NCBI RefSeq assembly: GCF_022023855.1
Contig: NZ_CP059452.1
Coordinates: 613,501 to 677,500, forward strand
Direction: 5' to 3'
DNA from: Azospirillum brasilense
GTDB taxonomy: Bacteria; Pseudomonadota; Alphaproteobacteria; Azospirillales; Azospirillaceae
DNA: 64,000 bases
Shown: positions 1 through 64,000 of the stretch, piece after piece
Numbering within the stretch: the stretch's first letter is position 1
Layout: each line of letters begins with the position of its first letter
Notes under the pieces: generated by a model
Told to the model about the DNA's origin: nothing
What the model saw: only the letters and a program-made list of their open reading frames with translations
Databases searched by the model: none
Made by a program: the position numbers and the translations under genes

Positions 1-2
1 CC

Positions 3-158
3 TCGGACCTCGCCTGGCTGTTCGGGGCGGGCTTCGCGCCGCTGGTGGCGCTGGTGCTGTCTGCCAACTACGGCCTGTTCTCGGCCGGCGCCTACCTGCT
101 GTCGGGTGCGGTCTGCACGTTGCTGGCCCTTTGGCTCAACAAGACGCTGGCGAAGTGA
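3..158 (+). CDS. MFS permease, C-terminal fragment (MHS-like)
   Basis: The open frame enters from the left edge and ends at a TGA at 156-158, giving the last 51 residues of a membrane protein. The fragment is two hydrophobic stretches joined by a short loop (LFGAGFAPLVALVLSA, then GAYLLSGAVCTLLALWL) and a short basic tail NKTLAK. The Gly-rich GAGFAPL motif at the start of a helix and the tail layout resemble the last two helices of metabolite:proton symporters of the MHS branch of the major facilitator superfamily. The substrate cannot be judged because the rest lies outside the window. A strong hairpin terminator follows directly, so this is the last gene of its transcript. Confidence 0.6.
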   Translation, partial: SDLAWLFGAGFAPLVALVLSANYGLFSAGAYLLSGAVCTLLALWLNKTLAK

Positions 159-173
159 CCTGAGTAAACGCCG

Positions 174-227
174 GGAACCGGATCAGCCTCACCCTTGCGG
201 GATGCGGCTGATCCGGTTCCGTTTTCT
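174..227 (+). terminator. Rho-independent terminator after the MFS gene
   Basis: A perfect 15-bp inverted repeat (GGAACCGGATCAGCC at 174-188, its complement at 206-220) is separated by a 17-base loop and followed by GTTTTCT. It begins 15 bases after the permease stop codon. Confidence 0.85.
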
Positions 228-356
228 CACACAGAAGGCGCAGGACGACGAGTGGCGCTTGGCCGGGCCCGGCCGTCCACAAATCTTAGAGTTTGTGAGC
301 CGCCGCACAGCGCCGGCCAGCAGCGCGGTCCGAATGAAAAGCGCGCAGGCTGGCAC

Positions 357-374
357 AAGGCACCCGGGTGCCTT
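357..374. promoter_or_regulatory. 18-bp perfect palindrome in a 376-bp intergenic region
   Basis: The sequence AAGGCACCCGGGTGCCTT is a perfect palindrome lying 161 bases upstream of the small membrane-protein gene at 535. It may be an operator or a short hairpin; nothing identifies a partner. The rest of 228-534 shows no coding frame I would support. Confidence 0.35.
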
Positions 375-534
375 TCATCAGGCCACCAGAGAGATCCCCA
401 AAATTGCCCACTCGAACGCGCTTCGCTACCCGGCAGCGGTACGCCGTAATCCCGCGCGGCGGCTACCCCCGACTTTAATCGTCGTTAAGAGATCGGCGTG
501 CATCCTGCCCTTACACACAGATCGGCAGGTCATC

Positions 535-708
535 ATGTCCCAGTACAATCCCGCTGTCGGCACCACCGAGACCGCTTCCTTCCCGCTCCCCCTCACCGCT
601 CCGGCCCCGGCCAAGAAGCTGCGCGGCCTGCCGCTGGTCGCCCTGTGGGGCGGGCTGATCGCCGCTCCCTGGGTCATCCTTTACCAAGCCACCAAGCTGA
701 TGTTCTGA
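535..708 (+). CDS. Small single-span membrane protein, unknown function
   Basis: This is a 57-residue protein. Its N-terminal half is polar and rich in Pro, Thr and Ala (MSQYNPAVGTTETASF). The second half has one hydrophobic helix of about 20 residues (LVALWGGLIAAPWVILY) preceded by a basic KKLRG stretch, which would place the N-terminus in the cytoplasm. An AGGT lies just upstream of the chosen ATG. A longer reading frame starting at 106 runs through the terminator region and is not credible. The gene stands alone, with the NnrD gene converging from the right (11-bp gap). I do not recognise a family. Confidence 0.55.
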   Translation: MSQYNPAVGTTETASFPLPLTAPAPAKKLRGLPLVALWGGLIAAPWVILYQATKLMF

Positions 709-719
709 AACCGGCGGTC

Positions 720-1628
720 TTAGGCCGACAGCTCGGCCATGATCTCCGGCACCTGAGCCAGCAGCTCGCGGGCCAGGAAGCCCAGCGGGCCGCGGCGGGC
801 CAGACGGTTGCCCGCCTCGCCATGCAGATGGACTCCCCAGATCGCCGCCTGGGCCGGGTCGGCGCCCCGCGCGGCCAGCCCGGCGATGACGCCCGCCAGC
901 GTGTCGCCCGATCCAGACGTGGCAAGACCGACATTGCCGCCATCATAGGCCCACATGTGCCCGTCCGGCGTGGCGATGTGGGTGCAGGCGCCCTTCAGCA
1001 CGACGATGACCTTGTGAAGGTCCGCGACGCGGCGGGCGGCGGCGGGCGGGTCGGCCTCCACCTCCTCCCGGCTGACTCCGGACAGGCCGGCCATCTCGCC
1101 GGCGTGCGGCGTGATGATCGTCCGCCCGCCGCGGCGGCACAGCGCTTCGTTGGCATTGTCCAGCCCCATCAGCGCCTCCGCGTCGATGACCAGAACGGGG
1201 CCGCCCTCCCCGTCCAGCCCGCCGATCAGCGCGCCGGTCAGGTCGGCGACCGCAAGCTTGTCCATCATGCCGGGACCGATCAGCACCGCGGTGCAGCGGG
1301 CCGCCCGCTCGCACAGCGTGCCCACGCAGTCAGGGGCGATGCCCCCCTCCGCCGTCTCATGCAGGCCGAGCACCAGGGCCTCCGGCACGGCGAGCCCGAG
1401 ATGCGGGGCCACGCTGCGGCAGGTCGCCATCTGGAGTTTGCCCGCCCCGGCGCGCAGCGCCGCCGTTCCGGCCAGCAGCACGGCGCCCGGCACCTCCACG
1501 CTGCCGCCAATGACCAGCACCCGGCCCCGCCCGTCCTTGTCGGCGCCGTCGCCGGGGTGGGGAAGCGGCATGGAGCGCAGCAGGTCGCGGGTAACCGGAA
1601 TCGAGTCGCTCATCGGAAAATTGCTCAT
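720..1628 (-). CDS. nnrD: ADP-dependent NAD(P)H-hydrate dehydratase (NnrD domain only)
   Basis: The 302-residue protein matches the ribokinase-like dehydratase that repairs damaged hydrated NAD(P)H to NAD(P)H using ADP or ATP. Visible family marks are the N-terminal GRVLVIGGS, the PGAVLLAGTAALRAGAGK segment, GPGM in the middle, TPHAGEMA, and the nucleotide-binding GSGDTLAGVIAGL near residue 240. The epimerase (NnrE) half that is often fused in bacteria is absent, so this is the stand-alone form. The start is set by an ATGA overlap: its ATG (1626-1628) shares bases with the TGA of the upstream phosphatase gene, which implies translational coupling. A second in-frame ATG five codons later (1613) is the only close alternative. 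An nnrD/phosphatase pairing suggests metabolite repair, but that functional link is inference. Confidence 0.85.
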   Translation of the reverse strand: MSNFPMSDSIPVTRDLLRSMPLPHPGDGADKDGRGRVLVIGGSVEVPGAVLLAGTAALRAGAGKLQMATCRSVAPHLGLAVPEALVLGLHETAEGGIAPDCVGTLCERAARCTAVLIGPGMMDKLAVADLTGALIGGLDGEGGPVLVIDAEALMGLDNANEALCRRGGRTIITPHAGEMAGLSGVSREEVEADPPAAARRVADLHKVIVVLKGACTHIATPDGHMWAYDGGNVGLATSGSGDTLAGVIAGLAARGADPAQAAIWGVHLHGEAGNRLARRGPLGFLARELLAQVPEIMAELSA

Positions 1629-2389
1629 CGGACGGCCGCGTTGGCGTCGGGTTCGGCGGTCAGCGGCGCCCCGGCCACCTCCAGCGGGGCGACGAAGTTG
1701 TAACGGCGAAGCTGCATCCGCCCGCTGTGCCCCTGGGCGGGATCGAAGGCGTATTCGGTGACCCCGCAATTCGCAACGTCGCCCTCGCGGTCGATGGCGA
1801 GGATCTGCTCCTCCGTCATGCCCTCCAACAGGTAGCGCAGGCACAGCACGACGACCTGATGGCTGACCACCAGCACGCGCTGCCCGCCATGGTGCAGGCT
1901 GATGGTGTCGAGCGCGCTGCGCAGCCGCAGGATCACATCGCACCAGCTCTCCCCGGCCGGCGGGCGGAAGTAGAACTTGCCGAGGAAGCGGCGGAACTCC
2001 GCCTGCTCCGGGTGCTCCTGCGCGATGCCCAGCCCGGTCAGCCGATCGAGGATGCCGAACTCCTTCTCGCGCAGCCGCTCGTCCACCACGAACTCCGTGG
2101 GTTCAACCGGCAGGCCGCCCCCGGCGTGGATGATCTCCGCCGTGCGTCGGGCGCGCAGATAAGGGGAGGTCAGAACCACGTCGGGCCGTTCGCCCGGCGG
2201 CAGCGCGGCGAACCAGCGCGCCAGCGCTTCGGACTGCTGCTCCCCCTGGCGGCTGAGCGGCACGTCGACGTCGCGCTCCGCGATGTCGATCCGCCCCAGC
2301 CCGGCGGCGTAGGCGGCGTCGCGCGCGACGTTCCCGGCGCTCTCCCCGTGACGGACGACCCAGAGCCTCTGCGGCCAGCGCTGCTGCAT
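1625..2389 (-). CDS. Histidine phosphatase family protein (phosphoglycerate-mutase-like)
   Basis: The 254-residue protein begins with the branch-1 histidine phosphatase signature VVRHGESAGN, with the phospho-accepting His at residue 14 after Arg13. The usual downstream elements follow: PLSRQGEQQSEALARW, an SPYLRARRTAEI motif containing the second active-site Arg, a catalytic Glu within EKEFGILD, and a second histidine in VLVVSHQVVV around residue 178. Such proteins act as broad-specificity phosphatases or cofactor-dependent mutases. An EFGILD block followed by a PPAGESW block is common in the phosphatase group. It is the first gene of a two-gene leftward unit with nnrD. The substrate is not deducible from sequence. 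Confidence 0.85.
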   Translation of the reverse strand: MQQRWPQRLWVVRHGESAGNVARDAAYAAGLGRIDIAERDVDVPLSRQGEQQSEALARWFAALPPGERPDVVLTSPYLRARRTAEIIHAGGGLPVEPTEFVVDERLREKEFGILDRLTGLGIAQEHPEQAEFRRFLGKFYFRPPAGESWCDVILRLRSALDTISLHHGGQRVLVVSHQVVVLCLRYLLEGMTEEQILAIDREGDVANCGVTEYAFDPAQGHSGRMQLRRYNFVAPLEVAGAPLTAEPDANAAVR

Positions 2390-2467
2390 GGTGAACGACC
2401 CCTTCCCGCCTCAACCAAGGCTTTCAACGGGAAAAAGGCCGTTCCGTCACGCAGCAGCCCGTCATTC

Positions 2468-2500
2468 CGCGATCAGGCCGCGATCAGGCCGCGATCAGGC
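2468..2500. repeat. Three tandem copies of an 11-bp unit
   Basis: CGCGATCAGGC is repeated three times without interruption and covers the stop codon of the leftward gene ending at 2495. It is probably a slippage product. No regulatory role is evident. Confidence 0.7.
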
Positions 2501-2869
2501 CGTCCGGCGCTCGAAGATGCGTTCGGCCGTGGACTTGCCGGGCCGCCAGGGCACGATGCTGATTGGGGCCGTCGGGTCGAGGCTGCCGTTCGCCCGCAGG
2601 CAATCGATGGCGGCCAGCGGCTCGTCCCCGTGGGGCAGGCCGGGCTGTTCGAGCAGATACCGGCGGTGGTTGTCGGTCACCGCCCAGCCCGGCGGACGGC
2701 CCAGCGGGCTGGTGGCGACCACGCCGATGGGCTCGGAAACGAGCCACGCCTCGTCCGTAAGGCTCCAGCCGACGAGGCGGCGTTCGCCGGGACCCGTCCC
2801 GGCACCGATGTCGAGCCAGGCCCACTGGCGCAGGCGGGTGGTGCGGTCACCATCGACGCATACGAACAT
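2495..2869 (-). CDS. Conserved hypothetical protein, 124 residues
   Basis: This is a soluble protein without a signal peptide or membrane helix. It begins MFVCVDGDRTTRLRQWAW and ends in a basic stretch KSTAERIFERRTA. The start is chosen because GGGAGAGGA sits eight bases upstream of this ATG. An ATG six codons earlier (2887) would put that Shine-Dalgarno inside the coding frame. It contains several Trp and Pro residues and a WAVTDNHRRYLLEQPGLPHGDEP segment that looks structured, but I do not recognise a family. It lies between the phosphatase gene and the diguanylate cyclase on the same strand. The 105-bp gap to the phosphatase gives no clear operon signal. Confidence 0.6.
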   Translation of the reverse strand: MFVCVDGDRTTRLRQWAWLDIGAGTGPGERRLVGWSLTDEAWLVSEPIGVVATSPLGRPPGWAVTDNHRRYLLEQPGLPHGDEPLAAIDCLRANGSLDPTAPISIVPWRPGKSTAERIFERRTA

Positions 2870-2953
2870 GATCCCATCCTCTCCCATCAAGAACCGGTCA
2901 GGTGGGTATTGTTCTTCTTTTGTTCTGGACGTGCAAGCGGATTCCGCACCCGG

Positions 2954-4690
2954 TCAGTCCGGATCCCTGCGAGGAATATCCTTGTAGAAGATATGGGTGC
3001 CACGGCCCGCCTGCTTGGCCCGGTACATCGCGCCATCCGCGGCCACCAGCAGACTGCGGGCGTCCGATCCGTCGGCCGGGGACAGGGCGATGCCGACGCT
3101 GGCGCCGATCACGGCGGTCTTGCCCTGCACCGGAATCGGCAGCGCCACCGCCTCCACGATCTTGGCGGCCACGCCCCCGGCGTCCGCGGCGGAGGTCACA
3201 TCCTCCAGCACGATGGTGAACTCGTCGCCGCCGACGCGGGCAACCGTGTCGCTGCGGCGCAGACAGCCGGCGATTCGCGCCGCGGCGATGCGCAGCACCT
3301 CGTCCCCGCAGTCGTGGCCCATACGGTCATTGACCGCCTTGAAGCCGTCCAGGTCGATGAACAGCAGGGCCAAGGGTCGCCCGGACCGCCGCGACCGGCC
3401 CAGCGCCACGTCCAGACGGTCGAAGAGGAGGCGGCGGTTGGGCAGGCCGGTCAGGGCGTCGTGGTTGGCGAGGTGGTCCTTCTCCGCCTCGCTCCGCCGC
3501 AGATCCTCCTCGGCGGCCTTGCGCAGCGTGATGTCCCGCCCGACGCCGACCAGCCCGAGAAGCTCGTTGCCGGCGTCGCGAATCGGCGCCTTCAGGATCT
3601 CCACCCAGATCCGCCCGCCATCGGGCAGCGGGATGCTCTCCTCGTTGCGCCGCGGCTGGTCCTCGGCATAGACAGAGGCGTCGCCCGCACGGATGCCGTC
3701 GGCCATGTCCGGGGGCCATATTTCGTGGCTGTCCAGCCCGATCAACTGCTCCAGCGGACGCCCGGTCCACGAGGCGAAGGCACGATTGGCCTTGCGCAGC
3801 ACGCCGTCCCGGTCCTTGAAGAAGACGGCGTCGGGGATGGTGTCGATGATCCCCTGCAACAGGGCGTGCTGCCGCAGAAGCTGCTTTTCCGTCTGCCGCC
3901 GCTCGGTGATGTCGCGGGCGATGCCGACGACGCCCAGCATCTTGCCGCTGCGGTCGAGGCAGACGGCCTTGGCGGTCTCCATCAGCACGCGGCGCCCGTC
4001 CGGGTGGACGAACCACTCCTCGCTGCGGGAAAAGCCCTTCTGCATGGCGATCTGGTCGGTCCGCCGCCGCCGCACCGCCGTCTCCGCATCGAACAGCCGG
4101 TGGTCGGTCAGCCCCAGCGGCGGGCGCCCCGCATAGTCGAGCATCGCCCGGTTGACCTTGAGATAGGTGCCGTTCACGTCCTTGAAGAAGACGATGTCCG
4201 GCATCGAATCGATCAGGCTTTGCAGCATGGCGCGCTCACGGTCGAGCGCCTCGGTGTCGGTGCCGCCATGGTCCGGATCGCCCAAGGGAGCGGCGAGCTG
4301 CGCCTCATGCAGGATGCCCAGGCGCCCGTCCGGCAGCGCCATGCCGCTGCGCCGCACCCAGGCGGTCACCGGACGCCCCTTGGGATAGAAGGTCCAGCGC
4401 CCCGCCACCGATTCCCCTTCGGCCTGTGGCGCCCCCTCCGGCTGGCTGCCGAACTCGCGGGCCTGGAAGTCGGCGAGCGACGCGGCGCTCCACAGCTCCA
4501 GGGCGGCGCGGTTGCCCCAGACCATCCGCCCGCGACCGCCGTCATGCAGCCAGACCGGTGCCCAGACCCCGTCGAGCAGGGGAAGGTCGGCAACGGTCAT
4601 TGAGGCCGTTACCGGGCGGCCCGCCGGCGCGCACGCCTCCCCGCCGGGGACGCCGACCCCGGACTGGTTCTGATCCGCCTGATGACCCAT
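2954..4690 (-). CDS. Diguanylate cyclase with three PAS-type domains
   Basis: The 578-residue protein has no membrane helix. Three PAS-like sensory regions are visible at about residues 35-130, 145-270 and 275-400, each of the last two introduced by a PDIVFFKD or PDAVFFKD motif and closing with a PAC-type GVVGIARDIT or GLVGVGRDIT segment. A C-terminal GGDEF domain follows, with DALTGLPNRRLLFDRL and intact active-site GGDEF. A product-inhibition site RRSD sits exactly five residues before GGDEF, so the enzyme should make c-di-GMP from two GTP and be feedback inhibited. There is no EAL domain. The start is uncertain: an internal ATG at 4600 (MTVADLPLLDG) would give a protein 30 residues shorter, and neither start has a strong ribosome site. 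Confidence 0.9.
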   Translation of the reverse strand: MGHQADQNQSGVGVPGGEACAPAGRPVTASMTVADLPLLDGVWAPVWLHDGGRGRMVWGNRAALELWSAASLADFQAREFGSQPEGAPQAEGESVAGRWTFYPKGRPVTAWVRRSGMALPDGRLGILHEAQLAAPLGDPDHGGTDTEALDRERAMLQSLIDSMPDIVFFKDVNGTYLKVNRAMLDYAGRPPLGLTDHRLFDAETAVRRRRTDQIAMQKGFSRSEEWFVHPDGRRVLMETAKAVCLDRSGKMLGVVGIARDITERRQTEKQLLRQHALLQGIIDTIPDAVFFKDRDGVLRKANRAFASWTGRPLEQLIGLDSHEIWPPDMADGIRAGDASVYAEDQPRRNEESIPLPDGGRIWVEILKAPIRDAGNELLGLVGVGRDITLRKAAEEDLRRSEAEKDHLANHDALTGLPNRRLLFDRLDVALGRSRRSGRPLALLFIDLDGFKAVNDRMGHDCGDEVLRIAAARIAGCLRRSDTVARVGGDEFTIVLEDVTSAADAGGVAAKIVEAVALPIPVQGKTAVIGASVGIALSPADGSDARSLLVAADGAMYRAKQAGRGTHIFYKDIPRRDPD

Positions 4691-4787
4691 GGTGGTCGCC
4701 GCCGCCTCGGCACGAAGAAAGCACCGGACGGCTTTCTAGCATAATTCGAGGCAATCTTCTCCTGCTACCGCGAGAGGCCGCGCTCTT

Positions 4788-6776
<1,989 letters not shown>

Positions 6777-6910
6777 GGTTTTTCTCCGGGTGCGGGCAGC
6801 GCACCCGACTCCGAGGCGCAGCGTCTTCGCCCACACAACGGATCAACCCGGCCGGAGTTTCCAAAAAAGAAGCCGCGCTCATGCTTCCGGCGACCGGCGG
6901 CCGCGTCCGG

Positions 6911-7150
6911 CTATTCCGGACGGGCGCCACCTTTGCGTTCCGACCGCAGGCGCCGCCGCAGGACCAGCGCGTACCAGGCCAGCAGGACCGTGGTGAACAG
7001 CGACAGGGTGAAGGACACGCCGTCCGGCCGCAGCCCGTAGCCCGTGGCACCGCCGAACAGCGTCACCGAGCTGTCCCAGAGATAGGCGAGCAGCAGGATC
7101 AGAGTGTTGGTCCCCGACAGGCCGGTGGCGAGATAAAGCACAAGATGCAT
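6911..7150 (-). CDS. Small two-helix membrane protein, unknown
   Basis: The 79-residue protein has two hydrophobic segments (LVLYLATGLSGTNTLILLLAYLW and SFTLSLFTTVLLAWYALVL) and a basic tail RRRLRSERKGGARPE that predicts a cytoplasmic C-terminus. GGGAGG six bases before the ATG fixes the start. An overlapping ATG four bases upstream opens a different frame with no helix pattern. The gene is on the same strand as the BCCT gene, which starts 134 bases further along, so it may be the first gene of that transcript. I do not recognise the family. Confidence 0.6.
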   Translation of the reverse strand: MHLVLYLATGLSGTNTLILLLAYLWDSSVTLFGGATGYGLRPDGVSFTLSLFTTVLLAWYALVLRRRLRSERKGGARPE

Positions 7151-7257
7151 CCATTGCCTCCCGATGAGCCCGGCCCGGCCATGCGCTTTTTCGTTGCGCG
7201 GTGTTGTTCTTGTCCGAAGCCCTGTCATCCTAGGTGCCCGGAGCGATCCTGTCAGCC

Positions 7258-8895
7258 ATGGCCCACACCGAAAGCCCCCCGACCTGGACCCAGCGGCTCC
7301 TGCGCTACGGCACGGGGGTGCTGATCCTGGCCCTGCTGGCCGGGGCGCTGGTCATCCTGAACCGCTGGCTGGAGCAATACAGCGTCGCCGACATCCGGCA
7401 GGCGCTGGACCGCATCACCGGCGTGCAGCTTTTCGCCGCCTCGGCGGCGGCGGCGGTCAGCTACTGGCTGCTGACGCTCTACGACCTGCTGGCCCTGCGC
7501 CACCTGCGGCGGCCCCTGCCCTACCGCTGGGTGGCCTTCACCGCCTTCACCAGCTACGCCTTCAGCCATAGCCTGGGCTTCGCCAGCATCATCGGGGCGA
7601 CCGTGCGCTACCGCCTCTACGCGCCGCACGGGCTGGGCGGGGTGGAGGTGGCCCAGGTGACGCTGTTCGTCGTCACCACCTTCATGCTCGGGCTGGCGAC
7701 GGTGATGCCGGTGGTCATGCTGATCGACCCCACGGCCTTGAAGGCCCTGCACGTCCCGCCGGGAAGCGCCTTCCTGCTGGGGCTGGCGGCGCTGGCGATC
7801 CTGGTGGCCTACGCGGTGGGCGGCTTCTGGCTGCGCCGGCCGCTGCGGGTGTTCGGGCACGCCATCGCCTTCCCCCGCCCGTCCATCGCGGTTCGGCAGC
7901 TCCTGCTCGGGCTGTGCGACCTGTCGCTGGCGGCGCTGGTCCTCTATCTCTGCCTGCCGCCGAGCGACGCGGTGAGCTACGCCGACGTCCTGGTGGCCTT
8001 CGGGCTGGCGCTGGTCGCCGGCATCATCAGCCATGTGCCGGGGGGGCTGGGGGTGTTCGACGCCATCGTCCTGGTCAGCCTGACCCCGGCCATGCCGGGC
8101 AACGACGTGATGGCGGGGCTGCTTGTCTTCCGGCTGATCTATTATCTGGCGCCGCTGGTGATCGCCGGGCTGATGTTCGGAGGCGTGGAGGCCTTCCAGG
8201 CCCGGCGTCGCATCGGCGGACTGTCGCGGGAAATCTCCGCCGCCGTCAGCCCGGCGGTGCCGCTGGTGCTGGCCGCCTGCATCTTCATCACCGGGGCCTT
8301 CCTGCTGTTCTCCCGCGCCACGCCGGAGGAGACGCTGCCCGCCCCCTTCGACGCCACGGCGCTGCCGCTGGTGGAGATGTCGCACTTCACCGGCAGTGTC
8401 GCCGGGGTGCTGCTGATCCTGCTGGCCCACGCGGTGCAGCGGCGTTTGCACGCCGCCTGGGTGCTGTCGCTGGTGCTGCTGGCGACCGGCTGCGCCTCGG
8501 CCCTGCTGAAGGGCGGCGACTGGCCGGAGGCCATCGTGCCGGGGCTGATCTTCCTGGCCCTGCTGCCGGCCCGTAAGGAATTCCACCGCCGCGGCAACAT
8601 CCTGCGCAACCCCCTGACGCCGAGCTGGTTCATCGCGACCGGCGTGGCGCTGGCCAGCGCCTTCTGGCTGGGCCTGTTCTCCTACAAGCACATCGCCTTC
8701 AGCGACGAGCTGTGGTGGCATTTCACCCTGCACGGCGACGCCTCCCGCTTCCTGCGGGCGTCGGTGGCGGTCGGGGTGATCGCGCTCGGCGCCGCCCTGG
8801 TCCATCTGGTGTCGGCGGCCAGCCGCGACCCGCAGGCGCAGGAACGGGAGGAGAAGCCCCCCGGCCCCCTCACCGCCGCCAGAAGGACGGACTGA
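7258..8895 (+). CDS. MprF-like lysylphosphatidylglycerol flippase, lacking the synthase domain
   Basis: The 545-residue integral membrane protein begins with a cytosolic stretch and about eight helices typical of the flippase half of MprF/YbhN proteins, including FTSYAFSHSLGFASIIGATVRYRLY, and GLALVAGIISHVPGGLGVFDAIV with its Pro-Gly-Gly kink. Residues from about 330 form five or six more helices like the membrane part of the MprF synthase half. The chain then ends at RDPQAQEREEKPPGPLTAARRTD, where a complete MprF (about 850 residues) would continue into the soluble aminoacyl-tRNA transferase domain. The last nine residues are read from the strand opposite the end of trkH. The protein therefore looks truncated by a deletion. 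It could still move lipids but should not aminoacylate them. The start at 7258 lacks a strong ribosome site; a GTG at 7234 is an alternative. Confidence 0.75.
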   Translation: MAHTESPPTWTQRLLRYGTGVLILALLAGALVILNRWLEQYSVADIRQALDRITGVQLFAASAAAAVSYWLLTLYDLLALRHLRRPLPYRWVAFTAFTSYAFSHSLGFASIIGATVRYRLYAPHGLGGVEVAQVTLFVVTTFMLGLATVMPVVMLIDPTALKALHVPPGSAFLLGLAALAILVAYAVGGFWLRRPLRVFGHAIAFPRPSIAVRQLLLGLCDLSLAALVLYLCLPPSDAVSYADVLVAFGLALVAGIISHVPGGLGVFDAIVLVSLTPAMPGNDVMAGLLVFRLIYYLAPLVIAGLMFGGVEAFQARRRIGGLSREISAAVSPAVPLVLAACIFITGAFLLFSRATPEETLPAPFDATALPLVEMSHFTGSVAGVLLILLAHAVQRRLHAAWVLSLVLLATGCASALLKGGDWPEAIVPGLIFLALLPARKEFHRRGNILRNPLTPSWFIATGVALASAFWLGLFSYKHIAFSDELWWHFTLHGDASRFLRASVAVGVIALGAALVHLVSAASRDPQAQEREEKPPGPLTAARRTD

Positions 8896-10324
8896 GCACG
8901 ACCAGGATGGTGAAGAACTCCAGTCGCCCCAGCAGCATGCCGGCGGCCAGCGCCCATTTGGCTCCGTCCGGCAATGTGGCAAAATTCCCGGAGGGTCCGA
9001 TGGTCGGGCCGAGGCCGGGGCCGACGTTGCTGACCGCCGTTGCCGCCCCCGACAGCGCGGACACCACGTCCACTCCGAGGAAGGCCAGGACGAAGGCCAG
9101 CACGAATACCGACATCAGATAGACGAAGCCGAATCCCATCACCGAGATCATCACGTCGGCGCTGACCGGCTTGCCGTTGTAGTTGAGCGGAATCACCAAG
9201 TTGGGGCTGTAGAGGCGGCGTTGCAGCGCGCGCAGCACGATGAACAGGATCTCGAACCGGAAGATCTTCAGCCCGCCCGAGGTCGATCCGGTGCAGCCGC
9301 CGACGAAGGTCAGGATGAAGAAGACCACCGACGCCAACGGCCCCCACCGCTCATAGTCGATGGAGGCATAACCCGTGGTGGTGACCACCGAGACGACGTT
9401 GAAGGTGGTTACGCGGATGGCATCGTCCCACGGCACGTCCCGCGTCAGGGTCAGCCAGATCGACATGCCGAAGGACACCGCCGCGAGGAAGCCGAGGTAC
9501 CAGCGGATCTGCGTGTCCGCCCAGAAGCTGGCCGCCCGCCCCTGGGCAAGGCTGATGAAGCGGACGAAGGGCATGCCGCCCAACACCATGAAGACCACCA
9601 GGACCCACTCGATAGCCGGGCTGTTCCAACTGGCGATGGACGCGTCGCGGGTGGAAAAGCCGCCGGTGGACACGGCGGTCATCGCGTGGTTGACGGCGTC
9701 GAACCAGGACATCCCCGCATAGGAGAGCATCACCGTGCAGACCGCGGTCAGGCACAGGTAGATCCAGCCCACCGCGATGGCGAGGTCGCTGGCCCGCGGT
9801 GTCACCTTGTCCGACCGGTCGGAGGATTCCAAGCGGAAGAGCTGCATGCCGCCGACCTGGAGGAAGGGCAGGATGGCGATGGCCATGCCGATGATGCCGA
9901 TGCCGCCCAGCCATTGCAGCAGCGACCGCCACAGCAGCAGCCCCGGCGCCAGCCCGTCCAGCCCGGAGATCACTGTGGCTCCGGTGGCGGTCAGGGACGA
10001 CATCGCCTCGAAATAGGCGTCGGCTGCCGTCAGGTCGATCTGCGACACCATGAAGGGCACGGCGGCGAAGGCGCAGATGACCACCCAGGACAGGGCGGTC
10101 AGCAAAAAAGCTTGGCGGACGTTCAGCGCGATCCGGTCCATGCGGTTGGCCAGCATGAACTGGACGCCGAAGAACAGCGTCAGGGCGCAGGCGATGGCGA
10201 AGACCATCCAGTCCGGATTGCCGGCCGCCAGATCGACGGACATCGGAAGCAGCATCGCGACGGCCAGGACGCTGAGAAGCGCGCCGATGATGAAGAAGAC
10301 GGGGCGGGTGTCGAAACCAGTCAT
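8870..10324 (-). CDS. trkH: Trk-type potassium uptake protein, TrkH family
   Basis: The 484-residue protein has the usual TrkH length and four pore-lining repeats. Each repeat has a hydrophobic helix, a short pore loop with the selectivity-filter glycine, and a second helix. Visible filters include SSLTATGATVISGL, AVSTGGFSTRD, VVTTTGYASI and AAVSNVGPGLGPTIGPSGNF. GGCTGSTSGGLKIFR is a family hallmark between repeats three and four. It is the K+-translocating subunit that works with the NAD-binding TrkA ring on the inner membrane; trkA is not in the window. Its 3' end overlaps the convergent MprF-like gene by 26 bases, which suggests a deletion brought them together. The ribosome site before the ATG is weak. 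Confidence 0.92.
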   Translation of the reverse strand: MTGFDTRPVFFIIGALLSVLAVAMLLPMSVDLAAGNPDWMVFAIACALTLFFGVQFMLANRMDRIALNVRQAFLLTALSWVVICAFAAVPFMVSQIDLTAADAYFEAMSSLTATGATVISGLDGLAPGLLLWRSLLQWLGGIGIIGMAIAILPFLQVGGMQLFRLESSDRSDKVTPRASDLAIAVGWIYLCLTAVCTVMLSYAGMSWFDAVNHAMTAVSTGGFSTRDASIASWNSPAIEWVLVVFMVLGGMPFVRFISLAQGRAASFWADTQIRWYLGFLAAVSFGMSIWLTLTRDVPWDDAIRVTTFNVVSVVTTTGYASIDYERWGPLASVVFFILTFVGGCTGSTSGGLKIFRFEILFIVLRALQRRLYSPNLVIPLNYNGKPVSADVMISVMGFGFVYLMSVFVLAFVLAFLGVDVVSALSGAATAVSNVGPGLGPTIGPSGNFATLPDGAKWALAAGMLLGRLEFFTILVVLSPSFWRR

Positions 10325-10656
10325 GCACAGGCCATAGCCGATCGGAATTGCGGCCTAAGTTGTCACGATTGCGACGCTTCGGCATGCCCGAAGCGCGCCG
10401 CAGGGCGATTTTCCCAATGGGTTACCTCATATGGCCTGTTTGAGGCGGGCCGAGGCCATGGATCAGCCCAGTGAGTGCGCCACTACCCCGAAAGATGCCT
10501 GGAATAGGGCCGGATGCGCTTCCGCAAAGAGGGGCGTGGGGCTGGACGGGGGCGGGCATCCTGTGCACACTCCGCCCCGACGTACGGCTCAAATCGTCGA
10601 GCCGTCCCGGATGGCCGGGACCCGCAGGAAACTGGAACAGACAATGGACTGGCGGC

Positions 10657-11028
10657 GTGCTTTCGGACGATGCCCTGATCTTTCTTCAGCATTCGATCAA
10701 GACGGTCTGGACTCTGGAGATTCTCCTGATTTTACGGCGTGATCCGGGTCAGGCATGGAATTCGGACGAACTCATTCGCGAATCGCGCAGCAGTACGCTC
10801 ATCCTCCGGGAAGTCTTGGCGAATCTTCAACAGGCCGGGTTGATCCATACGGACGGGGACCTTCGCATCCGCTACCGCAGCGCGACGCCGACCCTGGAGC
10901 GCCTTGTGGGGGAGATCGCGTCCGCGCAGGCGCGGCGCCCGGCGGCGGTCACGAAGGCGCTGCTCTCCGTGTCGTCGGACAAAGTCCAGAACTTCGCCGG
11001 CGCGTTCCGCGTCGGAAAAAGGACATGA
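10657..11028 (+). CDS. Putative winged-helix protein, start uncertain
   Basis: From a GTG at 10657 the frame gives 123 residues. About residues 8-75 have the helix pattern of a winged helix-turn-helix domain: SIKTVWTLEILLILRR, then WNSDELIRESRSS, then TLILREVLANLQQAGLIHTDG followed by a strand-rich RIRYRSA wing. The C-terminal third is helical and basic, ending FAGAFRVGKRT. It resembles small MarR/Rrf2-like folds, but no family is certain. A stronger Shine-Dalgarno/ATG pair at 10643 opens a different frame that stops at 10742, so it cannot be the start. In-frame starts further left (10471) add a leader unlike a protein. I see nothing else in 10325-10656 apart from a short hairpin at 10604-10621. 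Confidence 0.5.
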   Translation: MLSDDALIFLQHSIKTVWTLEILLILRRDPGQAWNSDELIRESRSSTLILREVLANLQQAGLIHTDGDLRIRYRSATPTLERLVGEIASAQARRPAAVTKALLSVSSDKVQNFAGAFRVGKRT

Positions 11029-11190
11029 GGGATCGATCATAATTCACCCCCGGAGTTGGGTCGGATTTTGCTAAACTCTCGTTCGAAGCAACGACAATTG
11101 TCGCGTTGCCTCATCCGGAAGAGAGGCGGGCGGCGGCGATTGGCTTGATCCGCCGACCGAATGGCTTCGATGTCTTGTGGAGTTTCCATT

Positions 11191-11898
11191 ATGCCGTTTC
11201 ACCGACCGGCCCTGGGGCTGAATCTTGCCGCCCTTGCCCTGGCCGGAGCCCTGTCAGGCGCGGCCCACGCCGCAACCACCGATCGCAACCCAGCTCCCGC
11301 CGCCCAGACCGCCCCGGCCGCCACGCCAAACGCCGCGCCCGAGGCGGCCCCCGCCGCGAAGGTCACCGGGTTCCGGTCCGCGCGCTTCGGCATGACCGCT
11401 GACGAGGTTGCGAAGGCCATCGCCAAGGACTTCAAGATCGAGGGCAAAGACATCCGCCGCGAGACCAACGCGACGGAGCGGACCACCAGCCTGATCGTGA
11501 AGGTCGATGACCTGCAGACCGGCGCCGGCCCGGCGGTCGTCGCCTACATCCTCGGCCATTCGACGCAGAAGCTGTTTCAGGTGAACATCCTGTGGGGCGG
11601 CGCGGTGAATCCGAAGGTCGATCCCAACGCCCTGGTCGGCGCGGCCAACGCGCTGCGCAATTATTTCGTGGGACAGGGTTACCGGCAGGAGGGCATGCTG
11701 CTCAACGCGCCGGTCGGCGACGGATCGCAGGTGGTGGTCTTCCGCGGCACCGACAGCCAGGGGCGCATGAGCCTGCTGACCCTCGCGGTCCCGCCGAAGC
11801 CCTCGGACGACACCCCCGCCCTGCCGCCGTCGCTCCAGCTCTCCTATATCGAGAAACCGAACGAGCCGGACGTCTTCAAGATCGAGAAGGGTTTCTAA
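11191..11898 (+). CDS. Exported hypothetical protein
   Basis: The 235-residue protein starts with a clear Sec signal peptide (LNLAALALAGALSGAAHA, cleavage near residue 27). An Ala/Pro-rich linker of about 30 residues follows, then a compact domain starting at GFRSARFGMTADEVAKAIAKDFKIEG. That opening resembles the small repeat in periplasmic proteins where a change of flux per residue is tracked (the 'RFGMT..EV' pattern), but I cannot assign a function. GGAG eight bases before the ATG sets the start; an upstream in-frame ATG at 11161 would put ten residues before the signal. The gene is single and ends at a shared terminator. Confidence 0.65.
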   Translation: MPFHRPALGLNLAALALAGALSGAAHAATTDRNPAPAAQTAPAATPNAAPEAAPAAKVTGFRSARFGMTADEVAKAIAKDFKIEGKDIRRETNATERTTSLIVKVDDLQTGAGPAVVAYILGHSTQKLFQVNILWGGAVNPKVDPNALVGAANALRNYFVGQGYRQEGMLLNAPVGDGSQVVVFRGTDSQGRMSLLTLAVPPKPSDDTPALPPSLQLSYIEKPNEPDVFKIEKGF

Positions 11899-11930
11899 GC
11901 GCCGGCCCTTCCGCCGATTCAGAAAGAAAA

Positions 11931-11965
11931 AAGGGCGGCGCCGTCATGGCGCCGCCCTTTCCGTT
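11931..11965. terminator. Bidirectional rho-independent terminator
   Basis: A perfect 12-bp stem (AAGGGCGGCGCC at 11931-11942, complement at 11948-11959) has a five-base loop. On the minus strand it is followed by a T-rich tract (TTTTTCTTTC), ideal for ending the SapC operon. On the plus strand it is followed only by TCCGTTT, a weaker stop for the exported-protein gene. Confidence 0.85.
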
Positions 11966-11984
11966 TCCGGCAGGCCGGACCGGA

Positions 11985-12710
11985 TCAGCCCCGGCGGGCA
12001 AGCCGGTCGACCAGACCCGACCAGCTGCTGACCGAGATCAGGTGGGCGTAGACCAGCCCCAGCCAGCCGCGGTCACGCCATTCCACCAGCGTCTCGGCGG
12101 GAAGCTGGTTGAAGGCCGCCTCGTCGATCACGTTGAAGCCGGCGAGGCTCAGCCGCTCGCCGTTGTTCAGGGTGATGTCGGCGCGCTTCTCCGACATCAG
12201 GCCGGCGGCCGTCACCGCCTCGACGAACTGCGTGGTGTAGGCGCTCTGGGCCTGCACTTCCTTGACGAACTCCAGGGCGTTGTTGGTCAGGGCGGACGGC
12301 TGCCCGTCGACGAAGAAGGGGTTGTCGCGGCCCGGAACGACAGCGTCCGCCGCCTCGTCGATGCACAGGGTGAGCTGGGACTTATCCTCGCTCTCCAGGA
12401 AAATGAACGGGTAGCGGCGGACATAGGCGGGAATATAGGCCCCCTCCTCCCACGCACCGTTCCCATCGACGAACAGGTTCTCGCCCGAGCGCAGCCCGAG
12501 CAGCGCCACCGGCTGGACCACTGGGCCTTCCGAGAACAGGATCGGGAACTGCTTGCAGGCCGCGGCGAACTCCGCCGCCATCAGCGGCACCGAGTTGGTG
12601 GCGGCCGCGAAGGCGAAGTTCGGCTCGGTGCGCAGCGACAGATCCGCGTCACGGGCGGCCACCAGCGGGCGGGGGTTCTTGTAGAACAGGGGCAGGGTCG
12701 GTTCGGTCAT
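11985..12710 (-). CDS. SapC family protein at the end of the TPS operon
   Basis: The 241-residue soluble protein matches the SapC family, named from a gene linked to S-layer export in Campylobacter. Typical features are the N-terminal FYKNPRPL with HRDLRL replaced here by ARDADLSL, the FAFAAATNSVPLMAAEF core, the FPILFS and PVALLGLRSGENLFVD strands, AYIPAYVRRYPFIF, and CIDEAADAV. No signal peptide is seen. Its biochemical role is unknown; in other proteobacteria it is often found beside TonB receptors or surface proteins. It starts 46 bases after the stop of the giant TpsA gene on the same strand and ends at a strong terminator, so it is most likely cotranscribed with the two-partner-secretion genes. 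Confidence 0.85.
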   Translation of the reverse strand: MTEPTLPLFYKNPRPLVAARDADLSLRTEPNFAFAAATNSVPLMAAEFAAACKQFPILFSEGPVVQPVALLGLRSGENLFVDGNGAWEEGAYIPAYVRRYPFIFLESEDKSQLTLCIDEAADAVVPGRDNPFFVDGQPSALTNNALEFVKEVQAQSAYTTQFVEAVTAAGLMSEKRADITLNNGERLSLAGFNVIDEAAFNQLPAETLVEWRDRGWLGLVYAHLISVSSWSGLVDRLARRG

Positions 12711-12756
12711 CGTTCGCTATCCAAAGGGTAAAAGTCTGCCGGGGGAAAGGCGCGCC

Positions 12757-15700
12757 TCAGCGCGCCTCCTCCTTCGCCGTCTGCTGGTTGCCGGTGGCGG
12801 ACGGTGCGGGACCGGTGGTCAGGACCTCCGGCTGTGCGCCGGCGCGGGTGGTGGACGGGGTGGTTCCGGCGCCCGTGGACAGAACCTCCGGCTGCGCCCA
12901 CACACCGGTCAGGGACGGGGTCGTGCCGGCCAGGGTCAGAACCTGCGGCGCGGCGTAGGCGGCCAGGGCGTTCGGCGTGAGGCCGGCGTGGGTCATCGCG
13001 CCGGTGAACAGGCTGGTGACGCCGGGGGTGCTGGGAACCGGGACCACCACCACCACGGTGGCGGCGACCCGGCTGACCTGCTGCGTCGGACCCCAGGGGG
13101 TGTTGTTGATGAAGTACGGGGCAGCCCGCAGTGGGCTGTCGATCGCGCTGGCGGCCAACGCGTCCGTCTTGCCGGCCACGGTGCCGAACATCCGGGCGGA
13201 ACCGGCCTTGGGAACGGTCAGGCTCAGCACGTCGATCTTCTGCAAGGCGGTCCCGGTCTCCTGTCCGATGAGCAGCGCCCCGCCGTCGGACGCCATGGTC
13301 AGCGTGGTGGCCTTGCCCTGGAGCCCCGCCATGGTGATGGGGCCGCCCGCCGCGATGGACGCCTGGCCGTCCGGCAGGGACGCCACGGCGCCCAGCGTGA
13401 TCGGGCCGGTCTTGGCCGTAATGCTGGCCGGCAGAACAATGCCCGATCCACCGGATTGGGTAAAGCCCCCCTCCGTGACAACCGTGGCATCGCGACCAAA
13501 GGTTACCATGCCGGACCCGTCTGTCGTGACCAAGGCCAGCGAGCCCGCGCTGTTCACCGCCGCGCCGAAGGTGAAGCCGGCGCCGGTCAGGTGGAGGCCA
13601 TCCGCCCCGGTGGCGGTCAGCGCCTTGGCGAAGCGGCCCTCGCCGCCCGTCGTCTGGGTCAGCGAGCGCACGGTCACTGCACTGTCGTAGAAGACGCCGC
13701 CCGAGGTCCGGACCGTGACGTCGCCCATCAGGCCCGACGCGCCGATGTCCCCCGCCGCGCGGATGGACGCGCCGTTCAGCGACAGCGCGGAACGGTTGGC
13801 ACTGTCGACGGTCCCGCCGAACACGAGGTCGCCGCCGTTGCTGGTCAGGACGCTGTTGGCGGCCACCGTCAGGGCGCCGCCGAAGCGCTGCGCCCCGGTG
13901 GTGGTGACGGTCGCTCCGTCCAGGCGGGTGCCGCCGCTGACGGCGATCTGCCGCAGGGCGCCGGTTTCGCCGAAGACTCCGGCCAGGACGGCGTCGCCCT
14001 CGACCGTCAGCCCCTGTCCCCCGGCGCTGGCGGCGTTGCCGCCGCTCAGCAGGGAGACGGTCCCGCCCGCCAGGACGGTGTCGGTTCCCAGCGTCACCGC
14101 GCCGCCGAAGCTCTGCTCCGCCACGGTGGTCACCGCGCCGCCGTTCAGGGCAGCGGTGCCGGTCACCGACAGGCGGCTCAGCGCCTGCGTGCCGCCGACC
14201 GCGCCGTTGATGACGGCGTTGCCGGCGATGGTCAGCCCCTGCCCGCCGCGGGTGGCGGCGTCCAGCCCGCCGGCCAGCACGACGGTGCCGCCAGTCAGGC
14301 GGGTGTCGGCCCCGAGCACCGCCCGCTCCCCGTAGGTCTGGGGGCCGGTGGTGTCGATGGAACCACCGTTGAGGGCCAGCGTGCCCGCCGCGTCGGTGAC
14401 GACCGAGGCCGCGCGGACCGACTGGGCGAAGCGGGTCTGGCCGGCGCTGTTCACCGCCAGGGCGCCCAGCCGCTCCGTCCCGCCGACCGTGCCGGCGAAG
14501 ACGGCGTCGCCGGTTCCGCTGCTGACGGTCAGGGCCTGCCCGCCGTCCAGCGTCCCGGCGAAGATGACGCCGTTGCCGGTCAGGACCGACGGGGTGCCGG
14601 CCAGACGGACCGCACCACCGTAGGTCTGCGCCCCGCTGGTGACCGCCGTGGCGCCGGTCAGCAGCGTCTCGCCGCCGACCGTCAGCGCGGCCAGCGCCTT
14701 CCGGGTGCCGAGGGTGCCGGCGAGCGCCGCGTTGCCCGCGATGGTCAGGCTCTGACGGCCCGTCTCCGCCGCATCGATGCCGCCCGACAGCGACACCTGG
14801 GTGCCGCTCAGGACGGTGTCGGCCCCCAGCGACACCGCGTCGGCGTAGCTCTGCGCACCGGTGGTGTCGACGCTGCCGCCGTTCAGGATGGTGATCCCGG
14901 TGGCGTCGGTGGCCAGCGAGGCCGCCCTCACCGCGCCGGTGACGGTGGTGGTGCCGCCGCCGTTGATCGCCAGCGCCCCCAGACGGCTGGTGCCGCCGAC
15001 GGCACCGCCGAGCAGGATGTCGCCGTTGCCGCTGGCCAGCGTCAGCGCCCGCCCACCGTCGACGGTGGAAGCCAGGACAATCCCGCCGGTGCCGGTGATC
15101 CGGCTGTCGCCGCCAAGCGTCACCGCCTTCGCCGCCGAGAAGACCGTGCCGGCCTGATAGGCGCCGTCCAGAGTGACCGCGTCGTTGTAGGTCTGGGCGC
15201 CGCTGGTCGTCACCGAGTGCAGGCTGGTCGTGCCGTCGGCGTCGGTGGTCAGGCTGGCGAGCGCGGTCGTGCCGCCCACCGCCGCGTTGAACTGCGTGGC
15301 GCCGCTGCCGTTGATCGCCAGCGCCTGGGCGCCGTTCACCGTCCCGTTGAAGGTCACCGCGCCGTTGCCGGCGTTGACCGTGGCGGCCCCCGCCAGCGTC
15401 ACCGGGCCGGCGACGGTGAAGGCGCCGTTGCCGGTGGCGTAGGTGCCCATCAGGCTGGTCTCGCCGCCGTAGCTCTGGGCGCCCGCCGTGGTCACGTTGA
15501 CGAGGCTGGTGTAGCCCGTGCCGGTGGTCAGGCTGGCCAGAGCCGTTGTGCCGCCCACCGCCGCGTTGAACACCATCGCCCCGGTCGAGATCGCCGTCAG
15601 CGCCTGGGCGCCGTTGACCGTCCCGTTGAAGGTGATCGTGCCGTAGCCCGCATCCACCAGCGTTGTACCGGCCAGCGTCGTTTCACCGTTGAAGGTGATC

Positions 15701-18700
15701 GGGTTGTTGAGCGAGCTGTAGGCGCCGTCGAGCGTCGTGGCGTCGTTGTAGGTCTGGGCGCCGCTGGTCGTCACCGAGTGCAGGCTGGTCGTGCCGTCGG
15801 CGTCGGTGGTCAGGCTGGCGAGCACGGTCGTGTTGCCCACCGCCGCGTTGAACTGCGTGGCGCCGCTGCCGTTGATCGCCAGCGCCTGGGCGCCGTTCAC
15901 CGTCCCGTTGAAGGTCACCGCGCCGCTGCCGGCGTTGACCGTGGCGGCCCCCGCCAGCGTCACCGGGCCGGCGATGGTGAAGGCGCCGTTGCCGGTGGCG
16001 TAGGTGCCCATCAGGCTGGTCTCGCCGCCGTAGCTCTGGGCACCCGCCGTGGTCACGTTGACGAGGCTGGTGTAGCCCGTGCCGGTGGTCAGGCTGGCCA
16101 GAGCCGTCGTGCCGCCCACCGCCGCGTTGAACACCATCGCCCCGGTCGAGATCGCCGTCAGCGCCTGGGCGCCGTTGACCGTCCCGTTGAAGGTGATCGT
16201 GCCGTAGCCCGCATCCACCAGCGTCGTCCCGGCCAGCGTCGTTTCACCGTTGAAGGTGATCGGGCTGTTGAGCGAGCTGTAGGCGCCGTTGAGCGTCGTG
16301 GCGCCGCCGTGGGTCTGGGCGCCCGTGGTGGTGACATTCAGGAAGCTGGCCGTGGCGCCCGCGTTGGTGGTCAGGCTGGCCAACGCCGTCGTGCCGCCCA
16401 CCGCCGCGTTGAACTGCGTCGTCCCCGTCCCGGCGATGGTCAGCGCCTGGGCGCCGTTCACCGTGCCGTTGAAGGTGGCCGTCCCGGCGTTCACCGTCGT
16501 CGCCCCGGCCAGCGTGGCCGCCGCGTTGGTGGTGAAGGCGCCGCCGGTGTAGGTGCCGTCCAGCGTCACCGCGTCGTTGTAGGTCTGGGCGCCCGTGGTG
16601 GTGACGCTGCGCAGGCTGCTGGTGCCGGTGGCGTCGGTGGTCAGGCTGGCGAGCGCCGTCGTGCCGCCCACCGTGCCGGTGAACTGCGTCGTGCCCTTGT
16701 TGTTGACCGCCAGGGCGTGGGCGCCGTCCACCGTGCCGGCGAACAGCACGCTCGACCCGCCATTCACCGTCGTGTCGCCGCCCAGCGTCGCCGCTCCGTT
16801 GGCGGTGAAGGCGCCGCCGGTGGCGTAGGTGCCGTTCAGCGTCACGGCGTCGTTGTAGGTCTGGGCGCCCGTCGTCGTCACCGACCGCAGGCTGCTGGTG
16901 CCACCGGCGTCGGTGGTCAGGCTGGCGAGCGCCGTCGTGCCGCCCACCGTGCCGGTGAACTGCGTCGTGCCCTTGCTGTTGATGACCAGGGCCTGGGCGC
17001 CGTCCACCGCACCGGCGAACAGAACGCTCGACCCGCCGTTGACCGTCGTGCCGCCGCCCAGCGTCGCCGCTCCGTTGGCGGTGAAGGCGCCGCCGGTGGT
17101 CGTGTAGATGCCGTTCAACGTCACGGCGTCGTTGTAGGTCTGGGCGCCCGTGGTGGTGACGGCGTGCAGGCTGCTGGTGCCGGTGGCGTCGGTGGTCAGG
17201 CTGGCGAGCGCCGTCGTGCCGCCCACCGTGCCGGTGAACGTCGTCGTGCCCTTGCTGTTGATGACCAGGGCGTGGGCGCCGTCCACCGTGCCAGCGAACA
17301 GCACGCTCGACCCGCCATTCACCGTCGTGCCGCCGGCCAGCGTCGCCGCACCGTTGGCGGTGAAGGCGCCGCCGGTGGTCGTGTAGATGCCGTCCAGGGT
17401 CACGGCGTCGTTGTAGGTCTGCGCACCCGTCGTCGTCACCGACCGCAGGCTGCTGGTGCCACCGGCGTCGGTGGTCAGGCTGGCGAGCGCCGTCGTGCCG
17501 CCCACCGTGCCGGTGAACTGCGTCGTGCCCTTGTTGTTGACCGCCAGGGCATAGGCGCCGTCCACCGCGCCGGCGAACAGCACGCTCGCCCCGCCGTTGA
17601 CCGTCGTGTCACCGGCCAGCGTCACCGCACCGCTGGCGGTGAAGGCGCCGTTGGTGGTGTAGGTGCCGTTGAGGGTCGTGGCGGCGCCGTGGGTCTGGGC
17701 GCCCGTGGTGGAGACGTTCAGGAAGCTGGCCGTGGCGCCCGCATTGGTGGTCAGGCTGGCCAGCGCCGTCGTGCCGCCCACCGCCGCGTTGAACTGCGTC
17801 GTCCCCGTCCCGGCGATGGTCAGCGCCTGGGCGCCGTTCACCGTGCCGTTGAAGGTGGCCGTCCCGGCGTTCACCGTCGTCGCCCCGCCCAGCGTGGCCG
17901 CCGCGTTGGCGGTGACGGTGCCGCCGGTGTAGGTGCCGTCCAGCGTCACCGCGTCGTTGTAGGTCTGGGCGCCCGTGGTGGTGACGCTGCGCAGGCTGCT
18001 GGTGCCGGTGGCGTCGGTGGTCAGGCTGGCGAGCGCCGTCGTGCCGCCCACCGTGCCGGTGAACTGCGTCGTGCTCTTGTTGTTGACCGCCAGGGCGTAG
18101 GCGCCGTCCACCGTGCCGGCGAACAGAACACTCGACCCGCCGTTCACCGTCGTGTCGCCAGCCAGCGTCGCCGCACCGTTGGCGGCGAAGTTGCCGCTGC
18201 CGGTGGTGTAGGTGCCGTTCAGCGTGACCGCATCGTTGTAGGTCTGGGCGCCCGTGGTGGTGACGCTGCGCAGGCTGCTGGTGCCGGTGGCGTCGGTGGT
18301 CAGGCTGGCCAGAGCCGTCGTGCCGCCCACCGTGCCGGTGAACTGCGTCGCGGCCTTGCTGTTGACCGCCAGGGCGTAGGCACCGTCCACCGTTCCGGCG
18401 AACAGCACGCTCGACCCGCCGTTCACCGTCGTGCTGCCGGCCAGCGTCGCCGCACCGTTGGCGGTGAAGGCGCCGCTGCCGGTGGTGTAGGTGCCGTCCA
18501 ACGTCACAGCGTCGTTGTAGGTCTGGGCGCCGTTGGTTGTCACCGACTTCAGGCTGCTGGAGCCCCCGGCGTCCGTGGTCAGGCTCATCAGCGCCGTCGT
18601 GCCGCCCACAGCGCCGTTGAACTGCGCCATGCCCTGGTTGTTGACCGCCAGGGTGTAGGCGCCGTCCACCGTGTTCATGAACACAACGCTCGACGTGCCG

Positions 18701-21700
18701 TCCACCGTCGTGTTGCCGCCCAGCGTCACCGCGCCGATGGCCGAGAAGACCGCGCCGGTGGTGTAGGTGCCATCCAGCGTCACCGTGCCGCTGTAGGTCT
18801 GGCCGCCCGTGGTCGAAACCGACTTCACGCTGGCCGTCCCGCCGGCATCGATGGTCAGGCTCGTCAACGCCGTCGTGCCACCCACCGTACCGGTGAACTG
18901 CGTCGCGCCGCTGCTGGTGATCACGAGCGAATTGGCCCCGTTCACCGTGCCGCTGAACAGCACGTTTCCACTGCCGGAGTTCACCGTGGTGCCGCCCGCC
19001 AGCGTCGTCGCGCCGGTCACCGTGAAGGCGCCGTTTCCGGTGGCGTAGGCGCCCTGGAGGCTGGTCGCGCCGGTGTAGGTCTGCGCGCCCGCCGTCGTCA
19101 CGGCGCGCAGGCCGATGGTTCCGGCGGTGGCCGTCAGATAGGCCAGGTTGCTGGCCGCCCCGCCCAGCGTCAACGTGCCCTGCCCGGCGAGCAGGGTCGC
19201 CCCGTAGCCGCCGCCGTTCAGCGTGCCGCTCACCGACAGGTCGCCGCCGGTCGCGGTCACCGTGCGGTTGGCGCCCGACAGGGTCAGGTTCCCGATGACG
19301 GTCACCGACTTGCCGGACAGCGTGCCGCCCAGCGTGGTGTTGCCGGTGTAGGTCTGCGTGCCCGTGGTGGTGACGTTGCCCAGGGCGATGCTGGTGCCCT
19401 GCACCGTCACGCTGGCCCGGGTGGCGTCCGAACCGACGCTGTACACCGCCTTGGTCAAGGACACCGCACTCCCCGTGGAGATCAGGGAGATGTTGCCGCT
19501 GCCACCGGCGTTGATGCCGGTGGTGGCGTTGCTGTCGGTGATGGCGCCGCTGGCGGTGACGGCGATGTCGCCGTCGGTGGTCGCGAGATTGCCCAGGTTG
19601 AAGCTGGTGCCGGCCAGATAAATTCCGCCCGTCCCGGTCACCATCGCCGAGATGTTGGCGATGCTGCTGGTGAAGGCGGCGCTGCTGGTCCCGATCCCGG
19701 TGTTGGAGGTCAGGTTCAGCGTGCCGCCGGTCAGGCTGGTGCCGTTGCCGGTCAGCAGGCTGCCGCCCGCCGCCGACAGGTTGATGACGCCGTTCCCCCC
19801 GGCGTTGACCGTGCCGACCGTCAGGTCGCCCGTCGTCGCGGTCAGGCTGACCGTGCCGACGCCGGTCACCGAGGTCGCCGTCATGCCGGTGCTGCTGGTG
19901 GCGGTGACGGTGCCGTTGGCGCCGAGGGTCGCCGCCGTCAGCGTGCCGGTGTTGTTGACGGTCAGATTCTTGCCGGAGCCGGTCAGGCTGGCGTCGATGG
20001 TGCCGACCGTGGTGTTGAGGGTGGTGTTGCCGCCGTTGGAACCGCTGGCGAAGGTCAGCGAACCCGCGGTGATCGACAGCGAGCGCGGCGAGGCGCCCGC
20101 GGCCACCACGTCGGTGGCGCCCTTCAAGGTCAGCGCGCCCGTGCCGAGGTTGATCGCCGCGGTCGGCAGGGTCAGCACCCCGCCGGACTGCAGCAGCAGG
20201 TTGCCGCTGGTCATCGACAGGCCGGCGCTGGCGTCCAGATTGCCCGCCGTGCGGATGTAGGCGGACCCGCCCGCCCCCAGGGTGACGAGGTTGTTGCCCA
20301 GCGACAGCGCGGCGCTGTTGATGTTGTCGACCGAGATGACCGGTGTGGTGCCGTTGGCGGTCAGGCCGGTCAGGCTCGACACGTTCATCTTGATCGGCGT
20401 GCCGGCGCCGGTGGCGGCGTCGGTGACGGTGCCGATGCTGCCGCCGGTGGCGGTCAGGCTGGCCGAATGGCCGGTCACATGGGTGCCGTTGCCGCTGCCC
20501 AGGATGGAGCCGGCGGCGGTCAGCGCGACCGCTCCGCTGGTGGTGTTGGCCGACACCGACTGGACCGTCATCGTGCCGGCCGACGCGATGGTGACCGAGC
20601 CGTTGGAGGCGGTGGCCGAGGCGACGGCAACGCCGGCGGCGGTGCCGTCGGTCACGTAGACGCTGCCGTTGGCGCTCGCCATGGTCAGGCCGGGAGTGGT
20701 GGTCTGGACCGACCGGCTGGAGGTGCCGATGCCCTTCCCGCCGGTCAGCGAGACCGAACCGCCGACGATCCGCGTCTCGGCGAGGCCGTCGTCATAGACG
20801 CCGCCGCCGCTGGAGCTGAGAATGACCGCACCGCTGCCGGCGTTGATGCTGCCGGCGATGATGTCGGCGTCTACCGCGGTGGAGGAGATGGTGATCGCCC
20901 CACCGCCGGTGCTGGCGCTGACCACCTGGAGGCGGTCGCCGGCCTGCACGTCGATCTTGCCGCCGGTCGTCGCGGCGTAGGCCAGCGCGGTGGCGCCGGT
21001 CGTGCCCAGATAGATGTCGCCCGACCCGCCGTTCACCTGCACCTGGGCCCCGCCCACGCCGACACGGGCGGAGGAGGTGCCGATGCCGCCGGCGCCGTTC
21101 AGCGCCACGGTCTTGGCCGTGACCGCGGAGCCGCCGTTGGCGGCCAGGATCTTGCCGCCGTTGCCGGTGGCGCTCAGCGTGACCGAGCCGTTGTTGGCCC
21201 CCGCCGTCACCGTCCCGGCGGTGATGGATCCGCCGGTCGAGGTCACGGTGATGCTGTTGCCCGCCACGTCGGTGGCGATGGCGACGTTGGTCAGCGTGAT
21301 GTTGCCGCTGCCCGACACCACCACCGGGCCGTTCTGGACGGCAGCCGTCAGCCCACCCGTCAGAGACCCGGCAATGTCGAGGTAGACGCCGCCCGCGCCC
21401 GTGACGTTGGTGGTCAGCGCCCCGGTGCTGGACGTCGTGACCTTGAACGCCGAGTCCGCCGTCCCGATGCCGGTCCCCGCCGTCAGCGTGGCGCTGCCGG
21501 TGCCGAGGCTCAGGCTGGTGCCGCCGTTGAGGATCCGGCCGGCCGTCGCCGTCAGGGTCAGCGCCTTGCTGCTGTCGTAGGAGAGGTTGGAGACGGTCAG
21601 GTCGCCGGTCGCCGCGATCACCGTCAGGGCGCCGCCCGTGGTGATCGAGCTGAGGTTCAGCCCCGCCGCGTTCTTGACGAACAGCCCGCCGGTGCCGCTG

Positions 21701-24700
21701 CTGGCGGTCAGGCTGGACACGTTCATGCCCAGCGCCGTTGCGCTGGTGCCGATGGAACTGCTGTTGGTCTGCTCGTTGGTCTTCTTCTGGGCGTCCAGCT
21801 TCAGGGAGCCGGCGGTGATGATGGAGCTGTTGTTCACCGCCGTGATGCTGCCGGCGGTCGAGCTGTTGCCCGTCGCCGTCAGGCTGACCGTGCTGGAAGC
21901 GCCCGTCGTCACCGTGCCGATGGCGATCGCCCCCGGAGCCTTGAAGGTGAAGTCCAGGCCGGTGCTGTCGGTCAGGGTGGTGAAGGTGGTGACGCCGCCG
22001 CTGTCCGTGACGTTCCAACTGAGGTTGGTCGCCGTCAGGCTCATCGTGCCGGAGGTTGCGGTTCCGGTGGAGGGCGTGCGGTCGATGGTCAGCTTGGCGA
22101 GGTCGAGCGTGTCGGCAACGGTGAAGGTGCCGGGCGTCTTCAGCGTCAGGTCGGTCGTCGCGACGTTCAGCGTGGAGCCCGTGTCGGCGATGCCGCCCTT
22201 GGTGGCGGACAGCTCGACGCTGCCGCCGGTCACCAGATTGCCGCTGTTGGCACGGATGTTGCCGTCGCTGCTGGTCAGCGTCACCGACCCGGTCGTGGTG
22301 ACGGTCCCGACGGTCAGAAGGCTGCTCCCCTGCGAACCGGTCGACAGCTTGATCGCACCGCCGCCGGTGCTCACCACCGACTGGGCGGTCAGGGCCTTGC
22401 CTTCCGACACCGCGATGCTGCCGACGGCGCTGGCGGTCAGCGTCGTGGTGCCGCCGGAACCGGCCGACGTCGAGATGGCGGAGACGTTGCCGATGGAACC
22501 GGTCGCCGTCAGGTTCACCAGATTGCTGCCGCCGATCGAGCCGCTGAGGATCGAGCCGCCCTGGTTGTTGATGACCGCGTTGGCGCCACCCATCGAGATC
22601 GAGCCGAGCGCGATGTCGCCGGTCGAGTTGTTCAGGGTCAGCGCACCGCCCAGACTCATGGAGTCGATGACCGTCGAACCGTGCAGGTTGATCACGGCGC
22701 CATTGTTGGCGTTCACCGTCAGGTTGCCTGTGGTGATGCTGATGAATTCACCCCCTTGCACACCAACCACGTTGGAGGAGGACGTCAAGCTCGCGATGCC
22801 GGCGTTGATCTTGAGGACCGAGTGGCCGTTCCCGACGATGCCGGGGGACGCGATCAGGTCGATCATGCCGGTCTTGCCGACGTCCAGGCCGCCGACAACC
22901 AACTTGCGGTGGCTGTCGAATGTGAAGCGCACGCCGCTGGCGTCGGTCAGCGAGGCCAGCACCGCCTGGGTGCTGCTCTCGGCGCCGGTCAGCGCGATGG
23001 CCGCGCCCGCCGTGTTCACCGAGGTCAGGCTGTAGGTGCGGTCGTTGATGGTCGACAAGGCGCTCTTGATCTTGAGCGTGCCGATGCGGGTGTCGGATTC
23101 GACGTAGAGGTCGCCCTTCACGTTGAAGGTCGCGGACGCCGCCGACAGATGGATCTTATTGTTGGAGGAGCCGATGGCCCCGCCGCCGCTCAGGGTCGCG
23201 GTGCCCGCGGTGATGCGGTTGGCCGGGTTGCCCGCGTTCGCCGACGCGGCGCCCATGATGGCGCCGGCGCTGGTCAGGTCGACGGTGCCCCAATTCTGCA
23301 CGTTGAGCGTGCCGATGGACAGCGCGTGCTGGGTGTCCAGCTTGAAGGCGAGGCCGGTGGTGTCGCTCAGATTGGACAGCGTGGAGGTGGTGCCGTCGTC
23401 CGTCATGGTGAAGACGAGCTGCGGCGCGGTGATCTGATAGGTGCCGGCGCCGGTCGTCCGCGAGCTGGTCAGCGACAGCGCGGTCAGGTCCCGGCCGTTG
23501 TCCACGAAGGCGTCGGTCGCGGTGGTCAGCGCCAGCGTGTCGGCCATCGTCGCGATGTGGTTGGAGGACGATCCCGCCTGACCGATGGTCCCGGTCGAGG
23601 TGAGGGTGACCGTGCCGGCGGTCACCATCGAGCTGCCGGTGCTGAGGATATTCTTGCCGGTGCCGGTGGTCTCGATGGACACCTTGCGGGACAGGCCGCC
23701 GTTGATCGTGCCCAGGGCGACGCTGTTGTCGCTCTTGAACGAGAAGTCGAGGCCGCTGCTGTCCACGACGCTGGACAGGGTGTACTGGCTGCCGGTGTTG
23801 CTGTCGGTCAGCGCGAAGGTCAGCCCCTCGGACCGGATGTCGTAGACATTCTGCGTGCCGGCCGAGCCGTGCTTGACATCCAGGCTCAAGGCGTACAGGT
23901 CGGCGCTGTTCGTCAGATAGACGTTGCGCCCGGCGTTCACCTTGAGGGTCCGCGCCTCGGTCAGCAGCGGCGTGCCGGACGCCCCGATGGAGCCGCCTTC
24001 GACCGTCAGCGTCACCTCGTCCGCGCTCAGCGGCTTGGTTCCGGATTGGAGGAGCGACCCGTTGTTGGTCACCTCAATGTCCGCCGATGAACCGGCCTTC
24101 ACATTCTTCAACGTCAGGGTGCCGGAGTTGCCGAGCGTCAGCGATCCCTTCAGATCGGCCGACAGGGTGCCGACCTGGGTGGTGAAGCGGGAGCCGCTGC
24201 TGGTGTGCCCGACGCTGGTCGCCTTCAACGTCAGGCTGCCCGCGGTGACGGTCGTGCCGCTGCTGTTCGTGGCGTCGATAGAGGAATCGCCGGCATTGGC
24301 CGTCAGATCGACGGTGCCGGTGCTCCCGACGTCGATCTTGGCGATCCGCAGGGCCTTGTCGTTGCTGATGTTCAGCTTCAGCCCGCTCTGGGTGACGTTC
24401 GACACCGTCAGGCCGGTTTGCGTGGAGTCGCTGAAGGTGGCGGTCAGGCCGGTCGACGTGATGGTGTAGTTATTGGTGGAGCCGCCAGACTTTTGGTGCC
24501 GGGTGTCCAGCGTCAGTTCGGACAGCGTGTCGTTGTTGCTGACCGAAACGTTGCCGCCCGACGTGATGGCCAACTTCGTCGTGCTGGTCAGGACAGCGCT
24601 GACGCCGCCGACGTTGCTGTTGGTGCCGGTGGCAGTCAGGGAAACCTGACCCGCCGTGATCCTGCCGGACCCGTTCCCGTTGACGGAGATACCACCGGAC

Positions 24701-27700
24701 GCGCCCGAAGCCGCCCCGGTGGAGATCAGCGCCACCGAGCCGGTGGAGCTGGTGCCGGCGTCGATGGTGCCGGCCACGATGCCGCGATCCACGCTGTAGC
24801 GCAGGTCCATGCTGCCGTTGCTCGGCGTGGACAGGGCCAGCGTCTGGACGCCGCTGGCTTCCGTCACCGTGAAGCTGCGATTGGAGCCGAGGGCGTTGAA
24901 CTGGTAGGTCCCCGTGCCGGTGGACGTCTTGTGCGTGACGGTGACGTCCAGCGCGGTCAGCGCGGTGTTGTTGTTGTTGATGTAGAGGTCGCCGTTGCTC
25001 ACCAGGGTCAGCGACGAGGCGGAGGTCTTCACCGCCCGCGTGTCGGTGCCGATGGAACCGCCGTTGGTGCCGGAGCCGTTGGCCGACAGGGTGACGGAGG
25101 ACGCCGCGATGGCCCCGCCGCCCGACATGGTGATCGTCGAGTTCTCCCCGCCGCCTGCGGTGGTCAGGCTGACCGAACCGCCGCCGGCGACGATCTCGGA
25201 AACCACGATATGCTTCTTGCCGGTGAAGCTGAAGTTGCTGTTGCCCGCACCCGTGATGTCGATCGAATGCGCCGTGCCGCTGTCGGCCAGCGAGTAGATC
25301 TGGGACCCGGTGCTGCCGATGGAGAAGGTGCTCTTGGTCGCGGAGGCCGTGGTGGCGTTCGTGCTGGTGATCGCCAGGCTGTTGAAGGCGCGCCCGTTGT
25401 TGTCGACGTAGATGTCGCGCCCCGATGTCACCGACAGGTTGCCGGTGTCGAGGCTGATGGCCCCGTAGAGGGTCGAATCACCGATGGAGGAGGAGGTTCC
25501 CGCCTCAAGCGACACCTTGCCGGCGGTGATCTTGCTGCCGTTGCCGGTGTTGGTGACGCCATTGGATGAGACGATGGCGACGCTTCCGCCCGTTCCAACG
25601 TTTACGGTGCCGACCTTGACCGCGCGCGATGAATTGAAGGCGAAGTTCAGCGCCGTGCTGCTGGTGACGGTCTGGATCGTGGACTGCGACGAGCTGTCCG
25701 ACAGGGTGAAGACCTGCCCATTGACCGTGGTGATCCCGATGGTGCCGCCGGAGTAGGAGCCGCGCGTCAGGGTGAGGTCGGTCAGCGCCATCGTGCCGGC
25801 GATGCCGATGGACCCACCCGCGGTGATCGACAGGTTCGCCGTTGCCAAATCCAGCGCGTTCACGCTGCCGACGCCGCCGCTGGCGTTCAGGATCACCTTG
25901 CCCGCGGAAATCAGGGTGGTGGTGTCGGCGTCGCCCTGGATGCTGCCGTTGCTGACCTTCAACTCGACGGTGCCGTTGGTGGCGTTGACCGTCCCGACGG
26001 TCAGGGTGCCACTGGTTTGTGCGGCGCTGATGTCGCCACCCGCCGTCAGGCTGTCCAGCTTGACCGTGCTGCCGCTCAGGCCGAGCCACATGGAGCCGCC
26101 CGCGTTGGCAACCACGGTTCCGCCCTGCACGACGAGGGCGTTGGACGCGGAGCCGATGTCCTTCCCAGCGGTCAGGGTCACCGTTCCGGTGGAGCTGGCG
26201 CGCAAGCCGGCGCTGTTCGGGTTCAGGATCGACCCGTGGGTCGCCTTCACCGTGATGTCGCTGCTGGCGCTGGACGAGAAACTGGAGCCGAAGGCGATGT
26301 CGCCCCACGTCGCCGTTACCACAATGGGGTTGTTGGCGGCGCTGAAGAAGCTGCCGCCCAGCGTGACGAGATTCTTCTGGTTGTTGACGCCCGTCGAGGT
26401 CGGCAGGGTGATGTAGATGCCGCCGTCTGACGCCCTGGCGTTGAGGACCGGGGTGACGATGTCCAGATATTCGGTGCCCGAGCCGCTGCCGATCGCCTTG
26501 CTGGCCTTCAGGTTGACCGAACCGGCCAGCACCACCGTGGTCTTCGACCCGTCGTCCAGGATGGAGCCGTTCGTCGTCTCGGCGTTGAAGATGCTGTAGG
26601 TTTCGCTGGGCGAGGGCGTCCCGTTGTCGGGAAGGACGCCGTTCTTGTAGGTCAGATCGACCCGGCCCAGCCGGATGTCGCGGTCGCCCTTGAAGGAGAA
26701 TATCTGGCCGGTGGTGTCGACCAGCGTGCGCAGCAGGTAGCCGTTGGTGGCGTCGTCGGTCAGGTCGAAGGCGAAGTTCGGCGCGGTGATCGAGTAGCTG
26801 TTCACCACCGTCGTGTCCGCATGCGTGCTGGTGACGCTCAGCGTCGCCATGTCGGACAGGTTGGTGACGTGCAGGTTGCCGCCGGTGGTCAGCGTCAGCT
26901 TCGTGGCGTTGAGCGCCAGCGGAGCGGAGGCGTCGCCCAGGCTGCCCGCCGCGGCGCTCAGCGTCACGGTGTCGGCGTTGATCCGCGTGTTCAGGCTGCC
27001 GTCGTCGCGGATGCTGCCGGTGGTGGAAGTCAGCGTGACCGTGCCGCCCGTTCCCACCGTGGCCAGATCGCCGACGATCAGGTCGATGTCGCTGTTGAAG
27101 TTGAGGGTGGAGAGCTTCGGGCTGCCGATCGCTTCCAGAATGGTCGCGGTGCCGTTGTCGCCGACCACAAAGTTGAAGTATTCGGAGGTGAGTTCCAGCG
27201 CGTTGGCGGCCCCACCGACATGGCGGTTGGTGATCGACAGGCTGGTCAGGATCACGCCGCTGTTGTCGAGATACAGATCCCCGACGTTGCTCAGCGTCAG
27301 CGACCCCGTGGAGGTGCGCAGATGGGTTCCGGAGCTCCCGATGGCGCCGCCCGTGCTCAGGCTGATGGCGTTGGCGGACAGCCGGTTGTTGGCGTCCTTG
27401 CCCAGGATCGCTCCGCCGGTCGCCGTCACGGAGATCGAGCCGGTGGTCGTCTTGATCGTCCCCAGCGTGGCGGCGCCGCCGTTCACGGTGAGCGAGATCG
27501 ACGAGCCGGTGGAGGTGATGTTGTCCACGGTCACGGCGCCGGTCTGGGAGACCGTGACGTTGCCCGCGTTGTTGGTGACCGTCAGCCGCTTCGCCGCGGT
27601 GTTCACCGTCACGGTGGAGGTGCTGCCTCCGGCGGCGAGCGTGACGTTGTCGCCGGTGATCGTGCCGGACAGGCCGGAGATGCTGCCGTTGGCGGTCGTC

Positions 27701-30663
27701 AGGGTGACGTTGCCGTTGGCCCCGGCATTGACCATGGTCGCGGTGATGTCGGACACCGTGCCGTTCGCCGTGACGGAGATGCTGCTGGTTCCGTTGGCGC
27801 TGGTGATCGTCCCGATGGTGGTCGTGCCGCCGGTGGTGATCGCAACGTCGCCGTTGGTCGAGACGATGGAACCCAGCACCGCCGAGCCCGACGTCGTCAG
27901 GAACACCCCGCCCGCGCCGGAGGTGGCGTCGATGTTGTAGGAGCTGGCGGTCAGGGCCGTGCCGCTGGTGCCGATGCTGCCGGCAGCGTTCAGGACCAGG
28001 CTGTAGGAACTGATGGTGGTCGAGGCGTCGGCGTCGTTCAGGATGCTGCCGCCGCTGCTGGTCAGGGTCAGCGTGTTGCTGGCGCTGGCCACCGCGCCGA
28101 CCGTCAGGTTGCCGGTCGCGGCGACGGTGGTGGCGCCGCCGCTGCTCAGGTTGGCCAGGGCCAGCGCGCCAGTGTTCGACAGGTTGATGCCGCCGCTGCC
28201 GGCCGTGGCCGTCAGGCTGGCGCCGGCGGTGTTCAGCGCCTGCGACGACGTGCCGATGGCACCGTTGCTGCCCGACGAACCTTTGGCGGTCAGCGTCAGC
28301 GCACCGCCGGTCAGCAGGCTCGCGCCCGTGCCGGTGATGTTGCCGGCGGTGCTGGTCAGCGCGACGGACCCCGTTCCGGCGCTGACCGTACCGACCTGGA
28401 TGTTGCGATCACCGCGGAAGGCGAAGCTGTTCAGGCCCCCGACTTGGCTGATCGTGTCGAGCGCGGTGCCGCCGGACGAATCGGTGATGGTGAAGATCAG
28501 GCCCGTGGAGGCCAGGAAGAACTGGCTGTCGGCCCCGACCGTCCGGTGCGTGCTGGTGACGGAGAGATCGGTCAGTGTCCGGTCGTTGGTGACGAACAGG
28601 TTGCCGCCGGTGACCAGGGAGAGCTGGGTGCTGCTGGTCGACACCGCCGCTCCGCTGGCGCCGATGGCGCCGCCGGCGGTCAGGGAGATCGGGCCGCCGA
28701 CGATCCGGCCGGCGTCCAACGCGGTCAGCGACCCGCCCTGGGCGCTGACGGAGACCGCCCCGGCGCTGCCCGAAACCGGCGTAGTGTCGATCAGGTTGGC
28801 AAGCTGGACGTTGTTGGTGGCCGTCAGCCGCACCGCGCCGCCGCGGGTCGTCAGCTTCCCGATGTTGGTCAGGTTGCTGGCCATGCCGTTGGCTTCCAGC
28901 ACGATGTCGCCGCCGTTGGTGCGGATCTCGTAGCTGGCGTCGGTGAAGGCGATGCCGCTGGTGGTCAGCGACCGCAGGGTGAAGCTGTGGCCCGCCGTGG
29001 TCTGGAGATCGAGGCTGGTCTCCACCGTGATGAGGCCCGACGCTTCCAGCACGATGTTCGCGTTGCCGGCGATGCTCTCCAGCACCTGCTTCGACACCGT
29101 GTTGACGGCGTCGCCGCTGCCCAGGTTGGGGTCGTTGACGCCGATCGTGCCGTCCGCCGCAGCGCCGTCCTGGCTGCCCCCGGCGGAGCTGACGATGCGC
29201 AGGCTTTCCGGATCGAGCAGGAAGGTGCCCGCCGCGCCCTTGGGCGCGGTCAGGTCGACGCTGCCGGTCAGCGTGATGTCCTTATGGCTGGACACCTCGG
29301 CGAAGCCGCCGTCGCCGCCCTCGGCACCGCCGCGGGCGGAGATCTTACCGGCGTGCTTCGTGCTTTTCTGCGACAGCACCGTCACGCTGCCGCCCTTGCC
29401 GGACTTCACGGCGTCGGCGGACAGGGTGGCGCCGGCCTCGACCGTCACCTTGTCCGACCAAGTGCCGGAACGGCCCGTCTTGCTGCCGATGGCGACCTCG
29501 CCGCCGCCCTTGCTGCCGGAGGCGTCGACGCGGGCGTTCTTCTTCACGGCGATCTCGGCGCCGGTGGCGACGACGGTGCCGCCGGTCTGCCCCTCCCCGC
29601 GCCCGCTGGCGTCGACGGTGCCGCCGATGGTGACCTTGCCGGTGTCGCCGCCCGACAGGACGATCTTGCCGTTGGCGCTGCCGACCGAGGTGGCCTTGAT
29701 GACGCCGTCGGTGTTGATGACGTTGTCGATCACGCCCTTCACGGCGCGCGCCGACAGGGTGACGCTGCCGCCCTCCGCGGCGATCTCGCCGGAATTGACG
29801 ACCAGCGCCGCGACCGGCTTGCCGTCCGCGTCCTTCGCCACCGTCTTCACGGCGGAGCTGGCGTCGAAGCTGATCAGCCCGTCGCCGTGGAAATCGAGCG
29901 TGAAGGTCTCGGCACCGCCCAGCGCCACCTTGCCCAGCTTCGCCCGGATGACTCCGGAGTTGCGGACGTGCGGGGCCACGAGGGCGGCCAGGCCGCTGTC
30001 CTTGACGGTGATGTCGCCCTCGTTCACCACCATGGCGTTCGGCTTGGTGGAGGCTTGGTCGAACTGGTACTTGCCCGCCATGAAGTTGGCGTCGGAGATG
30101 TTGGCGGTGGTCGCCACCAGCCCACCGACGTCCACCTTCGCCCCGGCGCCGATCACCACGCCGTTGGGGTTGACCAGCATGACCGTGCCATTGGCCGACA
30201 GGCTGCCCATGATCTTGGACGGGTCGTTGCCGGTGACCCGGTTCAGCGTGACGCTGGAGGCCGAGGGCTGCTGGAAGGTGACCTTCTCACCGGCGTCGAT
30301 GCTGAAGGACTTCCAGTTGATGATGGCCTTGTCGGTGGACTGCAGGATCTCCATCGACTTCGGGGTCGCCGACTGGATGGTCGCCGCGCCCGCGGTGACG
30401 GTGCCTTCCAGCGGGTTGGCGTAGGCCGCACCCGCGAACAGGGTGGACAGCGCCACGCCGATCACGCTGCGCAGCGCCAGCCGCGCGAAGTCGATGCCCC
30501 CTTGCGCCTTCGCCGCGCGGCGCTGGCGCCGGGTGCCGCCGCCGCGCTGGGGCGCCTCCGTCGCGGACGACAGCAGCAGCCGCTGGCGCAGCGTCTGGCG
30601 GTGGCGGCGCGCGCCGGGAAGCTCGGTGAAGCCGGAGGTGGTGGTGACGTTGCCCTTGCCCAT
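12757..30663 (-). CDS. Giant two-partner-secretion exoprotein (TpsA, filamentous-haemagglutinin type)
   Basis: This is one uninterrupted 5,968-residue frame. A long basic N-region (about residues 1-60) precedes the hydrophobic signal ALRSVIGVALSTLFAGAAYA, with cleavage near residue 82. The TPS secretion domain follows at about 83-330, with IINWKSFSIDAGEKVTF, SSVTLNRVTG and the hallmark LVNPNGVVIG. From about 480 to 3,860 the protein is a beta-helix of degenerate modules rich in Gly, Ser, Thr and Ala. About 3,860-5,170 is a near-identical 93-residue tandem repeat. A further degenerate repeat block and a short Pro/Thr-rich tail ending in NQQTAKEEAR complete it. Cysteine seems to be absent, as usual for TpsA. 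It should be secreted through the TpsB pore encoded 21 bases upstream and act as a surface adhesin or biofilm matrix protein. No C-terminal toxin domain is visible. Confidence 0.93.
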   Translation of the reverse strand: MGKGNVTTTSGFTELPGARRHRQTLRQRLLLSSATEAPQRGGGTRRQRRAAKAQGGIDFARLALRSVIGVALSTLFAGAAYANPLEGTVTAGAATIQSATPKSMEILQSTDKAIINWKSFSIDAGEKVTFQQPSASSVTLNRVTGNDPSKIMGSLSANGTVMLVNPNGVVIGAGAKVDVGGLVATTANISDANFMAGKYQFDQASTKPNAMVVNEGDITVKDSGLAALVAPHVRNSGVIRAKLGKVALGGAETFTLDFHGDGLISFDASSAVKTVAKDADGKPVAALVVNSGEIAAEGGSVTLSARAVKGVIDNVINTDGVIKATSVGSANGKIVLSGGDTGKVTIGGTVDASGRGEGQTGGTVVATGAEIAVKKNARVDASGSKGGGEVAIGSKTGRSGTWSDKVTVEAGATLSADAVKSGKGGSVTVLSQKSTKHAGKISARGGAEGGDGGFAEVSSHKDITLTGSVDLTAPKGAAGTFLLDPESLRIVSSAGGSQDGAAADGTIGVNDPNLGSGDAVNTVSKQVLESIAGNANIVLEASGLITVETSLDLQTTAGHSFTLRSLTTSGIAFTDASYEIRTNGGDIVLEANGMASNLTNIGKLTTRGGAVRLTATNNVQLANLIDTTPVSGSAGAVSVSAQGGSLTALDAGRIVGGPISLTAGGAIGASGAAVSTSSTQLSLVTGGNLFVTNDRTLTDLSVTSTHRTVGADSQFFLASTGLIFTITDSSGGTALDTISQVGGLNSFAFRGDRNIQVGTVSAGTGSVALTSTAGNITGTGASLLTGGALTLTAKGSSGSNGAIGTSSQALNTAGASLTATAGSGGINLSNTGALALANLSSGGATTVAATGNLTVGAVASASNTLTLTSSGGSILNDADASTTISSYSLVLNAAGSIGTSGTALTASSYNIDATSGAGGVFLTTSGSAVLGSIVSTNGDVAITTGGTTTIGTITSANGTSSISVTANGTVSDITATMVNAGANGNVTLTTANGSISGLSGTITGDNVTLAAGGSTSTVTVNTAAKRLTVTNNAGNVTVSQTGAVTVDNITSTGSSISLTVNGGAATLGTIKTTTGSISVTATGGAILGKDANNRLSANAISLSTGGAIGSSGTHLRTSTGSLTLSNVGDLYLDNSGVILTSLSITNRHVGGAANALELTSEYFNFVVGDNGTATILEAIGSPKLSTLNFNSDIDLIVGDLATVGTGGTVTLTSTTGSIRDDGSLNTRINADTVTLSAAAGSLGDASAPLALNATKLTLTTGGNLHVTNLSDMATLSVTSTHADTTVVNSYSITAPNFAFDLTDDATNGYLLRTLVDTTGQIFSFKGDRDIRLGRVDLTYKNGVLPDNGTPSPSETYSIFNAETTNGSILDDGSKTTVVLAGSVNLKASKAIGSGSGTEYLDIVTPVLNARASDGGIYITLPTSTGVNNQKNLVTLGGSFFSAANNPIVVTATWGDIAFGSSFSSSASSDITVKATHGSILNPNSAGLRASSTGTVTLTAGKDIGSASNALVVQGGTVVANAGGSMWLGLSGSTVKLDSLTAGGDISAAQTSGTLTVGTVNATNGTVELKVSNGSIQGDADTTTLISAGKVILNASGGVGSVNALDLATANLSITAGGSIGIAGTMALTDLTLTRGSYSGGTIGITTVNGQVFTLSDSSSQSTIQTVTSSTALNFAFNSSRAVKVGTVNVGTGGSVAIVSSNGVTNTGNGSKITAGKVSLEAGTSSSIGDSTLYGAISLDTGNLSVTSGRDIYVDNNGRAFNSLAITSTNATTASATKSTFSIGSTGSQIYSLADSGTAHSIDITGAGNSNFSFTGKKHIVVSEIVAGGGSVSLTTAGGGENSTITMSGGGAIAASSVTLSANGSGTNGGSIGTDTRAVKTSASSLTLVSNGDLYINNNNTALTALDVTVTHKTSTGTGTYQFNALGSNRSFTVTEASGVQTLALSTPSNGSMDLRYSVDRGIVAGTIDAGTSSTGSVALISTGAASGASGGISVNGNGSGRITAGQVSLTATGTNSNVGGVSAVLTSTTKLAITSGGNVSVSNNDTLSELTLDTRHQKSGGSTNNYTITSTGLTATFSDSTQTGLTVSNVTQSGLKLNISNDKALRIAKIDVGSTGTVDLTANAGDSSIDATNSSGTTVTAGSLTLKATSVGHTSSGSRFTTQVGTLSADLKGSLTLGNSGTLTLKNVKAGSSADIEVTNNGSLLQSGTKPLSADEVTLTVEGGSIGASGTPLLTEARTLKVNAGRNVYLTNSADLYALSLDVKHGSAGTQNVYDIRSEGLTFALTDSNTGSQYTLSSVVDSSGLDFSFKSDNSVALGTINGGLSRKVSIETTGTGKNILSTGSSMVTAGTVTLTSTGTIGQAGSSSNHIATMADTLALTTATDAFVDNGRDLTALSLTSSRTTGAGTYQITAPQLVFTMTDDGTTSTLSNLSDTTGLAFKLDTQHALSIGTLNVQNWGTVDLTSAGAIMGAASANAGNPANRITAGTATLSGGGAIGSSNNKIHLSAASATFNVKGDLYVESDTRIGTLKIKSALSTINDRTYSLTSVNTAGAAIALTGAESSTQAVLASLTDASGVRFTFDSHRKLVVGGLDVGKTGMIDLIASPGIVGNGHSVLKINAGIASLTSSSNVVGVQGGEFISITTGNLTVNANNGAVINLHGSTVIDSMSLGGALTLNNSTGDIALGSISMGGANAVINNQGGSILSGSIGGSNLVNLTATGSIGNVSAISTSAGSGGTTTLTASAVGSIAVSEGKALTAQSVVSTGGGAIKLSTGSQGSSLLTVGTVTTTGSVTLTSSDGNIRANSGNLVTGGSVELSATKGGIADTGSTLNVATTDLTLKTPGTFTVADTLDLAKLTIDRTPSTGTATSGTMSLTATNLSWNVTDSGGVTTFTTLTDSTGLDFTFKAPGAIAIGTVTTGASSTVSLTATGNSSTAGSITAVNNSSIITAGSLKLDAQKKTNEQTNSSSIGTSATALGMNVSSLTASSGTGGLFVKNAAGLNLSSITTGGALTVIAATGDLTVSNLSYDSSKALTLTATAGRILNGGTSLSLGTGSATLTAGTGIGTADSAFKVTTSSTGALTTNVTGAGGVYLDIAGSLTGGLTAAVQNGPVVVSGSGNITLTNVAIATDVAGNSITVTSTGGSITAGTVTAGANNGSVTLSATGNGGKILAANGGSAVTAKTVALNGAGGIGTSSARVGVGGAQVQVNGGSGDIYLGTTGATALAYAATTGGKIDVQAGDRLQVVSASTGGGAITISSTAVDADIIAGSINAGSGAVILSSSGGGVYDDGLAETRIVGGSVSLTGGKGIGTSSRSVQTTTPGLTMASANGSVYVTDGTAAGVAVASATASNGSVTIASAGTMTVQSVSANTTSGAVALTAAGSILGSGNGTHVTGHSASLTATGGSIGTVTDAATGAGTPIKMNVSSLTGLTANGTTPVISVDNINSAALSLGNNLVTLGAGGSAYIRTAGNLDASAGLSMTSGNLLLQSGGVLTLPTAAINLGTGALTLKGATDVVAAGASPRSLSITAGSLTFASGSNGGNTTLNTTVGTIDASLTGSGKNLTVNNTGTLTAATLGANGTVTATSSTGMTATSVTGVGTVSLTATTGDLTVGTVNAGGNGVINLSAAGGSLLTGNGTSLTGGTLNLTSNTGIGTSSAAFTSSIANISAMVTGTGGIYLAGTSFNLGNLATTDGDIAVTASGAITDSNATTGINAGGSGNISLISTGSAVSLTKAVYSVGSDATRASVTVQGTSIALGNVTTTGTQTYTGNTTLGGTLSGKSVTVIGNLTLSGANRTVTATGGDLSVSGTLNGGGYGATLLAGQGTLTLGGAASNLAYLTATAGTIGLRAVTTAGAQTYTGATSLQGAYATGNGAFTVTGATTLAGGTTVNSGSGNVLFSGTVNGANSLVITSSGATQFTGTVGGTTALTSLTIDAGGTASVKSVSTTGGQTYSGTVTLDGTYTTGAVFSAIGAVTLGGNTTVDGTSSVVFMNTVDGAYTLAVNNQGMAQFNGAVGGTTALMSLTTDAGGSSSLKSVTTNGAQTYNDAVTLDGTYTTGSGAFTANGAATLAGSTTVNGGSSVLFAGTVDGAYALAVNSKAATQFTGTVGGTTALASLTTDATGTSSLRSVTTTGAQTYNDAVTLNGTYTTGSGNFAANGAATLAGDTTVNGGSSVLFAGTVDGAYALAVNNKSTTQFTGTVGGTTALASLTTDATGTSSLRSVTTTGAQTYNDAVTLDGTYTGGTVTANAAATLGGATTVNAGTATFNGTVNGAQALTIAGTGTTQFNAAVGGTTALASLTTNAGATASFLNVSTTGAQTHGAATTLNGTYTTNGAFTASGAVTLAGDTTVNGGASVLFAGAVDGAYALAVNNKGTTQFTGTVGGTTALASLTTDAGGTSSLRSVTTTGAQTYNDAVTLDGIYTTTGGAFTANGAATLAGGTTVNGGSSVLFAGTVDGAHALVINSKGTTTFTGTVGGTTALASLTTDATGTSSLHAVTTTGAQTYNDAVTLNGIYTTTGGAFTANGAATLGGGTTVNGGSSVLFAGAVDGAQALVINSKGTTQFTGTVGGTTALASLTTDAGGTSSLRSVTTTGAQTYNDAVTLNGTYATGGAFTANGAATLGGDTTVNGGSSVLFAGTVDGAHALAVNNKGTTQFTGTVGGTTALASLTTDATGTSSLRSVTTTGAQTYNDAVTLDGTYTGGAFTTNAAATLAGATTVNAGTATFNGTVNGAQALTIAGTGTTQFNAAVGGTTALASLTTNAGATASFLNVTTTGAQTHGGATTLNGAYSSLNSPITFNGETTLAGTTLVDAGYGTITFNGTVNGAQALTAISTGAMVFNAAVGGTTALASLTTGTGYTSLVNVTTAGAQSYGGETSLMGTYATGNGAFTIAGPVTLAGAATVNAGSGAVTFNGTVNGAQALAINGSGATQFNAAVGNTTVLASLTTDADGTTSLHSVTTSGAQTYNDATTLDGAYSSLNNPITFNGETTLAGTTLVDAGYGTITFNGTVNGAQALTAISTGAMVFNAAVGGTTALASLTTGTGYTSLVNVTTAGAQSYGGETSLMGTYATGNGAFTVAGPVTLAGAATVNAGNGAVTFNGTVNGAQALAINGSGATQFNAAVGGTTALASLTTDADGTTSLHSVTTSGAQTYNDAVTLDGAYQAGTVFSAAKAVTLGGDSRITGTGGIVLASTVDGGRALTLASGNGDILLGGAVGGTSRLGALAINGGGTTTVTGAVRAASLATDATGITILNGGSVDTTGAQSYADAVSLGADTVLSGTQVSLSGGIDAAETGRQSLTIAGNAALAGTLGTRKALAALTVGGETLLTGATAVTSGAQTYGGAVRLAGTPSVLTGNGVIFAGTLDGGQALTVSSGTGDAVFAGTVGGTERLGALAVNSAGQTRFAQSVRAASVVTDAAGTLALNGGSIDTTGPQTYGERAVLGADTRLTGGTVVLAGGLDAATRGGQGLTIAGNAVINGAVGGTQALSRLSVTGTAALNGGAVTTVAEQSFGGAVTLGTDTVLAGGTVSLLSGGNAASAGGQGLTVEGDAVLAGVFGETGALRQIAVSGGTRLDGATVTTTGAQRFGGALTVAANSVLTSNGGDLVFGGTVDSANRSALSLNGASIRAAGDIGASGLMGDVTVRTSGGVFYDSAVTVRSLTQTTGGEGRFAKALTATGADGLHLTGAGFTFGAAVNSAGSLALVTTDGSGMVTFGRDATVVTEGGFTQSGGSGIVLPASITAKTGPITLGAVASLPDGQASIAAGGPITMAGLQGKATTLTMASDGGALLIGQETGTALQKIDVLSLTVPKAGSARMFGTVAGKTDALAASAIDSPLRAAPYFINNTPWGPTQQVSRVAATVVVVVPVPSTPGVTSLFTGAMTHAGLTPNALAAYAAPQVLTLAGTTPSLTGVWAQPEVLSTGAGTTPSTTRAGAQPEVLTTGPAPSATGNQQTAKEEAR
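15170..19070 (-). repeat. Tandem 279-bp (93-residue) repeats inside tpsA
   Basis: The marker GTCGTTGTAGGTCTGGGC, or a one-base variant, recurs at 15181, 15742, 16573, 16849, 17128, 17407, 17953, 18232 and 18511. Most neighbours are 276-279 bp apart, and gaps of about two units contain diverged copies, giving some 13-14 units. Each encodes a beta-helix unit of the form TTGAQTYNDAVTLDGTY ... GTVGGTTALASLTTDA. Two larger units are superimposed: a nearly identical 561-bp duplication (15181-15741 and 15742-16302) and a longer 1,380-bp periodicity (about 16290-16580 recurring at about 17670-17960). The DNA identity implies recent amplification or gene conversion, and the block should be prone to copy-number change. 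Confidence 0.85.
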
Positions 30664-30684
30664 ATCCTGTTTCCCCCGGCCCTA

Positions 30685-32439
30685 TCAGTATTGCGCAGTG
30701 ATGTTGAAGAAGACCCGCATGTCCTTGTCGCCCTCGGTCGCGACGCGGCGGGTCAGCGGCTTGTCGATCTCAAGCGTCGCGAAAAGCCGTTCCACGAGGC
30801 TGGCGCGCACACCGCCGCCCACGGAGACCAGCGAATTCCGGCTGTTCTGCTCCAGGCTGGAGCGGTTCCACACCTCGCCGCCGTCGACGAAGCCATAGAT
30901 CTGGACGGCTTGCGCGAAAGCGTTCTCCGGGACCACCGGCGTGTAGCGCAGCTCCAGCGACCCGGCCCAGCCGCTGTCGCCGGAGATCTCGCCCTCGTCG
31001 AAGGCGCGTCCGTAGCTCGGGCCGCCCAGCGCGATCTGCTCGCTGGCCAGCAGCGGCGTGCCCGCGGCCTGCATGGTGGCCGTCGCGAAAATGCTGAAGT
31101 TGGCCGGGAGTTGCTGCACGCGGGTGATGTCGGCGGTGAGTTTGGTGAAGTCGCTGCGCCCGCGCTCGCGCGATGCGTAGGCCGAGCCAAGCTTCGTCGC
31201 GTCGAGGATGTCCAGACCCTGGTGCACGAGGCCGCGCACCGCGGTGATGCCGTCCCAACCGTCGGTCCGGTCGTAGCTGAAACCGCCGCGCAGGATGCGC
31301 AGGCGGTCGCGGTTGAAACGGTCGCCGGAAATGTCGGTGTTCACGTCGCGGTATTCGAACTCGCCGACGGCGCGGAGGTTCTCCAGGCGCGAGCGGATCA
31401 CCGGATAGCTGAGCGTGCCCACACCCGCGGCCACCCAGCTTTCCACGTCCAGCGGGTCCAGCGTCAGTCCGGGCCGCGACTTGGAATAGGAGCCGGTGGC
31501 CGAGAAGGTCAGCCCGTCGCCGGTCACCAGCGCCTGGTAGCCGGCGCCGACCGACCAAGCCCGCGACGCCGGAGAGGACACGCGCCCGCTGAGGTTCACC
31601 GTGTCGGCGTTCGGCCCGAAGGAGTTCAGCGCCGCCGTCGCGGTCGTCTGGGCGGTGCCGAGATAGGGCGTGTTGCGGTTGCTGAACGACACCAGGGCGT
31701 CCACCGCCTTGCGGTCCGTCTTCACCACCACCACCGAGGCGCCGAGCGTGTCCGGCGACGGCTCCAGGCTGGCGCGCACGCTCAGGCCGGCGAGGTCGTT
31801 CGCCAGGAGAAGACGGCGCTCGACCTCGGCGACGTTGATCGGCTTGACGCCGCGGAGCGGCTCCACCAGCCGCTTGACCGCAGCCAGCGCCGGGCCGATG
31901 TCGTCGGGATAAGTGATGTCGGACACGAAGCCCTCGACCACTTGGAGGCGGAAGGTGCCGTCCTCGATCGTCTGGGCGGGAACGATGACCCGGCTGGTGA
32001 TGAAGCCGTCGTTGCGGTAGCGGAACTCGATGTCATTGGCGATCTTGAACAGGTCCGCCACCGACACCTCGCGGCCCAGCATATCTTGGTAAGCGGTCTT
32101 GAGGCTGTCCTGGCTGTAGGCGGTGGCGCCTTCGATGGAGACACTCCGCAACGTAAGACGGTAATTCTCGGCCCCCGCCGGTGCCTCCGCCGCGGGCGCC
32201 TTCGGCACCGTCACCGCGCCGCCCGGCACCGAGGGCAGCGGCATCACCGGACGCGGCGCCTCCGGACGCGGTTCCGCACCGGAGGGGAGCTGGGCCGGCA
32301 GCTGTTGCGCGAGCACGGGCGCTGTCGCACCCGCAAGAATAGCACTTGCCGCCAAGAAAGCCCACCAAGACGCTTTTCTTTTACCCACATCTTCGTTAGG
32401 GATGAAGATGAAGGAGGCGGCTTTGGTGGACGAGTTCAT
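30685..32439 (-). CDS. TpsB outer-membrane transporter (ShlB/FhaC/HecB family)
   Basis: The 584-residue protein carries a signal-like hydrophobic stretch (WWAFLAASAILAGATAPVLA) after a 25-residue N-region, then a Pro/Ala-rich linker. Two POTRA-type domains follow at about residues 95-250: LRSVSIEGATAYSQDSLKTAYQDMLG and NDIEFRYRNDGFITSRVIVPAQTIEDGTFRLQVVEG, each within the family pattern. The rest is a 16-strand beta-barrel. GGPSYGRAF corresponds to the conserved loop-6 motif that projects into the pore, and the chain ends in the aromatic VFFNITAQY expected for BAM-dependent insertion. It exports the TpsA protein encoded immediately downstream. It is the first gene of a tpsB-tpsA-sapC unit; its single ATG leaves no start ambiguity. 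Confidence 0.93.
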   Translation of the reverse strand: MNSSTKAASFIFIPNEDVGKRKASWWAFLAASAILAGATAPVLAQQLPAQLPSGAEPRPEAPRPVMPLPSVPGGAVTVPKAPAAEAPAGAENYRLTLRSVSIEGATAYSQDSLKTAYQDMLGREVSVADLFKIANDIEFRYRNDGFITSRVIVPAQTIEDGTFRLQVVEGFVSDITYPDDIGPALAAVKRLVEPLRGVKPINVAEVERRLLLANDLAGLSVRASLEPSPDTLGASVVVVKTDRKAVDALVSFSNRNTPYLGTAQTTATAALNSFGPNADTVNLSGRVSSPASRAWSVGAGYQALVTGDGLTFSATGSYSKSRPGLTLDPLDVESWVAAGVGTLSYPVIRSRLENLRAVGEFEYRDVNTDISGDRFNRDRLRILRGGFSYDRTDGWDGITAVRGLVHQGLDILDATKLGSAYASRERGRSDFTKLTADITRVQQLPANFSIFATATMQAAGTPLLASEQIALGGPSYGRAFDEGEISGDSGWAGSLELRYTPVVPENAFAQAVQIYGFVDGGEVWNRSSLEQNSRNSLVSVGGGVRASLVERLFATLEIDKPLTRRVATEGDKDMRVFFNITAQY

Positions 32440-32950
32440 TGGACCGGTACCTTCACGCGATGGTCGTTGCTAACCTTTGATTAACGAAGACCCCGTCGGA
32501 TCTCCATCTGAGGTAGCTATTTTTATCATACGATTTCGGATTGGGTGTTAGTCCTAGTTTGTCGGAATTTGTAACATTCATATCCTTGTCATAAGCGGCG
32601 CTGGGCTGGCGAACCGCATCGCAACACTGCGCTGACCGGGGGCGCTGGGTGCGCACCCCTCACGGCACGCTTCACTAGGCAGGGCGTCGAAGCCCAAAGG
32701 ACTCATGACCGACGCACTTGTCGCATCGGGTTGCCTTGACGGGGAAAAGCTGCGGCATGCAGCCCGGCGAACATGTATTTTAAGTTGTGGGAAAGACGAT
32801 GCGCTCCCTGTCCGGCGCTTCCGGATGAACGCGTCCGAAGCGGCCGTGCCATGACGGGAAGCATTGGTCCTCGCTCTTTTCCACGTCCGCTCCGTGCTCT
32901 ATGCATAAGAAAAAGGCGTTTGGACACAAGCGGTGCGGACAGGGATCTCC
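32440..32950. promoter_or_regulatory. Intergenic region carrying the TPS operon promoter
   Basis: This 511-bp divergent region separates tpsB (leftward) from a ModA-like gene (rightward). Positions 32490-32600 are strikingly AT-rich against the surrounding sequence and are the likely promoter area for the TPS operon. I could not fix a convincing -35/-10 pair. No gene is supported here; a 42-codon frame at 32453-32581 has its purine stretch directly against the ATG. Confidence 0.4.
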
Positions 32951-33709
32951 ATGAACAAGACGGCGGAGCGGTGGGACGGTGCGGTTCACCTGTTCGCCGC
33001 CGGTAGCCTGAAGGCCGCGCTGGGCGAACTGGTCCAGGCGTTCGAAGCGCGGGAAGGCATCCGGATCGCCCCCGTCTTCGCTCCTTCCGGTTTGCTGAAG
33101 GCACGGCTGCTGCAAAGTGGAGAGAACGGCCTGTTCGCCTCCGCCAACATGGCCCATCCCCGCGCGCTGGCCGACGTCGGACGCGCGGCAACCATTCGCC
33201 CATTCGCCCACAACCGGCTCTGCGCCATCGCCCAGCCGGAGGTGGGGGTCACGGCAGACACGCTGCTCGACCGCCTGCTCGACCCTTCCATCAGGCTCGG
33301 CACCTCAACGCCGCAGGCCGATCCCGCCGGCGACTACGCCTGGGAGGTCTTCCGCAAGGCAGAGGCCCTGCGCCCCGGCAGTTTCGCGGCGTTGGACGCG
33401 AAGGCGCTGCGGCTCACCGGTGGGCCGGAGAGCGAGGGGCCGCCGGAGGGGCGCGACCCCTACGGCTGGCTGATGGAGCGGCGCAAGGCCGACCTGTTCC
33501 TGACCTACCGGACCAACGCGCGGCTCGCGGCCCGGGAGATTCCGGGATTGAGGATCGTCGCCCTGCCGGCGGCGATGGCCGTGGGTGCCGACTATGGGCT
33601 GGCCGTCCTGAACGGCGCGGACCGCGGGCGGTCGGAAGCGCTCGCCCAGAGCATCCTGTCCCCAGCCGGTCAGGCGATCCTGCTCCGCCACGGCTTCACG
33701 AGCCCGTGA
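32951..33709 (+). CDS. ModA-like substrate-binding protein without signal peptide
   Basis: The 252-residue protein resembles periplasmic molybdate/tungstate-type binding proteins: LFAAGSLKAALGELVQAFEAREGI at the start, FAPSGLLKARLLQSGENGLFASANMAHPRAL, PFAHNRLCAIAQPEVGV, DPAGDYAWEVFRKAE, and a C-terminal AQSILSPAGQAILLRHGF. Unlike those proteins it begins directly with MNKTAERWDGAVHLFAAGS, so there is no export signal and it should stay in the cytoplasm. AGGGAT before the ATG sets the start. No ModB or ModC gene is adjacent. It could be a cytosolic oxyanion-binding or regulatory protein; the ligand is inference from fold only. A 7-bp stem hairpin without a T-tract (33706-33724) overlaps its stop. 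Confidence 0.7.
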   Translation: MNKTAERWDGAVHLFAAGSLKAALGELVQAFEAREGIRIAPVFAPSGLLKARLLQSGENGLFASANMAHPRALADVGRAATIRPFAHNRLCAIAQPEVGVTADTLLDRLLDPSIRLGTSTPQADPAGDYAWEVFRKAEALRPGSFAALDAKALRLTGGPESEGPPEGRDPYGWLMERRKADLFLTYRTNARLAAREIPGLRIVALPAAMAVGADYGLAVLNGADRGRSEALAQSILSPAGQAILLRHGFTSP

Positions 33710-34071
33710 CGCGGGAGGCGTCACACCCCAACCCTTCCCACGCCAAACCTTCCCACGCCAACCATGGCTTCCCCGACGCCATTCTTTAAAATTTGACATC
33801 GATATTTTCAAATGTGTCGTAGTTCTACAAATAGACCGGACTTTCCATTCCGCTTCATGACAATATTTACTTCTGTTGGTAAATTTTCACTTCCCATACT
33901 TCAGGGATGATAAGGCTGGCGGTGGTCCGGCCACGGTCGAGGTGCTTCCCCCAGGTCCGCTCGCCGTCCTGTCTGTGGTGAAAGAGCGTTTCGGGGTGGA
34001 TCGCAGCAATTTTCCGCTGGTGTGCCGCTCTGAAATCGCCTAAAAGCGGCTTCCCGCTGCAAGGCGGCGAC
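33710..34071. other. Non-coding stretch before tRNA-Trp
   Basis: No gene is supported. Positions 33780-33900 are AT-rich and include ATGACA followed 17 bases later by TAAATT (about 33857-33885), a possible sigma-70-type promoter that could serve the tRNA gene, though it lies nearly 190 bases upstream. A minus-strand frame through this area and the tRNA is an artefact of antisense tRNA sequence. Confidence 0.35.
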
Positions 34072-34147
34072 AGGAGTGTAGCTCAATTGGTAGAGCACCG
34101 GTCTCCAAAACCGGGGGTTGGGGGTTCGAGCCCCTCCACTCCTGCCA
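34072..34147 (+). tRNA. tRNA-Trp (anticodon CCA)
   Basis: The acceptor stem AGGAGTG (34072-34078) pairs with CACTCCT (34137-34143), followed by discriminator G and an encoded CCA (34145-34147). The D arm GCTCAATTGGTAGAGC, a five-base-pair anticodon stem CCGGT/ACCGG with loop CTCCAAA (anticodon CCA at 34105-34107) and the T arm GGGGGTTCGAGCCCC are all intact. In many proteobacteria this gene sits before secE-nusG on the main chromosome; here neither follows. Confidence 0.95.
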
Positions 34148-34373
34148 TCCGGCAAGTGATTCGGATGGCCCCGCACACCGCGGTATCACCCCTCTGAATT
34201 ATAGAAATCTGGAAACATTGTCAGGGCGGCGATCGAGCATTCGATCCCTTTGGTTAATAAACTTTTATCCTTAAAGCCCTGAACGGCTTGGCGCCGCGTG
34301 GCGTTACTGCCCCTATCCCGATCCTTCGCTGCGAACCCATAGAATCGACGCATCCGCCTGCGTGTGCATAGCC

Positions 34374-34394
34374 ATGTCTTGATTATCAAGACAT
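34374..34394. promoter_or_regulatory. 21-bp perfect palindrome, possible operator
   Basis: The arms ATGTCTTGAT and ATCAAGACAT flank a single central base. A symmetric, AT-rich site of this size upstream of a regulatory gene fits a dimeric transcription factor. It is about 140 bases before the sigma-like gene's ATG. Confidence 0.4.
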
Positions 34395-34501
34395 AGTGCG
34401 GTTGTGGTCGGATAGGCTTTTTTTTAGATAAGCTCGTCCGAAATACATAGGTATTTCGAAAAAAAGTATATCCAGTTCGTTCACACGTAGAACTTGGCGA
34501 G

Positions 34502-34530
34502 CGTCCCTTGAGCAAAACGCGCAAGGGACG
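34502..34530 (+). promoter_or_regulatory. Hairpin that sequesters the ribosome-binding site of the sigma-like gene
   Basis: CGTCCCTTG (34502-34510) and CAAGGGACG (34522-34530) are perfect complements around an 11-base loop. The right arm contains the AAGGGA Shine-Dalgarno, about six bases before the ATG at 34535. In mRNA the ribosome site would therefore be paired unless the stem is opened. Confidence 0.6.
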
Positions 34531-34534
34531 TCAT

Positions 34535-35362
34535 ATGCAACAAAGAGCGCAACCTTTGGGGGATACCCCCACCGGAACAGCGTTGGATCGGCGGCGGGAA
34601 CCGAAACGCCCCTGGCCCTCCCTGTCCATGGCCGGATCGCCGCGGCTTCTCTCCCACACCGGGGAGGATCTCCACGAATTGGACGATTCCGGCCTTTTGG
34701 AACGCATCGCGACCGGGGACCAGACCGCCTTCTGGGTCTTCTGGTGCCGCCATTACACCGACCTGTTCTGGACATATCAAAGGTTGTGCAAAGGAAACCG
34801 ACAGGAAATCCACGACTGCCTGAGCGGGCTGTGCCTCAGCCTGTCGGATGTCCTGCCCCTCTACGCGCGCTCCATCCTCAACACGCGCACTTGGTTGCGG
34901 CGCACCGCCATCAACCATTTCATCGACCGGCACCGCGCCCACCAGCGCCATCCCGTCCTGGTCGGCTCCCTCGTCGAGATCGCCTCCATCGCCGACGGGT
35001 CCAGCGGGCGGGACGCCATGGACCCGGAACGCACCAACGCCGACCGTGCCCTGCTCGTCAAGGTCCTGGAGTCGCTCGACGGCATCCGGGACGAGCGGAT
35101 GCGCCAAGCCGCCCGCATGCGCTTCATTGAGGAACAGCCCTACGCGGACATCGCGGCGGAGCTGTCCATCTCCGAAGAGCTGGCGCGCAAGTGGATCCAG
35201 CAGATCCGCAGCTATCTGCGCAGCGCCGTTCCCGATCACCGCGACCTGCTGGCGAAACCGCCGCCCGACACCCCGCAGGCGCGGCGCGCCACCAAGCACG
35301 GGGTGCTGACCAGAACACGCCCGCCCAAGGCCCCTCCCAAGGTGATGAAACCGGCGCTTTGA
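34535..35362 (+). CDS. Sigma-70 family (ECF-like) RNA polymerase sigma factor
   Basis: The 275-residue protein has a disordered basic N-terminus, then a region-2-like helical block (DSGLLERIATGDQTAFWVFWCRHY... LNTRTWLRRTAINHFIDRHRAHQRH) at about 50-145. After a linker, a region-4-like helix-turn-helix follows at about 170-230 (LESLDGIRDERMRQAARMRFIEEQPYADIAAELSISEELARKWIQQI). This two-block layout is that of short sigma factors, although region 2 is divergent and the tail of about 45 Pro/Lys-rich residues is unusual. The ATG at 34535 has AAGGGA six bases upstream, inside a hairpin; a TTG at 34508 would lie inside that hairpin. It heads the rightward gene set, 74 bases before the patatin gene. 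No anti-sigma gene is adjacent. Confidence 0.7.
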   Translation: MQQRAQPLGDTPTGTALDRRREPKRPWPSLSMAGSPRLLSHTGEDLHELDDSGLLERIATGDQTAFWVFWCRHYTDLFWTYQRLCKGNRQEIHDCLSGLCLSLSDVLPLYARSILNTRTWLRRTAINHFIDRHRAHQRHPVLVGSLVEIASIADGSSGRDAMDPERTNADRALLVKVLESLDGIRDERMRQAARMRFIEEQPYADIAAELSISEELARKWIQQIRSYLRSAVPDHRDLLAKPPPDTPQARRATKHGVLTRTRPPKAPPKVMKPAL

Positions 35363-35436
35363 CCAGCGCCGCACACCCGAGCACGACCCGTCCCATTCCG
35401 CCGTCCTCATCAGGACGCCAACGACCGGAGCCATTC

Positions 35437-36501
35437 ATGCCCGACCAGACCATGCCCGCCCCCGCCGTCCAACCCGCCAACCGGAAGGGCGCCAAGCCGA
35501 TCAACCTCGCGCTCCAGGGGGGTGGCGCCCACGGTTCCTTCACCTGGGGGGTGATCGACCGCATCCTGGAGGACGGGCGCCTGACCATCGACGGCATCGT
35601 CGGGACCAGCGCCGGCGCCATGAACTGCGCCGTCACCGCCTATGGCCTGACCATCGGCGGTCCTGAGGGCGCGCGGAGCAAGCTGCGCGAATTCTGGCGC
35701 CGCATCTCCGACGAGGCAAAGAAGGGGCCGCTCCAGCCGACCCCGTTCGACAAGATGTTCAGCAAGGGGAACATGGACTTCTCCCCGCTCTGGCAGATGT
35801 TCGACGCGCTGTCGCGCATGATGTCGCCGTACGAGTTGAACCCGATGAACATGAACCCGCTGCGCGACGTGCTGTCGGACGTGGTGGATTTCAAACGGCT
35901 GCGCAAGGCGCCGGCCTGCAAGACCTTCATCGCGGCGACCGACGTCTGCGCCGGCCGGCTGAAGGTGTTCGGTCCGAAGGACATCTCGGTGGACGCGGTC
36001 CTCGCCTCGGCCTGCCTGCCCTTTCTGTTCCAGGCGGTGCAGGTCGGCAACGCCTTCTACTGGGACGGCGGCTATTCCGGCAACCCGCCGCTGTTCCCGC
36101 TGATCGACCAGTGCGACAGCCGCGACATCCTGATCGTCCAGATCAACCCGGTCCGCGTGCCGGTGCCGCCGCGCACCGCCCGCGAGATCATGGACCGCGT
36201 CAACACGCTCAGCTTCAACTCCAGCATGATGCGCGAGCTGCGTGTCGTCGACTTCGTCTCCAAGCTGATCGACTCCGGCGAACTCAGCCCGGAGAAGCAC
36301 AAGAAGATGCACATCCACACCGTCGACGCCGAAGAGGTCGTGGAGAAGCTGGGCGTCACCAGCAAGCTGAACGCCGACTGGGACTTTCTGATGTACATGT
36401 TCGAAACGGGCCGCCATAAGGCCGATGAGTTCCTGGATCAGCACTTCGACAAGATCGGCAGGGAATCCTCGACCGACATCAGCGCGAAGTTCCTTGCATG
36501 A
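35437..36501 (+). CDS. Patatin-like phospholipase
   Basis: The 354-residue protein shows the patatin fold's key elements. These are the oxyanion-hole loop LALQGGGAHG (residues 25-34), the nucleophile elbow GTSAG with Ser58, and the catalytic Asp in DGG at residue 210, giving a Ser-Asp dyad. It is close to the RssA/YchK-type bacterial group. The expected reaction is hydrolysis of acyl esters from phospholipids or related lipids. There is no signal peptide, so it acts on the cytoplasmic face or cytosolic substrates. GGAG seven bases before the ATG fixes the start. Its TGA overlaps the ATG of the racemase-like gene (ATGA), which ties the two together translationally. Confidence 0.88.
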   Translation: MPDQTMPAPAVQPANRKGAKPINLALQGGGAHGSFTWGVIDRILEDGRLTIDGIVGTSAGAMNCAVTAYGLTIGGPEGARSKLREFWRRISDEAKKGPLQPTPFDKMFSKGNMDFSPLWQMFDALSRMMSPYELNPMNMNPLRDVLSDVVDFKRLRKAPACKTFIAATDVCAGRLKVFGPKDISVDAVLASACLPFLFQAVQVGNAFYWDGGYSGNPPLFPLIDQCDSRDILIVQINPVRVPVPPRTAREIMDRVNTLSFNSSMMRELRVVDFVSKLIDSGELSPEKHKKMHIHTVDAEEVVEKLGVTSKLNADWDFLMYMFETGRHKADEFLDQHFDKIGRESSTDISAKFLA

Positions 36502-37679
36502 CGGGAACGCGGACGGGCCGGCGGGGCAGCACCACCGCCTGGGCGGACATCGATCTGCACGGCCTCGGCCGGAATCTGGAACGGTTGCGCCGCGGCCTTC
36601 CTCCCGGCCAAGCCGTCTTCGGCGTGGTGAAGGCGGACGCCTACGGCCACGGCGCCGGACCGGTCGGGCGAGCGCTCCAGCGGTTCGGGATCGACGGGCT
36701 GGTGGTGGCCGACATGGGCGAGGGCATCACCCTGCGGCGGGCCGGGGTCACGGCCCCTATCCTCGTCATCGACCCGCCGCTGCAAAGCCAGCTTCGGTTG
36801 CCCGCCCTGCACCGGCTGGGCGCCACCGTTACCAGCGCGGCGGAGGCGCGGGCGCTCGCCACCGCCGCCAACCGCGCCGGCCGGACGGTCGACGTGCATG
36901 TCCGGGTGAACATCGGCTTCGCCGGCTTCGGCGCGCCACGGACGGACCTGCCCGATGTGCTGACTGCGGTCGCCGCAGCGCCGGCTCTGCGGCTGGAGGG
37001 ACTCTACACCCACCTGTCCGGCGCCTACGGCCCCTATGAGGATGGCGGCGTGGCGGAGTTGGAGCGGTTCGGCGAGGCGATCGACACGGCACGGTCCACC
37101 GGCCTGCTTCCGCCGCTGATCCACGCGCTCAGCAGCCCGGCTCTCGACCGACCCCTCCTAACCGACGCCGCGGCGCGCATCGGCTGTACCGCGGTGCGTT
37201 GCGGCGCCGCTCTGTTCGGCATCCGCATGGTGGGTGGAGAGGGATCGGCTTCCCTCGCTCCGGTGATGAGCGTGAAGGCCCGCGTCACCCGTGTGACGGC
37301 GCTGGAGCCGGGAGACGTCGCCGATTACGCCGCCGCCAGCGCGGCGCCCCGGCGCACGCGGGTGGCGGTCGTGCCCTTCGGCTTCTCCGACGGTCACCAC
37401 CTGCACCGGCTGGCCGGCGGGGTCCTGTTGATCCGCGGATGCCCGGCGCCGGTCCTGGGCCGCCCCTTCATGAGCAGCCTGCTGGCCGACCTTACGGACG
37501 TCCCCGGCGTCCAGCCGGGCGACGAGGCGGTCCTGATCGGGCGGCAGGGCGATCACCGGATCACCGTGGAGGACATCGCGGCACGGTCCGGGCTGCGCCC
37601 CAGCGCAATCCCGCTTCTCGGGCCGCGGGTCGTCCGTCGCTACCGGTCGAGCGCCGCAAGGGAGGACCAAACGGAATGA
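36498..37679 (+). CDS. Alanine-racemase-family PLP enzyme, divergent
   Basis: The 393-residue protein has the fold-type III PLP barrel and C-terminal beta domain of alanine racemase. WADIDLHGLGRNLERL comes near the start, the PLP lysine sits in VVKADAYGHG (Lys45), then VHVRVNIGFAGFG and LYTHLSGAYG. A Tyr in VADYAAAS (about residue 277) can be aligned with the second catalytic base. The substrate-site motif usually GYxDGxxR reads GFSDGHHLHR, a departure that may mean another amino acid or an altered rate. It begins in an ATGA overlap with the patatin gene and ends in an ATGA overlap with the binding-protein gene. Whether it is the cell's main racemase is unlikely given this context, but that is inference. 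Confidence 0.8.
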   Translation: MTGTRTGRRGSTTAWADIDLHGLGRNLERLRRGLPPGQAVFGVVKADAYGHGAGPVGRALQRFGIDGLVVADMGEGITLRRAGVTAPILVIDPPLQSQLRLPALHRLGATVTSAAEARALATAANRAGRTVDVHVRVNIGFAGFGAPRTDLPDVLTAVAAAPALRLEGLYTHLSGAYGPYEDGGVAELERFGEAIDTARSTGLLPPLIHALSSPALDRPLLTDAAARIGCTAVRCGAALFGIRMVGGEGSASLAPVMSVKARVTRVTALEPGDVADYAAASAAPRRTRVAVVPFGFSDGHHLHRLAGGVLLIRGCPAPVLGRPFMSSLLADLTDVPGVQPGDEAVLIGRQGDHRITVEDIAARSGLRPSAIPLLGPRVVRRYRSSAAREDQTE

Positions 37680-38878
37680 GCCCCGCCGCCCCGCCGTTCG
37701 ACTATCGAGCCCTTGCGGACAAAACCGGAGCCGCGGCGATCACCCGCCGCGGCTGGATGGCCGGCGCCGCTGCCGCCAGCCTCGGCGCCCTCTGCCCGTC
37801 GCCGGCGGTCCCGGCCGCCCCCCGCCCGCTCCCGTCGGTCCGGGACGTGCCGCGGCGCTGGCGTGTCGGCTACGCGGAATCCATGCCCTACGGCAATTAC
37901 GCCGCGACGCTCGCCGCCATCCTCGGCGAGTTGGAGCGGATGGGCTGGACCGGCGGCCTGAGCGGCATGCCCTACCGTCCGGGGCAGACCGACACCGCCA
38001 CCCTGTGGTCCTGGCTGGCCGCCCGTGCCGGCAGCCCGGTTCTCGACTTCGTCGCCGATGCCCACACCACCAACCTGACGCCCGACGGTGCCGCCACGCT
38101 GGTGAGACGTCTGCAGGATCCGGGCGACATCGACCTGATGATCGTCATGGGAACGGTCGCCGGCGTCGCCCTGGCGACCGACGCCCACCGGGTGCCGGTC
38201 CTCACCTTCTCCTGCACCAACCCGGTCGCCGCCGGGATCGTCGCGTCGGAGGCCGACACCGGGCGCGACCATGTGTGGGCGCATCTCGACCCGCGGCGGT
38301 TCCAGCGCCAGCTGGCCATTTTCCACAGGACCTTCCGGTTCCAGCGTCTGGGCATCGCCTACGACGACAGCCCGACGGGGCGGGCCATCGCCTCGCTGCC
38401 CGACATCGAGGCGTCGGCCGAGCGGCTCGGCTTCGCGCTGGTGCGGCGGCACGTCCGCGCGCCGATCGACCACCTCGACCAATACCGCTACGAGGTCGAT
38501 CTGACCGCTGCCTGGGACGGGCTGTCGCGCGACGCGGATGCCGTCTACATCACCTACGGGCGCTGGCCGCTGGACCGTTTCACCTCGCTGGCCCGGCCCT
38601 TTCTGAAACAGCGCATCCCGACCTTCTCGCAGCTCGGCCCCGAGGAGGTGGAGCGCGGCGCGCTGATGAGCATCGCCCGCGCCGACATGGCGGGCATCGG
38701 CCATTTCGGCGCCGCCACCCTCGCCCGCGTCATGGCCGGCGAGCCGCTGCGCCACCTGCCGCAGGTCTATTTCGACACGCCCTCCATCGCCTGGAATGCG
38801 GCGACCGCGGCGGCCATCGGCTACCGCATCCCCTTTCCGGCGCTGCTGGCGGCGGATTCACTGCACGGAGTGCTCTAG
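37676..38878 (+). CDS. Tat-exported ABC-type substrate-binding protein (ABC_sub_bind family)
   Basis: The 400-residue protein opens with a twin-arginine signal: ITRRGWMAGAAAASLGALC, arginines near 24-25, with probable cleavage in the following PAVPAAP stretch. The mature part has the two-lobe pattern of the family related to TrpX/YtrC-neighbour binding proteins: RRWRVGYAESMPYGNYAATLAAILGELERMGW, IDLMIVMGTVAGVAL, VPVLTFSCTNPVAAGIV, FRFQRLGIAYDDSPTGR, and DADAVYITYGRWPL. No ABC permease or ATPase gene is near, so it is an orphan, more likely a sensor or chaperone partner of the neighbouring MFS fusion than a classical uptake component. The start overlaps the racemase stop (ATGA) and GGAGG lies upstream. 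Confidence 0.8.
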   Translation: MSPAAPPFDYRALADKTGAAAITRRGWMAGAAAASLGALCPSPAVPAAPRPLPSVRDVPRRWRVGYAESMPYGNYAATLAAILGELERMGWTGGLSGMPYRPGQTDTATLWSWLAARAGSPVLDFVADAHTTNLTPDGAATLVRRLQDPGDIDLMIVMGTVAGVALATDAHRVPVLTFSCTNPVAAGIVASEADTGRDHVWAHLDPRRFQRQLAIFHRTFRFQRLGIAYDDSPTGRAIASLPDIEASAERLGFALVRRHVRAPIDHLDQYRYEVDLTAAWDGLSRDADAVYITYGRWPLDRFTSLARPFLKQRIPTFSQLGPEEVERGALMSIARADMAGIGHFGAATLARVMAGEPLRHLPQVYFDTPSIAWNAATAAAIGYRIPFPALLAADSLHGVL

Positions 38879-38880
38879 CC

Positions 38881-41388
38881 ATGGCCTCACCCGGCGCCCC
38901 GTCCGGCCGCTCCGGCCCCCTCCGCGCCTTTCTGGTGTCCGTGGTTCTGGTGGGAGTGACTCTGGCCTTCAGCCTGAGCATCAATCTCGGCTCCTTCCGC
39001 CAGAACCACGCGGGCACGCTGATGGCCGCCTTTGCGGTGGTCGGCGGCAAGACCGTGGAGAACGTCCAGGACGCGCTGGGCTACGGCAAGCCGTTGGACG
39101 ACTTCTACGGGCTGGAGGCGATCCTCGACCAGCTCGCCGCCAATCTGCCCTGGGCGCGGGGGATAGGGGTGGCGGTGACGGACGGGCGCATCGTCGCCAC
39201 CGCCAGGGGACGGCCCGTAGAGCCGATGGCGGAGGCCACCCTGCGCGGCGCCCGCGCCGAGTTGGAGCGGCGGCCCCACTGGTTCCGGCACGACGCCGAC
39301 CGCGGGGCCTACTTCCTCTATCTGCCGATCCGCAATCCCGGCGAGGCCGAGCGGGACGGACGGACGGCGGACGCCCCCGCCGGTTTCCTGATCATCCAGT
39401 CCGACAGCGCCAGGGTCGACGACCGGGTGGAGGAATTCCGCGACAGCACCCTGCCGCAACTGCTGTGGACGGGGCTGGGGACGGTCGGCTTCCTCGGCCT
39501 GACGGGCCTTGCCATGGCCTTCGGTCTGCGCCGCGCGTCGGAGGGCCGCCGGGTCCGGCTGGAACGCCTGCGTCGGCTGCTGGCTCTCGGCGCGATGCTG
39601 GCCGCCCAGACCGCGGCGGCGGCGGAATGCTACACGCTGATTTCCACCGCCCATCTGGAGGCCGCCGAACAGGCGACCCAGATCGTCGCGCGGATGATCC
39701 GCAACGACGTCGAGTTGGTGGTCCGGCGCGGGCTGGACTATGGGGCGCTGGCCGGGGTGGACGGCTATTTCGAGCGCATCCGCGCCAGCATGCCCACCCT
39801 GCAATCCATCGAACTGGCCGTGCCCGGCGCAAGCCCGCCGGCGCACGATGGCCGTCACATGGTGACCGGCGTTCCCTTCCTGTCGGACATGCCGGACGTG
39901 ACGCTGCGCTGGCCGCTCGCCCAGGACCGCGGCGGCGAGTCGCGCGAGCTGGTGGCCGTGGTGGACGGCGACCGGGTTGCCGCCCAACTGACCGAGTTCG
40001 GGCTGGACATGGCGACCATCCTCGTCACCTCGCTGCTGTTCATGTTCGAGATGGATCGTGCGCTCGGCGGGCGGACGCGGATGGTCCATCGTTCGGGCGA
40101 CGGGCGCGCCGCGGCGGGTGAGACCGGCGATTTCGCCGGCTTCATCCGCTTTTCGGCCTTTCTGATGTATTTGGGCGCCTTTCTGCCGGTGTCCTTCGTC
40201 CCGCTGCTGATGACCAGCTTCGGTAGGGAGCCCTTTCCCTTTCTGTCACCGTCCCAGATCGCCGCGGCGCCGCTGACGGCGGAGATGCTGTGCGGGGTCG
40301 CCGCGGCGCTGGCCGCCGGACGGCTGACCGGGCGTCTCGGCTGGCGGGCGGTCTCACTGACCGGCTTCGCCGCTGCGGGGGCGGGAATGGCGCTGGCCGC
40401 CGTGGCGGTGATGACCGCCGACCCGATTCTGTTCATCCTGGCCCGCGGGCTGAGCGGGGCGGGCAGCATGGCCGGGCTCATCGCCGCGAACGCCCTGATC
40501 GGGCGGCTGCGCGGGGTTTCGGATGGTTCCGCTCTGCAACCCGGCCTGTTTGCCGGCATGTACGCCGGGGTGAATTGCGGGGCCGTTTCGGGCGCCCTGC
40601 TCTCCACCACCTACGGAGCGGTGACGGTGTTCGCCGCAGGCGCTCTGATCCCGTTGGCAGGGCTATTCTACACCGCTTTCGGCATTCCCCGCCTGCCCGG
40701 AACCGTCCCGCCGGACGCGCACTGCGCGCCCGCGGCCGTTCCCTCGCCCGGCAGCGCGACGGTCCACCCGCGGCGACGGCGTATCAAGGTGCCGCTGTTC
40801 CTGGCGCTGATCTCCCTGCCCACCGCGGTGGCGGCGATGTTCCTGCCCTTCTATCTGCCGCTGTTCATCGCGGATCTCGGCCTGTCGTCGGCGACGGTGG
40901 GCCGCGCCTACCTGCTGCACGGCCTGTGCGTCGTTCTGGCCGGGCCGCTGCTGACCCGGATGGCGGCGCGGCGCCTGCCGATTCCGGGGGTGACGCTGCT
41001 GTCGGCGGCGATGATCGCCGGGGCGCTGGCGCTGTTCGGTCTCCAGGCGTCGCTGTGGACGGCCTTCGCCACCGTGTTCGCGATCGGCTTGGCGGAGAGC
41101 TTCGGCCTGTCCGCCCAGATGCGCCATGTCGAGCTGCTGGCGGCGCGCGAGGCGCGGCGCCGCGATTCCGTGCTCGCCCTGCACGTCAACACCCGCAAGC
41201 TGGGACAGGCCGCCGGGCCGTTGCTGTTCGGCACGCTGGCCGCCGCCGTCCCGCTGGGCGCCGGCCCGGAGGGGGTGGGCGTGATCGGCGGGCTTCTGGC
41301 CGGCAGCCTGCTGCTCTTCGCCCTGCTGACGTGGCGGCGGACCGTCCCGCACCGCACGGCGCGCCAGCGGACGAAGGGCCGGCAATGA
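38881..41388 (+). CDS. MFS transporter fused to two N-terminal extracytoplasmic domains
   Basis: The 835-residue protein is a rare fusion. TM1 is at about 15-36, then an extracytoplasmic domain at 37-190. TM2 (193-216) and TM3 (232-255) follow, then a second extracytoplasmic domain at 256-372 and TM4 at 373-391. From about 420 a 12-helix major-facilitator module follows, with RLTGRLGWRAVSL after helix 2, LARGLSGAGSMAGLIAANALIGRLRG, a central Pro/His-rich loop with RRRRIK, and a second half from about 640. The two outer domains look like CHASE/Cache-type sensory modules (DGRIVATARGRPV; LVAVVDGDRV). The arrangement suggests ligand-gated or ligand-reporting transport, probably with the Tat-exported binding protein encoded two bases upstream. 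It ends in an ATGA overlap with the GNAT gene. Confidence 0.78.
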   Translation: MASPGAPSGRSGPLRAFLVSVVLVGVTLAFSLSINLGSFRQNHAGTLMAAFAVVGGKTVENVQDALGYGKPLDDFYGLEAILDQLAANLPWARGIGVAVTDGRIVATARGRPVEPMAEATLRGARAELERRPHWFRHDADRGAYFLYLPIRNPGEAERDGRTADAPAGFLIIQSDSARVDDRVEEFRDSTLPQLLWTGLGTVGFLGLTGLAMAFGLRRASEGRRVRLERLRRLLALGAMLAAQTAAAAECYTLISTAHLEAAEQATQIVARMIRNDVELVVRRGLDYGALAGVDGYFERIRASMPTLQSIELAVPGASPPAHDGRHMVTGVPFLSDMPDVTLRWPLAQDRGGESRELVAVVDGDRVAAQLTEFGLDMATILVTSLLFMFEMDRALGGRTRMVHRSGDGRAAAGETGDFAGFIRFSAFLMYLGAFLPVSFVPLLMTSFGREPFPFLSPSQIAAAPLTAEMLCGVAAALAAGRLTGRLGWRAVSLTGFAAAGAGMALAAVAVMTADPILFILARGLSGAGSMAGLIAANALIGRLRGVSDGSALQPGLFAGMYAGVNCGAVSGALLSTTYGAVTVFAAGALIPLAGLFYTAFGIPRLPGTVPPDAHCAPAAVPSPGSATVHPRRRRIKVPLFLALISLPTAVAAMFLPFYLPLFIADLGLSSATVGRAYLLHGLCVVLAGPLLTRMAARRLPIPGVTLLSAAMIAGALALFGLQASLWTAFATVFAIGLAESFGLSAQMRHVELLAAREARRRDSVLALHVNTRKLGQAAGPLLFGTLAAAVPLGAGPEGVGVIGGLLAGSLLLFALLTWRRTVPHRTARQRTKGRQ

Positions 41389-41912
41389 CCGGCCTGCGCT
41401 TCGCCCTGCTGGCGCCGGACGCGCTGGGCGCCGTCCTGGCGCTGCAGCGGGAGGCCTGCGGCCCGCTGATGCACCCGCTTGGCGAGGCTGAACTGTTAGA
41501 GATGCTGGCCGGGCCGCACAGGGGCCATGGAGCGGTGCTCGGCGCGCTGACCGACAGCGCGCTCGCCGCCTTCCTCGCCGTGCAGTTTCCCGGTCGGGCC
41601 GCCCACAATCTGGGCCGCGACTACGGCCTTCCCGACGGGGACCTCCACCGGGCGCTGCACTTCACCGGCATCCTCGTGCACCCGGACCGGCGCGGACAGG
41701 GTCTGCACCGGCGCCTGATCGAAACCGCCGCCCAAGGGGTGCTGCCGCCGGACCGGCACCGCTACTGGTTCGCCACCGTCCGGCCCGAGAACACTGCCAG
41801 CGTGCGCGGAATGCTGTCGGTCGGCATGCATGTCTTCGCGCGCAAGCCCAAGCACGACGGCCACGACCGCCTTCTCTTCGTCCGCGACCTGTCCGCCCCG
41901 GCCGGCGGCTGA
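41385..41912 (+). CDS. GNAT-family acetyltransferase
   Basis: The 175-residue protein shows the GNAT acetyl-CoA motif A: a strand FTGILVHPDRRGQGLHRRLIETA with the RRGQGL pyrophosphate loop at about residue 103. Upstream is the usual LGALTDSALAAFLAV strand pair, and motif B reads YWFATVRPENTASVRGMLSVGMHVF. It should transfer an acyl group from a CoA donor to an amine, perhaps a free amino acid or a protein N-terminus; the acceptor is unknown. Translation is coupled to the MFS fusion gene by ATGA. Next to a racemase-like enzyme, acylation of a D-amino acid is a reasonable but unproven idea. Confidence 0.8.
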   Translation: MTGLRFALLAPDALGAVLALQREACGPLMHPLGEAELLEMLAGPHRGHGAVLGALTDSALAAFLAVQFPGRAAHNLGRDYGLPDGDLHRALHFTGILVHPDRRGQGLHRRLIETAAQGVLPPDRHRYWFATVRPENTASVRGMLSVGMHVFARKPKHDGHDRLLFVRDLSAPAGG

Positions 41913-41956
41913 GGCTCCCCTTGTCACCGCTCCTTTGGCCCTCCGGAGACCGCCCG

Positions 41957-44098
41957 ATGTCCCAAACGCCGTACCGGATACGCCTGCGCGTGGGAATCGC
42001 GCTGGCCTTTCTGCTGACGACGGTGCCGCTGATCGCGGTGATGCTCAGCTACCTCTATCATGAGAACTCCCGCACCGCGCTGGAGGTGGCGTCCCAGTCG
42101 ATCGCGCGCACCACCCAGAGCGTCACCAACGACCTGAACGGGCTGGTCAGCCCGGTGGCCCGCGTCGCCGAGGCGATGGCCGGGTTCGGGCGGATCGACC
42201 GGAACGGGCTGCGCCGCATCGAATCGCTGCGCTACTTCTCCGACGCCCTGGCCACCCTGCCACAGCTCGCCTCGCTCTATGTCGGCTTCGCCGGCGACGG
42301 CGCCTTCTTCCAGATGGCCCGGCTGGCCCCCGACGGCGGGCGTTTCGGCCCCGCCACCCCGCCGCCGGGCAGCGCGCTCGCCCTGCGCATGCAGGATTCC
42401 AGTTCGGGCCGGTTCGCCGACTCCTATTTCTATCTGCGCTCCTGGGGGCAGGTCACCGGTGTGGAGCGGGTGGAGGCGACGGAGGACCCGCGCGCCGCCC
42501 CCTGGTACGTGGCAGCGCAAAAGGCCGGGTCGGCGGTGATGTCCGACGCCTTCGTCCTGTCGGCGACCGGGCGCCCGGTGGTCACCGTCTCCTACCGGAT
42601 GGCCACCGACGACGGGGTGCCCATCGGCACCATCGGGGCCGACGTCTCGCTGGACCGGCTGGCGGCCCGGCTGGACGCCCTGCGCATCGGACCGTCCGGG
42701 GCGGTGTTCGTGATCGACGGCAACGGGCGGGTGATCTGCCACAATCGGGCCGACCTGCTGGTCGGCGGCGGCGGCGCGGCGGCGGCGCTTCACACCACCG
42801 CATCCTTTCCCGACCCGGTGCTGGCCGAGGCGGTGGAGCGCCGCAACAGCGGGGCCGGCGACCGCTTCATCGCCCCGCTGGGGCCGCAGGGCCGCGACTA
42901 CATCGTCGAATTCGCGACCCTGGCCGACGGAATCGGCAGCGGATGGACCGTCGGCGTGGCGGTGGAGGTGGACGAGTTCGTCGGCTCGCTGCGCCGCGCC
43001 ACCTACCGCATCGTCGTGATCGGCGCCGGGCTGCTGGCGGTGTCGGTCCTGCTGCTGCTGTGGCTGTCGCACCGGCTGACCCGTCCGATGCAGGACATCG
43101 TGTCGGAGACCAAGCGCATCCGCCATTTCGACCTGACCGGCCGCTTCGCCGTCCGCACCCGCGTGCAGGAGGTGGCGGAGCTGGCCGGCGCCGTGGAGGC
43201 CATGAAGGGCGGGCTGCGCCGCTTCGGCGCCTATGTCCCCAAGTCGCTGGTGCGCGACATCATCGTGACCGGCGACGGCGGCGAGCTGGGCGGCGAGACG
43301 CGCCCCCTCAGCATCCTGTTCAGCGACATCGCCGGCTTCACCGCGACCAGCGAAGCCATGCCGCCGCAGCAGGTCCTGGACCGGCTGACCACCTATTTCG
43401 AACGGATGACCGCCTGCATCCACGGTCATGGCGGCACGGTGGACAAGTTCATCGGCGACGCCATCATGGCCTTCTGGAACGCCCCGCGCCCCGACCCGGA
43501 CCATGCGGAGCACGCCTGCCTCGCCGCTCTCGGCTGCCTGTCGGTCAACCGCGCCATCAACGACGCCTGCCTCGCCGCCGGCATGCCGCCGATGCCGACC
43601 CGGTTCGGCCTGCATCTGGGCGAGGTGGTGGTGGGCAACGTCGGTTCCTCCGACCGCATGCAGTACACGGCGCTGGGCTCCCACGTGAACCTCGCCTCGC
43701 GCATCGAGGGGCTGAACAAGGTCTACGGCACCAGCATCCTGGTCACCGGGGCGGTGGAGCACGCGGTGCGCGGGCGCTTCCTGTTCCGACCCGTCGATCT
43801 CGCCGTGCCCTCGGGCCTGTCGGCGCCGATCGAGCTGTTCGAGCTGGTCGGCGCGCTCGCCCCGCATTCGGCCTTCGCCCGCCCGCCGGAGACTCACGAC
43901 CTCTGCCACCAGTGGCACGTCGCCGTCTCGCTCTACCGCGGCCGGCGCTGGTCGGCAGCGCTGGACCTGCTGCGGCCGCTGGCCGACGAGCCGGAGGTGG
44001 CGGCGCTGGCCCGGCTCTACATCGCGCGCTGCGAGCGGCTGATCGCCGACCCGCCCGGCGACGGCTGGGACCCCGCCGAGCATTTCAAATCCAAGTAG
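41957..44098 (+). CDS. Membrane class III adenylate/guanylate cyclase with dCache and HAMP
   Basis: In the 713-residue protein, TM1 is at about 10-34, a large periplasmic double-Cache-type domain at 35-345 (APWYVAAQKAG, VTVSYRM, GTIGADVSLDRLAARL, GAVFVIDGNGRVICH), TM2 near 351-372, and HAMP at about 372-425. A class III cyclase domain begins near 445. Both metal-binding aspartates are present (FSDIAGFTATSE and FIGDAIMAFW), as is the substrate Lys in VDKFIGDA, and the transition-state pair appears in GSHVNLASRIEGL (Asn and Arg). It should make cAMP (Lys at the purine site) in response to a small periplasmic ligand. GGAG before the ATG sets the start; a 44-base gap follows the GNAT gene. A C-terminal helical tail of about 80 residues ends in DPAEHFKSK. 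Confidence 0.9.
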   Translation: MSQTPYRIRLRVGIALAFLLTTVPLIAVMLSYLYHENSRTALEVASQSIARTTQSVTNDLNGLVSPVARVAEAMAGFGRIDRNGLRRIESLRYFSDALATLPQLASLYVGFAGDGAFFQMARLAPDGGRFGPATPPPGSALALRMQDSSSGRFADSYFYLRSWGQVTGVERVEATEDPRAAPWYVAAQKAGSAVMSDAFVLSATGRPVVTVSYRMATDDGVPIGTIGADVSLDRLAARLDALRIGPSGAVFVIDGNGRVICHNRADLLVGGGGAAAALHTTASFPDPVLAEAVERRNSGAGDRFIAPLGPQGRDYIVEFATLADGIGSGWTVGVAVEVDEFVGSLRRATYRIVVIGAGLLAVSVLLLLWLSHRLTRPMQDIVSETKRIRHFDLTGRFAVRTRVQEVAELAGAVEAMKGGLRRFGAYVPKSLVRDIIVTGDGGELGGETRPLSILFSDIAGFTATSEAMPPQQVLDRLTTYFERMTACIHGHGGTVDKFIGDAIMAFWNAPRPDPDHAEHACLAALGCLSVNRAINDACLAAGMPPMPTRFGLHLGEVVVGNVGSSDRMQYTALGSHVNLASRIEGLNKVYGTSILVTGAVEHAVRGRFLFRPVDLAVPSGLSAPIELFELVGALAPHSAFARPPETHDLCHQWHVAVSLYRGRRWSAALDLLRPLADEPEVAALARLYIARCERLIADPPGDGWDPAEHFKSK

Positions 44099-44113
44099 CC
44101 GGAAGAGGACGCG

Positions 44114-45154
44114 ATGAAAAGCAGATGGACGGCGCGGCTGATGGCCGCCTGCACGGTACTGGCGCTGGCGCTCGCCGCCGCCGGGGTGTCCGCCGAGACG
44201 GTCATCAAGCTGGCCCACCCCAACCGCAACGACGCCTTCGACAACACCGCCGGAGCCATGGCGATCGTCTTCAAGAACCATGTCGAGGTGGCGACCGAGA
44301 AGCGCGTGCGGGTGGAGATCTTTCCCGAAGGCCAGATGGGCCGCGATGGCGACGCGGTGAAGCTGGTCCGCCAGGGGACCATCCAGTCGGCCATCTCCTC
44401 GGTCGGTGGGGTGGCGCCGCTCTACCCGATGCTGGCGGTCATCGACCTGCCCTTCGCCTATTCCTCGGTCGCCAACGCCTATGACGTCTTCGACGGCCCC
44501 TTCGGCCACCGGCTGGCCGAGGAGATCCGGCGCAAGGCGGGCCTCGCCGTGCTGGGCTTCGGCGATCCGGGCGGGCTGTTCACCATCACCAACTCCAAGC
44601 GCCCGATCCGCCTGCCGGAGGACATGAAGGGGCTGAAGATCCGCACCATGGATCTGGAGACGCACCGCACCATGATCGGCAGCCTGGGCGGCACGCCGGT
44701 CAACGTCGCCTGGTCGGACCTCTACAACGCGCTGGGCACCGGCGCGGTGGACGGCCAGATGAATCCGGTGCCGATCGTCCGCTTCGCCCGCTTCGACGAG
44801 GTCCAGCGCCACCTGACGCTGAGCAACCACCTGTTCCTCCCCTATGTCTGGGTGATGAACGCCAAGTTCCTGGACGAGCTCGCCCCCAGCGACCGCGCGG
44901 CCGTGATGAACGGCGCCCGTCTGGGCGTCGTCGCCAGCCGTGGCCTCAGCCGCCTGATCGAATCCTCGGACCGCGGCCTGCCGCCGCTGGCGCAGCGCAT
45001 GGAGGTCCACACGCTGACCCCGCGCGAGGCGGAGGCGTTCCGCAAGGTGACCCAGCCCGCGGTGCGGCAGGCCATTGAGCGGCGGTTCGGTGCCGAGGGG
45101 GTCGAGATGCTGGCCGCCTTCGAACGGGCGATCCGCGAGGAGCGGACGCCGTAA
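44114..45154 (+). CDS. Orphan TRAP-type substrate-binding protein (DctP family)
   Basis: The 346-residue protein has a Sec signal peptide (MAACTVLALALAAAGVSA, cleavage after residue 27). The DctP fold follows: TVIKLAHPNRNDAFDNTAGAMAIVFKNHVE, VEIFPEGQMGRDGDAVKLVRQGTI, LPFAYSSVANAYDVFDGPFG, and an arginine in DMKGLKIRTMDLETHRTMIGSLGGTPVNVAWSDLYNALGTGAVDGQ that normally clamps an organic-acid carboxylate. Membrane subunits DctQ and DctM are not next to it, so uptake through a local TRAP system is not supported. Sitting 15 bases after the dCache cyclase, it is likely to present its ligand to that cyclase's periplasmic domain. GGAAGAGGA lies upstream of the ATG. Confidence 0.85.
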   Translation: MKSRWTARLMAACTVLALALAAAGVSAETVIKLAHPNRNDAFDNTAGAMAIVFKNHVEVATEKRVRVEIFPEGQMGRDGDAVKLVRQGTIQSAISSVGGVAPLYPMLAVIDLPFAYSSVANAYDVFDGPFGHRLAEEIRRKAGLAVLGFGDPGGLFTITNSKRPIRLPEDMKGLKIRTMDLETHRTMIGSLGGTPVNVAWSDLYNALGTGAVDGQMNPVPIVRFARFDEVQRHLTLSNHLFLPYVWVMNAKFLDELAPSDRAAVMNGARLGVVASRGLSRLIESSDRGLPPLAQRMEVHTLTPREAEAFRKVTQPAVRQAIERRFGAEGVEMLAAFERAIREERTP

Positions 45155-45176
45155 GCAGCGCAGCCGGCCGGTCAGC

Positions 45177-45860
45177 TCATCCCATCCGCCGGACCGCTCC
45201 CCCGGCCAGCGCGCGCAGCCGGCCGGCGCGGCCGTGGCCGGTTTCCTCACCCGCCCCGTCTCCGGACGCGCTTCCCGCCGCCGCGATCACCGACAGCCGC
45301 CGCGCTAGTGCCCATTCCGGCGCGCAGGCCTCCTCGCACAGCCCCCGCATCTCCGCGATGGACGGGCGCCATTTCTGCGTGCGACGCCAGGTCCGCGCCG
45401 CCGCGTCGACCGCCCAGGCCGGGAATTCCCCCAGATCCTCCGCCCAGTCGAGCGCGACCAGATGCTCCACCTCCGGCGCGGTTCCCTTGGCCGGGTAGTG
45501 GCTGAGCAGGGCGAGGACGCGGGCGAGCAGATGGTCGGGCGAGGCCGGGGCCAGGATGGTGCCGGTCAGCTCGTCGAGCGCCCGCCGCGCCATCAGCGCC
45601 TGCTGGGCGGTTACCCCGTCGGGCGGGTTCCACTCCTCCGTCACACCGTCGAATCCGCGATCGCCAAAGCGCGGGCGGCGCTCCAGCCGTCCGGAGCCGA
45701 GGACATCCCGGAGGGGGGCCGGCAAGGCTGAAACCAGCGCGACATGGCGCTCGGCCGCGGGGGCGGACGGGTCGAAGGCCGGTAGTGGACGGGTCGGCAA
45801 AGGAGTCACGACCGATGGGCTTGGCCCCCTGGGCGGGGCGGAACGCGGCTGTGCGGCCAT
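45177..45860 (-). CDS. Hypothetical replication-module protein (possible helicase-loader type)
   Basis: The 227-residue protein starts with a Pro-rich disordered stretch, then has a mainly helical core. The segment GEFPAWAVDAAARTWRRTQKWRPSIAEMRGLCEEA resembles the N-terminal domain of phage replisome organisers and helicase loaders, where 'fP.wa...A...W......RP...E' is common. I do not claim a firm family. It starts nine bases after the stop of the winged-helix gene, and its Shine-Dalgarno (GGAGG...AAGGA) overlaps that stop, so the two are translated together. Its place at the end of the leftward arm of the iteron origin supports a plasmid replication or copy-control role. Confidence 0.55.
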   Translation of the reverse strand: MAAQPRSAPPRGPSPSVVTPLPTRPLPAFDPSAPAAERHVALVSALPAPLRDVLGSGRLERRPRFGDRGFDGVTEEWNPPDGVTAQQALMARRALDELTGTILAPASPDHLLARVLALLSHYPAKGTAPEVEHLVALDWAEDLGEFPAWAVDAAARTWRRTQKWRPSIAEMRGLCEEACAPEWALARRLSVIAAAGSASGDGAGEETGHGRAGRLRALAGGAVRRMG

Positions 45861-45869
45861 GGTGTGTCC

Positions 45870-46724
45870 TTACCTCCAGACGGGTTTGCGGGCTTGCGGG
45901 CCGTGGTCTTGGGCCGCGTTGAGCTTCGCCGCGGCGGCCATCCAGGCGCCGAGTTTCTGTTCGGGAACGGGGACGTTGGATGCCGGCCTTGCGGGGGTGC
46001 CGGGCGCCGTCGGCCGGAGCATCGGCGCCTTGCCGGCGGCGGCGTCCTGCGTCAGCCAGGCTTTCCAGGCGGCCCCGGTGTCGCGGTAGCGATAGCCGTG
46101 GGCTTGGCAGCGCAGGCGGAATCCTTCGGCGTGGCGGTCGAGATCCACCCCGGCGAAGCGGCGTTCGGCCCAGGCGCGGTCTCCGGCATCGGGCGTCCAG
46201 CCGTCCGGCACGGCTTGCGCAGGCCTGCGCGAGGTGTGCGAGTCCGGAGTCTGTTCAGATTCCGGCTGTTTCTGTCGCACTGGCGCACATGGGGAGTCGG
46301 CAGGAGCGACATCCTTGGCCGGCGTCTGCACAGGGGGCATCGCGGCTTGGTCACACGCTGCACCGGCCGCCGGAATCGGTCCGTCGACGGCGGCCAGCCG
46401 CAGCCGGTACAGGCAGGACAGCCGCCCGCCCGAGGCGGAGCGGCGGGACTCCCTCGCGATCACCCCGGATTCGGCAAGATGGCCGAGGATGCGGTTCACC
46501 GTGCTGCGGCTGCGCTTCAACGCGGTGGCGAGAGTCGCCTGGGACGGCCAGCACTCGCCGCGGGCGTTGGCGTAGGTCGCCAGCGCCGCCAGCACGGCCA
46601 GACCGTCGGCGTCGATGGCGGGATGGCCGAGCCACCAAGCCGGAATCCGGCCCCACCGCCCGTTGTCCGCGGGCGGGCCGGAGTCCGGCGTGTCGTCCAA
46701 TGGTGTGTCGTCGCGGGGTGTCAT
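45870..46724 (-). CDS. Winged-helix replication-associated protein
   Basis: The 284-residue protein has an N-terminal helix-turn-helix at about 30-115: GRWGRIPAWWLGHPAIDADGLAVLAALATYANARGECWPSQATLATALKRSRSTVNRILGHLAESGVIARESR. This matches the winged-helix domain of plasmid and phage replication regulators. A Pro/Gln/Glu-rich linker follows, then a helical C-terminus with DAGDRAWAERRFAGVDLDRHAEGFRLRCQAHGYRYRDTGAAWKAWL, like the DNA-end of phage replisome proteins. GGAG eight bases before the ATG fixes the start; a longer frame from 46850 would begin inside the first iteron. It transcribes away from the iterons, opposite to repA. Confidence 0.6.
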   Translation of the reverse strand: MTPRDDTPLDDTPDSGPPADNGRWGRIPAWWLGHPAIDADGLAVLAALATYANARGECWPSQATLATALKRSRSTVNRILGHLAESGVIARESRRSASGGRLSCLYRLRLAAVDGPIPAAGAACDQAAMPPVQTPAKDVAPADSPCAPVRQKQPESEQTPDSHTSRRPAQAVPDGWTPDAGDRAWAERRFAGVDLDRHAEGFRLRCQAHGYRYRDTGAAWKAWLTQDAAAGKAPMLRPTAPGTPARPASNVPVPEQKLGAWMAAAAKLNAAQDHGPQARKPVWR

Positions 46725-47498
46725 GATGCGGTCTCCGCAAGGCAATCGGGACCGGCTCCGCACGGATTGCGGGCCGGTGGCTTTGCGGATCAGGATTCCC
46801 AGTGGCACGCGGCTCTTCAAACCGCGGGCTGTCGCTCCATAGCCGGGCATGGAGCGGTAACCCGCGCCGTTGAAGCCCTGGCCCGCGCTCCTGGAGCCAT
46901 TGCCCGCTGCTATGGAGCGACAGCCCGCGCTTCATCGCCGAATCGGAATCCTGGAGCGGCAACCCGCGCCCCTGGAGCGATAGCCCGCGCCCTTGGAGCG
47001 GGGCGCATGGAGCCACAGGCCGCGGCTGGAACGTCGGAGCATGGAGCAACAGCCCGCGGTTCGGCGGATGATCCTCCGCCCTCCATGGAGCGATAGCCCG
47101 CGGGTATGGAGCGATGGCCCGCACCCTGCCCTAATCACCCGCACCCGGTGGTAGGCTGGTGGCGAGCACGGGATGGAGCTTTTGCTCGCGCTTCGCCGGT
47201 CCGACCCATGGAGTTCCGACTCGCGGGGAGACTCGCGGTCATGGAGCGATAGCCCGCGCCTTGGTCCGCACCTGCCCCTCGTCGGTGTGGAGCGATTCGC
47301 ACCGGGGGATTGAGTCGCCGACAGAGTCGAAAGATGTCAACGCCATGCCGGAAAAGCGCGGGCTGTTGCTCCATACCCGCGGGCTATCGCTCCATGGGCG
47401 CGGGCAAAGGCTCCATACCGAAGGAGGTTGCCCGTCACGAAGCGGTTGTCAGCGCGCCCCCGCCGCCGCATGGTCATAGCCGGGCAAGGAGGGATTGG
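46725..47498. other. Plasmid replication origin region (oriV)
   Basis: A 774-bp intergenic region lies between two divergent replication-type genes and is packed with iterons (46822-47416). It also contains the leader of repA with a strong AAGGAGG Shine-Dalgarno at 47486-47492. I saw no clear DnaA box or long AT-rich melting tract; the GC content stays high throughout. Confidence 0.8.
46822..47416. repeat. About 18 iterons on a 21-bp spacing, mixed orientation
   Basis: The consensus is ATGGAGCGATAGCCCGCG. Plus-orientation copies begin at 46849, 46870, 46891, 46912, 46951, 46972, 46993 (degenerate), 47007, 47041, 47085, 47106, 47173, 47208, 47241 and 47287. Minus-orientation copies occupy 46823-46840, 47357-47374, 47378-47395 and 47399-47416. 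Many neighbours start exactly 21 bp apart (46849-46912, 46951-46993, 47085-47106, and the three minus copies), so bound initiators would sit on the same DNA face. The three inverted copies lie 83-141 bp before repA and are the likely autoregulation site. Confidence 0.88.
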
Positions 47499-48731
47499 AT
47501 GAGCAAGATCGCGACACCCGGCGCGCTGCAACTGGTTCTGTTCGAGCTGGAGGACCGCTCCCAGTCGCACCTGATCGCGCTGTACGATCTGGCGCCGCGC
47601 TATGTCTTCGCCTCGCGCGACGGCGGACGGTCCGCGGAGACCGCCCCCGCGAAGGGCAATTTCGTCGCGTCGATCAAGCGCGAGTTCACCTATCATGGCA
47701 GCACCTTCCACCTGACCATTCAGCCCGCCCGTCTGACCAAGATGGTCAACCGCGACATGGTCAGCCGTGACGACGGGACCGCCCAGGGCGACGGCCAGAC
47801 TGAGATCGAATACGAGGTCTTCCCCGCCGAGCGCGAGCAGGTGGTGGAGCATGTGGTGCGCCGCCTCGCCATGGACCGCTCGCGCCTGTCGCTGGGCGGC
47901 GAGAACCGCGACAAGGTCCAGATGCGCTTCACCCTCTACGAGATCCAGCGCGAGCTGAAGGCGGTCGGCCACACCCTGTCGATCCGCGACATCCGCGAAT
48001 CGCTGACCATCCTGGCGCGCTCGCGCATCATCATCGGCAAGCCGGCGGAGGGAGTGAAGAAGGGCCGCGGGGCCAACCTGCTGGAATCCACGGCCTTCCC
48101 GGTGCTGGCCATCCGCTCCCGACCCGACCTGATCGGCGACGAGGGGGGCGACGAGGAAACCCACCTGCAGTTCAACCCGCTGGTCTCCTCGGCCATCCGG
48201 AACCTGGAGTTCAAGCCGGTCAGCTACCAATGGCTGATGCGGCTGAAGAGCCCGGTCTCGCGCTGGCTCTACAACCGTCTGAGCGCCGAGTACGACTATT
48301 CGGGGGCGGAGGCGCCGGGCGATCTGGGCGCCAGGGCAATGACTCTGTCGGCGGACGAGATCATCAAGAACAGCGGCATGAATGTGTGGAGCCGCCGCCG
48401 CGACACGCTGCGCGCGGTGACCTCGGCGGTGGACGCCTTGGTCGAGGAAGGCATCCTGACCAGCGCGGAGAAGCTCTACGACAAGGTGGGCGCCCGCATC
48501 GAGGGGATCACCTACGTGATGTTGCCCAGCGCCAAGTTCCTCGCCCAGGTGCGCAAAGCGCAGGCGGTGGAGAGCGCCAACGTGGCGGCCATGCGGGCGA
48601 TCACCGGCGACGACCGCCGGCCCACCGATTTCGTGCCGGTCACTCCCGCCGCGACGGTGGAGACCCGCGCCCGCCGCGCCAAGCGGCTGACCGAGGAGCC
48701 GCCGCGTCTGCCAATGGCCGAGGCCGGCTGA
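47499..48731 (+). CDS. repA: RepA-like plasmid replication initiator
   Basis: The 410-residue protein is a two-winged-helix initiator of the type found on alphaproteobacterial iteron plasmids. The N-terminal part begins MSKIATPGALQLVLFELEDRSQSHLIALYDLAPRYVF. The first wing region carries RFTLYEIQRELKAVGHTLSIRDIRESLTILARSRIIIG. The second has FKPVSYQWLMRLKSPVSRWLYNRLSAEYDY and EIIKNSGMNVWSRRRDTLRAVTSAVDALVEEGIL. It should bind the upstream iterons, open the origin and recruit the host helicase. The start is certain: AAGGAGG lies six bases before this ATG. A frame from 47310 would run through the iterons. No parA/parB genes lie within the window. The symbol is by role, not by a named homologue. 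Confidence 0.85.
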   Translation: MSKIATPGALQLVLFELEDRSQSHLIALYDLAPRYVFASRDGGRSAETAPAKGNFVASIKREFTYHGSTFHLTIQPARLTKMVNRDMVSRDDGTAQGDGQTEIEYEVFPAEREQVVEHVVRRLAMDRSRLSLGGENRDKVQMRFTLYEIQRELKAVGHTLSIRDIRESLTILARSRIIIGKPAEGVKKGRGANLLESTAFPVLAIRSRPDLIGDEGGDEETHLQFNPLVSSAIRNLEFKPVSYQWLMRLKSPVSRWLYNRLSAEYDYSGAEAPGDLGARAMTLSADEIIKNSGMNVWSRRRDTLRAVTSAVDALVEEGILTSAEKLYDKVGARIEGITYVMLPSAKFLAQVRKAQAVESANVAAMRAITGDDRRPTDFVPVTPAATVETRARRAKRLTEEPPRLPMAEAG

Positions 48732-48752
48732 CGAGAGCCCCCGCGGCCGGGT

Positions 48753-49208
48753 TCAATCCCGGTCGGCGGCGGTGTTCAGCGAGTCGCGCAAGCTCAGGAG
48801 CGCGTCGCGCAGACCGGCGAGGTCGGGCAGCGGACAGTTCGCCGCCGCCGCGATGTGCTCCGGCAGCGCCGTCGCCCGGTCCCGCAGCGCGGTGCCTTGC
48901 GGAGTCAGGTGGATGCGTACCAGACGCTCGTCCGCCGGGTCGCGCCCGCGGGTGACCAGCCCCTGCCCTTCCAGCCGTTTCAGCAGCGGGGTCAGCGTGC
49001 CGCTGTCGAGCAGCAGCCGCTCCCCCAGCGCCTTCATGGTCTGGCCGTCCTGTTCCCAGAGGAGGAGCATGACCAGATACTGCGGGTAGGTCAGCTCCAG
49101 CGCCTCCAACAGCGGGCGGTACACCCGCGTCATCGCCAGATTCGCCGAATAGAGGGCGAAGCAGGCTTGGTTGGCCAGAAGCAGCGGGTTGTCGTTCTCG
49201 GTGCTCAT
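48753..49208 (-). CDS. ohrR: OhrR-type MarR family peroxide-sensing repressor
   Basis: The 151-residue protein has a MarR winged helix. Its N-terminus reads NDNPLLLANQACFALYSANLAMTRVYRPLLEAL, and the cysteine at residue 16 in CFALYSA is the OhrR redox sensor; its oxidation by organic hydroperoxide releases the repressor. The DNA-recognition region is TMKALGERLLLDSGTLTPLLKRLEGQGLVTRGRDPADERLVRIHLT. The start at 49208 keeps the family length; a frame from 49283 would add 25 non-homologous residues. It lies next to ohr on the same strand, 126 bases after its stop, with the operator upstream of ohr. The ribosome site is weak. Confidence 0.9.
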   Translation of the reverse strand: MSTENDNPLLLANQACFALYSANLAMTRVYRPLLEALELTYPQYLVMLLLWEQDGQTMKALGERLLLDSGTLTPLLKRLEGQGLVTRGRDPADERLVRIHLTPQGTALRDRATALPEHIAAAANCPLPDLAGLRDALLSLRDSLNTAADRD

Positions 49209-49334
49209 CGTTCGGGAGTTCCCAGCCAGGGACGCGTCACGGGCCTGTTGCGCGCGACCCCATAGCGCATGGGGATATGGCACGCAACACGCCCGCGAGC
49301 ATGAAACCCTGTTATGCGCCCGGTGATGCGCCCT

Positions 49335-49754
49335 TTACGCGATGGCCGTGTTCACCGTGATGTTGCCCTTGGTCGCGTGGCTGTAAGGGCAGACCTTGTG
49401 GGCGCGGGCCACCAGATCCTCGGCCGCCGCCTTGTCCAGGCCGGGCAGCGACACGGTGAGGTCCACCGCGATGCCGAAGCCCTCGCCGTCGTCGCGCGGG
49501 CCGATGCCGACCTGGGCGGTCACCGTCACGTCCGCCGGAACGGTGATCTTGTCGCGGTTGCCGACGAACTTCATGGCGCCGAGGAAGCAGGCCGAATAGC
49601 CGGCGGCGAACAGCTGCTCGGGGTTGGTGGCGCCGCCCTTGCCGCCCAGTTCCTTCGGAGCGGCCAGCGCCACCGACAGCAGGCCGTCGTCGGTCTCCGC
49701 CTTGCCGTCACGCCCGCCGGTGGCCGTCGCCTTGGTCGTGTAGAGAATCTTCAT
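49335..49754 (-). CDS. ohr: Organic hydroperoxide resistance protein Ohr
   Basis: The 139-residue protein is the thiol-dependent organic hydroperoxidase of the OsmC superfamily. Both redox cysteines are present: Cys56 in NPEQLFAAGYSACFLGAMK and Cys122 in AHKVCPYSHATKGN. The conserved catalytic Arg and Glu residues also sit in their usual places. It reduces fatty-acid and other organic peroxides using lipoylated proteins as donors. AAGGAG before the ATG sets the start. Two OhrR-type operators lie 82-126 bp upstream, so its expression should rise with organic peroxide stress. Confidence 0.95.
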   Translation of the reverse strand: MKILYTTKATATGGRDGKAETDDGLLSVALAAPKELGGKGGATNPEQLFAAGYSACFLGAMKFVGNRDKITVPADVTVTAQVGIGPRDDGEGFGIAVDLTVSLPGLDKAAAEDLVARAHKVCPYSHATKGNITVNTAIA

Positions 49755-49835
49755 TGCGTGCACTCCTTCGAACAGATGGATCGCTTCGATCGGGGAAGCG
49801 GGTTGCCGCTTGTTGTCGAGAAGGACTATCACGCA

Positions 49836-49880
49836 AAATTGAATTGCGCGCAATATGATTGACTATGCGCAATTGAATTG
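49836..49880. promoter_or_regulatory. Twin OhrR-type operators upstream of ohr
   Basis: Two copies of an (A/C)AATT-G-AATTG core followed by (C/T)GCGCAAT lie at 49836-49846 and 49870-49880, 34 bp apart centre to centre, about three helical turns. The CAATT/AATTG dyad matches the known OhrR recognition half-sites. They sit 82-126 bases upstream of the ohr ATG. Confidence 0.75.
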
Positions 49881-49936
49881 TGCGCAATGCATCGTCGGAA
49901 TGGCGTCGCGGCACGCGCTTCGCAAGGCGGAGCGGA

Positions 49937-50620
49937 TCAGGAAGCGCGCCGATAGGTCCAGATGAAGCTGCCGTTGTGGCCGCACCAGTAGCCGCTGGCG
50001 GCGCGGTTGGGCTCCAGGTCGGGGATGATGACCTCGCCGTCCTCCTCGGCGACCAAGATCAGGCCGCCGCCCTCCGCGTCCGGTGTGCCGACCGTCAGCC
50101 GTCCCTGGTCGTCCAGCCGCCCGATGCCGGAAAAGTCGCACACCCAGCGTCCCGCCGTGGGGTCGGCGCCGCTGACGCTGACGGCGATGGTCCCGTTGCG
50201 CAGGGCGATGGCGGCGATACCTATGAACCCCTCATGGTCGAAGTGGCCAACATAGCGACCGACGGGCGACGGCGGTGTGGCCGGATCGGTGCGGAAGGAC
50301 AGGACCACCACCCGCCCGTCATAAGCGCGGCGCAGGCAGGCCATGTCGGCGCCGCAGGAGTCGCGCTCGCGCAGCCACGCCCGCTGGTCGGCCCTCACGG
50401 CGGCGCCGGCGGTGCCCTCCTCCGGGCTGGCGCCCGACAGCCGTTCCAGGGCGGCGCGGTAGGTCGCGGCCAGCCGCTCGTCCAGAGCGGAGAGCGCCGG
50501 ATCGGCGCAGATGGCCTTTTCCGTCGGGGTGGCGGCCTTGGAGCAGGGAAAGCCCGCCGCTGCGGCGGTGGCGGTCGGCAGCGCCAGGAGAGCAAGGGCG
50601 AGCAGCGCTGGGCGAAGCAT
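49937..50620 (-). CDS. Exported LprI-domain (DUF1311) protein
   Basis: The 227-residue protein has a Sec signal (LRPALLALALLALPTATAAAA), then the LprI-type module FPCSKAATPTEKAICADPALSALDERLAATYRAAL with its conserved cysteines and DxxLSALD, ending at CGADMACLRRAY. This domain is named after a mycobacterial lysozyme inhibitor, but its role in Proteobacteria is mostly unknown. The C-terminal 120 residues form a beta-rich domain (VGRYVGHFDHEGFIGIAAIALRNGTIAVSVSG ... YWCGHNGSFIWTYRRAS) that I do not recognise. A second LprI-domain protein is encoded at 62290-62901. It stands alone, facing away from the region of phased palindromes. Confidence 0.75.
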   Translation of the reverse strand: MLRPALLALALLALPTATAAAAGFPCSKAATPTEKAICADPALSALDERLAATYRAALERLSGASPEEGTAGAAVRADQRAWLRERDSCGADMACLRRAYDGRVVVLSFRTDPATPPSPVGRYVGHFDHEGFIGIAAIALRNGTIAVSVSGADPTAGRWVCDFSGIGRLDDQGRLTVGTPDAEGGGLILVAEEDGEVIIPDLEPNRAASGYWCGHNGSFIWTYRRAS

Positions 50621-51081
50621 GCGGGTTCCCCTTCGACGGAATCCCCTTCCTTCGAGGGGCGGGTCTCGACTCTGCCGCAGCGGTGGAGCGCGGTCAACCC
50701 GTCCTCGGCGATCATCCAGTCCGGTGCGTTCCTGTCAGGTCGCGAAGGCAGGAAATCCGCGCTTCGCAGCGCTGTTGAAGTCTCTACTGTCGCAGCGCTG
50801 CGATGAAGTCTTTTAACAGCGCTGCGAAGACTTGTGTTGTTGAGTGATGATGCTCCCTTTTATTCTTGGTTGTGCGCTGCATCATAGTAATGGAAGCCAT
50901 GCGTTATCGGCGCGTCGTCTTTCAGGGTGGTGGTGTCAATATATCCAGGCAGGCAGCACCGCCCCTCCGCCGGCATCGCGCAGGCCCCTTCCACGGCCAG
51001 CCGCCGACCCCGGCGCCCGAGCGGCACCGCCAGAGACATTCCCATCGAACCGCGGCCCTCGATGCCGCCATGAGGACAGCC
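50621..51081. other. Intergenic region with phased palindromes
   Basis: No gene is supported in this 461-bp stretch. Positions 50762-50829 hold three AGCGCT-centred symmetrical elements, described separately. Positions 50830-50900 are comparatively AT-rich and could hold a promoter for the small gene at 51082. Confidence 0.5.
50762..50829. repeat. Three AGCGCT-centred palindromes, 24-26 bp apart
   Basis: CTTCGCAGCGCTGTT (50762-50776) and AACAGCGCTGCGAAG (50815-50829) are perfect 15-base inverted arms. Between them lies a 14-bp palindrome TCGCAGCGCTGCGA (50790-50803). The AGCGCT centres start at 50768, 50794 and 50818. The three sites could bind a protein cooperatively, or the outer arms could form a large stem. 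Confidence 0.75.
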
Positions 51082-51252
51082 ATGAACGCCGACAACTTTG
51101 CGAACCCCCTGTCGTCTACGGAACTGCGCAACATCCGCCGCCAAGCGGAAGCCCTGCGGGCCGCCTACCTGCGCAGCCTGTTCCGCCGTCTGGCTGCGGC
51201 CTTCAGCCGTCCGGGCGCTGCGACCAACGGCGGTCTGACCGCCGCCCGCTGA
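51082..51252 (+). CDS. Small basic helical protein (RSP_7527-like)
   Basis: The 56-residue protein has a central amphipathic helix SSTELRNIRRQAEALRAAYLRSLFRRLAAAF. The pattern 'IxRxAxxLRAxxxRxLFRxL' is that of small alphaproteobacterial proteins related to RSP_7527 and DUF1127-neighbour families; their function is unknown, possibly stress-linked. AGGA sits six bases before the ATG at 51082; an ATG four codons upstream (51070) is an alternative. A strong terminator follows its stop codon, which supports a real transcript. Confidence 0.55.
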   Translation: MNADNFANPLSSTELRNIRRQAEALRAAYLRSLFRRLAAAFSRPGAATNGGLTAAR

Positions 51253-51281
51253 GGCGCACCCGACACCACAGGTCCCCTGCA

Positions 51282-51311
51282 CGCGGCCGGACGGTCCGGC
51301 CGCGACTTTTT
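51282..51311 (+). terminator. Rho-independent terminator
   Basis: A 10-bp perfect stem CGCGGCCGGA (51282-51291) and its complement (51295-51304) enclose a three-base loop and are followed by ACTTTTT. It lies 30 bases after the small-protein stop. Confidence 0.85.
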
Positions 51312-51408
51312 CGCCCTGATGCATCCAATTTTAGCAAGATTCGTTAAGATCTTGCCGTGTATCATTTTCTAATGATACCCGAAATGGTGATTCGAGACGG
51401 GCGCAAAA

Positions 51409-52476
51409 ATGCAGGTTGTAATCGTCGATGACGATCCTTCCACGCTGTTCATCACCAGCGCGGTCATCCGGCGGATCGACGACGCGGAGCCCGTCGGCAT
51501 GGGCAGTCCGCTGGAGGCTCTGGATTGGCTGGCCGCTAACACGCCCGACCTGATCCTGATCGACCATGTCATGCCGGACCTCGACGGCATGGACGTGCTG
51601 GAGCGCATCCGCGCCCAGCGGCATCTCGCCGACGTTCCGGTGGTGATGATCACCGCCGACACGTCGGTGAAGCTGCGGGTGGCCGCCCTTGAAAGCGGCT
51701 GCACCGATTTCCTGACCAAACCCATCATCGTGCCGGAGCTGCTCGCCCGTGCGCAGAACCTTCTGCGCCTGCGGCTGGGCCAGCGGATGATGCGCGATCA
51801 GGCCGCCGTCCTGCGCAGCCGGGTGGAGGAAGCGACTGCCCAGCTCCGCCAGCAGGCGCAGGAACTGGTGGCCCGCCTCGCCCGTGCCGCCGAGTACCGC
51901 GATCCGGAAACCGGCCTGCACATCGAACGGATGGCCAACTACTCGCGCGTCATCGCCGAAAGGCTCGGGCTCGACCCGAATGACTGCGCCCGGCTGGCCG
52001 AGGCCGCGCCGATGCACGACATCGGCAAGATCGGCATTCCCGACGCCATCCTGCTGAAGCCCGGCCGGCTGACCGGCAGCGAAATGCGGGTGATGCGCGA
52101 GCATCCGGCGATCGGCCACGCCGTTCTCCAGGGCAGCGAGCATCCGCTCATCTGCGAGGCCGCGGAGATCGCGCTCGGCCATCACGAGAAGTACGACGGC
52201 ACCGGCTACCCCAAGGGCCTGCGGGGGGAGGAGATTCCGCTGGCCTGTCGCATCGTCGCCATCGCCGACGTGTTCGACGCGCTGACCACCGCCCGCCCTT
52301 ACAAGACGCCCTGGCCGCTCGACACCGCGAAGGCCTACATCGTCGAGCACAGCGGCACCCATTTCGACCCGGCCTGCGTCGACGCCTTCCTGCGCGCCTG
52401 GACGTCCATCCTCGCCATCCACGACGCCCATCCCGACCCGGATTTCACCGGGACGGACGGCGCCGCGTTCCGCTAG
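51409..52476 (+). CDS. Response regulator with HD-GYP c-di-GMP phosphodiesterase domain
   Basis: The 355-residue protein has a receiver domain at 1-120 with acidic pocket VDDD (residues 7-9), phospho-acceptor Asp52 in LIDHVMPDLDG and Lys104 in FLTKP. A coiled-coil linker follows at about 125-160. The HD-GYP domain from about 165 has the metal-binding HD at His203-Asp204 (MHDIGKIG), HHEKYDGTGYPKGL with GYP at 266-268, and IADVFDALTT. It should linearise c-di-GMP to pGpG or GMP when phosphorylated. The hybrid kinase encoded 13 bases downstream is the obvious partner. The start has only a weak ribosome site. Confidence 0.93.
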   Translation: MQVVIVDDDPSTLFITSAVIRRIDDAEPVGMGSPLEALDWLAANTPDLILIDHVMPDLDGMDVLERIRAQRHLADVPVVMITADTSVKLRVAALESGCTDFLTKPIIVPELLARAQNLLRLRLGQRMMRDQAAVLRSRVEEATAQLRQQAQELVARLARAAEYRDPETGLHIERMANYSRVIAERLGLDPNDCARLAEAAPMHDIGKIGIPDAILLKPGRLTGSEMRVMREHPAIGHAVLQGSEHPLICEAAEIALGHHEKYDGTGYPKGLRGEEIPLACRIVAIADVFDALTTARPYKTPWPLDTAKAYIVEHSGTHFDPACVDAFLRAWTSILAIHDAHPDPDFTGTDGAAFR

Positions 52477-52489
52477 ACGGGAGGGCGCG

Positions 52490-55400
52490 ATGCCGGACAC
52501 AGCCGTTTCCCTTCCCCTGCCCGAGCACGGCCACCGCGCCTACGCGTTCCGGTCCAAGGCGCTGGTCTCCGGGGTGTGGATGGCCACGCTCCTGCTGACC
52601 GCGGCGGCCTGGACCGCGGCTTTCTACCTGACGGAGCGCGACCAGCGCGACGCGCTCCAGCGGGCCGAGCGCGACACCGGCAACCTGGCGCACATCATCG
52701 CGGAACAGACCACACGGGCCATCGCCGGGACCGACCGCATCCTGTCCTTCATCGGCTATGATCTGTACCGACTGGGCAGCCAGAGCCCGCTGCTGCGCGA
52801 CGTGATGCGGAATGCGACGCTGGATTCGGACCTGCTGCTCCAGCTCGCCTACGCGGATGGCAAAGGCGACCTGATCCAGACCAGCGTGGACAACGCCCCG
52901 GCCCGGGTGAATCTGGCCGACCGCGAGCATTTCCGCGTGCACAAGGAGGGCACGGTCGACGGGCTGTTCATCAGCCGGCCGGTCTTCGGGCGGGCGTCGG
53001 GCAAATGGTCGATCCAGCTCAGCCGCAAGGTCGACGCCCCGGACGGTGGGTTCGGCGGGATGATCGTCGCCTCGCTCGATCCCTTCTATTTCGGGCGCAC
53101 CTTCGACAATCTGGATGTCGGCCATGACGGAGTCATCTCCATCATCGGCCGCGACGGCATCCTGCGCGCGCGCAGCGTCATGGACGACCGCATCATCGGA
53201 TTGGCTCTCGGCATGTCGCCGATCCTCCGGCAGGCGCAGGAAAAGACGCAAGGCTTCCTGCGTTCGGTCAGTCCCGTCGACGGGGTGGCCCGCCTGACCA
53301 GCTTCCGCAGCCTTCCGCACTACCCGCTGATCGTCAGCGCGGGCTTCGGCGAGGCGGAGTTCATGGCCGAAACCTGGGCGCGGCAGCGCGCCTACTCCGT
53401 CGGGGCCAGCCTGACCACCGCCCTGCTGTTCGTCCTGGCCGCGTTGGTGACGTGGCAGAGCCGCGCCCAGGAGCGATCCCATGCCACGCTGGACGAGGCG
53501 GCGCGGCATCTGCGCGCCAGCAAGACGAAGCTGCGCGACATCGCGGAGACGGCGTCCGACTGGTTCTGGGAGATGGACGCCGATCTGTGCTTTGCCGGCG
53601 TGTCCGGCGCCTACGCCGGCTCGATCCGCGATCCGGAGCTGTACCGCGGTCGGCGCTGCGAGGACATCGCCCAGCGCGAAGCCGGCGACGGCGTCCATTG
53701 GGAGGAACACCGCCGCACCCTGGAGGACCGGCAGCCCTTCCGCGATTTCGAATTCGCGGTCCGCGGACCGGACGGCGACACCCGCATCTGGTCGCTCAGC
53801 GGCAAGCCCGTCTTCGACGACCAGGGCGCCTTCGCCGGTTACCGCGGCTCCGGCTCCGACGTGACGGAACGGCGGCGGGCGGAACGGTCGCTGAGCGACA
53901 GCGAGCGGCGCTACCGCGCCATGTTCGCCGCGGTCGGCCAGCCCATCGTCGTCACCGACCAGAACGCCGTGATCACCGGCTTCAACCCGGCGGCGGAATC
54001 CCTCTTCGGCTTCCGGGAGGCGGAGATGATCGGGCGGAACGTCAGCGCCCTGATGCCGGACGGGCACGCCGGCAACCATGACCGCCTGTTCCGGGATTAC
54101 CAGTCCAGCGGCCGCGGCAGCCCGAGCGGCATGATCCGCGAGGTGCCGGTCCGGCGCGCCGACGGCACGCTGTTGCCAACCGAGATCGCCCTGTCGAGCT
54201 GGCGCGGCGGCGGGCGGGAGCATTTCATCGGCGTCTTCCACGACCTGTCCAAGGCCAAGCAGATCGAGGCCGACCTGCGCCGCGCCCGCGACAGCGCCGA
54301 ACACGCCAACCGGATGAAGAGCGAGTTCCTGGCGACCATCAGCCACGAGATCCGCACGCCGATGAACGGCGTCCTGGGCACGCTGACCCTGCTGGACGAC
54401 GACGGGCTGAAACCGGAGGAGCGGCGTCTGGCCGGCGTCGCCCGCCGTTCGGCGGAAAGCCTGCTGCGGCTGCTCGACGACATCCTGGACTTCTCAAAGC
54501 TGGAGGCCGGGCGGATCGCCATCGAGGAGGAGACCTGCGCGCCCGCCGACCTCGCGGAGGCGGTGATGGCGGTGTTCAATCCGTCGGCGACGGACAAGGG
54601 GCTGACCCTGTCCTGCCATATGCTGCCTGGCGTGCCGGAGGCGGTGGTCACCGATCCGGCCCGCCTGCGGCAGATCCTGTTCAATCTGGTCGGCAACGCA
54701 GTGAAGTTCACCGGTACCGGCCATGTGGCCGTGCGCGCCCGCCGCGGCGCCGACCTGCCGGACGGGCGCTTCCTCCTGGAGTTCGAGGTGGAGGACAGCG
54801 GCATCGGCATCGCCGCCGAGTCCATCCCGTCGCTGTTCGACCGCTTCACCCAGGCCGACAGCTCCATCACCCGCCGCTACGGTGGCACCGGTCTGGGGCT
54901 GGCGATCTGCAAGGAACTGTGCGGGCTGCTCGGCGGGACGATTTCCGTCTCCAGCGTGCCGGGCAAGGGAAGCCTGTTCCAATTCTCGGTCGCCTGCGCG
55001 CTGGGCGATCCGGCGGCGCTGCGCCACGCCGCGGAGGCGCCGCCGGCCGCCCCCCTGCCCCCTTTGCGGGTCCTGGCGGTGGACGACAACGCGGTGAACC
55101 GCGACATCGTGCGCGGGTTGCTGGTGCGCGGCGGGCACAGCGTTGTCACCGCCATGGATGGGGACGAGGCGGTCCGCAGCGTGGAGCGGGCGGAGGAGCC
55201 CTTCGACGTGGTTCTGATGGACATCCAGATGCCGGGAATGGACGGGCTGACCGCCACCCGCCTGATCCGCGCCTTGCCGGCGCCGCGCAACGGGGTGCCG
55301 GTGATCGCGCTGACCGCCCACGCCTCGGGCAGTTCGCTTCCGGAATGCATGGCGTCGGGCATGAACGGGTTCGTGCCGAAGCCCTTGCGTTCGGCGGCGC

Positions 55401-55810
55401 TCGACGCGGCGATCCGCGCGGTCATCGACAGTTCGGCTGACAAGGCGGTTGACGAGCCGGTTGACGAGGCGGTCCGGGAAAGCGCTCCGGTGGCGGAGTT
55501 GCTGGACCGAGAACAGGTGGACAGCGTTGCCGAGGCACTCGGTCCGGAGTTCTGGCCCGAGGCCTTGGAGGGCTTTTCCCGCACCGCGCGGGAGCAGGTG
55601 GCGCAGATCAGCGCCGCCCTGGCCGCCGGTGACGAGCACCGCCGCGCCGCCCACACGCTCAAGGGGCTGTCCTGGAACATGGGGGCGAAGCGGCTGGGCG
55701 ACCTTGCGCTGGCGCTGGAAAAAGCCCCGCCCGACGAGGCCCTGGCCCTGGCCGGAAGCCTGGAAGGCGTGCTAAAGGACAGCGTCGAGGCATTGTCCGG
55801 ACCCTTGTGA
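52490..55810 (+). CDS. Hybrid sensor histidine kinase (Cache, PAS, REC, HPt)
   Basis: This is a 1,106-residue membrane kinase. TM1 is at about 25-48, then a periplasmic double-Cache domain (about 50-300; FRVHKEGTVDGLFISRPVFGRASGKWSIQLSRK). TM2 is near 303-325, with two PAS domains at about 345-465 and 470-590. HisKA carries the phospho-accepting His619 in SHEIRTPMNGVLG, and HATPase has NLVGNAVKF, DSGIGI and GGTGLGLAI. A receiver domain with Asp911 in LMDIQMPGMDG and a C-terminal HPt with His1055 in HTLKGLSWNMG complete a four-step phosphorelay. The output is probably the upstream HD-GYP regulator, which shares the transcript. GGAGGG lies upstream of the ATG. Confidence 0.93.
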   Translation: MPDTAVSLPLPEHGHRAYAFRSKALVSGVWMATLLLTAAAWTAAFYLTERDQRDALQRAERDTGNLAHIIAEQTTRAIAGTDRILSFIGYDLYRLGSQSPLLRDVMRNATLDSDLLLQLAYADGKGDLIQTSVDNAPARVNLADREHFRVHKEGTVDGLFISRPVFGRASGKWSIQLSRKVDAPDGGFGGMIVASLDPFYFGRTFDNLDVGHDGVISIIGRDGILRARSVMDDRIIGLALGMSPILRQAQEKTQGFLRSVSPVDGVARLTSFRSLPHYPLIVSAGFGEAEFMAETWARQRAYSVGASLTTALLFVLAALVTWQSRAQERSHATLDEAARHLRASKTKLRDIAETASDWFWEMDADLCFAGVSGAYAGSIRDPELYRGRRCEDIAQREAGDGVHWEEHRRTLEDRQPFRDFEFAVRGPDGDTRIWSLSGKPVFDDQGAFAGYRGSGSDVTERRRAERSLSDSERRYRAMFAAVGQPIVVTDQNAVITGFNPAAESLFGFREAEMIGRNVSALMPDGHAGNHDRLFRDYQSSGRGSPSGMIREVPVRRADGTLLPTEIALSSWRGGGREHFIGVFHDLSKAKQIEADLRRARDSAEHANRMKSEFLATISHEIRTPMNGVLGTLTLLDDDGLKPEERRLAGVARRSAESLLRLLDDILDFSKLEAGRIAIEEETCAPADLAEAVMAVFNPSATDKGLTLSCHMLPGVPEAVVTDPARLRQILFNLVGNAVKFTGTGHVAVRARRGADLPDGRFLLEFEVEDSGIGIAAESIPSLFDRFTQADSSITRRYGGTGLGLAICKELCGLLGGTISVSSVPGKGSLFQFSVACALGDPAALRHAAEAPPAAPLPPLRVLAVDDNAVNRDIVRGLLVRGGHSVVTAMDGDEAVRSVERAEEPFDVVLMDIQMPGMDGLTATRLIRALPAPRNGVPVIALTAHASGSSLPECMASGMNGFVPKPLRSAALDAAIRAVIDSSADKAVDEPVDEAVRESAPVAELLDREQVDSVAEALGPEFWPEALEGFSRTAREQVAQISAALAAGDEHRRAAHTLKGLSWNMGAKRLGDLALALEKAPPDEALALAGSLEGVLKDSVEALSGPL

Positions 55811-55846
55811 GGGTAAGGGCAGTGCCTCGGGCCTGTCCCGGCCTCG

Positions 55847-56743
55847 TCAGGAGGCAGGCATCTCGCCGGTCACCCAATAGTCCACACGCTGCTTGTTGTT
55901 GGCGATGTAGTTGTCGATCGCCTTCTCATAGGAGGTGGCGTCGGCCTCCAGCATGATTTTCTCCAGATCCTCCAGCGGCAGATACATCCGGGTCAGGAAC
56001 TCGGCGACCTTGGGGTGCTCCTGGTAGAAGTTCTTGCGGGCCATGACGTGGACGCGCTCCAGCCCGCCCAGCGAGCCCTTCGGGTCCTCCAGGTAGCGCA
56101 GCTTCCACTTGGCGAACATCCAGTGCGGGCTCCAGGCAGTGACGGCGATCCAGTCCTCGCGCCGATCGGCGCGGCCGAGCGCGGCGGTCATCGCGGCGCC
56201 GCTGGCTGAGACCAGCTCGTAGCCGTCGAGGCCGTAGTCCTTCAGCGCCTTCTCCGACGCCTGCATCAGGCCCGAGCCGGGATCGATGCCCTGGATCTTG
56301 CCCTTCAGCTTCTCGCGGATTTCCGGCTTGGCGAGGTCGGCGATGGTCTTCACCTGATCTTCCGGCACATAGTCCGGCACGGCCCAGCCCAGGCGGGCGC
56401 GGGTGTAGAGCATGCCCAGCGGCACGATGTCCTTGCCCACCTTGTCCAGATAGGAGGCGTGGGTGGTCGGCAGCCAGGACATCATCATGAAGTCGAGGTC
56501 GCCCTTGGCGAGCCCCTGATACTGCAGGCCGATGTCGGCAAGCACCAGCTCGACCGGCTGATCCAGTCGTTCCTGGATGAGGCGCTGGGCGAGCTTGGTC
56601 ACCGCCTCGGCGTCGGACCAGGCGGTCCAGCCGATGCGGACCGGCTTCCTGTCCTCGGCAGCGAGGCTCGCGGAGGACAGGGCGGTGCTGCCGATCACGG
56701 CGGCGACGCCGAGGGCCATCATCTTCAGAAACGTGCGTCTCAT
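55847..56743 (-). CDS. proX: Glycine-betaine ABC transporter substrate-binding protein
   Basis: The 298-residue protein has a signal peptide (MMALGVAAVIGSTALSSASLAA). The mature part matches the OpuAC/ProX family: RKPVRIGWTAWSDAEAVTKLAQRLIQERLDQPVELVLADIGLQYQGLAKGDLDFMMMSWLPTTHASYLDKVG, where the Trp residues form the aromatic cage for quaternary ammonium ligands, and ending NNKQRVDYWVTGEMPAS. AAAGGA upstream favours the ATG at 56743; an earlier frame start at 56788 adds 15 residues before the signal. It is the third gene of a leftward proV-proW-proX operon, 41 bases after proW. Confidence 0.88.
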   Translation of the reverse strand: MRRTFLKMMALGVAAVIGSTALSSASLAAEDRKPVRIGWTAWSDAEAVTKLAQRLIQERLDQPVELVLADIGLQYQGLAKGDLDFMMMSWLPTTHASYLDKVGKDIVPLGMLYTRARLGWAVPDYVPEDQVKTIADLAKPEIREKLKGKIQGIDPGSGLMQASEKALKDYGLDGYELVSASGAAMTAALGRADRREDWIAVTAWSPHWMFAKWKLRYLEDPKGSLGGLERVHVMARKNFYQEHPKVAEFLTRMYLPLEDLEKIMLEADATSYEKAIDNYIANNKQRVDYWVTGEMPAS

Positions 56744-56784
56744 GCAAAAAATCCTTTGTTTTGTATGGTTTTGGGGATGGCGGT

Positions 56785-57723
56785 TCATCCCGCTTCCGTG
56801 ACTCCGTGCGTGGGAGACAGGTGCGTGTCGTCCCTCGGCTGCGCCGCGCGGCGGCGGCTCAGCAGGGAGCGCAAGGCGGATCGGGGAGAGCGTCCCCCCG
56901 CATCCGGGGTTCCGAAACTCTGGGTGATGCGGTCGAGCAGGATCGCCAGGATCACCACGGCCAGCCCGCCTTCAACGCCGAGGCCGATGTCCAGCCGCTG
57001 GATGCCGCGCAGCACCTCGTTGCCGACGCCGCCCGCCCCGATCATCGAGGCGATGACGACCATCGACAGCGACAGCATGATCGTCTGGTTGATGCCCGCC
57101 ATGATCGACGGCAGCGCGGTCGGCATCTGCACCTTGAAGAGGAGCTGACGCGGCGTGCAGCCGAAGGCGAGGCCGGCTTCGACCAGCTCGTGCGGGACCT
57201 GCCGAATGCCCAGGCTGGTCAGGCGGACGACCGGCGGCATGGCGAAGATGATCGTCGCGATGATCCCCGGCACCCGGCCCAGACCGAACAGCATGGCCGC
57301 CGGGATCAGATAGACGAAGGCCGGCATGGTCTGCATCAGGTCGAGCGCCGGACGCACCACCGTTTCCACCCGGTCGTTGCGCGCGGCGACGATGCCCAGC
57401 GGAACGCCGATGGTCAGGGCGATGGCGGTCGCCGTCAGCACCAGGGCCAGCGTGTCCACCGTCTGGTGCCACATGCCCAGCCCGGCGACGACCAGCAGCG
57501 AGGCTGCGGCGAACAGCGCGAAGCGCCAGCCATTCCGCCATAGACCGATCAGCACCACGATGGCGGCCAGCCCCACGCCGGGCAGCGAGGTCAGGGCGGC
57601 CTGGACGCCGTCGGCGACCGCGCCGACCACGAGGTCGATGCCGTCGAACAGCCATTGCGCGTGGTCCAGCAGGAACATCACGGCGGCGTCGGCCCAATCG
57701 CCGATGGGAAGCTTGAACTCCAT
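56785..57723 (-). CDS. proW: Glycine-betaine ABC transporter permease
   Basis: The 312-residue protein has a long N-terminal segment, then a binding-protein-dependent permease core with about six helices. The cytoplasmic EAA-type loop is present as GIRQVPHELVEAGLAFGCTPRQLLFKVQMPTALPSIMAGINQTIMLSLSMVVIASMIGAGGVG, the ATPase contact. It is the membrane subunit of an osmoprotectant importer. The ATG lies two bases after the proV stop codon, implying coupled translation. A basic, disordered C-terminal tail of about 35 residues (RRRAAQPRDDTHLSPTHG) is longer than usual. Confidence 0.9.
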   Translation of the reverse strand: MEFKLPIGDWADAAVMFLLDHAQWLFDGIDLVVGAVADGVQAALTSLPGVGLAAIVVLIGLWRNGWRFALFAAASLLVVAGLGMWHQTVDTLALVLTATAIALTIGVPLGIVAARNDRVETVVRPALDLMQTMPAFVYLIPAAMLFGLGRVPGIIATIIFAMPPVVRLTSLGIRQVPHELVEAGLAFGCTPRQLLFKVQMPTALPSIMAGINQTIMLSLSMVVIASMIGAGGVGNEVLRGIQRLDIGLGVEGGLAVVILAILLDRITQSFGTPDAGGRSPRSALRSLLSRRRAAQPRDDTHLSPTHGVTEAG

Positions 57724-57725
57724 GG

Positions 57726-58922
57726 TCAGCGCGTCCGTCCAAGGGTTTCCAGATAGGCGGTCTTGGAGATCGCCCCGACATAGGCGCCCTGCCCGTCCAC
57801 CACCGGCAGCGGGCACGGGGCCGACGCGATGCGCGGCAGCACCTCGTCCATCGGCAGGTCGACGGGAAGCGGCTCGATGCCCGGAAGCAGCGCCTCGTCC
57901 AGCGTGGCGGAGCCGTTGTGCCGCTCGATGGCGGAAACCAGAGTCTCCACCGATACCACGCCCTGGAAGCGGCGGCGCCCGTCCTGGACATAGCCGAACT
58001 CGCGGTCGCGCTCGCGCAGCTGGCGGACGGCGGCGCGCGGGCCTTCGCCGGTGTGGCGGATCAGCGTCACCTGATCGCGCCGGGCGATGTCGCCCGCCGT
58101 CAGGATCTTGGTGACGTCGATGTTGCGGAAGAAGGAGCGGACGTAGTCGTTGGCCGGCTGCTTCAGGATCTCGTCCGGGCGCCCGACCTGGATGATCTGG
58201 CCGCCTTCCATGATGGCCAGCCGGTCGCCGATGCGGATCGCCTCGTCCAGGTCGTGGCTGATGAAGACGATGGTGCGCTGCCGTTCGGCCTGAAGCCGCA
58301 GCAGCTCGTCCTGCATCTCCGTCCGGATCAGCGGATCGAGGGCCGAGAAGGCTTCGTCCATCAGCAGGACGGACGGCTCGTTGGCGAGCGCGCGGGCCAG
58401 CCCGACGCGCTGCTGCATGCCGCCCGACAGCTCCCGCGGGAAGCTCTCCGCGTAGGCGCCGAGGCCGACCGCGTCCAGCGCCTGCTGCGCCTTGTCGCGC
58501 CGCGCCTTCAGGCTTTCCCCGGCGATCTCCAGCCCGAATGCGGCGTTCTCCCACACCCGCAGGTGCGGCAGCAGGGCGAAGGACTGGAACACCATGCCGA
58601 GGTCGCGCCGCCGCAGCTCGGTCAGCTCGGCGCGCGACAGCTTGGTGATGTCCCGCCCGTCGATCCGGATTTCGCCCGCGGTCGGGTCGATCAGCCGGTT
58701 GAGCATGCGGACCAGCGTCGATTTGCCGGAGCCCGACAGGCCCATGATGACGAAGATTTCGCCGGCCTCGACCTCGAATGTGGCGTCGAGGACGCCGACG
58801 GTCTGGCCGGTGCGTTTGAAGATCTCTTCCTTGGAAAGACCCGCCTTCAGCAGGTCGAGCGCCTGACGTGGGTGGCGCCCGAAAATCCGGGTGACGCCGT
58901 TTACGGCAATTTTCGCGGTCAT
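57726..58922 (-). CDS. proV: Glycine-betaine ABC transporter ATP-binding protein with CBS domains
   Basis: The 398-residue protein has all ABC ATPase motifs: Walker A GLSGSGKST near residue 60, the Q-loop in the RRDLGMVFQSFALLPHL segment, signature LSGGMQQRVGLARAL, Walker B VLLMDEAFSALD, and switch His in FISHDLDEA. About residues 280-395 form a tandem CBS pair (FQGVVSVETLVSAIERHNGS; YVGAISKTAYLETLGR), the ionic-strength sensor of this class. The ATG at 58922 is preceded by GGAGG nine bases upstream; a frame from 59177 begins in unrelated sequence. It heads the operon. Confidence 0.93.
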   Translation of the reverse strand: MTAKIAVNGVTRIFGRHPRQALDLLKAGLSKEEIFKRTGQTVGVLDATFEVEAGEIFVIMGLSGSGKSTLVRMLNRLIDPTAGEIRIDGRDITKLSRAELTELRRRDLGMVFQSFALLPHLRVWENAAFGLEIAGESLKARRDKAQQALDAVGLGAYAESFPRELSGGMQQRVGLARALANEPSVLLMDEAFSALDPLIRTEMQDELLRLQAERQRTIVFISHDLDEAIRIGDRLAIMEGGQIIQVGRPDEILKQPANDYVRSFFRNIDVTKILTAGDIARRDQVTLIRHTGEGPRAAVRQLRERDREFGYVQDGRRRFQGVVSVETLVSAIERHNGSATLDEALLPGIEPLPVDLPMDEVLPRIASAPCPLPVVDGQGAYVGAISKTAYLETLGRTR

Positions 58923-59552
58923 CCGCTGATGCCTCCGCTCTTGGCAAAATGCGTGTGGTTCCGGAGCCCGAACGGGACCGGTCCGTCTTGCAGCCTTCAT
59001 TGGAAGCAGGGGGAAGCAGGGGCGTGCCGGGGTGGAGAGGCACGCAAGGCAAGGACTTTCGTCCGCACGCCAGCAATTTCGACAGCCGCGTCGCGACCGC
59101 CTCCCGCCAACCACAGGGAAAGTAAATCTACATGAGAAAACGCAAAAACAGCGAAGACTCATGAAATTGAAGGCCATATGAACAAGAAAACAGATTTATC
59201 TATGCATGCATACCGATGTCACCTCTGAAACAGACTGGAGTTGTAGGGAAATGCGCACGCGGAATGGCGCTCCTGAAGCGCGTTCAAGAGGACAATTCCT
59301 GGCCGCCACTGACAAGAGGCTAACAAACTTTAGGAGAGATTTGAAGCCTTTTTATGTCTCGGTTGGATATGGTACCGGATCAATGTCGTTCAAGCGTGAA
59401 TTTAAAGGCTTATTATCCTAATTCTGCGTTGCGGTTCCTTCCTTTTTCGCCGCTCTGGGATGCGCCCTGCGGCGACCGGCATGTTGTGGCGGCGGACCGG
59501 TTGCGGCACCATGTTCGGCATGTCTTCCGTTTCCGGTCAGCAAGGGGCCTTG
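58923..59552. other. Divergent intergenic region, partly AT-rich
   Basis: This 630-bp region separates proV from the M3 peptidase gene. Positions 59110-59420 are clearly poorer in GC than the flanks and probably hold both promoters. A 71-codon frame at 59206-59421 has no ribosome site and no recognisable protein features, so I do not call it. No terminator is visible. Confidence 0.45.
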
Positions 59553-61593
59553 ATGAGCAACCCGTTCTTCGAAACCTGGACCACGCCCTTCGGCCTGCCG
59601 CCCTTCGACCGTATCCAGGCCGAGCATTTTCCGCCCGCCTTCGACCATGGCATGGCGGAGAACATCGCGGAGATCGCGGCGATCACCGGAAACCCCGACG
59701 CCCCGACCTTCGCCAACACCATCGAAGCGATGGAGCGCAGCGGGCGCTTCCTGAACCGGGTCGGCGGCGTGTTCTGGAACCTGAACTCCAGCAACACCAC
59801 CGACGCGCTGGAGACCATCGCCCGCGACTACGCACCGAAATTCGCCCAGCATTCCATGCGCATCGCGCTGGACCCGGCGCTGTTCGCCCGCGTCGCCGAC
59901 CTGTACGAGCGCCGCGCGACGCTGGACCTCGCCCCCGACCAGTTGCGCCTGCTGGAGCGCCAGCATCTGGGATTCGTGCGCAGCGGCGCGCTGCTGCCGC
60001 CGGACGCCAAGGCGCGGATGACCGCGATCACCGAGCGGCTGGCGACCCTGCACACGCTGTTCGGCCAGAACGTGCTGCACGACGAGAAGGACTGGCAGCT
60101 CGTCCTGGAGGAGAGCGACCTCGCCGGCCTGCCGGACTTCGCGCGCAACGCCGCCGCCCAGGCCGCCAAGGAGCGCGGGCAGGAGGGCAAATACGTCATC
60201 ACGCTGGCCCGTTCCTCGGTGGAGCCGTTCCTGACCTTCTCGGCCCGCCGCGACCTGCGTCAGGTCGCCTACGAGGCCTGGATACGCCGCGGCGAGCATG
60301 AGGGCGAGCACGACAACCGCCCGCTGATCCGGGAGATCGTCGCGCTGCGCACCGAGCAGGCGAAGTTGATGGGCTACGCCAGCTACGCCGACTTCAAGCT
60401 GGACGACAGCATGGCGAAGGACACCTCCGCCGTCGAACGGCTGCTGCTGCAGGTCTGGGGGCCGGCCAAGGAGAAGGCCGCCGCCGAGCGCGCGGAGCTT
60501 CAGGACTGTGCCCGGGCGGAGGGCATGAACGAGCCGATCGCCCCCTGGGACTGGCGCTATTACGCGGAGAAGGTGCGGCAGGCCAAGTACGAGATCGACG
60601 AAGCGGAGGTGAAGCCGTATTTCGTGCTGGAGAACATGGTGCGCGCGGCCTTCGACACCGCCGGGCGCCTGTTCGGGCTGACCTTCACCGAGCGGCCCGA
60701 CCTGCCGGTCTACCACCCGGACGTCCGCGTCTACGAGGTGACGGAGAAGGACGGGCGGCATGTCGGCATTTTCCTGCACGACAATTTCGCCCGCTCGTCG
60801 AAGCGTTCCGGCGCCTGGATGAGCAGCTACCGGGACCAGGAGAATTTCGACGGGGCGGTGTCGCCGATCATCGTCAACAAACAACAACTTCTCCAAGGGC
60901 GAGCCGACGCTGCTCAGCTTCGACGACGCCGAGACGCTGTTCCACGAGTTCGGCCATTTCCTGCACGGCTGCCTCAGCAACGTGCGCTACCCAAGCCAGT
61001 CCGGCACCTCGGTCCGCCGCGACTTCGTGGAGCTGCCCTCGCAGATCTACGAGCACTGGCTGGCGATTCCGGAAACGCTGTCCACCTACGCCCGGCACCA
61101 CCAGACCGGCGAGCCGATCCCGCAGGATCTGCTGCGTCGCCTGCTCGCCGCCCGCAACTTCAACCAGGGTTTCGGCACGGTGGAGTACACCGCGGCGGCG
61201 CTGCTCGATCTGGAGTTCCACACCCGGAGCGACGCCGCCGACACGGATGTGGCTGCCTTCGAGCGGTCGGTGCTGGACAAGATCGGCATGCCGGCGGAAA
61301 TCGCCGTGCGCCATCGCCCGACGCATTTCCAGCACCTGTTCGCCGGCAGCGGCTACGCCGCGGGCTATTACGCCTATCTGTGGGCCGAGGTGCTGGACGC
61401 CGACGGGTTCGAGGCGTTCCTGGAAACCGGCAACCCCTTCGACCCGGACCTTGCGGCGAAGCTGAAGACGATCTATTCGTCGGGCGACACCCGCGACCCG
61501 ATGGAGCTGTACACCGCCTTCCGCGGACGCGAGCCGCGCATCGAGGCGCTTCTCAAGCACCGGGGCCTGACCCAGTCGCTCGGGGACGCCTGA
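59553..61593 (+). pseudogene. dcp: M3 family peptidyl-dipeptidase (Dcp-like), frameshifted
   Basis: The frame from 59553 (MSNPFFETWTTPFGLPPFDRI) matches the N-terminal two-thirds of a peptidyl-dipeptidase Dcp/oligopeptidase A. At 60879-60881 the expected run of four Asn codons (AAC) is interrupted by an extra A (AACAAACAACAAC). Removing one A restores the frame into FSKGEPTLLSFDDAETLFHEFGHFLHGCLS, which carries the zinc site HEFGH, and on to a normal end at 61593 (679 residues in all). As written, the first frame runs on as nonsense to 61625 and the enzyme would lack its zinc ligands. This is either a genuine recent null mutation or a sequencing error. AAGGGG precedes the chosen ATG; an ATG at 59520 is possible. 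Confidence 0.85.
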
Positions 61594-61682
61594 CGCACCG
61601 CCCATCGGCGCCGCAGACACTTTGACGAGGACAAGGGACAGGGGATGGGCCGGACGCCCTCCCCCGTCCCGAGAGGATTCTT

Positions 61683-62258
61683 ATGGCTGTTTCTCTTCTC
61701 GACCCCGCCCGCTACCGCCGCATGCCCTGGAAGAACGGCGGCGGGACGACCACCGAAATCGCCCTCCAGGAGCTGCCCGGCGCCCCCGGCCGCTTCCTCT
61801 GGCGGGTCAGCATCGCCGACGTGGCGGAGGCCGGTCCCTTCTCCGCCTTCACCGGCTGCGAGCGGCTGATCGCCGTCATCGAGGGGGCCGGCATGCGGCT
61901 GACCGTGGACGGCGTCCCGGCGACCGTCACCAACCGCGCCGCTCCCTTCCGCTTCTCCGGCGACGCAGCGGTGGATTGCGCCCTGCTTGACGGGCCGATC
62001 CGCGACTTCAACCTGATCTTCGACCGCGAGCGGGCCGACGCCCGGCTCGACATCCTGCCGGCCGACAAAGCCGCGGACATCCCGGCCGGCGGCGTGGCGC
62101 TGGTCCACGCGCTGGCCGGCGAGGTGATCCTGCGCACCGGCGATAGCGTGGCGCGCGTGTCGCCGGGCTGGACCGCCCGTCTGGACGACACCGCCGCCAC
62201 GCTGGAGACCGGGCCGGGGGCCTGCGCCGTCCTCGCCCGCGTCGCGGCGCGCGGGTAA
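61683..62258 (+). CDS. hutD: HutD/Ves family protein
   Basis: The 191-residue protein starts with the family's N-terminal motif RRMPWKNGGGTTTEIA, then has cupin-like strands: RFLWRVSIADVAEAGPFSAFTGCERLIAVIEGAGM, PFRFSGDAAVDCALLDGPIRDFNLIFDR. HutD proteins accompany histidine-utilisation genes; the exact biochemistry is unclear, but a regulatory or overflow-limiting role has been proposed. Its position near an IclR regulator and the 3' end of hutF supports that link. GAGAGGA before the ATG fixes the start. Confidence 0.85.
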   Translation: MAVSLLDPARYRRMPWKNGGGTTTEIALQELPGAPGRFLWRVSIADVAEAGPFSAFTGCERLIAVIEGAGMRLTVDGVPATVTNRAAPFRFSGDAAVDCALLDGPIRDFNLIFDRERADARLDILPADKAADIPAGGVALVHALAGEVILRTGDSVARVSPGWTARLDDTAATLETGPGACAVLARVAARG

Positions 62259-62289
62259 AGGACCCCGCGTGAGGAGTTAGGTTGAGGGC

Positions 62290-62901
62290 TTACGGCGCCT
62301 TCCGGCAGGTCATCTCCGGAGCGCCGTAGCCCCAGGTCACCCGCGCTTCGCCCTGATGCTCCCAAAAGCTCTCGTTGCGGCCCTGATAGCGGGCGCCGGA
62401 CGCCGCCGGCTGGCCGACCATCAGCGACACCTCGTCGCCGCGTTCGGCGATCATCATCGGCGGCTCGGACTCGAAGAAGGTGGCGGTCAGCTCGTTGCCC
62501 GCTTGGCCGTCGCAGGCGAAGCGGACCGGGCCGATGGAGGGCACCAGCCGGTACCGGGCCTGAAGCTCGGCGATGCGCAGGCGGTATTGCTCCCCGACGC
62601 AGGCGCGGCGGTCGTCGGCCTTCCAGCAGTCGTTCCGGCCCTTGATCCAGCCGTGCTGCTCCGCCTTCAGCACCGGGGGGTGTTCGTTCGCCGCCTTGCC
62701 CGAGGCTTCGCCATAGACCTCGGCCAGCTTGCGGTCGAGCGCCGACAGGTCGGCGTCGGTGCAGACCATCTGCTCGATGCTGCCCGCCTCCACCTTGGCG
62801 CAGGAGAAGGAGGGGCCGGCGGTTTCTGCGGCGAGGGCGGTGCTGCCCCATGCGACCGTCGCCATGAGGGCGATGCGCAGGGCGTTGCGGTGTGCACGCA
62901 T
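62290..62901 (-). CDS. Exported LprI/MliC-type lysozyme-inhibitor-like protein
   Basis: The 203-residue protein has a signal peptide (ALRIALMATVAWGSTALA), then an LprI-type helical domain, FSCAKVEAGSIEQMVCTDADLSALDRKLAEVYGEA and QHGWIKGRNDCWKADDRRACVGEQYRLRIAEL. A C-terminal domain VRFACDGQAGNELTATFFESEPPMMIAERGDEVSLMVGQPAASGARYQGRNESFWEHQGEARVTWGYGAPEMTC resembles MliC, the inhibitor of C-type lysozyme, including the terminal cysteine. Both halves therefore point to lysozyme inhibition, though only by resemblance. GGGGAG seven bases before the ATG sets the start at 62901. It is convergent with hutD. Confidence 0.8.
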   Translation of the reverse strand: MRAHRNALRIALMATVAWGSTALAAETAGPSFSCAKVEAGSIEQMVCTDADLSALDRKLAEVYGEASGKAANEHPPVLKAEQHGWIKGRNDCWKADDRRACVGEQYRLRIAELQARYRLVPSIGPVRFACDGQAGNELTATFFESEPPMMIAERGDEVSLMVGQPAASGARYQGRNESFWEHQGEARVTWGYGAPEMTCRKAP

Positions 62902-63025
62902 GGGGCTTCTCCCCTGCAATCTTCCGACCCGGTCAGAATGCCGCGTTCTACGTCCCGGGAAAAGACATCCCCTCTCCCCGGAGGGGCGAGGGTCATTTGG
63001 GCGACCGCTTCGCCGTGCCCACCGC

Positions 63026-63814
63026 TCAGCCGCGCGGCAGGTAGCCGAGCTGGTGCGAGATCGCGTCCGCCGTCTCCACCACCTTGGTCCGCAGATGGTC
63101 GAGCGTGGCGGGCTGGTCCATCACGGCGCTGGGGCCGGAGAGGTTGATGGCTGCGATGACCTCGCCCCGGTGGTCGCGGATGGCCGCCGCGATGGCGACG
63201 ATCCCCGACACGAAGGAGGAGCGGTTCATCGTCCAGCCGCGCTTGCGGTCCTCCGCCACCTCCTGGATGAGCGAGGTCAGCGTGACCGCCGTGGTGTCGC
63301 TGTAGCGGTCCAGACGCACGCCGGTGTAGAGCTGCGCGATGGCCTCGTCGGTGAGGCCGCTCAGCAGCATCCGCCCCATCGCGGTGGCGTGGGCCGGCAG
63401 GCGGTAGCCGACCGCGATGTTGCTGGACAGCGTCATGTGCGAGTGCGCGCGGTAGACGTAGACGATCTCCGTCCCGTCGCGCACAGCCATGTGGGCCGAG
63501 ATCTGCGTGCTGTCGCGCAGCCCGTCGATGTAGGGGATCGCCACCTCGATCCCGTCCAGCCCCGACAGGTAATGATAGCCGAGCTGCATCGACCGCGGCG
63601 CCAAGCGGTAGGACTTGCCGTCCCCCACCCGCCCGATGTAGCCGAGATGCTCCAGCGTGAAGACCAGCCGGTAGGCCGAGGCCCGCCCGATCCCCAGCGC
63701 CTTGGCGATGTCGGTCAGGGACAGCGTCCGGCGCTGCGGCGTGAACAGCTCCAGGATGGCCAGCCCGCGCTGCAGCGCCGGGGCGATGTAGGTGTTCGGA
63801 TCGGTCTCGCTCAT
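63026..63814 (-). CDS. IclR family regulator of the hut genes
   Basis: The 262-residue protein has an N-terminal winged helix (YIAPALQRGLAILELFTPQRRTLSLTDIAKALGIGRASAYRLVFTLEHLGYIGRVGDGKSYRL) and a C-terminal effector domain with AVGYRLPAHATAMGRMLLSGL and GIVAIAAAIRDHRGEVIAAINLSGPS. Effector-bound IclR proteins often control catabolic operons. Its ATG overlaps the hutF stop codon (ATGA), so it is translated with the histidine pathway and probably controls it. The ligand, perhaps urocanate or formimidoylglutamate, is inference. Confidence 0.88.
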   Translation of the reverse strand: MSETDPNTYIAPALQRGLAILELFTPQRRTLSLTDIAKALGIGRASAYRLVFTLEHLGYIGRVGDGKSYRLAPRSMQLGYHYLSGLDGIEVAIPYIDGLRDSTQISAHMAVRDGTEIVYVYRAHSHMTLSSNIAVGYRLPAHATAMGRMLLSGLTDEAIAQLYTGVRLDRYSDTTAVTLTSLIQEVAEDRKRGWTMNRSSFVSGIVAIAAAIRDHRGEVIAAINLSGPSAVMDQPATLDHLRTKVVETADAISHQLGYLPRG

Positions 63815-64000
63815 GTGTCCCGGCGCAACCCCTCGATGGCGCGCCGGTAGGCGGCCCGGATGGCGTCCTCCCGGACGTGGCGGCCGTCGCGCACCACGGT
63901 CCGCCCCGCCGCGACCACGTCGCGCACGGCGTGCCCGTCGCTGGCGAAGACATAGGCGTCCAGAAGGCTGTCGTCGGTCCGAGAAAGCAGTTTCGGGTTG
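63811..64000 (-). CDS. hutF: Formimidoylglutamate deiminase, C-terminal part
   Basis: The last 62 residues of a frame enter from the right edge: NPKLLSRTDDSLLDAYVFAS, then VRDVVAAGRTVVRDGRHVRE, DAIRAAYRRAIEGLRRDT. The LLDAYVFA..VRDVVAAGR.VV..GRH order is the C-terminal beta strand pattern of amidohydrolases, and the match is closest to HutF, which hydrolyses N-formimidoyl-L-glutamate to N-formyl-glutamate and ammonia. The catalytic part lies outside the window. The TGA (63811-63813) overlaps the ATG of the IclR gene. Confidence 0.75.
   Translation of the reverse strand, partial: NPKLLSRTDDSLLDAYVFASDGHAVRDVVAAGRTVVRDGRHVREDAIRAAYRRAIEGLRRDT

What the first reader, a model, noticed from the sequence alone, without database searches (positions are those of the whole stretch)
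34535..45154. Uncharacterised gene set linking a racemase-like enzyme, two orphan binding proteins, an MFS fusion and a cAMP-type cyclase
Eight rightward genes are packed with ATGA overlaps at 36498, 37676 and 41385 and short gaps elsewhere: sigma-like factor, patatin lipase, alanine-racemase-like enzyme, Tat-exported binding protein, MFS with two outer domains, GNAT, dCache-HAMP class III cyclase, TRAP-type binding protein. The outer domains, binding proteins and cyclase all face the periplasm, while the racemase, acetyltransferase and lipase are cytosolic. A plausible reading is a pathway that makes, modifies, exports and senses a small amino-acid-like ligand and reports it through cAMP and a sigma factor. 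I know of no described pathway with this composition.
Basis: partly seen in the sequence, partly recalled or inferred. Interest (0 to 1): 0.8.

Follow-up and report, generated by a model that had tools for sequence, protein, structure and literature searches.

The report
Sensor-transporter gene block with binding protein
A soil bacterium (Azospirillum) carries a conserved block of genes in which a membrane transporter with sensor domains travels with its own binding protein, an amino-acid-type enzyme and a cAMP-making sensor; related blocks recur in other bacteria with other enzymes and outputs, which suggests a little-described way to handle and sense a small molecule whose identity is still unknown.

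Summary
In detail: eight same-strand genes at the stated coordinates, three joined by ATGA overlaps. The set is not chance: of 15 Azospirillum genomes (own included) with the cyclase orthologue, 14 have the patatin gene 6.4-6.6 kb away on the same strand; the fifteenth is split over contigs. The MFS protein is a fusion of two outer sensor domains (one clearly Cache, one probably) with an MFS, and its family is tied to an orphan PF04392 binding protein: 43 of 43 loci with >=10 kb of DNA (not all independent), against 0 of 20 ordinary MFS genes; two database proteins fuse both. Around this pair, enzymes alternate (Alr-like, GCS2, D-Ala-D-Ala-ligase-like, ATP-grasp; often GNAT), and outputs seem to (class III cyclase, Cache-SpoIIE/HATPase/STAS). 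The own genome holds a second locus with ATP-grasp instead of Alr. 'Make or modify, transport and sense an amino-acid-like compound' is plausible, but ligand, direction and cAMP coupling are inferred. The sigma factor link is weak, and the cyclase Cache domain lacks the amino-acid motif. The open-licence papers searched gave no description.

The parts
34535..35362 (+). ECF-like sigma factor; peripheral, seen only in the A. brasilense group and L010
   Evidence: TIGR02937 57.1 bits over cut-off 42.9; Pfam region 4 below cut-off; no match in L011, L013
35437..36501 (+). patatin-like phospholipase
   Evidence: PF01734 E 1.5e-24; at fixed distance from the cyclase in 14 of 15 genomes, the 15th split over contigs
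36498..37679 (+). alanine-racemase-like PLP enzyme; catalytic Lys and Tyr kept, Arg136 position lost
   Evidence: TIGR00492 183.1 bits over cut-off 168; PDB alignments; relatives aligned
37676..38878 (+). orphan ABC_sub_bind (PF04392) binding protein with a twin-arginine-type leader (RRGW, by eye)
   Evidence: PF04392 35 bits over cut-off 25.9; nearest solved relatives 3lkv, 3lft at E about 0.005
38881..41388 (+). fusion: TM, outer domain 1 (residues about 38-188), TM, TM, outer domain 2 (about 250-375), TM, MFS (about 420-820)
   Evidence: PF07690; hydropathy; models and fold searches; domain profiles against two-gene relatives
41385..41912 (+). GNAT acetyltransferase
   Evidence: PF00583 23.5 bits over cut-off 20.7; kept in L011 and L013
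41957..44098 (+). dCache-HAMP-class III nucleotide cyclase; catalytic residues kept, adenylate type
   Evidence: PF02743, PF00672, PF00211; best PDB matches are adenylate cyclases; orthologue >=60% identical in 15 of 45 genus genomes
44114..45154 (+). orphan DctP-type (TRAP) binding protein
   Evidence: PF03480 E 6.7e-62; nearest DctM found about 68.6 kb away; 15 bp after the cyclase in 8 of 9 relatives, 8 bp in L011 (approximate)

Best explanation
The block is a receptor-coupled transport and signalling unit. Its constant heart is a pair: an orphan periplasmic ABC_sub_bind protein and an MFS transporter that carries Cache-type outer sensor domains (in other loci a separate sensor subunit plus a sensor-HAMP-MFS protein). 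The binding protein most likely captures a small molecule in the periplasm and presents it to the Cache domains, much as LuxP works with LuxQ, and so gates the MFS. Cytosolic enzymes encoded beside it (here an Alr-like PLP enzyme and a GNAT) make or modify the compound, probably derived from an amino acid; the MFS probably exports it. Here a dCache-HAMP adenylyl cyclase with its own DctP-type binding protein turns the periplasmic state into cAMP; relatives use a Cache-SpoIIE/HATPase/STAS partner switch. Shown: gene content, conservation, the binding-protein/sensor-MFS pairing, alternating enzymes, catalytic residues. Inferred: ligand class, export direction, contact between binding protein and Cache domains, cAMP response.
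For: Pairing: ABC_sub_bind within 2.5 kb of the MFS in 43 of 43 loci with >=10 kb of DNA (44 of 46 in all; the misses L120 and L128 are contig pieces of 5.0 and 3.5 kb), against 0 of 20 ordinary MFS genes of the same genomes, one of these controls being only 4.0 kb. With L010 added, 37 of 44 such loci were not used to build the ABC_sub_bind model and 36 of 44 have both genes on one strand. Database proteins P0203 and P0205 hold MFS and PF04392 in one chain. Own-genome second locus: TM-sensor-TM, sensor-HAMP-MFS, ABC_sub_bind, GNAT, ATP-grasp; two of the three PF04392 genes found in this genome lie in such loci. Within 6 kb, of 43: Alr, GCS2, D-Ala-D-Ala-ligase-like or ATP-grasp_4 enzymes 26, GNAT 14, SpoIIE/HATPase/STAS 16, class III cyclase 4 (one of them A. 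soli, of the window's own lineage); controls 0 of 20 for each. Tree of the MFS domain: enzyme/context labels need 10 changes; Alr occurs in at least two places. Cyclase residues intact. Linkage in the genus.
Confidence: 0.5

Rival explanations
1. Nutrient uptake with sensing: the pair is an importer in which the MFS takes a compound delivered by the binding protein, and the Alr-like enzyme, ligases and GNAT convert the imported substrate.
For: Binding proteins usually serve uptake; a second binding protein (DctP) is part of the block; catabolic racemases exist (recalled).
Against: Neighbouring enzymes in relatives are often ATP-dependent ligase types (GCS2, ATP-grasp), biosynthetic by type; sources name some relatives 'efflux permease' or MdtG, though that is annotation only.
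Confidence: 0.25
2. Self-protection: the MFS expels and the GNAT acetylates a toxic compound, the Cache and binding-protein parts sense it, and the Alr/Ddl-like enzymes alter cell-wall precursors in the way VanT and Van ligases do.
For: The best NCBIfam score of the Alr-like enzyme is to the VanT catalytic subunit, below its cut-off (225 against 460); some relatives have D-Ala-D-Ala-ligase-like enzymes.
Against: Other relatives use GCS2 or ATP-grasp_4, not known for a cell-wall role (recalled); the VanT cut-off is not met; the genome has a separate canonical Alr.
Confidence: 0.12
3. Ordinary mosaic: only ABC_sub_bind + sensor-MFS is a functional unit; patatin, sigma, cyclase and DctP are neighbours kept together by operon inheritance in one clade with no shared pathway.
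For: Core and flanking genes differ in rate: pat, cyc, dctP 96-99% identical against 89-91% for alr, abcsb, mfs in L006; Arenibaculum (L013) has only the core four, and the Azospirillum loci L044-L047 show no pat, cyc or dctP.
Against: No cyclase orthologue (>=60%) was found away from the block in 45 genus genomes, except that in G017 contigs break between them; class III cyclases also lie beside two other lineages of the family (L096; L105 and L113).
Confidence: 0.25

Closest known systems
LuxP-LuxQ type receptor (binding protein plus Cache/PAS-like periplasmic sensor; mechanism recalled)
   Same: A periplasmic binding protein paired with a membrane protein bearing a Cache/PAS-like domain; LuxQ and LuxP-LuxQ structures are among the weaker fold hits.
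   Different: The membrane partner here is an MFS transporter, not a kinase; the binding protein is PF04392; contact not tested.
UhpC-type MFS sensors (recalled, no call)
   Same: An MFS protein used in sensing.
   Different: Here the sensing part is a Cache module fused to, or encoded beside, the MFS, with its own binding protein.
PF04392 ABC importers (TrpX type)
   Same: The binding protein family.
   Different: NF041285 TrpX cut-off not met (34.2 against 390); no ABC permease or ATPase among the eight genes; tied to an MFS instead.
Cache-domain receptors (Upadhyay 2016, PMC4822843; passages read)
   Same: Cache input domain; HAMP in the own-genome copy.
   Different: The passage read lists MCP, HK, c-di-GMP enzymes, phosphatases, cyclases, STK, TF and ion channels as outputs; the word 'transporter' occurs 0 times in that main text.
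vtsABCD in Vibrio-type T6SS clusters (PMC8861277; passages read)
   Same: Extra 'transporter proteins' inside a T6SS cluster, said to affect stress response and hcp expression in V. anguillarum; the sensor-MFS/binding-protein pair of L100, whose named MFS relatives are Vibrio, lies among T6SS genes.
   Different: Homology to vtsA-D not verified; no racemase, GNAT or cyclase seen in those loci.

Membership tests
Alanine racemase (Alr) | PLP-binding Lys39 and catalytic Tyr265 (G. stearothermophilus numbering and roles recalled) | tested here: met
   Both aligned to solved alanine racemases (1l6f/1bd0); kept in relatives
Alanine racemase (Alr) | Arg136 near the substrate carboxylate (role recalled) | tested here: not met
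   GMGRLG becomes GFAGFG; replaced in the window, L004, L010, L011, L013, L044-L047; kept in the own canonical Alr L110 and in L112, L126
Class III adenylyl cyclase | two metal Asp, Lys/Thr substrate pair, Asn/Arg pair (roles recalled) | tested here: met
   All present in the catalytic domain
dCache_1AA amino-acid sensor | Arg two before the WY pair, aromatic at +16, Asp at +18 (PctA R126, Y144; the Asp recalled) | tested here: not met
   Ala, Phe, Leu in the window and in L004-L010 and L012; L011 not scored, its WY site was not found. Motif residues from passages of PMC10104139.
ABC importer | ABC permease and ATPase beside the binding protein | tested here: not met
   None among the eight genes
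TRAP transporter | DctM membrane subunit encoded with DctP | tested here: not met
   Nearest DctM found about 68.6 kb away
Cache receptor | Cache fold in outer domain 1 of the MFS fusion | tested here: met
Cache receptor | Cache fold in outer domain 2 | tested here: inconclusive
LuxP-LuxQ-like receptor pair | physical contact of binding protein and sensor | not testable with these tools
   only adjacency and gene fusion
ECF sigma factor | sigma-70 ECF superfamily model | tested here: met
   TIGR02937 57.1 over 42.9; Pfam region 4 below cut-off; anti-sigma partner not tested

The most novel reading that the evidence does not exclude
A broadly distributed, so far undescribed class of transporter-receptors: an MFS pump gated by its own Cache(-HAMP) domains and a dedicated periplasmic binding protein, forming a closed loop that makes, exports and reads back an amino-acid-derived signal and passes it to swappable outputs (cAMP, SpoIIE partner switch, T6SS). 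It would be the first binding-protein-dependent MFS and a new output type for Cache receptors.
Probability: 0.3. Interest if true: 0.85.

Novelty: new variant of a known kind. Interest (0 to 1): 0.62.

Why it matters
Orphan binding proteins and 'MFS transporter' genes are usually annotated one at a time and left there. A fixed pairing between a PF04392 protein and a sensor-bearing MFS, seen in 20 family codes among the 43 loci of at least 10 kb and fused into one chain in two database proteins, gives both a testable partner. If the MFS is gated by the binding protein, this would be a new transport logic; if the compound is a signal, the block would be a self-contained communication system in a plant-associated genus.

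Tried and rejected
I first read the Phe in GFSDG as loss of the catalytic Tyr265 of Alr and noted it (note). Numbering the PDB alignment showed that Tyr265 is the Y of VSYGATY, which is kept; the claim was withdrawn (note). GGDEF/EAL/HK as a fixed output: not enriched (11 of 43 within 6 kb against 5 of 20 controls). dN/dS against L011 is 0.48-0.69 at large distance and was not used. Promoter scan: two sigma-70-like sites against 0.5 expected, one well upstream of the sigma gene and one inside the cyclase gene; of no use for the operon question. Outer domain 2: no Foldseek match under E 0.001.

Literature: five searches returned no paper. The others returned listings (3 papers, 2 in 47, 15 of 37, 5 in 60, 15 of 67), of which I saw titles and abstract starts and, for PMC8861277, PMC11790442, PMC4822843, PMC10104139, PMC8714846 and PMC12797937, passages only. 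No whole paper was read. Two papers recalled as relevant were not held.

Limits of the counts. The 46 loci are not independent (for example L044-L047 and L089-L091 are near-copies) and include the own genome's second locus L102. Left out of the count: the window, L004-L009, L010, L012 and L050 (a second copy of the A. soli locus L011); L010 was added. In some searches only the two best candidates per genome were scored. Most weaker rows (about 25-30% identity over the MFS part only) were not followed, save G000:C2 and G036. The models were built partly from loci scored later; two intended L102 sequences came out empty there through a coordinate slip, so L102 did not train the ABC_sub_bind or ATP-grasp models, but did train the GNAT model. 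Controls were taken at about every seventh row of the printed part, one at a contig start being passed over; control L145 is only 4.0 kb.
Full report
What is there. The window lies in an Azospirillum genome of 7.39 Mb in 8 contigs (the genus judged from the named relatives). Distances are sig-pat 74 bp, pat-alr -4, alr-abcsb -4, abcsb-mfs 2, mfs-gnat -4, gnat-cyc 44, cyc-dctP 15. A tRNA-like stretch precedes the sigma gene (by eye; no tRNA search was run).

Is it more than chance. The eight-gene order is found in L004-L009, relatives of the A. brasilense group, and in L010, named Roseomonas genomospecies 6; its place agrees with that of genome G011, which one search lists in the window's genus. 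L012 is a contig end that holds only part of mfs, then gnat, cyc and dctP. The junctions are nearly invariant. Among 45 genomes of the genus, own included, 15 have a cyclase orthologue of 60% identity or more (a sixteenth, G006, has only 35-36% matches). In 14 of the 15 the patatin gene starts 6.4-6.6 kb away on the same contig and strand; in the fifteenth (G017) the two are on different contigs. A. soli (L011) has the block from patatin to DctP at 43-69% identity; Arenibaculum (L013), another genus, has only alr, ABC_sub_bind, MFS and GNAT. dN/dS against L006 and L010 is 0.07-0.47 for all eight genes.

The wider family. An alignment of eight such proteins was used to search 385 genomes of the class and 398 of the phylum; 32 and 11 have a match at E 1e-30 or better, the own genome counted in both. 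I fetched the surroundings of all of these, plus those that match over the whole length outside the A. brasilense group and L010. With home-made profiles, ABC_sub_bind lies within 2.5 kb of the MFS in 44 of 46 loci, and in 43 of 43 with at least 10 kb of DNA; the two misses are contig pieces of 5.0 and 3.5 kb. Twenty ordinary MFS genes of the same genomes gave 0 of 20. Two database proteins carry the MFS and PF04392 in one chain, though their outer domains match my profiles only weakly. Among the 43: Alr, GCS2, D-Ala-D-Ala-ligase-like or ATP-grasp_4 enzymes in 26, GNAT in 14, SpoIIE/HATPase/STAS in 16, class III cyclase in 4, each 0 of 20 in the controls; GGDEF/EAL/HK in 11, against 5 of 20. 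On a tree of the MFS domain the enzyme and context labels need 10 changes (shuffled mean 29.1), and Alr occurs in at least two separate places. L126 combines Alr and GNAT with SpoIIE, STAS and HATPase, bridging the types. In L100, whose named MFS relatives are Vibrio, the pair sits among T6SS genes: TssK-type, FHA-type and ClpB/ClpV-type proteins by Pfam; L129 has the same neighbours by similarity. For L099 and L101 (the latter's MFS is identical to one of Marinomonas posidonica) the T6SS reading is by eye only.

How it may work. The Alr-like enzyme keeps the catalytic Lys and Tyr, so it may still be a racemase or epimerase, but the Arg136 position is lost in all the block-linked copies of the window's own lineage that were aligned, while two Alr copies in other lineages of the family (L112, L126) and the genome's second, canonical Alr keep it. 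The cyclase keeps the catalytic residues and should make cAMP; its dCache lacks the amino-acid motif. DctP is far from any DctM gene found. The simplest reading is a binding protein that presents a ligand to Cache domains on the transporter, with a cyclase that reports a related periplasmic state. The ligand, the direction of transport and the contact between the parts are inference.

Against known systems. The pairing resembles LuxP-LuxQ in logic, and MFS proteins used as sensors are known (UhpC, recalled). I found no description of a Cache-bearing MFS with its own binding protein in the searches run (open-licence PMC papers only, listings and passages seen). A Cache survey (PMC4822843, passages) lists no transporter output in the passages read. 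The discussion passage on vtsABCD in PMC8861277 is a lead to a genetically studied relative, not verified.

Verdict. Observation confirmed; interpretation partly supported, with the sigma factor the weakest link. The discovery is less the eight-gene set than the fixed pair at its centre.

Noticed in passing
window 12757-30663 (-) and 30685-32439 (-): A 5968-aa ORF with a TPS secretion domain beside a ShlB/FhaC-type transporter with POTRA: a two-partner secretion pair with a giant exoprotein.
   Followed up: partly
L102 (own genome G000:C2:333500-352500), about 7801-13750: Second sensor-MFS/ABC_sub_bind locus in the same genome, with GNAT and ATP-grasp instead of Alr.
   Followed up: yes
L044 4454-7873 (similar ORFs in L045, L047 by eye): Beside the alr-abcsb-mfs core of other Azospirillum: a protein with periplasmic-binding, MscS-channel and cNMP-binding domains, a possible cyclic-nucleotide-gated channel.
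   Followed up: no
L048 2313-5234 (-): A LanM-like protein (DUF4135 plus LANC_like) next to the HATPase/ABC_sub_bind/SpoIIE genes.
   Followed up: no
L044 13530-14783 (-): ORF with a sub-threshold match to a neurotransmitter-gated channel ligand domain (19.3 bits, cut-off 26).
   Followed up: no
L100 and L129: Sensor-MFS plus ABC_sub_bind among T6SS genes, followed by an SBP_bac_3 protein (Pfam for L100, similarity for L129).
   Followed up: partly
L115 6949-7917: A ketopantoate-hydroxymethyltransferase-like protein lies between ABC_sub_bind and SpoIIE, where other loci have a ligase or racemase.
   Followed up: no
L011 16208-18376: In A. soli a further dCache protein of 722 aa with no recognised output domain follows DctP.
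   Followed up: no
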